From IMG/VR virus record IMGVR_UViG_3300044611_000887, positions 1-29,897 of that record: a stretch of DNA of 29,897 nucleotides. One strand, written 5' to 3'. Numbering within the stretch: position 1 is the first letter of the stretch; every line of letters begins with the position of its first letter. The notes beneath the pieces are model-generated. The model saw only the letters and a program-made list of their open reading frames with translations, did no database searches and was not told where the DNA came from. The position numbers and the translations under genes are program-made. This DNA comes from a virus. Below are positions 1 through 29,897 of this stretch, piece by piece.

Positions 1-307
1 CAACAAAATCATCCCATACTGGTCCTGTTGGTGAGACCATAACATCAATTAAAAATTGATCGTCATAAGTAACACCGAACTCGATATAAGCATCTTTTGC
101 TGGTCCAACAATGGTATGTCCATTATATTTAAATAATTTTTTACCGACCATATCTCTAAATTCTGCAAAATCTTTTGTGGTCATACCTACTTTATTACCT
201 TTATCATTCAAAAGATAAATTTTTGTTGGCATATACATTAAATTATCATCCCAATCAAATGAATAATATTTTACTGCCGGAATTAAATCAATAGGTTTAA
301 TTTTCAT
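1..307 (-). CDS. HAD-like hydrolase, N-terminal part (3' end outside window)
   Basis: The first 102 codons of a minus-strand gene are present and the rest lies beyond position 1. The protein opens MKIKPIDLIPAVKYYSFDWD. A hydrophobic run followed by DWDD at residues 18-21 looks like HAD-superfamily motif I (DxD), where the first Asp is the nucleophile in phosphatases and nucleotidases. The later HAD motifs would lie outside the window, so neither catalytic activity nor substrate can be judged. The start is the ATG at 305-307. It is preceded about 18 bases upstream by a TGTTTATAAATA box and by no Shine-Dalgarno sequence. The gene follows the sheath gene in the same direction but is separated from it by a hairpin terminator, so it is probably its own transcription unit. 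Family assignment is inference from one motif. Confidence 0.6.
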   Translation of the reverse strand, partial: MKIKPIDLIPAVKYYSFDWDDNLMYMPTKIYLLNDKGNKVGMTTKDFAEFRDMVGKKLFKYNGHTIVGPAKDAYIEFGVTYDDQFLIDVMVSPTGPVWDDFV

Positions 308-321
308 TGTGTTTATTTTTA

Positions 322-333
322 TATTTATAAACA
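322..333 (-). promoter_or_regulatory. Late-promoter-like box upstream of the HAD-like gene
   Basis: On the minus strand this reads TGTTTATAAATA and contains an exact TATAAATA, the T4 late-promoter core. It lies about 15-18 bases before the ATG. Similar boxes precede the sheath, gp13-like and gp14-like genes. Promoter function is inferred from recurrence and position only. Confidence 0.45.
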
Positions 334-343
334 CAAAGGTAAT

Positions 344-374
344 AAAAAAAAGGAGAACTAGCCTCCTTTTTTTT
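344..374. terminator. Bidirectional rho-independent terminator after the sheath gene
   Basis: Eight A residues, GGAG, a seven-base loop, CTCC and eight T residues form a hairpin with a T tract on either strand. It lies between the stop codon of the sheath gene and the start of the next minus-strand gene, so it would end the sheath transcript. The GC part of the stem is only four pairs, but the A/T arms extend it. Confidence 0.75.
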
Positions 375-394
375 ATTTTTTTACATTTTAATAA

Positions 395-3300
395 TTAAAT
401 ATCTTCAAATGATGCTCCAGTTGGTGTTATATAGAATGTAATATCTATAAATTCTAAGGATCTTGTTGGTTTAATATAAATTTTACCTGTCATTTGATTT
501 CTATCTAAGTCTGCTGTGTCAGAAGAAACTGTAACTCGGAAATCATATAAACCTCTATCTCTTCTAATAGCATCTAATATTGGATTTACGGAGTTTAAAA
601 AGTCTTGTCTAACTTGTTCGTCATTTTGATCAAACAATAATCTTACAGATACTGCTGAGATTAATTTACGAGCTTGTAATAACAATCTTCTCACGTTAAT
701 TCTATCAAGAGCTGACTCTCTTACTTGTAAAGTTTTATTACCCCAAATTACGGTTCCTACATCAGAGAAGGTTGCAATTGGATTAATTCTTCCTTGGTAA
801 AGAGTGTCTCTATCTTCTTGAGTTAATTTTTTACGTGCTTTAATTGAGTTTACAATACCTCTTGTGTAACCTGCCGCTGCAAACCAAGGGAACGCAATAT
901 TATCTGTTAAGGCTAAATTTCTAGTTACCTCAGCAGTTGCCGGTATATATATTTGTGTATTGTTTACACTATCACGAGTTAACACCCAAGGATAATAAGT
1001 TGCGGTATAGTTAGAATCAATTCCTGTTGTTTCTAAATTATCTACCGCTTCTTGAGGATAAATAATACCATCATTACCTGTAGTTGTTGGTAAAAACATA
1101 TTATAATCGGGAGTTGTTGTAATATAAAGTGAGTCCGCTCTTTCATTTTCAATCATGTCTATTGTTGATTCAACTAAGTCACTATTATTAACATAATCAA
1201 TACCCGGTGAAACAAACACATTAATGTTAACCGCTTCAGGATTAGAGAATGTTTGAATTCCTAATAAATAAGCATAGTAGTCAGTATTTGCAAAATCTTG
1301 AGTACCATCACCAACAGCAATTTGTTTGAATGCTCCCCAACCAACTGCATTTGGATATCTGTTATCAGGACACGCTCCATTTAAATAACCAGTTCTTCCT
1401 AAAACATATCTATCACTGTTAGTTCTATGTTCACGATATATATCCCAACCATCGTAACCTCCTTGTACTAATAAAGTGAATTTTCTTGAATAAATTCTAT
1501 AATAAGGACTTGTTGGGTTATTAGGTTCAGATGAGAAATTTGCCGACCCTACATTAAATTTAGATGTTCCTGATGTTGTAAAGGCATCTGAAATAGTTAT
1601 TCCTGAAGCATCCTTATCCATGTGGAAACCTTTTGATTTATAATTCCAATCAACACTTTCAATATCACAAGTTGAGATTGTATTTCGTTTACCAATATAT
1701 TCAAAATAATTACCATCCCAACTATTATTATTAGAAATACCTAAATAGGTTCTTCTAACATTATCTCCACCACTTTGAATTGGTGTTCCAAATGGAGGAT
1801 TAAAGATAACTTCTCCAGGAAAATCGTATTTTGTTTTATAAACAGGAAATGGTGATGTTGCGGTACCATAAGTTCTAAAATTAAACCCATCAAAACCACA
1901 AGGAAGTGCATCAACAGGAGCATCTTCATTCATTTCTACCATAACATATTTAGAATTAAGTTGGTATTCACCATCTAATGAACCTGTCTTTTTTGCAATA
2001 AAATTATTTTGACTTGGATCCATACTACAGTTAGTAAATTTCTCAATCACAACTGGATTTGAATCCGTATCATAATAATCACGAATAAACACATCAAATG
2101 TTTGATTTGAAAACGAAATATTACCAATTGATATTTTTATTTCATAATTAGCTGAATCACCATCTGAAATTGTGTAAAATTTAAATAGGTTATAAACTTT
2201 TGTACCCCTAAGTTCAGATACTACCCAAGGAGAACTTGGTGTTTGGTATTTATCTAAATACCAACCAATAGAATCCGAAGCATTACTTTGTGCAGAATTT
2301 AAATCTACTAATGTTGGATTTAATCCTCTAATAAATCCTTTTCTCCAACCATAGTTTAATAAAGCCTGAAACCTTTCTTCAACAAATAAAGGAACCACTG
2401 TTCTTGGTTTACCAAAATTATCCGTACCAAAAACTTTTGTTATATATTGTGAGTCACTTGTTGCAAAAGACGTTTCAAAGTTAAAATTAACACCATCTTT
2501 ATTAGTAACATTAACACCAAATGGTAGATATGGGTTTTGTAATACACCAGAATATTGTCCTGTCATATCTAAAACTACGTCTGCCAAATTAGATACTTCA
2601 TAAATTGGGTTATTACCATTTGAATATGTTGATATACCTCTTGATCTAAATGTTGCCACAACCATATCATCATATTCTGTATATGATGTTCCTGTATAAT
2701 AATAAATTACGCCCATTACTGATCCTGAAAAACACTCAACAGGAATAGGACTTGTTGTTGTTGTTGTTGTTGTTGGAACAGGAATAACACAAGGGTCGGT
2801 TGTTGTTGATGTTGTTGTTGGTGCGGTTGTGGTTGTTGTAATTGGAGTAATATTAGTTACACCAGTAACAATTGACCAAAATGAGAATCCTGTATAACTT
2901 CCGCCACCAACATTATCAAATAATGAATAATACCACGATGTGTTTGCTCCATCACATAAATTATTTCCACTAAAAGGTATTGACGGTACACCATAAACGT
3001 TTGTTGTTGCGGTGTATGATCCATTAACCGTTAACGCATTATAATCATTATCATCAACACTACCAAAATAACTAATATATTGGTCTTCCGCAATTAATGG
3101 GTTTGAATTTGTTATTACATTAAAAATTAATTCTTTTATATTACTATCCAAAGTTGATGTTCCTCCTTGTGGAGTTTCATAACTCACATCCAATAAATCC
3201 AATATTTCCTGAGGGAAGTGTGTCATATATTCAATACTAGAAGTTGAATCCGTACATCCCGTAAAATCAACAGAATATGGTAACTCCAAAGGAATAACAC

Positions 3301-3706
3301 ATTGTTGTTCACAATTTACGGTCACTGAACTAAAACAATTAACATCAATTGTTGAACAATTAACATTTGCTTCAGTTAAGATTGACCAAGATGGTCCAGC
3401 ATCATAACCTGAAAGACCTAAAATTCTTGTTACAAATAATTGATTAGATTGTTGTAAATATGATTTCGCAATGTATGCCGCCTCATATTTAGGGATTTGT
3501 GTGTTAATAAATTTTTCGGGTGAAGTACCCCCAAAATAGTTTTGAAATTCATCGTAATTTCTTACAAAAATTGGTTCAAAAGCGGGTCCTTTTAATGTTT
3601 CTCCCGCAATACCTAAGGTTGTAACACCAACACTTTGTGCTACGAAACTTAAATCTACTTCAGAAGTGTATACTCCCGGCGATACAAATACTTTACTGTT
3701 TGCCAT
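395..3706 (-). CDS. Tail sheath protein (T4 gp18-like) with a very large insertion and a poly-Thr tract
   Basis: This 1103-residue protein is a contractile tail sheath subunit. The N-terminus (VFVSPGVYTSEVDLS, residues 6-20, then a conserved GxxxxGPxxxP region) is the typical sheath start. The C-terminal ~250 residues carry the sheath core: a TPDYN segment, RINPIATF, VIWGNKTL, and a final domain with VRQDFLNSVNPIL and KIYIKP. T4 gp18 is about 659 residues, so some 450 extra residues sit roughly between residues 105 and 600. That stretch includes a Cys-containing segment (107-151) and a Thr tract at 285-322 with runs of five to seven consecutive Thr. Sheath insertions normally face outwards, so these are probably surface domains of the tail. 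The start has no Shine-Dalgarno sequence, and an ATATTTATA box lies about 32 bases upstream. The family call is secure; the surface role of the insertion is inference. Confidence 0.93.
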   Translation of the reverse strand: MANSKVFVSPGVYTSEVDLSFVAQSVGVTTLGIAGETLKGPAFEPIFVRNYDEFQNYFGGTSPEKFINTQIPKYEAAYIAKSYLQQSNQLFVTRILGLSGYDAGPSWSILTEANVNCSTIDVNCFSSVTVNCEQQCVIPLELPYSVDFTGCTDSTSSIEYMTHFPQEILDLLDVSYETPQGGTSTLDSNIKELIFNVITNSNPLIAEDQYISYFGSVDDNDYNALTVNGSYTATTNVYGVPSIPFSGNNLCDGANTSWYYSLFDNVGGGSYTGFSFWSIVTGVTNITPITTTTTAPTTTSTTTDPCVIPVPTTTTTTTSPIPVECFSGSVMGVIYYYTGTSYTEYDDMVVATFRSRGISTYSNGNNPIYEVSNLADVVLDMTGQYSGVLQNPYLPFGVNVTNKDGVNFNFETSFATSDSQYITKVFGTDNFGKPRTVVPLFVEERFQALLNYGWRKGFIRGLNPTLVDLNSAQSNASDSIGWYLDKYQTPSSPWVVSELRGTKVYNLFKFYTISDGDSANYEIKISIGNISFSNQTFDVFIRDYYDTDSNPVVIEKFTNCSMDPSQNNFIAKKTGSLDGEYQLNSKYVMVEMNEDAPVDALPCGFDGFNFRTYGTATSPFPVYKTKYDFPGEVIFNPPFGTPIQSGGDNVRRTYLGISNNNSWDGNYFEYIGKRNTISTCDIESVDWNYKSKGFHMDKDASGITISDAFTTSGTSKFNVGSANFSSEPNNPTSPYYRIYSRKFTLLVQGGYDGWDIYREHRTNSDRYVLGRTGYLNGACPDNRYPNAVGWGAFKQIAVGDGTQDFANTDYYAYLLGIQTFSNPEAVNINVFVSPGIDYVNNSDLVESTIDMIENERADSLYITTTPDYNMFLPTTTGNDGIIYPQEAVDNLETTGIDSNYTATYYPWVLTRDSVNNTQIYIPATAEVTRNLALTDNIAFPWFAAAGYTRGIVNSIKARKKLTQEDRDTLYQGRINPIATFSDVGTVIWGNKTLQVRESALDRINVRRLLLQARKLISAVSVRLLFDQNDEQVRQDFLNSVNPILDAIRRDRGLYDFRVTVSSDTADLDRNQMTGKIYIKPTRSLEFIDITFYITPTGASFEDI
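2741..2854 (-). repeat. Thr-rich low-complexity tract inside the sheath gene
   Basis: Mostly GTT-type triplets on the plus strand encode sheath residues 285-322, which include ITTTTTAPTTTSTTTDP and [10 protein letters not shown]. The tract is compositionally like the mucin-type linkers of the fibre genes at 14716-24718 but richer in Thr than Pro. Confidence 0.85.
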
Positions 3707-3738
3707 TGTCTTTTTTTATTTAGTTATTTTATTTTCTA

Positions 3739-3747
3739 TATAAATAT
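3739..3747 (-). promoter_or_regulatory. Late-promoter-like ATATTTATA box upstream of the sheath gene
   Basis: The minus strand reads ATATTTATA followed by TAGAAAATAAAA, 32 bases before the sheath ATG. It matches the box found in front of the other virion genes in this window. Function is inferred. Confidence 0.5.
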
Positions 3748-3801
3748 TAGTTTTTTTCGCAAAAACTTTACTTCTTTGAAACTATTTATAATTGGTATGA
3801 T

Positions 3802-3823
3802 TTTATTCTACCTTTATTCTACC
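3802..3823 (+). repeat. Perfect 11-bp tandem direct repeat, candidate operator
   Basis: TTTATTCTACC occurs twice in tandem at 3802-3812 and 3813-3823 and ends one base before the ATG of the small ribbon-helix-helix gene. Ribbon-helix-helix repressors commonly bind short tandem sites over their own promoters, so autoregulation is a reasonable inference. A TATTTATA box lies just upstream at 3783-3790. Confidence 0.5.
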
Positions 3824-3824
3824 T

Positions 3825-3989
3825 ATGGATAATGACACTAAGAAGATAAAAAATTTAAAGATTTCCCCCGAGGTCCACAATGTGTTAAAAAAATATTGTG
3901 ATAAACGAGGAATAAAAATGTATCGATTTTTAGAAAATTTAATTATGGAAAAATGTAAAGAAAAAAAAGATGTATACGGTGAAGACTAA
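3825..3989 (+). CDS. Small ribbon-helix-helix (Arc/CopG-like) DNA-binding protein candidate
   Basis: This 54-residue gene lies on the plus strand between two minus-strand virion genes and its stop codon directly abuts the end of the gp15-like gene. The protein starts MDNDTKKIKNLKISPEVHNV and continues with a lysine-rich helix, YCDKRGIK, and a second helix MYRFLENLIMEKCKEKK. A short beta-strand (KNLKIS), a helix beginning at SPEVHNVLKKY, a glycine turn and a second helix match the ribbon-helix-helix fold in order and length. The tandem 11-bp repeat immediately upstream suggests an autoregulatory operator. It may control the flanking virion genes or simply itself. The call rests on pattern and size, not on a database match. 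Confidence 0.6.
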   Translation: MDNDTKKIKNLKISPEVHNVLKKYCDKRGIKMYRFLENLIMEKCKEKKDVYGED

Positions 3990-5051
3990 TTATAGTAATT
4001 CCTGATTAAAAATTAAAAACGATGTATCATTTGGGAATTGTTTATAAATAATTATTTTTAGTGTATCTCCAGTATTAATTTGTATCTCTCTTACATCATT
4101 ACCATAATAAAGACCATTTATATAAACGTCATATCCTGACGGAGGAGTTCCGTTTGATACGTTATCACTATCAACAAATTTTAAATTAACAGTGTAATCA
4201 AAAACTTCAGTGACTTCGTTTGATGTAATACCTGTGGCAAAATCATATCTTTTTACTGATGGTGGATTAGGGGTTTCCTTTTTTTGTTTTTTCTTTTTTA
4301 TTTTTACATCGGTTTCATATATTTGAAAAACTCTTGTAATTGCTGGAGATATTTCAAATTGATCTTCATCAATAAGAAATCCCAATAAAGTAAATGTGTA
4401 TTTTTGGATATAAACCTTTCTTTTTTCTAAATCTAATGTTGATTCATCAGTAATATCGTTCATAACAATTGGAATATAATGACCTTTAATTACTTGATAC
4501 GCTTGACGAGAAGAAAATTTTTCAAGAATAATTTGATTTAATTTATTCAATTCTCTCATTCTGTTACATAGTATAACTACTGTATATGTTATATCAACAG
4601 GAACAGGTTGTGGTATTTTATAAATGTCCATACCATGTCTTTGTCCATCCCATGTTGGAACCTTAGCATAATAATATTGTTTCCTATTTGGTATATTGTA
4701 CCTTAATGCCGGATTTGTACCAAACTTAACTTCAGGGGTTCTAATTGTTGTTATAAAGGGGGGTTCTGCGTTTTTATCAATATTTTGGAAATCCCAAGTT
4801 TCAACAAACTGAGACCAATTTTGTGTTGTAATTAAAATATCAATTGCGGGAATAACTTTTCCATCAACAACACATCTTAATTCATCTCTAACAAAATCTA
4901 AAAATCCACGATCTAAATCTGCATGTAACAAAGATTTTGGAAGGTAGGTTCCATCCTCTGAAATCATCTCCGCAATCTCATGTCTTCTTGGTGTCAAGAT
5001 TTTTTTATTAATAAGAGGAATTGTCTTTTTTATTTGTTTTGGAAATCCCAT
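3990..5051 (-). CDS. Tail sheath stabiliser / tail completion protein, T4 gp15-like
   Basis: The protein has 353 residues, against about 272 in T4 gp15. Residues ~150-240 follow the gp15 pattern: a strand with VDITYTVVIL, a helix with LNKLNQIILEKFSS, an IPIVMNDITDE segment, then LEKRKVYIQKYTFTLLGFLI. Gp15 caps the last sheath ring and joins the tail to the neck. The N-terminal segment contains a well-ordered LTPRRHEIAEMISEDGTYLP motif. A lysine-rich linker (KIKKKKQKKE) separates a C-terminal ~85-residue domain absent from T4 gp15. The gene sits between gp14-like and sheath genes, as expected from T4 gene order, and is almost contiguous with the upstream 146-codon gene. Assignment is by pattern and context and is moderately sure. 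Confidence 0.62.
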   Translation of the reverse strand: MGFPKQIKKTIPLINKKILTPRRHEIAEMISEDGTYLPKSLLHADLDRGFLDFVRDELRCVVDGKVIPAIDILITTQNWSQFVETWDFQNIDKNAEPPFITTIRTPEVKFGTNPALRYNIPNRKQYYYAKVPTWDGQRHGMDIYKIPQPVPVDITYTVVILCNRMRELNKLNQIILEKFSSRQAYQVIKGHYIPIVMNDITDESTLDLEKRKVYIQKYTFTLLGFLIDEDQFEISPAITRVFQIYETDVKIKKKKQKKETPNPPSVKRYDFATGITSNEVTEVFDYTVNLKFVDSDNVSNGTPPSGYDVYINGLYYGNDVREIQINTGDTLKIIIYKQFPNDTSFLIFNQELL

Positions 5052-5053
5052 AA

Positions 5054-5494
5054 TTAATTAACTAAAAATATTTTATCATCTAAATTTATCATTTCAACCT
5101 CATCAGCACTAAAAATTGGTTCTTTTGTTTTTTTTATGAGAAATGAGTCGTCAAAATAAGGATTATATTTAATAACAACATTTCCTTCAGGACTTGGTAT
5201 ATCCTCACAAGGATATTCACAATAATCAATCAATGTTCCAGTAACATAAGCATGAACATTTTTTTGTTTTACTGACCTAACTTTTTCTTTTCCCTTTTCC
5301 CCCACTAAAAATTTAACATTTTTTAATCTAACGTAATCTGCCTTTAATACAACAATACCAGAAAATGTAACAGAAAACATATGTCTTGTAATATCATAAT
5401 AAACTTTAACTTGTTTTTTTATTAATAAATTAGGGTCTTTTTTTATAAAAGATATTAATTCATTAGTTTGTGATTCTTTTAATAGTATTTTCAT
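5054..5494 (-). CDS. Unknown small protein between gp14-like and gp15-like genes
   Basis: I do not recognise this 146-residue protein. It starts MKILLKESQTNELISFIKKD, is strongly basic in its first 80 residues, and has alternating strand-like segments (VKVYYDI, FSVTFSGIVVLKADYVRL), which suggests a beta-rich fold. It contains two cysteines close together (DYCEYPCED, around residue 91) and no membrane segment or signal peptide. Its start overlaps the stop of the gp14-like gene by four bases and it ends two bases before the gp15-like start, so the three are surely co-transcribed and translationally coupled. A role in neck or tail completion is therefore likely, but this is inferred from context alone. 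Confidence 0.75.
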   Translation of the reverse strand: MKILLKESQTNELISFIKKDPNLLIKKQVKVYYDITRHMFSVTFSGIVVLKADYVRLKNVKFLVGEKGKEKVRSVKQKNVHAYVTGTLIDYCEYPCEDIPSPEGNVVIKYNPYFDDSFLIKKTKEPIFSADEVEMINLDDKIFLVN

Positions 5495-6003
5495 AATCCT
5501 TTAAATTCATTTGGCCCAACAGGAGACGCACTTATTGTACGATAAAATGGTTTATATCCTGCATAGGTATGTTTATTATCTGACACAACACGACCATCAT
5601 TATTAACCGTATAGTACCTTACCAAAGTTTCAGTTTCATAGTAACCAATGTAATCCCCAAAATTTATATCAACATTTAAATTATCTAAAGTTTTTTGATA
5701 AACAGAAACTCTAATATTCCCTGGCTCCATTTGATCCATTCTTGTTGACCCCATCATTTTATTTTCAGGTGCCGATACTTGAACAAACGCATTAAATTCA
5801 ATTGGAGGTAAAAATTTAATACCGTCCGAAACGGTTTCACCATAGACATCATCTGTTTTTGTCTTTTGCCTATCTATACGATATAACACACAAGTGAAAT
5901 TCATATCACCAATCAACCACTCTTCTCCCATTGAAATATCAAGGTCAAAATCGTTCTCTCCGAAAAATTTACCCAATCTTGTAATAGGAATTTTATTAGC
6001 CAT
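5491..6003 (-). CDS. Neck protein, T4 gp14-like
   Basis: The protein has 170 residues and is shorter than T4 gp14 (about 256). It shares the gp14 layout: an early hydrophobic strand segment (FTCVLYRID), a DDVYGE region followed by PPIEFNAFVQVSAPE, then IRVSVYQKTLDNLNVDINFGDYIGYYETETLVRYYTVNND, and PFYRTISA near the C-terminus. Gp14 and gp13 form the neck between head and tail in T4. It is the first gene of a tight group running gp14-like, unknown, gp15-like, then sheath. An ATATTTATC box followed by AATAAAAAC lies 16 bases before the ATG, and there is no Shine-Dalgarno sequence. The call depends on pattern and synteny, so it is moderate. Confidence 0.58.
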   Translation of the reverse strand: MANKIPITRLGKFFGENDFDLDISMGEEWLIGDMNFTCVLYRIDRQKTKTDDVYGETVSDGIKFLPPIEFNAFVQVSAPENKMMGSTRMDQMEPGNIRVSVYQKTLDNLNVDINFGDYIGYYETETLVRYYTVNNDGRVVSDNKHTYAGYKPFYRTISASPVGPNEFKGL

Positions 6004-6017
6004 AATTACGGTTTTTA

Positions 6018-6048
6018 TTGATAAATATCTTTTTTATTGTTATTTTTA
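6018..6048 (+). promoter_or_regulatory. Possible Bacteroidota-type promoter for the helicase gene
   Basis: TTG at 6018-6020 and TATTTTTA at 6041-6048 are separated by 20 bases, one mismatch from the Bacteroidota consensus TTG-N20-TAnnTTTG. It overlaps the divergent gp14 promoter box. The region is very AT-rich, so a chance match is possible. Confidence 0.3.
6020..6028 (-). promoter_or_regulatory. Late-promoter-like box upstream of the gp14-like gene
   Basis: The minus strand reads ATATTTATC followed by AATAAAAACC, nearly the same as the box before the gp13-like gene (ATATTTATAAATAAAAAC). It lies in the divergent space between gp14-like and the helicase gene. Function is inferred. Confidence 0.5.
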
Positions 6049-6062
6049 ATAAAAAGAGAATT

Positions 6063-7826
6063 TTGGATATTAATCAATCATTGATAGAACATAAAGCGTT
6101 AGAATTATTAGACTCATACTCGGGGGCCAATAATCATATATTGTATCTAAAAACCAAAAAAGAGAATAATAAAAAGTTTTACCCAACAAGAACTCAATCA
6201 GATTACATTATAAATTATTTTGACACAGTTCCTAAGGTTGCTCGTAAGTGGGTTGATCTTGATACTTATTTTGCGAAGAAGTTTGCTGAGGAAAGATATT
6301 TTATGGAAACTCCTGAAAAAATTTACATTGAGAAATTATTAGTTGAGAAAGAAAAATCGTATCATATTTGGGGTAAGTTCTTTGAAAATGATCCTTTAAC
6401 AGAATTTTGGGTTCCTAAATCATCATTAATAAAGACTCACAATGTTGAGGTAGTTGAGGTAGATTATTCTAAATACAGTCATAGACCCCCACTACAACAT
6501 CAAAAAGAAGCAATAGAAAAATTGGCGGGATCAAGAAGATTTATTCTTGCTGATGATATGGGGTTGGGTAAAACAACTTGTACAATCATTGCTGCGTTAG
6601 AGACTGGTGCGAAAAAAATATTAATTATATGTCCCGCATCATTAAAGATTAACTGGCAACGTGAAATTGAAAATTATTCAGATAGACCTGTTTATATCTC
6701 GGAAGGTAAGAAATTTTCAACTGAATCTGATTTTGTTATTGTTAATTATGATATCCTAAAAAATTTTCACAATACAACGGATAAAAATAAGTCTTTATTA
6801 GATCAATCAAATTTTGACCTTGTTATTTTAGATGAAGCTCACATGATCTCAAATCCTCAAGCACAAAGAACAAAAATCATAAATCATTTTGTTAAAAACA
6901 TTAAAAGGGTTTGGTTATTAACGGGAACTCCAATGACTTCTAGACCAATGAACTATTATAACCTATTAAATATTATTGAATCTCCTGTTGCTCAAAATTG
7001 GATGGCTTACGCTATTCGTTATTGTCAAGGATATCAATTTATGGCAGGTAGAAGAAAAGTTTGGAATGTAACGGGAGCATCTAATTTGGAGGAATTAAGA
7101 GATAGAACTTCAAAACAAATTCTTCGTAGGTTAAAAGAAGATGTGTTGGATCTTCCTGATAAAATTATTTCTCCTGTATATCTTCGTTTGAAATCAAAAG
7201 AATATGAAGAACTGATGGGGGAATATTATAATTGGTTTGATAATAAAAAAGATGAATCGTCTTCTCTTACTGTTCAATTTTCTAAATTAATGAAAGTTAG
7301 AAAAGTTATTTCAAACGAAAAAACAAAACAAACAATCGAGTTTGCCGAAAATATTATTGAACAAGGTAAAAAGGTTATTATCTTCACAAACTTTACTGAC
7401 ACATTACAAACGATTTATCAACATTTTGGTAAACAAGCGGTTTATTTGGATGGTAGTTGTTCTAAACCTCATCGTCAACATGCTGTTGATGAATTTCAAG
7501 ATAACGAAAAGATTAGAGTATTTGTTGGTAACTTAAAAGCTGCAGGTGTTGGTTTAACTTTGACCGCCGCTGAGGTTGTTATTATGAATGACTTATCTTT
7601 TGTTCCTGCAGAACATGCTCAAGCAGAAGATCGAGCATATCGTTATGGTCAAAAATCTAATGTACTTGTGTATTATCCATTATATGAAAACACAATTGAA
7701 GGAGCAATATATGATATCCTAAATCGTAAAAAAAAAATTATCAGAACTGTAATGGGGGATGAAAATCCTGAGAATAGTGGAGACGTTGTTGAAGAAATTT
7801 TAGACATTATAAATAAAAAAAGATAA
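6063..7826 (+). CDS. SNF2-family DNA helicase/translocase
   Basis: This superfamily 2 ATPase of the SNF2 type probably remodels branched DNA or replication/recombination intermediates. Numbered from this start, Walker A is ADDMGLGKTT near residues 163-172, followed by ICPASLKINWQREI (motif Ia), LDEAHMISNP (motif II, DEAH), LLTGTP (motif III), IIFTNFTDTL (IV), NLKAAGVGLTLTAA (V) and QAEDRAYRYGQ (VI). All SNF2 hallmarks are intact. The N-terminal ~140 residues are a separate accessory region. There is no ATG until residue 81 of this model, which would remove part of that region. The TTG at 6063 has an AAAGAGAA sequence just upstream and I prefer it. An in-frame TTG at 6018 would overlap the divergent promoter and encode an unlikely IFFIVIF leader. 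This is the only clear replication or repair gene in the plus-strand group. Confidence 0.93.
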   Translation: MDINQSLIEHKALELLDSYSGANNHILYLKTKKENNKKFYPTRTQSDYIINYFDTVPKVARKWVDLDTYFAKKFAEERYFMETPEKIYIEKLLVEKEKSYHIWGKFFENDPLTEFWVPKSSLIKTHNVEVVEVDYSKYSHRPPLQHQKEAIEKLAGSRRFILADDMGLGKTTCTIIAALETGAKKILIICPASLKINWQREIENYSDRPVYISEGKKFSTESDFVIVNYDILKNFHNTTDKNKSLLDQSNFDLVILDEAHMISNPQAQRTKIINHFVKNIKRVWLLTGTPMTSRPMNYYNLLNIIESPVAQNWMAYAIRYCQGYQFMAGRRKVWNVTGASNLEELRDRTSKQILRRLKEDVLDLPDKIISPVYLRLKSKEYEELMGEYYNWFDNKKDESSSLTVQFSKLMKVRKVISNEKTKQTIEFAENIIEQGKKVIIFTNFTDTLQTIYQHFGKQAVYLDGSCSKPHRQHAVDEFQDNEKIRVFVGNLKAAGVGLTLTAAEVVIMNDLSFVPAEHAQAEDRAYRYGQKSNVLVYYPLYENTIEGAIYDILNRKKKIIRTVMGDENPENSGDVVEEILDIINKKR

Positions 7827-7842
7827 TATTATTGTTGTTGTT

Positions 7843-7851
7843 ATATTTATA
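7843..7851 (+). promoter_or_regulatory. Late-promoter-like ATATTTATA box, first tagged gene
   Basis: ATATTTATA followed by TAAAAATAAATATATT lies 16 bases before the ATG at 7868. The same box and leader recur before the next gene. Function is inferred. Confidence 0.5.
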
Positions 7852-7867
7852 TAAAAATAAATATATT

Positions 7868-8188
7868 ATGAAAAAAACAATAAGATTAACGGAATCTGAT
7901 TTAGCTCGTATTGTTAGACGAGTAATAAGAGAAGAAAATTCAAAGATTGGTGGTGTTTTATCGTGTGTTGCAACAGCATCACAATTAAAGTTAACTGACC
8001 TTGAAAAAATTAGTTCTTGTAAAACATTAAATACAGAATCAGGACAAACAATGACAAATCTTAAAAGTTGTCTTGCAGGGGCTAAAAGTATAATAGACGA
8101 AAAAACTAAAAACATGGACTTTTTTGATAAAGCTAGATATTATACAAATCTTACAACTGAAACAGCAAAGTGTATTTATAATAAATAA
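7868..8188 (+). CDS. Four-cysteine protein with N-terminal MKKTIRLTE tag (copy 1)
   Basis: This is a 106-residue protein of no family I recognise. I start it at the second in-frame ATG because the box and leader lie directly before it and the next gene starts in exactly the same way. Residues 1-22 (MKKTIRLTESDLARIVRRVI, then RE) are nearly the same as in the downstream gene. They form a basic amphipathic helix ending in I-R-E, which fits the (L/I)xE cleavage site of T4-type prohead proteases. The remaining domain has four cysteines spaced 17, 16 and 33 residues apart. This layout recurs in the next two genes. An internal head protein delivered by a targeting tag is a possible role, but that is inference. 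Confidence 0.82.
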   Translation: MKKTIRLTESDLARIVRRVIREENSKIGGVLSCVATASQLKLTDLEKISSCKTLNTESGQTMTNLKSCLAGAKSIIDEKTKNMDFFDKARYYTNLTTETAKCIYNK

Positions 8189-8209
8189 AAATTTTTTACA
8201 ATTGTCGTT

Positions 8210-8218
8210 ATATTTATA
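8210..8218 (+). promoter_or_regulatory. Late-promoter-like ATATTTATA box, second tagged gene
   Basis: ATATTTATA followed by AAAAAACAAATATATT lies 16 bases before the ATG at 8235, the same spacing as for the gene upstream. It is part of a duplicated leader. Function is inferred. Confidence 0.5.
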
Positions 8219-8234
8219 AAAAAACAAATATATT

Positions 8235-8588
8235 ATGAAAAAAACAATAAGATTAACCGAAGCTGATTTATCTAAATTAATTAGAAGAGTTATTAAGGAA
8301 ATTGACGGTGATATTCCCCAAGAAATTATGAGTTGTGCAACAGAAGTATTAACATTAAGTGATATGGCTAATCTTCCAACTTGTTTGGAATTAGGTATGG
8401 AGGTAATTACTAATGGAAAAATACCAACAGATCTCATGAAAGGGTTTAAATGTGCGTCTGAATTAGTAAGATTAAATAAAAAACCTGAAGACGCTGTGAA
8501 ATTTTTTACTTGTGTTGCTAATAAAATAAGTAACCCAGTTATGAACGCAAGTCTTAAGGAAAATAAAAGAAGAATTAATGTCAAATAG
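8235..8588 (+). CDS. Four-cysteine protein with N-terminal MKKTIRLTE tag (copy 2)
   Basis: This 117-residue paralogue of the gene at 7868 has the tag MKKTIRLTEADLSKLIRRVI followed by KE, so the I-x-E motif falls at the same residues, 20-22. The body has four cysteines spaced 15, 22 and 19 apart. The motif order is cysteine, an LTLSDMANLPTC segment, a helix ending in FKC, then FFTC. The C-terminus is basic (KENKRRINVK). A 32-base stretch covering the leader and tag is identical to that of the previous gene (7859-7890 and 8226-8257), evidence of duplication. Its end overlaps the start of the next gene by 11 bases, so they are coupled. Function is unknown. Confidence 0.82.
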   Translation: MKKTIRLTEADLSKLIRRVIKEIDGDIPQEIMSCATEVLTLSDMANLPTCLELGMEVITNGKIPTDLMKGFKCASELVRLNKKPEDAVKFFTCVANKISNPVMNASLKENKRRINVK

Positions 8589-9126
8589 TAGAAGTCAAAC
8601 TAAAATTAGAAAAACTCAACAAGTTAATTTACTTGTTGAACAAAGATATTTAAAACAAAAAGGTTTATTATTTGAAAATATTGAGGAATTTCAAGAATGT
8701 TTTGATTCATTTGGTTTAACTAATGAAAATATACCTGAAAGTTGTAAATCAGTTACAAATAGGGATGAATTTATAGAATGTAAAAATGAAATAAATTTAG
8801 CAATACAGGGAATGGGAAGTAAGGTATCTGAGTTTGACAAATTATTTAATTGTTTACAGGGAAAAGCATCAAGTTTAGGGTTTTTATCATCAGAAGATAA
8901 TAATAATTCTTTTACTGATGGGCTTAAAGAATGTTTTAACACTTTATCTGAATTTGATAAAGAGTATGTACCTGAAAGTTGTCAATTAATTAGTAATAAA
9001 GAAGAATTTAATACATGTATAGATGATATTTATGAAGAAATGGAACCAAACATGGATCCAGAAAAAGTTGATTCGTTAATTGAATGTTTAAATGGTGAAG
9101 CAACTATATTAGGTTATTTAGATTAA
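8578..9126 (+). CDS. Two-repeat four-cysteine protein (third member of the family)
   Basis: This 182-residue acidic protein has no recognised family. After a ~33-residue basic N-terminal region it contains two direct repeats of about 65 residues. Repeat 1 (about residues 37-102) has cysteines spaced 14, 11 and 23 apart; repeat 2 (about 117-182) has 15, 11 and 22. Both share the pattern (Q/K)ECF, a VPESC or IPESC segment, (R/K)(D/E)EF with a nearby Cys, a helix, then a Cys four residues before G(K/E)A and a final LG(F/Y)L. The spacing and PxxC segment link it to the two upstream proteins. It lacks the MKKTIRLTE tag but has LVE at residues 19-21. A strong terminator follows. Paired cysteines could hold disulphides or a metal; neither can be decided here. 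Confidence 0.82.
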   Translation: MSNSRSQTKIRKTQQVNLLVEQRYLKQKGLLFENIEEFQECFDSFGLTNENIPESCKSVTNRDEFIECKNEINLAIQGMGSKVSEFDKLFNCLQGKASSLGFLSSEDNNNSFTDGLKECFNTLSEFDKEYVPESCQLISNKEEFNTCIDDIYEEMEPNMDPEKVDSLIECLNGEATILGYLD

Positions 9127-9153
9127 AAACCGTATTAGTAAAAATAATATTAT

Positions 9154-9182
9154 AAACCCACCACACAGGTGGGTTTTTTATT
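9154..9182 (+). terminator. Rho-independent terminator after the four-cysteine genes
   Basis: AAACCCACC, a five-base loop ACACA and GGTGGGTTT followed by more T residues form a nine-pair stem with a T tract. It closes the 7868-9126 transcription unit just before the next box and gene. Confidence 0.9.
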
Positions 9183-9189
9183 TTATATG

Positions 9190-9202
9190 ATATTTATAAA
9201 TA
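9190..9202 (+). promoter_or_regulatory. Late-promoter-like box abutting the metallopeptidase-SOD start
   Basis: ATATTTATAAATA contains an exact TATAAATA at 9195-9202 that directly touches the ATG at 9203. If it is a -10 element, transcription would start inside the annotated gene. Either the true start is further in (ATG at residue 12), or the -10 element is the upstream half of the box and the message is leaderless or nearly so. Confidence 0.45.
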
Positions 9203-10297
9203 ATGAAAGCAACAATTAAACACATTAAATGTGATATGTCCAAAGAAGATAAAACTTTAATGGAAGATTTTATAAAATATTTACAAAAAAAATACCCAAT
9301 TAAAAACAATATTACAATTATGTTTTTAGGGGAAAGAAATGGTGAAATGTCAACTGGAAGTAGAACAGAAAATTCAGAACTTAAAATTTTAACTAAAGGT
9401 CGATTAAATCGTGATGTTTGTAGGACATTGGCTCATGAATGGGTACACGAATGGCAACGAACAACTAAAGGTATGAAAAGAGGTCAAGATATTGGTGGTC
9501 AAAATGAAGATGAAGCTAATTCTGAAGCCGGATCGGTTATTAAAAAATTTGAACGTGACTTCCCTAAATATGAAAAATTTATGTATGAAGGTTTAGTTGG
9601 TATTGGAAAAAAAATAAATTTAATAAATGAACAAATTATATTATCTGAAAAAGAAAATATACGTGAAAATTTTATATTAGAGATGAAAAAAATTGGTATT
9701 GATAAACTACCTTATTCATATTCATCAATAAATAAATTTGTTGACCCTGAAACAATGAACATTCATTATAATAAACATTATAAAGGGTATGTTAAAAAAT
9801 TAAATGACGCTTTATCAAAAAAAGATTATGGTGATGTTGAGTTAGAAGATATTGTTAAATCTATTGGAAAATATGATACGGTAATTAGAAATAATGCCGG
9901 AGGAGCATTTAACCATGCTTTGTTTTGGAAAATGTTATCACCAAAAAAACAAAAACCAAGTGGTGAAATATTTGACGAGATCACAAAACAATATGGTAAT
10001 ATAAAAAAAATGAAAGATGAATTTAATCAAACCGCCAAAGATAGATTTGGATCTGGATGGGTTTGGTTAATTTTAACAAAAAAAAATACTTTAAAAATAA
10101 TGTCAACACCCAACCAAGACAATCCAATGATGAGTGTTGTTAAAGACGGTGGTTATCCTTTATTAGGTCTTGATGTTTGGGAACACGCATATTATTTAAG
10201 ATATAGAAATAAAAGAGATGAATACATTAGAAATTTTTGGAATTATGTAAATTGGGAATTTGTTAATGAGTTATATTTGTTGAGAACTAAAAAATAA
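9203..10297 (+). CDS. Fusion of an HExxH metallopeptidase-like domain and a Mn-type superoxide dismutase
   Basis: This is a 364-residue two-domain protein. Residues ~1-130 resemble a compact zinc peptidase: LAHEWVHEWQR gives HExxH at 78-82, and an acidic NEDEANSE segment at 101-108 could supply the third ligand. Residues ~168-364 are a complete Fe/Mn superoxide dismutase. Metal ligands are H188 (in MNIHYNKHY), H238 (NNAGGAFNHALFW), D324 and H328 (LDVWEHAYYL), and the gateway Tyr is Y196. GG at 233-234 and the NQD motif with Q305 are the manganese-type choices, unlike the Ala-Gln pair of iron enzymes. A linker around 131-167 joins the halves. The gene sits between a terminator and the gp13-like neck gene and has a late-type box. 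It may act on superoxide made by the host or by the infection, or ride in the virion. No signal peptide is seen. Confidence 0.9.
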   Translation: MKATIKHIKCDMSKEDKTLMEDFIKYLQKKYPIKNNITIMFLGERNGEMSTGSRTENSELKILTKGRLNRDVCRTLAHEWVHEWQRTTKGMKRGQDIGGQNEDEANSEAGSVIKKFERDFPKYEKFMYEGLVGIGKKINLINEQIILSEKENIRENFILEMKKIGIDKLPYSYSSINKFVDPETMNIHYNKHYKGYVKKLNDALSKKDYGDVELEDIVKSIGKYDTVIRNNAGGAFNHALFWKMLSPKKQKPSGEIFDEITKQYGNIKKMKDEFNQTAKDRFGSGWVWLILTKKNTLKIMSTPNQDNPMMSVVKDGGYPLLGLDVWEHAYYLRYRNKRDEYIRNFWNYVNWEFVNELYLLRTKK

Positions 10298-10298
10298 G

Positions 10299-10311
10299 AT
10301 ATTTATAAATA
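10299..10311 (+). promoter_or_regulatory. Late-promoter-like box upstream of the gp13-like gene
   Basis: ATATTTATAAATA, with exact TATAAATA, ends six bases before the ATG at 10318 and is followed by AAAACT. This is close to the gp14 box on the opposite strand. Function is inferred. Confidence 0.5.
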
Positions 10312-10317
10312 AAAACT

Positions 10318-11442
10318 ATGTCAATAATTTCAGAACCAGAAAGAAGTAAATTATATACAAGAATTCGTCACCTATTAGGTGCTCCTCTTCGTAGTGTTGA
10401 GTTAGAAGACGAACAAATGGATACATTGTTAGAATTTTCTATTGATGATTATTCACAATATATACAAGATTGGTTAATAGAATCACAATGGTCTAATCTT
10501 TGGGGTTTAAATGTTGAAACACAATCATTAGCAAAAGCATTTATCTCTAAAAGTTTAGATTATGAAACAAGATACACATATGCCTATTCTAAAATTGTAG
10601 GATTACAAGCTGGTGGTGACTATGTTTTAAAGAAAGATTACATTCAATTAGTTGGTAACCAACAAATATATGAAATACCTGCGTGTAGAGAACTTAACGA
10701 ATTACTGTGGTTTTCTCCCGCAGAATTAAATAATACGTTAATAGATCCGTGGACTTTTGGTGGAATTGCCGGTGGAGGATTAGGAGGACCGGGTGGATTT
10801 ACTCAAATGGGTAACATGGCGGGTAGTTACTTTATGATGCCAGCGTTTGATATGTTATTAAGAATGCAAGAAATTAATATACAAAGAAGAATAATCCAAG
10901 GTGATTTAACATATAGGGTTACAGCGTTACCTGAAGGTAAAAAAGCAATTCACTTAATGAATACACCTGGAGGTAAATTTGACTTCGGTAATGGTACATT
11001 AATGAAAGGTAGAGTTTGGTATTGGTATTATGATGCTTGTGAAGAGGATAAAGACAATTGTTTAAAAAATAATCCTGATATAATTCAAATGCCATCAGAT
11101 GTACCATTCCAACAAATGTCTTGGGTTGATCTAAATAATCCGGCACAGGTTTGGGTTCGTAGATGGTTTACGGCATATTGTAAAGAAACATTAGCAAGAG
11201 TTCGAGGTAAATTTAGTGGTAACATTAAAACCCCCGATTCTGAATTAACAATGGATTACACTTCTTTAGCAACTGAGGCAAAAGATGAAAAAACAAAACT
11301 AATAGATGAACTTACAGGACCTGAAGGTAGGTTGACAAGATTAAAACCTGAAAAAGTAATGGAAAGAGAAGCGTTAATTGCAGAAAACTTAAATAAATCA
11401 CTTAAGTTTAGAGCAATGCCAAGACAAATATATGTTATATAA
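10318..11442 (+). CDS. Neck protein, T4 gp13-like
   Basis: The protein has 374 residues; T4 gp13 has 309. The C-terminal half is the recognisable part: VWVRRWFTAYCKETLARVRG, a GNIKTPDSELTMDYTSLATE segment, a helical LIDELTGPEGRL region, then MEREALIAENL. In T4-type gp13 the order is a tryptophan-containing helix with KE.L...R.K(F/Y), a P.....LD...L segment and a terminal amphipathic helix. The N-terminal half contains a glycine-rich loop (GGIAGGGLGGPGGF) near residues 146-161, which I do not know from T4. The gene is in the opposite orientation to the gp14, gp15 and sheath genes, so the neck gene cluster has been split. It runs directly into the next gene without a gap. Confidence 0.75.
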   Translation: MSIISEPERSKLYTRIRHLLGAPLRSVELEDEQMDTLLEFSIDDYSQYIQDWLIESQWSNLWGLNVETQSLAKAFISKSLDYETRYTYAYSKIVGLQAGGDYVLKKDYIQLVGNQQIYEIPACRELNELLWFSPAELNNTLIDPWTFGGIAGGGLGGPGGFTQMGNMAGSYFMMPAFDMLLRMQEINIQRRIIQGDLTYRVTALPEGKKAIHLMNTPGGKFDFGNGTLMKGRVWYWYYDACEEDKDNCLKNNPDIIQMPSDVPFQQMSWVDLNNPAQVWVRRWFTAYCKETLARVRGKFSGNIKTPDSELTMDYTSLATEAKDEKTKLIDELTGPEGRLTRLKPEKVMEREALIAENLNKSLKFRAMPRQIYVI

Positions 11443-11802
11443 ATGGTATCAATAATTAATATCCCGAAAAGAAAAACAATAATAAAAGGTGAAGTTACAA
11501 CTCAAGTTACAACTCAAGTATATGTCCCCGATTATAAAATTGTTTCCGAACTACAATACACTTCTAATGGTGAAAAATTAATTATTGCAAAAAACATTAA
11601 CGAAACAACAATAACTTTAGATTCTACAAAAAATTCAAAAGTTATTATAAAAGCATTGACAAATGTTAGGTTATTACCTGACATTGGTAAAATTGATGAG
11701 GAATGGGATGAACTCCAATTAGATTGGGGGGCTTGTGTACAGTTTCAGTTTGTAGAAGGAAATTGGATAATACTATCTTCAGACGGGTTGAAGATGTCTT
11801 AA
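11443..11802 (+). CDS. Small beta-rich protein downstream of gp13-like, probable virion component
   Basis: This 119-residue protein of unknown family starts at the base after the gp13-like stop codon, so it is translationally coupled. It contains a tandem VTTQVTTQV near residue 18, many alternating short strands (ELQYTSNGEKLIIAKN, TTITLDSTKNSKVIIKALTNVRLLPD) and a C-terminal WGACVQFQFVEGNWIILSSDG segment. The last part resembles the end of beta-solenoid or tail-appendage domains ("...W.ilsSDG"). No cysteine pattern, signal or membrane segment is seen. Context points to a neck or collar accessory, but this is inference. Confidence 0.75.
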   Translation: MVSIINIPKRKTIIKGEVTTQVTTQVYVPDYKIVSELQYTSNGEKLIIAKNINETTITLDSTKNSKVIIKALTNVRLLPDIGKIDEEWDELQLDWGACVQFQFVEGNWIILSSDGLKMS

Positions 11803-11822
11803 AACCTCATCATTTAAGAAAC

Positions 11823-14663
11823 TTATAGGTATTGTTCCCATCCTGGCTCCGCAAATTCATATATGTAATTAGGGTCAATACCAACTTTATCCCAAAAATC
11901 TATTTCACCTTGTTCCATTTTCATTAAATTTTCATAAACATCATCTTGGTCTTCAGGACTAAATGGTTTACCATTAATTAATTTACATTGGTCTGTTGTA
12001 TAAAAACTTCTATCCTCTGGATTCTTAACTAATAATGTTTTTCTAACCTCATCATCAAAAACTATTGTAAGAGGTTCAACTCGTTTATTAAATGTTGCAA
12101 TTGCTCTTTGAATATTATAACTTCCTAACATCTCAGGATTATTTTCTAAATCAGATGGATTAATTCTATAACAATTAAGTTGTACAAATGATTCCATTGA
12201 ATCTTTTAGGGGTACTCCATAACTTTTAATGTGTTCGGATATCTGTTCCTGTGACCAACCTTTATTTGGTTTATTAATTTTTTGAACGTCACCATGAGAA
12301 GCTTTTGTTCCGTTGTTTACATATAGGATTGTATCTCCAAGATTTGACTGTATACCATCTTTTATAATAAGTTCCATGTGTGCTTGTCTAGACATTAGAT
12401 TACCTGCTATGGTAGTTTGTTTACTACGTTTAATATAATTCTCTACACTTAATTTAACTCTTGATTTAGAAGCAATTTCAGCCAATGGAACTTTTTCGTC
12501 AAATATCTTTTGTATATATTCGTAATACCATTCAATAAATTCTTTACCGTTACCATTAAGTAATTGTTTAACCCCCTTATCTAAGAACTTCTCAATATAT
12601 TTTGGCATCTTTTTAGATTTGATACTATTGCCGGTAAATTTTATTTTACCATTTTGTTCCATAGTTGCGTAGTTCTTACGAGCTAAGTTAATACACGAAT
12701 CCCAAGTACCATCACAATCAAGACCCATTTCACCTTTCATAAATATATCGTTAAACTCCGCAACATCGGCATCATAACCACGATATTCTTTACCCTCTTT
12801 AACTAACCAGTTATTTCCTTTTCCAATATAAACACGTCCATCAACACCACCCTCAGGTAATGAGAAGTTCATACCATCGGTGTCACAGACAAGAGGACTA
12901 TATCCTCGTTTACTAAAGAACTTTAACATTTGTCGTAAATATTGTCTACCTGTAGTTGTAATCTGTTCCCCCATATCAATATCTCCCCACGGAAATACCT
13001 GTGGTGCCGATAACGATCCGAAGAACGCATTGATAAAGATCTTAATTGGTAATTGTTTACGGTCAAATGATGTTGATTTCTTCTTATCAATCGTCTTATA
13101 CTCTGCAGCCAAATTCTTATACATAATACGAGAGTTACGGAAGTAAGTTAATAATCCCTTCATCGCCCCTGTTATATCACACTCAGGAAACACGTCATGA
13201 ACTAACTGAATGGATGGGTATAGTGATGAGTAGTCAAGTTTTAATACGTCCTTAGAATAACCTACTTTAAGTAAACGTGATAGACCACCAACAAAATTTC
13301 TTCTTTCTCCTTTTTTAGGAATTGCTAACCCATATTTATATGACCAAGCCAACATTACCATTTTCCAAAGAGTTGCGGTACCCATTGTAGATGCTCTTTC
13401 ATATGTGGTTGGTACCAATGATGATAATAAAAATGTTGCTTGATTAAACTCATCATCCACAATTAATGTTTCCTCAAGGTCATCATCAAGATACCTCTCA
13501 ACAATATCATCACCAGTTGTTTTAAGGTAAACATCTCCCCGTCTTACACATATCTCATCAACCTTTGGGTCAATACCAACTTTTTTATATTTACCATTAT
13601 CAGTATTTAACCAATATTCATCTTTTTCTGCATACATTGAACCAATACTTGTATGGTCAATATAGATACGATCTTTTGCTTCAGCATCAATATACTTGGT
13701 AATATATTTTAAACCTGCCTCTTTAATGTTTGAGTTGATTGCTTGTGATCTACGAACTGAGTGTATGATATCAATTACATTATATCCCCACATTTGAACT
13801 TGATTAAATTTCTCAACCTCATTTGCCAATTTTAACATTGACTCTCTTTGAGATATTGTTTTTTTACCATTTAATGAAAATGATATTTTTTTAATATCTA
13901 AGTTTAATGCCTTACATCTTTCAAAAATCCAAAACCAATCAAAGTTTGCTGAGTTATATCCCGCAATAATTGAAGGTTTAATTTCGTTTATTGTTCTAAA
14001 AAATTCAACAATACCTGATCGTTCTTCATCTTCATTTGAACATTCAATAACTTTTTGAAAACCTTTATTTGTTTTCATTCCAATCATAAATATTCTACCA
14101 TCTCTTGGTTCTAAAGAGGTAGTCTCAAGGTCAAATACAAACCTTGTGATATCATTATATTCTTCAAATCCTTTAAATAATCTTTTTTCTTTTGAGATGA
14201 GGTATTGTTCTACCGGAGACACCATTAATATTTTGTCTTTTGTTTTTTCTCCCCATGGATCAATTCCCCCTTCACGAAAGAATTGTATTAATGATCGATA
14301 ACCTTTAATTGATTTAACTATGAATGTTAATCCTTCTTCTAATTGTTTACTATTGTCTGTTCGGAGTTTTTCTATTAGAATACCGTACTTACCCATTGCT
14401 TGTTTTTGTAGAGATTTCGATCCTTCATAAAAATTAAGACCATGTAAATCACCTACCCACGCAAATGCTATGAGTGAATCTTGTTGAATAACTTTACCTT
14501 TTCCCGGTACTTCTTTAATTTTAAAAATGTGGTCTGAAGCATAGTCAAACTCTACCGCAACTATGTGCTGTTCAGGGTCATTCCCCTCCAAGAAACTTTT
14601 AATTTCTTCTTGTGATATCATATGTTTTAAATTTGGTATATTGGCTGCCGTGTATAACGACAT
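11823..14663 (-). CDS. DNA polymerase, family B (T4 gp43-like)
   Basis: This 946-residue replicative polymerase has both exonuclease and polymerase domains. Exo I is FDLETTS (D178, E180), Exo II is AGYNSANFDWFW (N237, D242), and the YNVIDIIH segment (~294-301) begins the Exo III region. Polymerase motif A is DYSSLYPS (477-484), motif B is KIFINAFFGS (541-550, with F replacing the usual Tyr) and motif C is CDTDG (D594, D596). T4 gp43 is about 898 residues, so this is a full-length relative with its proofreading residues in place. The start ATG has an AAAGGTG Shine-Dalgarno-like sequence, unusual for this window, and a consensus Bacteroidota promoter immediately upstream. This suggests early expression by the unmodified host polymerase. 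Confidence 0.97.
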   Translation of the reverse strand: MSLYTAANIPNLKHMISQEEIKSFLEGNDPEQHIVAVEFDYASDHIFKIKEVPGKGKVIQQDSLIAFAWVGDLHGLNFYEGSKSLQKQAMGKYGILIEKLRTDNSKQLEEGLTFIVKSIKGYRSLIQFFREGGIDPWGEKTKDKILMVSPVEQYLISKEKRLFKGFEEYNDITRFVFDLETTSLEPRDGRIFMIGMKTNKGFQKVIECSNEDEERSGIVEFFRTINEIKPSIIAGYNSANFDWFWIFERCKALNLDIKKISFSLNGKKTISQRESMLKLANEVEKFNQVQMWGYNVIDIIHSVRRSQAINSNIKEAGLKYITKYIDAEAKDRIYIDHTSIGSMYAEKDEYWLNTDNGKYKKVGIDPKVDEICVRRGDVYLKTTGDDIVERYLDDDLEETLIVDDEFNQATFLLSSLVPTTYERASTMGTATLWKMVMLAWSYKYGLAIPKKGERRNFVGGLSRLLKVGYSKDVLKLDYSSLYPSIQLVHDVFPECDITGAMKGLLTYFRNSRIMYKNLAAEYKTIDKKKSTSFDRKQLPIKIFINAFFGSLSAPQVFPWGDIDMGEQITTTGRQYLRQMLKFFSKRGYSPLVCDTDGMNFSLPEGGVDGRVYIGKGNNWLVKEGKEYRGYDADVAEFNDIFMKGEMGLDCDGTWDSCINLARKNYATMEQNGKIKFTGNSIKSKKMPKYIEKFLDKGVKQLLNGNGKEFIEWYYEYIQKIFDEKVPLAEIASKSRVKLSVENYIKRSKQTTIAGNLMSRQAHMELIIKDGIQSNLGDTILYVNNGTKASHGDVQKINKPNKGWSQEQISEHIKSYGVPLKDSMESFVQLNCYRINPSDLENNPEMLGSYNIQRAIATFNKRVEPLTIVFDDEVRKTLLVKNPEDRSFYTTDQCKLINGKPFSPEDQDDVYENLMKMEQGEIDFWDKVGIDPNYIYEFAEPGWEQYL

Positions 14664-14667
14664 TCAC

Positions 14668-14682
14668 CTTTGTTAAACAAAG
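14668..14682. promoter_or_regulatory. 15-bp palindrome over the polymerase promoter, candidate operator
   Basis: CTTTGTTAAACAAAG is a perfect 7+1+7 inverted repeat. Its CTTTG overlaps the -7 element of the polymerase promoter and it reaches the ribosome binding site. A repressor bound here would block the promoter. Binding is inference. Confidence 0.45.
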
Positions 14683-14708
14683 ATATGAAAAAAATAATTA
14701 TGTGTCAA
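14678..14708 (-). promoter_or_regulatory. Bacteroidota-type promoter of the DNA polymerase gene
   Basis: On the minus strand TTG (14706-14708) is followed after exactly 20 bases by TATCTTTG (14678-14685). This is a full match to the Bacteroidota primary sigma consensus TTG-N19-22-TAnnTTTG, about 15 bases before the polymerase ATG. It is the strongest host indicator in the window. Confidence 0.8.
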
Positions 14709-14717
14709 ATTATTTTT
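14690..14717. terminator. AT-only hairpin at the end of the fibre operon, weak terminator
   Basis: AAAAATAATT and AATTATTTTT flank an eight-base loop and form a perfect 10-pair stem. It begins at the stop codon of the 1645-residue gene and is followed by more T residues on the minus strand. It also overlaps the -33 region of the polymerase promoter. With no GC pairs it may be an inefficient terminator, so the fibre transcript may read into the polymerase gene. Confidence 0.45.
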
Positions 14718-17700
14718 AACAAGTTGGACAAGGACCCAATAAAATTGATGTCACACCAGCGGGAAGTGAAGGTGCTGTAGATGAACAAATAGTTGCTACT
14801 CCACTTGGACCGATAATCAGAGGTGAAATCTCGGTAATACAACACGGTGTAAATGTTATAGAAACTTCTTTTGTCGCATTAGTATTATTAATCCTATAGT
14901 AAAAACAACTCGGAGTTGGGGTTGGGGTTTTTGTTAAGGTTGGGGTTGGGGTTTTTGTTAAGGTTGGGGTTACCGTTTTAGTTGGGGTTACCGTTGGAGT
15001 TGTTGTTTTAGTCGGTGTCAATGTTGGAGTTTTAGTTACCGTTGGGGTTGGAGTCTTAGTTTTTGTTGGGGTTGGTGTTGGGGTTACACAAAGGTAGGTT
15101 GATATACAAGTATCACAGTTTACGGATGTGGTATTATTCCATATTAAACTTATTGCTCCTATTTGTAATGTAATTACCTCATAACATTGTAAATCGGTAC
15201 CAATAATCACATTTCCAGGTGTAAATGTTGATGGTAAATTAACGTATCTAAATATTGACTTAGTACAACAATCAAGAACTAAATATGTTACAAATACTGG
15301 TGTTGGAGTAGGTGTTGGTGTTTTTGTTGGAGTTACAGTTTTTGTTGGGGTAGGTGTTTTTGTTTGTGTGGGAGTTATAGTTATTGTTGGTGTTGGTGTT
15401 GGTGTTGTGGTTGGTGGGGGTGGATTTGTTGGAGTTGGAGTTGGCGTTGGTGGTGGGTTAGTTCCTGTTGGTGTATTTGTTGGTGTATTTGTTGGAGTTG
15501 GTGTATTTGTTGGAGTTTTTGTTGGTGTTACAGTATTTGTTGGTGTTGGTGTTGGTGTTGTCGGATCAATAACATAACCAATCCCACAAATTTCTAAAGT
15601 TTGTGAAGCTCGTATTTTATTTCCTATAACAGTTAACGATGTAAATGGTAATGAGTTACTAAAGGTAAATACTCCCGCACCTAAACCTGTTGTTGTTATA
15701 AAAGTAAAACAATCACTACCACCAGTTCCACCAAGAATTACATTTCCAGATATAGTTGAACAACAGTGATCACATGATGTGATAAGTGGATTTCCAATAT
15801 TAGTGGTAAAAGTCATTGCAGTACTAAGAGCAGTATATGGGGGATTTCCAGATGTTCTAATATAGGAAATTCTTAAAGTGACAGTGGTAACAGGAATACT
15901 AAATGTCATTGTATATGAATATGTTACTATTGCGGGAGGTGGAATTGGCCACTGAGTACTTGGTTGAGCACCTAATCCAAATACCGGACTAGATATGTTA
16001 AAAGAAGGGGAACAAGTATAAACACCTGCATATGCTGGCCAATTACCAAATCCTGTTGAAGTTATTACCATACCACTAGAATATGTTAACGATGCCGTAG
16101 TAACCGATCCTCCGGGATTATTTAAAAATTCATAAATAAATGGTAAGTTTGCAAATTCTTCACAGTCAGGACAATTTGGTGTTGGTGTCGGTGTTGGTGT
16201 CGGAGGAGGATCTGTTGGGGTAACAGTTGGAGTAACCGTTGGTGTTGGTGTTGGAGTTGGTGTCGATCCACTAAGATATAACAATGAATCGTTACATTCT
16301 GGAATGCTTGAGGCGTTATATACTCTAAGCCCACAATTTTGAACTAAAGTAAATGGGTATGGAGGAGATTGGTTAATGTTCCATAATGGACCAATAGGGT
16401 TTTGACCGTCTCCGGTAAAATATATCTGACTATTATCAGTAAATAAACCATAAGTGTTAAATATAGTAAAAGGATTAAAAGGAACATAAACATCCAATGA
16501 TAAAGTAGTATAGTCATACTGATTTATCCCAAAAAAACCACCAAAACCCATACCTACATTAACTAATAGTTTACTTGGAGATGTTGTTGTAAACATTAAA
16601 TCCTCAAAAACTTGAACATTTGGAGGTAATGTAATTAAAGTTAATAATGATGCTGTTGTTGTCGTAATATCAAATTCTACTATTTCTGTAATCGTTGAAC
16701 TAACAGTAATACTACCAATTAATGTGGAATTACTTTTTGCCGTCAATCCGCTACCCATAACAATAGGAAGTGGAATTGTTATAATTCTATTAAATGTTGC
16801 ACTAAAAGGACATGGTTGGTAGTCGTACTCATAAATAACCCATTGGGTCCCTCCAGGTATAGAAACAACAGTTTGTAAAAAGATTTTATTAGATGTGTGT
16901 GCAATTCCATAAATTGAAAGTGATGGATATGACCCACTAAAAAATGGTGTTAAAAAAATTGGGATATTAGTTGTAATATCATAAGAATAAACATCCAAAC
17001 TAACATTACTCGCATCTAATGCAACAAATAAAACATTACATCTTTCTAAACAAATAATATTTTCTGGTACGGAATCACAAAATGTTAATACTGAACCAGA
17101 TCCACCACCTGGTCCTGATATTGTTAAAGATGTAAAAGGAAGTGAGTTGTTTATGTTGAATAGACCTGAACCTACTACCCCGCCATCACAATCACTATTT
17201 ATATTAGAGGCGGTAATTACATTTCCTGAAATTGAAACACAACATCCTGAACATAAATTAATATTGGGAGTATTACTCCCTGTGTTAGTTGTTAAAGTAA
17301 AAGATTCTCCAACATTATATCCAACTAAAAAAATTTTAAAATCATTAACTGGATAACTAAAATTTAATGTATATGTGAATGGACCACTCCCACCAATGTA
17401 AATCGAATTTTGGATCGCACAAAAACCACAATAAATTTCCGAACAAGATGGAGATGGATAAATTGCAACAGATCCTGTACCAGTTGCGGAAATTGTAAGA
17501 CCATTTGAATACATAATACTATTGCCTATTGCAGGTAAAAGAGTTTCTTGATCACAATCACAAGGTAATGGTGGAGGTGTTGGTGTTGGTGTTGGTGGAG
17601 GATCTGTTGGGGTAACAGTTGGTGTTACAGTTGGTGTTGGTGTAACATATGGAGGTATAAACTCCAAATCAATACATTCAGGACTTTGCCCTGAATCAAA

Positions 17701-19653
17701 AGACCTACTCTGCAAAAAGTTTCCAAGTAATGAAGTTGTATACGGAGATACATTTGATATTGACCAAAGTTCATTACCAGGAAATCCTCCTATATAAAAT
17801 AAATTATTCCATTGGAAAAATGATTGTATAGTAGTTGTTATTGAAATTAGAATGTCGAGTTGTACCTGCCAAGAACCTGCAATATATTGAAATTGAGTAA
17901 CGTATTTTTGTAATGTTGATGTGTCAAGTCCTATTGTAATCATTTTACCGTTGTTGTTCATAACAACTTCAGTAATTTGTCTATTAGCTGATAAAGTACT
18001 TAATTGAAATAATGAAGTTTTAGACCAAACAGTTCCGCTAATGTCCACTAAAACAATGTCAAAACCTGTACTACTAAATCCCATGGATACTAATAAGTTA
18101 GGGTTGACTATATTTGTTATTGGATCCCTATATACACATAATGCACCTGCCAACCAACCTAACCCTGGAATAGCACTTGGAGATGCAATGTCCCTAGACC
18201 AAACTGCATTCCAAGGACTTAACGTAATATCCCATTCTCTTATTCCTTGAGAAGCGTCTTGACATATCCATAATTTTGTTGATGTATTTGTCATAGATTG
18301 ACCTAATACATTTAAAGAATTGGGTAAATTTAGTAATGTTGTTATATTTGATGTTGGATTATAAGAATATAAACCGACAGAAGCCGGAGAAGATGTATCT
18401 AACCTTGTCATTATTAAAGGTAAACAGTTCGCATCAATTGGTTCTGGAGTATTTGTTGGTGTTGGTGATGGTAATAATCCTGATGTTGGTGTAACAGTTG
18501 GTGTTGGTGTTGGTGATACGGGTGGTTGAACCGAATCTGAACATATGTCAACAATGGTACCACCATAACCACCTGGTCCTGTTATGGTTAAAGTGGTAAA
18601 TGTAGATATATTTGAAATTGTGAACGTACCGCCACCATCATTAGTTCCTGGTAAAATCGGACAAAAAATTGATGTAACAACATTTCCAATAATTGTAGCA
18701 CAACAATAATCACAAGAAGATAAAACAGGGTTACCACTATTTGTGGTAAACGTAAATGATTCAGATCCGAAACCTGGTGGTGAACTATAATTAATTAATC
18801 TTATTACTAAATTATTAACCGGTGAACTAAAATTTAAAATATAAGTAAATGGCGATGATAAAAATGATGCGGACCCTAAAAATGCGGTATTAGTTGCTGA
18901 TCCGAGTGGTATCATGCACCAAGCAAAACTACCCCCTGGATCTGTTAGAATATCACCAAAACCTGAGGCGGTTACTGTAACACCATTAATTGTTGTTGAA
19001 GATCCTAAACCAGGTAAAGCACTAACCGTTGCACATATCGGACAAACGGGTGTTGGTGTTGGTAATAACCCTGAAGTTTGTGTTGGTGTTTGTGTTGGAG
19101 GTAGTCCCGGTGTTACTGTCATAGTTGGTGTTACTGTAGGGGTTGGTGTTGGACAAGGTTCTTCTAATAAACATACGGAACAATCACCCAATTGTTCTAT
19201 TAAGGTTGCCAAATCATCAGTATATGATATTAGAGTTGATGCTGGCGTGGATGGAGAAACGTTAGTTATACACCCATTAAATAATAATGAAGATAAATAA
19301 TATGAATTAGTGGTTATAGGAAAAAAAGTACTTGGGATATTATCTATTCGTATATATATACTAGGGTCACAACAAGATTGAAATACTGCGACTCCCGGTA
19401 ATGGACATTCACCAATTGTTACATCAAAAGACGCATCTGAACAACTATCAGTTGGATCATAAATAAACCATCCTGTATCAGGAAAAGAGTCACTATCTGT
19501 TGATCTTGGTTGTCCACAGAAGATACCCTCCCAACCGATCATTTCCCAATAACCAAGATTATTCCATCTAATTGTTAATGGAGTTGTGTTATCATACCCA
19601 ACCCAAGAAGGTTTTGAGTTATAAAAACCAATAAAATTAAAATCATAATTCAT
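14716..19653 (-). CDS. Giant mucin-like, multi-module surface or fibre protein
   Basis: This 1645-residue protein has no known family for the whole. It is a chain of cysteine-containing beta domains joined by Thr/Pro linkers. A ~165-residue module occurs three times (about 205-372, 698-860, 1161-1357). Its signature is a strand pair ending in NFS.PVN, then FT.TTN.G, C..CC, GNV(I/V) and FT.LT..GPGG. Two propeller-like segments (about 405-665 and 868-1128) lie between them, giving an A-B-A-B-A order. A third module with CC..SI...(N).PSTF recurs at about 88-162 and 1454-1522. Thr/Pro linkers lie at 168-202, 379-403, 671-696, 1130-1159, 1365-1452 and 1524-1581. A host-binding fibre or capsid decoration is likely from context and layout. 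No signal peptide or enzyme motif is seen. The linkers are candidates for O-glycosylation by the upstream transferases. Confidence 0.88.
14911..15084 (-). repeat. Thr/Pro-Lys coding repeat tract near the C-terminus
   Basis: Encodes residues 1524-1581 as variants of TPT-(V/L)TKTPT. The DNA is a degenerate short tandem repeat of GGGTT/TTGGGGTT type on the plus strand. Confidence 0.85.
15298..15561 (-). repeat. Longest Thr/Pro coding repeat tract of the giant fibre gene
   Basis: Encodes residues 1365-1452, made of [15 protein letters not shown] and TKTPTPTKT variants. Plus-strand DNA is dominated by GTTGGTGTT and GTTGGAGTT words, which makes it prone to slippage and recombination. Confidence 0.85.
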
Positions 19654-19683
19654 TTTTTAATGTTTGTTTTTTTTTCTTTAATT

Positions 19684-21612
19684 TTAACTACTAATAAATG
19701 TAAGTAAATTACTTGTTATCGTACCACCACCAGCTGCAGGTGTTATAAATGCCGTAATAGATATTCTGTATGTATGATTTGGAGGACAAGTTCCACCATA
19801 ACCATTTGGATTAACCGCATTTGGGAACCAATCTGTTTGTTGTATAGACGCACCTGCTTGCCATCCTGAGAGTCCTGATGTCCATAAATTAATTGATGTT
19901 TGAGTTGGTGGGATATTTATTACTTTCCAATGAACAAAATATCCACTAGGACTTGATCCAGGTGCGTTAATATCTTCCATTAATAAACTATAACTGATAA
20001 CATCATTTGTGTTTAAGTTATTTATAAACCAATCTAATCCAACACTATAATTTTGACCTGGAGGACAGATTGGATGTCTTACCGACTGAGCTAATGTTTG
20101 ACCATTTAAGAACTGAGGACTTGTTAAAATAAGACTTGGTGGTGCGCTACATACGGATTGGGTCATTGTGGTACCTACTTGGTAATAATATTCATTTAAA
20201 CAGGTTGTTGCTGTGATTGGGTTTAATCCCGGTAAAGTAATTAAATTTAGGTTTGGATTTACTAATGGAGCTGTCCCACCTGTCCAAGCTTTAATTCCTA
20301 ACTCATTTGCAACGTCATCAATTCTACAAGCATAACCTAACCAATTGTTGTATGAATTTGGTAAACCACATCCTATTGGTGGAGGAGTTATGGCGTAATT
20401 AGTGTTAAAAACATTGTTGGCTCCAGTAGCAGTGGGATAAGATGGGCAGCTATTACCGGCAAATACTAAACCTATTACTTTAAAGTTTGGTGATGGTTGG
20501 GTACCAAAATTGGCAATTAACATTGATCCTGAATCACCACCGGCACATGGCCATAAACAGTGTGGTTGAGCAGGTATACCGCTTGGTTTAAAAAATGCTA
20601 TTAATCTTGGGTTAAAATCTGCAGCTGTACTATATTGTTGACCGCCAGCAGCTAAATGCCAACTATAAGGTCCAACAGCAGTTGCAACATTTATCTGACT
20701 AATCCTTAATTCACATCCCGGTGTTCCTAAACCCTTTGGTCCGGTTGATCTACCAGTACTATATAATTGTGGGTTTGTTACCAATAAGTTATTAATTTCA
20801 GCGGTTGTTGCAAAAGGTAATGGATTAGGCATTAAAGCTTCAAACCCCGAAAATTTAAAAGATTGATTAAAATCAATTTCATTACAATTAATACTAACTA
20901 ATGCGGCATCTACATTATTTTTTGGTAATCCTAATGGAGATGCTATCCATCCGCTACTTGGTGGTAAAGTTTGATAGGGTGAAATTGGTACATATCTAAC
21001 AACTTGACCAAATTTACTACCTGTTTGAAACCCAAATTCCCCAGGTTGGCAAACGTCATTATCTGGATTTATTTCGTTAGTTATTGGGAAATTATTTCCC
21101 AATACAGGATTTAAATTTTGATATTGAGCCTTTATAGAGTTTCCAATTACAACGTGATTATTTGTTAAACCAACTAAAGCGTTCGTGTGTATGTCTTGCA
21201 CAATCATACCTAAAGTACCAACAGAATTACCTTTTCTTACCGAAGTTATAGATATACCACCTCTCAATGTTGCAAATGCAGATCTATTTGTTGGTGGTGT
21301 TAATACAAAAGGCTCACAAAGCGGAGGTGAGTTAGTGATAGGTGTTGTTCTACTACATTGTAAAGTATAAATTTCACCAACTTGTATTACATCAGTATTA
21401 AGTGTTTTATTTTCACTTATTTTTATTTCTGATGGTAAAATTTCATTATCGGATAAATTACTTAACGGTTTTTTTTCTTTCACCGAAAAAACAATACAAA
21501 CTTCACCAGTATAAATACCGTTAGTTTGTTTAAACCCATAACCAACACCAACATCAGATGGTGTATTATCACTCCATTCTTTTAATTTTTTATTTATTTC
21601 TTCTGTTATCAT
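19684..21612 (-). CDS. Trypsin-like serine protease fused to a PEBP (YbhB-like) domain
   Basis: The protein is 642 residues from the ATG at 21610-21612. That start gives the same spacing to the DVGVGYG motif as in the paralogous gene upstream, whereas the in-frame start six codons earlier does not. Residues ~115-445 form a chymotrypsin-fold protease with H153 (LTNNHVV), D235 (NNVDAALVS) and S361 (CAGGDSGSM); all three catalytic residues are present. Residues ~497-642 match the phosphatidylethanolamine-binding protein family: LLMEDINAPG (the D-x-D-A-P region), FVHWKVINIPP, and YGGTCPPNHTYRISITAF (the GPxPPxxxHxY region). Unlike its neighbours it has no long Thr/Pro tract. Cysteines are frequent and there is no signal peptide. 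It is probably a virion surface protein that can cleave proteins or bind a ligand, by context. Confidence 0.88.
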   Translation of the reverse strand: MITEEINKKLKEWSDNTPSDVGVGYGFKQTNGIYTGEVCIVFSVKEKKPLSNLSDNEILPSEIKISENKTLNTDVIQVGEIYTLQCSRTTPITNSPPLCEPFVLTPPTNRSAFATLRGGISITSVRKGNSVGTLGMIVQDIHTNALVGLTNNHVVIGNSIKAQYQNLNPVLGNNFPITNEINPDNDVCQPGEFGFQTGSKFGQVVRYVPISPYQTLPPSSGWIASPLGLPKNNVDAALVSINCNEIDFNQSFKFSGFEALMPNPLPFATTAEINNLLVTNPQLYSTGRSTGPKGLGTPGCELRISQINVATAVGPYSWHLAAGGQQYSTAADFNPRLIAFFKPSGIPAQPHCLWPCAGGDSGSMLIANFGTQPSPNFKVIGLVFAGNSCPSYPTATGANNVFNTNYAITPPPIGCGLPNSYNNWLGYACRIDDVANELGIKAWTGGTAPLVNPNLNLITLPGLNPITATTCLNEYYYQVGTTMTQSVCSAPPSLILTSPQFLNGQTLAQSVRHPICPPGQNYSVGLDWFINNLNTNDVISYSLLMEDINAPGSSPSGYFVHWKVINIPPTQTSINLWTSGLSGWQAGASIQQTDWFPNAVNPNGYGGTCPPNHTYRISITAFITPAAGGGTITSNLLTFISS

Positions 21613-21623
21613 TTTTTTTATTA

Positions 21624-23462
21624 TTAGCAATTATATGATTCAAATGTCACAAATGACGTAAATGGACCAACAGCTGCGTTAACAGGTGTTGGTGTAGGTG
21701 TTTTAGTTGGTGTAGGTGTTGGAGTTTTAGTTACCGTTGGAGTAGGAGTTTTAGTTTTAGTTACTGTTGGTGTCGGTGTTTTGGTTGGTGTTGTTGATGG
21801 TGATAATCCTGGTGTTGTTGTTATTGTTGGTGTTGGTGTTGTTGTTGGAGTTTCGGTTGGTCTCGGAGTTTCGCTTGGTGTTACGGTTGGTGTTGCGGTT
21901 GGTGATAATCCCGGTGTTGGTGTGACAGTTGGTGTTGGTGTTGGAATTGGAATACAATCACATGATGAATCTTCAGTATAAACAGAACCCGATCCAGAAA
22001 TAACACTTGCACTTATTGCACATATGGTACCAGTTTGGAAGGTGGGAACGGGTAATAAAATTGTTACACCTTCACAACTAACATAAGAAATTGTTGAACC
22101 AGTACCAAACGGACCACCATAATAAGCCCAAGTTTTACAACAAGGTGTGGTTGGGGTAGGTGTGGGTGTAAGTGTACCAGTAGGTGTTGGACTAATATCA
22201 CATGGTACTGTTAAATTATAAGCGCCTACTTGCCAATATGTGTCACCCCCCGAAACTTGTGTTTTAACACTATTAAACCCTGGCACTGTAATATAGGATA
22301 TTGTGGTTGAATCAACGTATGGTTTAGTTGTTCCATCCCAAGATTGAATACCAAGTTCACTTGCTACGTGGTCAATTCTACAAGCAAACCCATAATATTC
22401 AGAACCAGCAAACACTAGTCCAACAATTTTTGATGTACCACTAAAATCTGCAACCAATGCAGATCCAGAATCACCAGCAAAAATAGGGTAGTTACAAACG
22501 GTTGCTAAGTTAGGGTCGTTTTCGGGTCTTACAAACATAATTATATCCGTGAATGGAATTGTGGTTGATGTTCCTTGGATATTATATCCACTGACACCAC
22601 CAGCAAAACCCAACGTGAAAGTTCTTAGTGGACAAGGTATTCCTTGTTTAACTCCTGTTGTTCTACCACTACTAAACAACATTGGATTTGTTGTTAATAA
22701 ATTATTAATTTCTGTCGTTGTTGCAAAAACGTAAGGAGAATTATAAGTCAAACCAAATTGTTTGAAAGATTCCGCAATATCGATAACTGGATTACATTCA
22801 ACTGAAATTAGTGCTCCATCAACTTTGTTAACTCCACCCGACACGGATATCGGAACATACCTAACAACTTGACCAATCATAGCTGCAGGAGCAGGTGAAG
22901 ATGATTCCCCATTTTGAAATGCAGAATCAGGTTGTACCGCCCCACCTGAAATAATATCATATTCATTTTGTATAAGACCTGATGGGTTTCTTTGACTTGT
23001 GTATGATGCGTCCCTAATTACAACGTGATTATTTGTTACACCAACCAAAGCTTGAGTTGCAACATCAACCGCAATAAATCCTAAAGTACCTACAAAACCA
23101 AGTTTAGTTTGAGAGGTAATTGATATACCACCTTTAATTGGTCTATGTTGTAGACGATTTGTTGGTGGTGTACCTGGATTTGTCCAAGTGTAACAACTAG
23201 GATCACAAGCAAAAGTTTTAATTATACCCACCTCAATAACATCGGTTTTTAGAACTCTATCACTTAAAGTAAATTCAACATCAGGTAATAATTCATTTTC
23301 AGGAATTAAATGTGACGGTATTTTTTTTGGTACAAAAAATATGATTGACTCTTCATTAGTCATTTCACCATTTTTTATTTTTGTACCATAACCAACGCCC
23401 ACATCATTAGGTGTGGCGTTAAAAAGTTCTTCGATAATTTCTTTTATTTCGTCAGTTAACAT
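21624..23462 (-). CDS. Trypsin-like serine protease with mucin-like Thr/Pro tail
   Basis: This 612-residue paralogue of the following gene has the same N-terminal domain ([10 protein letters not shown] at 17-26) and a protease domain with H146 (VTNNHVV), D215 (NKVDGALIS) and S332 (IFAGDSGSA), so the triad is intact. After the protease comes a short Thr/Pro linker (424-440), then a small cysteine domain starting [16 protein letters not shown] (441-503). The same domain occurs in the next upstream protein. A Thr/Pro-Lys tract (505-594) follows, and a short hydrophobic C-terminus ends in YNC. The start overlaps the previous stop by seven bases. The protease may process other virion proteins or cut host surface proteins; neither can be told from sequence. 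Confidence 0.88.
21681..21950 (-). repeat. Thr/Pro coding repeat tract of the protease gene
   Basis: Encodes residues 505-594 with TPTPTVT, TPGLSP and TKTPTPT units. Open frames in the antisense direction (for example 21781-21981) are by-products of this repeat. Confidence 0.85.
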
Positions 23463-24718
23463 GATTTAGTATTATATTTTATATAAATAGTGTTATTAGT
23501 TATAATTCCACAAGTTGGTGTTGGTGTTGGTGTCGGTGATAATCCTGGTGTTACGGTAGGATTTGGTGTAGGTGTTTTTGTTGGTGTAGGTGTCGGTGAT
23601 AATCCTGGTGTTACGGTAGGAGTAGGAGTAAGTGTTTTTGTTGGTGTTGGTGTTGGTGATAATCCTGGTGTTGTTGTTGTTGTTGGTGTTTTTGTTTTTG
23701 TTGGAGTTGGAGTTGGTGATAATCCTGGTGTTGTTGTTGGTGTTGTTGTTGGAGTTGTTGTTGGAGTTGTTGTTGGAGTTTGTGTTTGTGTAGGAGTCGG
23801 GGTTGGGGTTAGTTGTGCGGAACCACAAGTACAAGTACTTTCAAGATAAGTTTGACCATCTCCCGATAATTTTATAACGGATAACGCACATATTGTAGAA
23901 GCGTATCCCGTTGAAGCACTAAAGGTTGTTGTGTTTCCTGAACAATCTAACCATTGGAATGTAGATCCAGAAACAGGTCCCCCAAAATAATACCAAGTAT
24001 TACAACAAGGAATTGGACTTCCTGTTGGTGTAATTGTTGGTGTTGGAGTTACTGTTGGTGATTGAATAAACACACTAAAACAAAACTCATCTATTGGTGA
24101 CGGAAGAGGTATTGGAGTTTTTGTTGGTGTTGGTGTTGGTGATAATCCCGGTGTAGGTGTAGGTGTAGGTGATAATCCCGGTGTTGGTGTAGGTGTAGGT
24201 GATAATCCCGGTGTTGGTGTGACAGTTGGTGTTGGTGTTGATGTTGGAGTGTCTTGAGGACAACAACATTCTGTAGTTGTTGTAGTTGTTGTTGGACACA
24301 CATTATTACAACAAGGAAACTCTATTAAATAACAACTTTCATATGGTAAATCTTCCGCAATGAAACTTTCTTGTACATTAATAAATAATTGTTCTCGTAT
24401 TGGTAATATTAAAACTCCTTGAGAATTTCTTAATAAGAATTGAGCCTCATATCTTGCAGTTTTATTTGTGTCTTGTGGTTTGAATTGATAATAAATGTAA
24501 TATTCAGGTTCCGCATTAGGATCCAAAAGTACTTTCTCAACAAATCCAGCCGAACTTGTTGAAATTTTAGGAATCCCGGTTTCAACATTAGTCATTGAAA
24601 AGAAGATAGAGGACTCTTCAATCATATCCATGAAAGAATTATAATCACTTCTACCGTCTTTTACAACCTGTAATTTTAATATAGGGAGAGTTGCATTCTT
24701 TTTAATGAAAAATTCCAT
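23456..24718 (-). CDS. Mucin-like fibre protein with baseplate-type N-terminal domain
   Basis: The protein has 420 residues. Residues 1-135 are a beta domain: [15 protein letters not shown], a strand set around [17 protein letters not shown], then [20 protein letters not shown] and LFINVQESF. That order resembles the Ig-like N-terminal domain of siphophage upper-baseplate (BppU) proteins, which anchor to the particle. A Thr/Cys knot ([14 protein letters not shown], 141-154) leads to a Thr/Pro tract with three GLSPTPTPT units (157-205). Next comes the [15 protein letters not shown] cysteine domain shared with the protease downstream (238-298). A second tract of about 100 residues (303-402) is made of ~20-residue [13 protein letters not shown] repeats. 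It is likely a tail appendage in which the N-terminal domain docks to the virion and the repeats project. The anchor assignment is inference. Confidence 0.85.
23513..23812 (-). repeat. Tandem ~20-residue [11 protein letters not shown] repeat array
   Basis: About five units in residues 303-402, with GGTGATAATCCTGGTGTT recurring on the plus strand at each GLSP. Unit borders are regular enough to allow unequal recombination between copies. Confidence 0.85.
24104..24250 (-). repeat. Short [10 protein letters not shown] repeat array
   Basis: Three ten-residue units in residues 157-205 of the same gene. The plus-strand word GATAATCCCGGTG recurs at 30-base spacing. Confidence 0.85.
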
Positions 24719-24731
24719 TTATAGTTTTTAC

Positions 24732-24740
24732 TATAAATAT
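24732..24740 (-). promoter_or_regulatory. Late-promoter-like ATATTTATA box upstream of the 420-residue fibre gene
   Basis: On the minus strand ATATTTATA is followed by GTAAAAACTATAA and the ATG. It would start a transcript covering the three downstream fibre and protease genes separately from the glycan genes. Function is inferred. Confidence 0.5.
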
Positions 24741-24756
24741 GCTGAACTACTAAATA

Positions 24757-27147
24757 TTAACTTTCTTTTCTTAAAGAACCATCATAATGATGAAATCTAT
24801 GGTGCTCCGTTGGAGTTAATAATAATAATCCAGGATTAATTTTTCCTTTTACTGTTTCTTGATAAGAATAACTCATAAGTACTTGTTCATGAGGGTGAGC
24901 CCATTTTGTTTCTAAATAACAATTATAATTACCTTTTTTTGTTAAAACAATTGGCCAATTACACAAAAATATTTCACCCGTAATATATGGTAATCCTTTG
25001 TGAATATGTATTTCATCAAATTTTGTTTTAGGTGAATTAGAATCTAATCCTTGAGTAGGTAATTTAGGATTTTTTGGCCAATGATTTTTTCTAAAATCTT
25101 GTGGTACGTTATACCATGAAAATTGAATATCATTGGATCCGTAGAATTCACTAAAATTAAGTTTAAGAAAATCAAAATTTTCTTTTTGTATTATCTCTAA
25201 TGATTTCTGATATAAATTATCAACATAACGAGAAAATCCGTTTCGACATACCTCACCTTTTTTAGGGTAAAATGACATGTCATCTTCAAACCAATAATAA
25301 AAATCTAAATCAGTTTCATCAAAATGTTCTGCAACGAATACTCTACCACCAACAATCCCAATGTTATCTTTTTTAATGTGTTCAAAACCATATTGTTCAC
25401 ATAGTTCAATATATCTTGGTGTTGTTGATAAATCAGTTGAATTATCTAATAAGAATTTCTTTGGTTTCTCAATAAAATCTTTATCGTAATCCAACATTGA
25501 TTGGATAAGTACTTCTAATTGTTTTGGTGAGTTAAATGTGATAACATAAAGACCAACCTTTGATGTGTCCAAATTATTTACAACAACATCTTTTGATACT
25601 TCCGATTTAACCTCAACAGTCGTATTTTTTAAATCCTCAAAGAATCTACCCATTAACCCATTACCTTCTATTTCTGAATAAGTAATTAAGTTTGGATACT
25701 TGTATGTCATAATTGTAAATAATGACTCTTCGGTTCCCATTAACCCTTGTGATAATGTGTCATTCATTAACCCATAATAGATACTATTAATTTCTGTTAT
25801 TGCGTCTTTTTTTCCGCCAAAGAAACCAGCTCGAGCAACCATATTAACAGGTTTACCAACTAAATCACACAACTCTTGATATTTGAATCCGTGTATTTCA
25901 CTATTGGTTTCATATGGAAAACAAACAAAGTGAAAATTATTAACTAATTGGGGTAATTTATCTAAAACTTTATCATGTGTAAAATATCCTGGATGTATTG
26001 TGTTAGTTAATCCGGCGTCAACCCAAAACATATATTCTGAATTAAACTTATCTAAAATTTTTGCGTCGTGTAAAAGATAAATTTTAGACATAACTAAAGG
26101 ATTATACATCTCTAGTTTAGCTTGTGTCGAATCTGTTAACCAACCAACTTGATTATACCAATCAGGATTGGTTCTAATTTTTTGAATTTTATCGTAGAAT
26201 TCATTATTCTTAAACCATGATAAATCCCTACGAACAAATTGAGTATTTTCATCACGTCTATTATCTAATACAAATTTTTCTAATTCTTCGTCCCCAAAAA
26301 TTATCATATTTACGTCAACTTGTAATAATTGTTGAAACTTATCTAAATAATGTTGGTATGATCGAGACCACCCTTCTTGGAGTTCTCCTCTACCTATATC
26401 CCATAGTCCCGTAACTATAGTAATAACATTGTTTTGAGTATTAACAGTTTTTTTAATAATATTATTTTTTGGTTTACTTGATGAAAAAATTTCATCATAA
26501 AAATATTTTGGTAACCCAACAATATCTTGACCCGATATTTCATATATAAAATCATTAGTTTTGAATATTTCAATTATCTCACTTTGTTCTTGTTCAGATA
26601 AATTAATCCATTCTAATCTTATAACCTTTGGTGTGTATTTTTTAAAATCAATTTGTTTAAAAATTTTAAAATCATGTCCTTCAGCATCAACTTTAAGAAT
26701 ATCAAAGTTATTTAGTTTATGTTTATCCATTAAGGTTTCAAATGTGATACATGGAACCTTAACCAACTTACCATATTTTTCAACTGTAAGTCTATCGCCT
26801 TCACTTCCCAAACCATTTTTAGGTGGATAAACCGCACTCATACCATAAAAACAACTGTGAATTAAACCACTATCAATGACTTCTTTGTCAATTGTCATCA
26901 TTTCAATTTCACCATCATAATCAGATATTGCACTATTTTCAAATAATCCTACATCACCAATATTACTTTTTAATCTATCAAATAGGTAAGGTATTGGTTC
27001 AACATATAGAACATTAAAATTGTACATTTTAGTATACCCAATCATCTCGTCAAACATCACACCATCCATTGAACCAATGTTTAATGCGGTTATGGTATTA
27101 TTAGTTTTACCTAAAAAGTGTAATGACTCATCAAAAAAATTTTCCAT
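24757..27147 (-). CDS. Three-domain fusion: FkbM methyltransferase, HtrL/WlaTC-like domain, glycosyltransferase
   Basis: The protein has 796 residues. Residues ~15-215 are an FkbM-type SAM methyltransferase with ALNIGSMDG (21-29), YVEPIP (48-53) and ILKVDAEGHDF (150-160); such enzymes O-methylate sugars. Residues ~240-495 resemble the HtrL/YibB/WlaTC family found in surface polysaccharide loci: TIVTGLWDIGRG, FWVDAGL (374-380), ARAGFFGG and GTEESLFT are all present. Residues ~525-796 look like a GT-A glycosyltransferase with a YVITFNSP opening, a WFEDDM motif at 619-624 (possible DxD metal site) and a His-rich C-terminus (TEHHRFHHYDGS). It lies in the glycan block just ahead of the mucin-like genes. 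It could add and methylate sugars on them or alter host or virion glycans. Domain calls are fairly sure; the acceptor is unknown. Confidence 0.87.
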   Translation of the reverse strand: MENFFDESLHFLGKTNNTITALNIGSMDGVMFDEMIGYTKMYNFNVLYVEPIPYLFDRLKSNIGDVGLFENSAISDYDGEIEMMTIDKEVIDSGLIHSCFYGMSAVYPPKNGLGSEGDRLTVEKYGKLVKVPCITFETLMDKHKLNNFDILKVDAEGHDFKIFKQIDFKKYTPKVIRLEWINLSEQEQSEIIEIFKTNDFIYEISGQDIVGLPKYFYDEIFSSSKPKNNIIKKTVNTQNNVITIVTGLWDIGRGELQEGWSRSYQHYLDKFQQLLQVDVNMIIFGDEELEKFVLDNRRDENTQFVRRDLSWFKNNEFYDKIQKIRTNPDWYNQVGWLTDSTQAKLEMYNPLVMSKIYLLHDAKILDKFNSEYMFWVDAGLTNTIHPGYFTHDKVLDKLPQLVNNFHFVCFPYETNSEIHGFKYQELCDLVGKPVNMVARAGFFGGKKDAITEINSIYYGLMNDTLSQGLMGTEESLFTIMTYKYPNLITYSEIEGNGLMGRFFEDLKNTTVEVKSEVSKDVVVNNLDTSKVGLYVITFNSPKQLEVLIQSMLDYDKDFIEKPKKFLLDNSTDLSTTPRYIELCEQYGFEHIKKDNIGIVGGRVFVAEHFDETDLDFYYWFEDDMSFYPKKGEVCRNGFSRYVDNLYQKSLEIIQKENFDFLKLNFSEFYGSNDIQFSWYNVPQDFRKNHWPKNPKLPTQGLDSNSPKTKFDEIHIHKGLPYITGEIFLCNWPIVLTKKGNYNCYLETKWAHPHEQVLMSYSYQETVKGKINPGLLLLTPTEHHRFHHYDGSLRKES

Positions 27148-27148
27148 A

Positions 27149-28735
27149 TTATATTTTATTTATATATAATTTTTGTCTACCATCAAAAAGTAAAATGTAC
27201 CCTAATGATATTAAATGAGGTGATAATAAAGCATCTTTACCTTCATTTGTTAATATAAAGTCGGTATCATCAATTAGAATTAAATGGGTGTCGGATAATT
27301 TATCTTTACACACTTCAAATGATTCTAAATGTTTTTCTTTATATAAATCGGTTCCGACATCCCAACCATCTAAAAATAAAACATCAATTTTTCCATCAAA
27401 CTCTTTTAAAAATTCAATACCGTCTTTTGGAATATTTAAATGTAAATTTTTAGGAATTTCTCTACCTAATGACCCAAATGACCACTCAGCATGAATAACA
27501 CAATTTTTATCAATATCAACAGAATGAACATCAAAACCTTCTAACGCAAACATTATACCTCCGTGACCGTCAGCACAACAAGGAGGTGACACAAAAGGAT
27601 TATCACCTAAATAGTAATAGTTAATACATTTTGGAGTAAGACCATGTCTTGTTGATCCAATTTCGACAACGGTTTTAAGTCCTAAAACTTTGGCAATTTC
27701 AGAGGTTTTTTTAATATAAGGTGCCGGTTTACTTCTTTCATTATTATGTTGTTCTCCACTTAGATGTGTTGTGTCCCAAAATCTTTTATCTATTTTATTA
27801 AAATCGCCGGCTAATTTATACACTAAGTCGGATATATTATTAATTTCGATGATTTCAGGAATATTGGGTTTAGCAATCCCATCAACTATTTTTGGTTTAG
27901 AACTAACAATAACATTATCCGATGGTTTATAATTTGGATTTTCAATTATTTTAAATTCCTCAGGGATAAAAAATTTTGGTTGTTCGTCTAACATTGTTGG
28001 GTGATTACATCCAGTATTAGTTACACTATTTGAATGTCTAATAACTGGAAATGTTGTTACCCCTTGAAATTTATACCAATCATCATACGTTGATAACTTA
28101 TCAACATCAGGGACGTAGGGAACAACAAACATTTTTATCTTTTTAAACTTAAAGTAAAATGACAATAAAACATCATCTGATTTTGTTTTACCCACAAAAT
28201 CACTAAAGAATTCAGTTTCAAAATATTTAACAAAATATGATGCTGATTTATAATGTTGTAAGTCTTTTACCTCCAATGGTTCATTTACACTTAAAACCCA
28301 AGAATCCCTTAAATCACCGTACTTTGGAGTCACTAAACTTCTACCGTCATATAGTACAACAGAATTAGGTAACTCTATATGGTATTTTATATGTTCTAAG
28401 ATCATATCTTCATGATAAACTAAATCATCATCAACAACGATTAATAACGTATTACTGTCTTCACGAATGATAGTTGGAATAACCTTTGTTGGTGGTCCCA
28501 TATCTTCCGTTCTGAAGATTTTTAAATGGTCATATGATTCTTGATAGTCATCTAACCATTGTGGTATTATGTATTCTTCACCCGTAACATTATATGTAAA
28601 AGGTAAATTTAAATGTACTTCATAATTATTGAAATTTTGTTCACAAATTGATTTCATAACCAATTTAAAACCATCCTCAACATCTTGATTTAAACGTTCG
28701 GGTACTGTTGTTAGGGAAATTACTATCTTATACAT
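27149..28735 (-). CDS. Glycosyltransferase-methyltransferase fusion
   Basis: The protein has 528 residues. The N-terminal ~245 residues are a GT-A-like glycosyltransferase: IVISLTTVPERL at 4-15, MGPPTKVIPTI (79-89) and LLIVVDDDLVYHEDM (97-111), whose DDD is the likely metal/nucleotide-sugar site. After a linker (~250-310) comes a class I SAM methyltransferase of about 200 residues with TVVEIGS (355-361), HSVDIDK (404-410), VLFLDGWD (452-459) and ILIDDTD (486-492). The combination suggests a sugar is transferred and then methylated, or that two steps of one glycan are tethered. The start overlaps the stop of the upstream DUF6165-like gene by eight bases. Substrates cannot be read from sequence. 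Confidence 0.87.
   Translation of the reverse strand: MYKIVISLTTVPERLNQDVEDGFKLVMKSICEQNFNNYEVHLNLPFTYNVTGEEYIIPQWLDDYQESYDHLKIFRTEDMGPPTKVIPTIIREDSNTLLIVVDDDLVYHEDMILEHIKYHIELPNSVVLYDGRSLVTPKYGDLRDSWVLSVNEPLEVKDLQHYKSASYFVKYFETEFFSDFVGKTKSDDVLLSFYFKFKKIKMFVVPYVPDVDKLSTYDDWYKFQGVTTFPVIRHSNSVTNTGCNHPTMLDEQPKFFIPEEFKIIENPNYKPSDNVIVSSKPKIVDGIAKPNIPEIIEINNISDLVYKLAGDFNKIDKRFWDTTHLSGEQHNNERSKPAPYIKKTSEIAKVLGLKTVVEIGSTRHGLTPKCINYYYLGDNPFVSPPCCADGHGGIMFALEGFDVHSVDIDKNCVIHAEWSFGSLGREIPKNLHLNIPKDGIEFLKEFDGKIDVLFLDGWDVGTDLYKEKHLESFEVCKDKLSDTHLILIDDTDFILTNEGKDALLSPHLISLGYILLFDGRQKLYINKI
27157..27164 (-). promoter_or_regulatory. TATAAATA box before the FkbM-fusion gene
   Basis: Exact TATAAATA on the minus strand, inside the last codons of the upstream gene and ten bases before the ATG at 27147. 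Could be an internal late promoter, but AT richness makes chance possible. Confidence 0.35.
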
Positions 28736-29099
28736 CAGAACTTGCGTGATTCATTTTAACATCTTTATATCCTTCACCAAAAGTTTCAACGATTATATTT
28801 TTATAACCAACTCTAATTTTGTTGAATTCTCTAATTCTTATTGCTCTCCTACCAACTTCTTCTAATCCTAATTCACCTTCTTTGCCTTTTCTAATATCAG
28901 ATTCTAAATCCCATATCTCTCCATTAATAGAAATTAATTTATCGATATAAGTCTCAATAACTTGAGAATTAATTATTTTATAATCTTCAATTACTTCCGA
29001 CAAATCTTTTAATTCAACATCATTATCGGCATCTAATCTTTGTTTTTTTAAAACGGCAATTGAATATCTATCTAAAATTTCACTTATTGGGTATTCCAT
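28728..29099 (-). CDS. DUF6165-like small helical protein of the glycan block
   Basis: This 123-residue, largely helical and charged protein opens with PISEILDRYSIAVLKKQRL. It has a long central helix (LSEVIEDYKIINSQVIETYIDKLISING) and a C-terminal RIREFNKIRVGYKN segment. The layout (an S/G-E-(I/L)-(I/L)-D start, coiled central helices, and R.IR..N..R...K near the end) resembles DUF6165 proteins, which usually sit beside glycosyltransferases in polysaccharide loci. No catalytic motif is visible, so a structural or adaptor role for the neighbouring enzymes is possible. It overlaps the next gene by eight bases, so the two are coupled. Confidence 0.78.
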   Translation of the reverse strand: MEYPISEILDRYSIAVLKKQRLDADNDVELKDLSEVIEDYKIINSQVIETYIDKLISINGEIWDLESDIRKGKEGELGLEEVGRRAIRIREFNKIRVGYKNIIVETFGEGYKDVKMNHASSDV

Positions 29100-29156
29100 T
29101 TTTATTATATTTTTTGTTTATATTATTAAATCAATATTAAGTATATGATATTAAAA

Positions 29157-29897
29157 TCATAAATTTCCTGTTATTCTTTCACACCAACCTTTTGACGTAC
29201 TAAAAGGCCAAACAACCCAGTATTTTGGTTTATGTGTTGTTTGGAAATCTCTCCATACTTTACAATACCCATCAGGGTCATTCATCATTGAATTAATTTC
29301 ATTGATGTCAGCATCTTTCCTAAAAAGGGTTTCATCGTTTTCATTGTGAAAGGCAACCACCCAAAATTCATAATCTTTCTCAGGTACTTGAGTAAACCCA
29401 ATATCAATACAGTGTTTGAATATTGATGCGTAACTTGACATCAATTCTTCTTCTGTTTCAAAAATATGTGGGTTTGGAGGATAATTTTTATCTAAGGTAT
29501 ATTGTTGTACCGCTCTTTTTGAAAACAAAAGACCTGAATATATTTCATAATCTCTTAATGATCTTTCTGTACCAAAACCGTATTTACTAAAATCTAAAGT
29601 AATTTCTTCACCATCCATACCAAATAACTGACGATTTTTTTTGTGAGCAAATTCATTTTTTTTACCCCATTCTTTATCGTCATCCCATTGTTTTGTTCTA
29701 CCCTTACGAGTATATTCATGCCAAATAACAACCTTATGGGGATGAAACAAATCATATCCATGAGTATATGATCTTACAGCAATTGAAATTTCTTCTCCAT
29801 GAAAATAAAATTCAGGATCATGTTGAACCTCTTCACTAAATTTACCTAAAGTAAAAGCAAAATGAGCAGAATAAAATCTTGCCGTTACAGGTTCTTT
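29157..29897 (-). CDS. GlcNAc-transferase of the Skp1/mucin type (PF11397-like), 5' end outside window
   Basis: The frame is open to the right-hand edge, so this is the C-terminal 246 residues of a longer protein. A TTG at 29750 is not the start. From the edge the translation reads FYSAHFAFTLGKFSEEVQHD, then PEFYFHGEEISIAVRSYTHG, then YDLFHPHKVVIWHEYTR. This matches the conserved block of the GlcNAc family: a HF.F..G.F..EV..DP...F.GEE region, then R..T.GYDLF.P....WH.Y.R. In eukaryotes such enzymes transfer GlcNAc to protein hydroxyproline or threonine; bacterial and viral members are less studied. It stands first in the window's glycan block and co-oriented with the Thr/Pro-rich genes, so threonine O-glycosylation of those proteins is plausible. 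The acceptor is inferred. Confidence 0.82.
   Translation of the reverse strand, partial: KEPVTARFYSAHFAFTLGKFSEEVQHDPEFYFHGEEISIAVRSYTHGYDLFHPHKVVIWHEYTRKGRTKQWDDDKEWGKKNEFAHKKNRQLFGMDGEEITLDFSKYGFGTERSLRDYEIYSGLLFSKRAVQQYTLDKNYPPNPHIFETEEELMSSYASIFKHCIDIGFTQVPEKDYEFWVVAFHNENDETLFRKDADINEINSMMNDPDGYCKVWRDFQTTHKPKYWVVWPFSTSKGWCERITGNL

Follow-up and report, generated by a model that had tools for sequence, protein, structure and literature searches.

A conserved phage gene joins a metallopeptidase-like domain to a Fe/Mn-type superoxide dismutase and is a candidate for a packaged polyprotein

Here, we analyzed a window of 29,897 nucleotides from a virus (IMG/VR record IMGVR_UViG_3300044611_000887), in which one gene (9203..10297, + strand) encodes a metallopeptidase-like domain, a linker and a superoxide dismutase (SOD) in a chain of 364 amino acids. 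The fusion is genuine, and at least 150 viral loci in public data share it over the full length. As the best reading of the data, which we hold to be fairly probable, the chain would be made late and packaged into the head, where the prohead protease would cut it before its delivery together with the DNA, and the window gene would represent a modular phage polyprotein in its two-module form, with a putatively Mn-type SOD as the core.

The fusion gene and its two domains

The gene runs as a single open frame from ATG to stop, confirming that one frame joins both halves, as a sequence-only reading of this DNA had claimed; the protein ends in RTKK without a third module. By sequence, residues 166–358 (9698..10276, + strand) form a complete SOD of the Fe/Mn type in which no ligand is missing. 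In the profile search proposed for this half, two Pfam domains score far above their curated cut-offs (Sod_Fe_N, PF00081: E 1.3e-20, 74.1 bits against 27; Sod_Fe_C, PF02777: E 4.6e-39, 133 bits against 20.9), and the closest solved structures are MnSODs (E ~1e-59). The residues named in the sequence-only reading were all found in place: the ligands H188, H238, D324 and H328, the gateway tyrosine Y196 and the Mn-type residues GG233–234 and Q305 are invariant in 30 non-redundant homologues of 66–87% identity, as is the dimer-bridging E327 before the last histidine (30/30, like Y196). The top matches also point to the Mn type, but the SOD scores below the NCBIfam equivalog cut-offs.

The N-terminal half (residues 1–129; 9203..9589, + strand), of which standalone homologues exist, is predicted by AlphaFold2 to be a compact, confident fold (pLDDT mostly 87–97). 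The HExxH motif claimed at residues 78–82 was verified as HEWVH (9434..9448, + strand). H78, E79 and H82 are invariant in the alignment and sit in helix 69–87 of the model, so that the structure prediction suggested for the metal sites gave a confident fold with a helical HExxH for this half. On the following helix, E102 and E104 are invariant in 30 homologues, and by analogy with gluzincin-type families E102-D-E104-A (9506..9517, + strand) may supply the third metal ligand. The profile search matched the domain but reached no Pfam family cut-off: the best hit was M91 (E 0.0063, 17.3 bits against 25), and the protein is therefore placed in no named peptidase family, M78 (ImmA/IrrE), M91 and SprT having been weighed and rejected. 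Against the PDB, the sequence search gave nothing firm and the fold match was weak (best E 0.03, TM ~0.5). A viral structure library yielded IrrE-like and SprT-like zincins of similar fold, along with a standalone phage protein of 127 aa that matches the domain nearly whole. Because the Pfam scores lie below the cut-offs and the PDB fold matches are weak, the term 'metallopeptidase-like' is warranted and 'peptidase' not yet; we use the latter only as a short label.

Conservation and modular ancestry

The IMG/VR search gave at least 208 relatives, of which the best 80 were retained. All of these best 80 match the fusion over essentially its full length, and a stricter parse yielded 158 loci with the fusion. 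In a second scan, made with the N-terminal domain alone, all complete copies among the best 80 carried the SOD as well; two copies without it were truncated by contig ends. With dN/dS at ~0.06–0.14, all three parts of the chain (N-terminal domain, linker and SOD) are alike under purifying selection. A frameshift or assembly artefact joining two genes, raised in the sequence-only reading as an objection to the fusion, would fit the occurrence of the halves as separate genes in other phages. We give it almost no credence: an assembly join was ruled out because many metagenomes contribute to the more than 150 loci with the same fusion, at identities as low as 66%, and purifying selection spans both halves and the linker across the join. 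Relatives with two separate genes, the other objection named, do exist, and they point to modular evolution and not to an artefact.

Several such separate forms were found. In other phages, SOD chains without the peptidase occur at the same locus, flanked by the SNF2 helicase and gp13-like genes, and start with a segment of ~45 aa resembling the fusion linker, and a standalone SOD gene was seen with the leader MNLKIVDILRE/G (slashes mark leader ends and candidate cuts). Many standalone peptidase-domain genes stop exactly after '…YE', which corresponds to E129 of the fusion and is thus where the domain naturally ends when it stands alone. In G074, a relative of the window's phage, the peptidase domain stands alone and the SOD lies in a separate gene. 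T4-like cyanophages hold a standalone peptidase homologue as well (B23 gp332, hhalign probability 98.1), which begins M[NLF]YKQFL[RLV]E/S, comparable to T4 MKTYQEFIAE/A and gp24 MAKINELLRE/S. In a second fusion type, the HExxH domain is followed, after 'YE' in nearly all cases, by a segment that is ParB-like by eye. HExxH domains with the ParB-like motif 'YYLVAGNTRLSTAAALG' were seen in loci L358, L360–L362, L367–L370, L379 and L408.

According to the SOD tree, the fusion may have arisen only once (support 73/97), and in the simplest history a leader-bearing SOD gene acquired the peptidase domain at its front. Recent capture of a host SOD was rejected, since Flavobacteriales SODs are mostly 41–48% identical to the phage SOD and branch apart from it in the tree, as a group with full support. 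One Flavobacteriales match reached 52%, in a MAG also holding a phage scaffold. A search for gp23 in the MAG behind locus L201 found none; the L201 scaffold is phage because L232, a 222 kb IMG/VR contig with an identical SOD, carries a gp21 gene. A phage scaffold from the wider group was binned with Fluviicola, which hints that the host is perhaps among the Bacteroidota. UniProt A0A6J5L953 (501 aa, named 'superoxide dismutase') is 68% identical over 198 aligned columns, and a relative has therefore already been deposited.

About half of the relatives have a frame that runs on past the SOD through one to three more modules, to a total of roughly 450–960 aa. Four kinds of extra C-terminal module (A–D) were distinguished, each behind a junction (for example KKLNES, INES or LKES), and in nearly all cases the junction has the form [LIV]xE-[S/T/N]. 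The longest chain, in one relative, is peptidase-SOD-D-D-B with INE ahead of each added module. Standalone module D has a leader ending LIKE/NISLKEK, for which the polyprotein counterpart reads LNE/SISLKEK, and one junction in L296 retains the leader-like MNSTIIITKEQAQIMNFLISE/D. Searches of modules A–D against Pfam, PHROG and PDB sequences gave no convincing match, and modules A or B were encoded by none of the annotated phages searched.

The module D family ('…SLKEKLLGLIKKVGFES…WLDEVYNLRG') was also seen in ~14 scattered copies in contig G001 (296 kb, L094–L108). The leader MKIIITENQYKLIKE is found on most of them, and the copy at 166712–167158 lies between the portal and gp21 genes, where T4 has its prohead-core genes. 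In L295–L299, L308, L047 and L069, the C-terminal modules carry D-x(n)-Q[VI]KP. They gave no profile match and, judged by their motifs (D…QVKP, D…QIKPF), are reminiscent of PD-(D/E)XK nucleases.

Linker sites, late-type box and leader-bearing neighbours

The linker (residues 130–165; 9590..9697, + strand) is rich in (L/I)xE and varies in length among homologues. Residues 129–175 are predicted to be disordered (AlphaFold2 pLDDT <50), yet they are constrained, with a linker dN/dS of ~0.1. Three candidate cleavage sites lie here on the + strand: MYE129/G (9581..9589), whose E is invariant in the alignment; LINE143/Q (9620..9631), with letters as in the propeptide junction FLINE/A of the major capsid protein (MCP); and LSE149/K (9641..9649), picked out by alignment and motif count. 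The linkers of 37 non-redundant fusions contain 96 [LI]xE against 59±5.9 after shuffling (0/1000 shuffles as high), and the density of 6.5 per 100 aa is about ten times that of the two domains (0.6–0.7), figures that refer to a short motif in linkers rich in L, I and E and to non-independent homologues.

A gp21 protease (Peptidase_S77) and a gp23-type MCP were found in four long fusion-bearing relatives, the window itself being a 29.9-kb fragment without gp21 or MCP. In four related contigs the MCP junction reads SFLINE/A or SHLINE/A, the counterpart of T4 SFLTE/A. T4 gp21 trims N-terminal pieces off gp23, gp24, the internal proteins (IPs) and Alt (PMC9958956), and giant-phage proteases related to gp21 also cleave after E (PMC5694885). 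By motif, the fusion has (L/I)xE sites at the putative mature boundary. The linker sites look like prohead-protease cutting sites, at which the chain may be cleaved.

Upstream of the gene, both signals described in the sequence-only reading are present. A terminator-like hairpin with a T run (AAACCCACC…GGTGGGTTTTTT; 9154..9179, + strand), similar in most relatives listed, is followed by the late-type box TATTTATAAATA (9191..9202, + strand) immediately 5' of the ATG. The exact TATAAATA was rejected as the conserved box, as it occurs in only 3/59 upstreams. The conserved box is TATTTAT, found within 40 nt 5' of the fusion in 51/51 distinct upstreams, where it usually starts 11–14 nt before the ATG, and in 26/26 upstreams of peptidase-only or ParB-like-fusion genes. 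Genome-wide, TATTTAT precedes 79/292 and 54/215 ORFs against 5.9 and 3.5 expected (13–15 times enriched), including portal, gp21, scaffold and tail genes. This box, shared with virion genes, points to a probably late expression of the fusion gene.

The neighbours of the fusion have short leaders resembling capsid-targeting peptides. In the window, an SNF2-type helicase gene (6018..7826, + strand; Pfam), which precedes the cargo locus in relatives, is followed on the same strand by three genes for possible packaged cargo: two small leader-bearing genes recognized by sequence and leader class, at 7868..8188 (MKKTIRLTESDLARIVRRVIRE/E…) and 8235..8588 (MKKTIRLTEADLSKLIRRVIKE/I…), and a gene with an LxE-rich N-terminus at 8578..9126 (…VNLLVE/QRYLKQKGLLFE/N…). 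The gp13-like neighbour reported earlier was recovered as a neck gene (10318..11442, + strand; phrog_211, E 9.2e-11), lying behind the cargo locus in relatives.

Across G001 and G002 (L094–L120), 65 ORFs have leader-like starts of several classes, e.g. MKKIIRLTESDLTRIVKRVIKE, MKIIITENQYKLIKE and MNLQESIRRILREE, possibly a large repertoire of packaged proteins. TATTTAT is commoner before these leader-bearing ORFs (44/65 against 93/473 others, p 1e-14) for leader patterns that were defined after inspecting the sequences, and in G074 the link is weak (7/15 against 41/167). One leader class has [LI]xE at the expected place in only 10/21 cases, with 3.2 expected. Four proteins of cyanophage B23, one of them the peptidase homologue, start with T4-style targeting peptides (4 observed against 0.45 expected). 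A leader peptide search in annotated phages found nothing, the 23-aa query being perhaps too short.

Further observations were made at and around these loci. Right after the gp13-like gene, L279 carries three similar tandem genes (6661–8356) with the leader MKL(I/V)(L/I)(T/S)E.QYKRLLE/QEEE. In the window, two adjoining paralogues (19684–21630 and 21624–23462, − strand) have a GDSGS motif and are trypsin-like by eye; the latter protein contains long TPTPTPT repeats, as do those of 14716–19653 and 23456–24718. A large protein (24757–27147, − strand) combines an FkbM-type methyltransferase-like region and then glycosyltransferase-like regions in one chain.

Proposed role, alternatives and known systems

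In the reading we favour, the fusion would be made late, alongside the virion genes, and its chain taken into the prohead, where a gp21-type prohead protease would cut the linker at the (L/I)xE-type sites E129, E143 and E149. The peptidase-like domain and the SOD would be released inside the head and then enter the host with the DNA. The peptidase-like domain may act on some host target, and the SOD would remove superoxide in the virion or the infected host and so protect the packaged DNA or the newly infected cell; a SOD guarding against superoxide is plausible. In this scheme we infer when the gene is expressed, that the chain is packaged, cleaved and delivered, that both domains are active as enzymes, which metal is used and what role the protein plays. 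That the fusion is made late and packaged, as the sequence-only reading had suggested, is indirectly supported by TATTTAT in all 51 upstreams, the (L/I)xE linker sites and the leader-bearing neighbours. Its other suggestion, a peptidase acting on a partner that the SOD half binds, found no support, and the linker looks built to separate the halves. The wider family of longer chains, with modules that are also encoded singly, had gone unnoticed in that reading. For the broader picture of multi-enzyme chains (peptidase-like, SOD and modules with nuclease-like motifs) being loaded, cut in the head and injected together, amid dozens of leader-tagged cargo proteins, we see even chances.

The chief gap in this mechanism is the missing leader: the fusion starts MKATIKHIKC…, without an N-terminal capsid-targeting peptide. 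The standalone peptidases of its close relatives likewise have none, leaders being present on the cyanophage peptidase and the standalone SOD, which leaves no evident route by which the peptidase half would enter the head. We found no proteomic data on virions of these phages.

Alternatively, the chain could be a late-expressed, unpackaged bifunctional enzyme, whose SOD shields the dying cell that produces the virions while the peptidase processes a phage or host protein and the linker serves as a flexible tether. We consider this possible but rather doubtful. The late-type box fits it equally well, other phages have unfused Mn/Fe SOD genes in non-virion neighbourhoods, and phage SOD is suggested by a metagenome study to buffer host reactive oxygen (PMC12542629). 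However, it leaves unaccounted for the LxE sites at the junctions, the match of these junctions to the leader ends of standalone module copies and the T4-type capsid-targeting N-terminus of the cyanophage peptidase homologue. The stable pairing of peptidase and SOD across 66–100% identity would also suit a chain that is packaged and ejected uncut and works as one, the SOD dimer holding or aiming the peptidase and the LxE motifs being incidental; E129, after all, is also just where the standalone domain ends. Such a chain seems improbable to us, as the linker is variable in length, predicted to be disordered and enriched in protease-type sites, and extra modules are gained and lost at junctions of one kind.

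Neither phage SODs nor T4 internal proteins nor maturation by a prohead protease is new in itself. A full-text literature search found no published description of a peptidase–SOD fusion or of such a polyprotein; what appears to be new, relative to the literature searched, is a chain of enzyme-like modules with putative prohead-protease-type sites between them. If the packaged and head-cut reading is true, this would be a virion-borne, protease-matured enzyme polyprotein in a tailed phage. One gene and one chain, cut in the head, would bring a fixed enzyme set into the cell as infection begins, and superoxide removal would join the functions that a phage brings along. Leader peptides and LxE junctions would also provide a handle for listing likely ejected proteins in widespread uncultured aquatic phages.

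Among known systems, the unfused SODs of the PA5oct group and Vibrio phage 2.275.O belong to the same iron/manganese family, whereas they are encoded by a separate gene in another neighbourhood, are 26–29% identical and lie distant in the tree. The virion Cu,Zn-SOD of Megavirus chilensis is a precedent for a packaged SOD, but it is an unrelated enzyme of a eukaryote virus and not a polyprotein (cited in PMC9405923). IrrE/ImmA-like and SprT-like zincin-type phage domains share the HExxH helix and a similar predicted fold, while the domain of the fusion stays below the Pfam cut-offs with a weak PDB fold match. In the ejection proteins of phiKZ/SPN3US-type phages, several head proteins are matured after E and some propeptides exceed 100 residues; the motif there is AxE or SxE, and the available part of that source describes neither a multi-enzyme polyprotein nor a SOD (PMC5694885). 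The head-internal proteins of T4 (IPI, IPII, IPIII and Alt, cut by gp21) resemble the present system in the gp21 and gp23 types of the fusion phages, the (L/I)xE motif, the late-type box and the short leaders ending in (L/I)xE on some standalone relatives of both halves. They differ in being single proteins with a short N-terminal leader, whereas the fusion is leaderless and strings together several enzyme-like modules with candidate sites between them.

Follow-up and report, generated by a model that had tools for sequence, protein, structure and literature searches.

The minus-strand gene block of an uncultured viral contig is best read as a phage-encoded O-glycosylation system, one that probably acts on mucin-like tail proteins. 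The window analyzed here, which is the whole stretch of 29,897 bases, carries genes for a tail sheath, a head-tail adaptor, a family-B DNA polymerase, and an SNF2-like helicase, together with a block of genes for threonine/proline (T/P)-tract proteins and transferases that, as anticipated, are all oriented on the minus strand. Few examples are known of glycosylated proteins in phage particles. The original prediction that the phage glycosylates its own T/P proteins is supported by conserved synteny, controlled comparisons of co-occurrence, the same gene adjacency in Bacteroidota, and glycoproteins reported from the virions of phage XacN1; from these we infer a glycan, its site on T/P peptides, and a bottlebrush function. 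The system would represent a variant of virion glycosylation rather than a categorically new process, and by analogy would work like a serine-rich repeat protein (SRRP) locus with a GT60 initiator.

Tandem Thr/Pro-rich tracts, the feature expected of mucin-type acceptors, are present in three window proteins, which together contain eleven tracts of 17-99 residues that far exceed those in composition-preserving shuffles of the same proteins. The largest, a 1645-aa protein (14716..19653, minus strand), consists of duplicated globular domains joined by six tracts of 17, 29, 31, 35, 93, and 59 residues (264 tract residues versus a shuffle maximum of 136). A 612-aa NAL1-like serine protease (21624..23462, minus strand; phrog_20754, 3.6e-20) carries tracts of 21 and 89 residues (110 versus 63), and a 420-aa putative tail-appendage protein (23456..24718, minus strand) carries tracts of 55, 18, and 99 residues (172 versus 119), the last of which (23513..23809), composed of [11 protein letters not shown] repeats, is the longest in the window and a proposed acceptor. 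These three T/P products are real; they had been described as consecutive, which they are not, because a tract-less 648-aa protein with NAL1-like protease and PEBP-like domains (19684..21630, minus strand; PF01161, 3e-10; phrog_20754, 1.7e-14) stands between the 1645- and 612-aa products. The two proteases form a tandem pair that is 37% identical, with intact H-D-S motifs. The poly-Thr insertion noted in the tail sheath (395..3706, minus strand; phrog_23, 7.7e-55) was borne out as a 36-residue Thr-rich insert at residues 287-322 (2741-2848), against a shuffle maximum of 23. The tetrapeptide TPTP is encoded in 26 different ways among 57 occurrences, a variety that can only suggest protein-level selection on the tracts; a codon-position mismatch test for such selection was uninformative, since variation in the X residues as well leaves mismatch rates alike at the three codon positions. 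Plus-strand GVGVG-rich open reading frames at 18914-19300 and 23490-23849 were rejected as genes, being reading-frame shadows of the T/P repeats.

The glycosyltransferase at the window end belongs to PF11397 (CAZy GT60); its C-terminal 246 aa are encoded at 29157..29897 on the minus strand, the N-terminus being cut by the window end. Its predicted family was confirmed on this partial gene (2.1e-30, 106.9 bits against a cutoff of 21; phrog_24687, 1.3e-92) and again on the full gene of 415 aa (L004:4633-5880; 242 bits against the same cutoff, 1.6e-71), found on an 88-kb contig, L004, that is near-identical to the window and whose GT60 has one Ser/Ala difference. The DSH (DXD-like) metal/donor motif is intact, reading QIDSHMRF or QLDSHMRF in 24 of 24 aligned sequences, with DSHMRF invariant and QIDSHMRF in the full-length L004 enzyme. 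An AlphaFold model (pLDDT 61.6) is confident in the N-terminal GT-A half and of low confidence in the remainder; as the whole model is poor in the middle, the GT-A half alone was used for structural comparison, and the best matches of this modeled fold, TarS, TarP, SpsA, and polypeptide GalNAc-transferases, place UDP-GlcNAc enzymes and polypeptide GalNAc-transferases among the top matches. A sequence search of the PDB with the GT60 returned only T7 RNA polymerase matches, which are due to chance. GT60 enzymes of Trypanosoma cruzi make GlcNAc-alpha-O-Thr on surface mucins (PMC9472816), and Gnt1, also of GT60, acts on hydroxyproline, as in the modification of Skp1 in Dictyostelium and Toxoplasma (PMC6939170). 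The phage enzyme resembles these CAZy GT60 polypeptide GlcNAc-transferases (TcOGNT and Gnt1) in scoring well over the PF11397 cutoff and in its DSH motif, and differs from eukaryotic GT60 enzymes in being phage-borne, in lacking a Golgi setting, and in a conserved C-terminal extension of about 120 residues. It is proposed as a candidate UDP-GlcNAc:polypeptide (Thr) initiating enzyme.

The 420-aa protein offers a view of the acceptor side across relatives. Its conserved 137-aa N-terminal domain was modeled with a pLDDT of 82, and the model shows weak structural similarity to the phage NF5 baseplate (E 2e-3) and also weakly resembles BppU, baseplate, and minor tail models. A tail is present in 36 non-redundant relatives; it is Thr-rich in 33, includes TPTP in 24, and in 11 shows poly-Thr while lacking TPTP. 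Thr and not Pro is the constant tract residue, with poly-Thr often in place of Thr-Pro. This distribution bears on the very improbable alternative that the GT60 targets hydroxyproline rather than threonine, which has the precedent of Skp1 Gnt1 (PMC6939170) on its side, along with the abundance of Pro as the second main tract residue and the two bacterial GT60-like genes, described below, that adjoin a 2OG-Fe(II) oxygenase. A hydroxyproline target sits poorly with the 11 relatives whose poly-Thr tails lack TPTP, and a prolyl hydroxylase (PF13640) was found in none of 20 GT60 phages, so that the pairing of a Skp1-type hydroxylase with GT60 was not seen among them. The frequent replacement of Thr-Pro by poly-Thr, together with the missing prolyl hydroxylase match in these phages, makes Thr the likely acceptor. 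The T/P proteins of relatives more broadly match LamG, BspA-type LRR, papain, NAL1-protease, beta-propeller, and virion-structural families.

Stronger support for a link between tracts and enzyme comes from gene order in relatives, which include a large group of giant freshwater phages. A total of 488 GT60 relatives were found on viral contigs, and 32 non-redundant loci (GT60 identity under 95%) made up the synteny set. T/P tracts occur in the gene at position -1 of the GT60 in 26 of 31 loci and at none of positions +1 to +3, with the next T/P gene usually at +4 to +7; the genome-wide background is 8/342 and 7/249 T/P genes in two large contigs (2-3%). Given the shared ancestry of the phage loci, 26 of 31 is to be read as conserved synteny and not as 26 independent events. 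On L004, another T/P gene (539 aa), outside the window, lies directly upstream of the complete GT60, and ahead of it come a GT9 enzyme and a protein whose fibrinogen-C-like domain is borderline. The latter (L004:606-1598; PF00147 just below cutoff) is a possible lectin-like appendage.

Co-occurrence of transferase and repeats across relatives, which had been put forward as a test, was strongly positive. Of 26 records, 24 selected through their DNA polymerase and the other two being XacN1 and RAS14, 23 had GT60 and 24 had TPTPTP sites; the polymerase-selected contigs G002, G011, and G012, which are GT60-negative, are not counter-examples because these fragments end before the expected GT60 place. 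GT60 was present in 10 of 28 contigs chosen solely by the [11 protein letters not shown] pattern, and in 8 of 21 contigs with an in-frame T/P tract in the retrieved stretch, compared with 0 of 20 random contigs that were comparable in size (one-sided Fisher about 0.002). The remaining 13 of the 21 in-frame T/P contigs had no GT60, nor any glycosyltransferase family among the neighbors of their T/P genes; T/P genes without GT60 or nearby transferases therefore exist, and tracts alone do not predict a glycosylation system. Such genes favor the view that T/P tracts are plain unglycosylated linkers that stand beside transferases with some other target only through a shared variable tail or late region, as do the general mosaicism of tail fiber regions and the occurrence of T/P genes elsewhere in the genomes. 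This view is nevertheless rather unlikely, given the T/P gene exactly at -1 in most loci against so low a background and the recurrence of the adjacency on bacterial chromosomes without phage tail genes.

Among isolates, this GT60 is held only by XacN1, RAS14, and CM1. TPTPTP sites number 29 in XacN1 and 19 in RAS14, compared with none in 11 of 12 other large phages and one in P-SSM2. XacN1 carries both the GT60 (ORF334) and an HtrL enzyme (ORF330), its T/P proteins include ORF350 and ORF325, with few Lys or Arg residues in the tracts, and at least two glycoproteins have been reported from its virions, for which phage transferases including ORF334 were suggested (PMC5852040); the text of that report does not name the glycosylated proteins or link the GT60 to T/P proteins (PMC5852040).

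A similar arrangement is found on bacterial chromosomes. Two Bacteroidota genomes, one of them from the Saprospiraceae, encode a GT60 that is 70% identical to the phage enzyme together with an HtrL-type enzyme and, in divergent orientation, a Ser/Thr/Pro-repeat protein that bears a T9SS sorting domain. The Saprospiraceae locus is surrounded by chromosomal genes, UvrB being one, and not by phage tail genes. In a third genome, of the same family as the Saprospiraceae genome, the GT60 adjoins an FkbM-HtrL fusion that is 56% identical over its full length to that of the window. The GT60s of these three genomes form the sister group to the phage clade. PF11397 is rare in the phylum, with 1 of 396 in a phylum-wide Bacteroidota search. 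Other settings were also encountered. In genome G252 (L496), a PF11397 enzyme of 315 aa is encoded next to a radical-SAM/SPASM peptide maturase and to a peptide-exporting ABC transporter that contains a peptidase; the cluster may specify a glycosylated RiPP, and this GT60 has no T/P neighbor. In genomes G510 and G588 (L497 and L498), a 2OG-Fe(II) oxygenase (PF13640) and a sulfotransferase-like gene adjoin the gene for a giant protein, about 1530 aa long, in which two regions are PF11397-like. With bacterial GT60 genes placed next to a peptide maturase and exporter or a 2OG-Fe(II) oxygenase, the acceptor is plausibly a protein. The G510 and G588 arrangement resembles, in bacteria, a Skp1-type hydroxylation and glycosylation pair.

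The enzymes encoded with the GT60 form a cassette between flanking T/P genes, the content of which differs from locus to locus among relatives. Two glycosyltransferase-methyltransferase fusions had been proposed in the window. The first, at the conserved end of the cassette (24757..27147, minus strand), holds as a fusion of an FkbM methyltransferase, HtrL_YibB, and a GT2-like region (Pfam, 6e-15 and 7e-20), and its residues 242-796 are 41% identical to XacN1 ORF330; the second (27149..28735, minus strand) is weakly supported, its GT2-like N-terminus (E 0.016) and Methyltransf_24-like C-terminus (E 0.09) both falling below cutoff (phrog_24975, 9e-12). The DUF6165-like label given to the small 123-aa cassette protein at 28728..29099 (minus strand) was not upheld, as no Pfam match was obtained at E 0.1. 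Families listed among the matches of 106 diverse cassette proteins include FkbM and rhamnosyl O-methyltransferases, GT2, GT7, GT10, GT11, GT25, GT34, and PLOD-type glycosyltransferases, in addition to a carbamoyltransferase, an aminotransferase, and a nucleotidyltransferase. No transmembrane segment is predicted in 105 of the 106 proteins, and hence no flippase, polymerase, or ligase was seen; such a soluble cassette points to stepwise glycosylation and not to a lipid-linked polysaccharide route. It is accordingly quite unlikely that the cassette remodels the O-antigen or capsule of the host, thereby blocking superinfection or altering serotype: surface glycans are the typical setting of the GT9, GT25, GT10/11, and rhamnosyl O-methyltransferase families, but the family of the conserved leading enzyme is one whose acceptors are polypeptides (PMC9472816; PMC6939170), and the cassette adjoins T/P proteins.

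The commonest known role for phage glycosyltransferases is the modification of DNA, and the C-terminal glycosyltransferase domain of the HtrL protein weakly resembles DNA-base glycosyltransferases (PF20691/TAGT, phrog_842). It is very improbable, however, that the transferases add sugars to hydroxymethylated bases of the phage DNA as protection against restriction. A thymidylate-synthase family match (PF00303), which cannot separate thymidylate synthase from hydroxymethylase, was found in 12 of 20 GT60 phages and was absent from the other eight, some of which are fragments. Moreover, the same enzymes adjoin a secreted protein in bacteria, and methyl-, carbamoyl-, and fucosyltransferase-type additions suit glycoproteins better. 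Separately, in the large contigs behind L016 and L021 (G1112 and G1113), thymidylate synthase family matches occur in pieces, which suggests inteins, introns, or insertions.

Under the O-glycosylation reading, the GT60 would act in the cytoplasm of the infected cell, where it would place the first sugar, most likely alpha-GlcNAc from UDP-GlcNAc, on Thr residues of the T/P and poly-Thr tracts in tail-appendage proteins encoded by neighboring genes. Downstream cassette enzymes, with the HtrL-type protein as the other conserved member of the system, would then extend and decorate this sugar stepwise by glycosylation and O-methylation and, in relatives, by carbamoylation and fucosylation-type transfer. 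The glycosylated tracts may serve the virion as stiff, protease-resistant, mucin-like linkers joining globular adhesin, lectin-like, and protease domains. As cassette genes are swapped among relatives, the sugar coat of the virion would vary in the manner of a serotype.

A functional analogue is provided by the SRRP (Fap1) loci of Gram-positive bacteria, in which a GlcNAc initiator and variable extension enzymes act stepwise and are encoded beside a repeat protein (PMC5207161). Both have a repeat acceptor gene adjoining a conserved initiator and variable extension transferases. They differ in that the phage initiator would be a GT60 whereas SRRP loci use a Gtf1/Gtf2 (GtfA/GtfB) pair, and in that the phage tracts are Thr/Pro and their putative acceptors are tail proteins rather than exported adhesins; no GT4 stands among the cassette families listed (25 of 44), and no SecY2 was seen in the cassette. 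Mycobacteriophages and XacN1 are alike in having phage-encoded transferases tied to virion glycoproteins, with the difference that the mycobacteriophage sugars, described on the C-termini of capsid and tail tube proteins (Freeman et al., 2023, as cited in PMC12619734), are not on mucin-like tracts. The moraphages, aquatic jumbo phages with predicted Bacteroidota hosts, have glycosyltransferases as four of their core orthologous groups (PMC12619734), and in these respects would resemble the present phages; the main text of that study discusses the transferases apart from T/P proteins and mentions neither threonine nor mucin (PMC12619734).

If correct, this reading would mean that a dedicated mucin-type system is widespread among uncultured phages, numbering in the hundreds, largely aquatic and in many cases jumbo, and that Saprospiraceae chromosomes already hold its bacterial counterpart; it would also offer a testable explanation of why jumbo phages encode so many transferases that have lacked one. 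The bacterial and phage GT60s are candidate mucin-type initiators usable in Escherichia coli, and glycotype may be a layer of phage-host variation overlooked by genome surveys. More tentatively, jumbo phages and Bacteroidota hosts could share a portable mucin-type module, consisting of GT60, an HtrL-type enzyme, and interchangeable extension enzymes between T/P acceptor genes, in which the swapping of cassette genes by phages changes the glycotype of their appendages, by analogy with bacterial serotypes, and possibly mimics host surface glycoproteins.

Two further features were observed on the plus strand of the window. The gene at 9203-10297 joins an N-terminal region, in which an HExxH metalloprotease-like motif (HEWVHEW) occurs, to an Fe/Mn superoxide dismutase domain (PF02777, 4.6e-39; PF00081), a fusion that is unusual for a phage. 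At 7832-8588, neighboring small proteins resemble each other in their N-terminal segment, MKKTIRLTExDLxxxxRRVI(R/K)E, which is possibly a targeting or cleaved leader.
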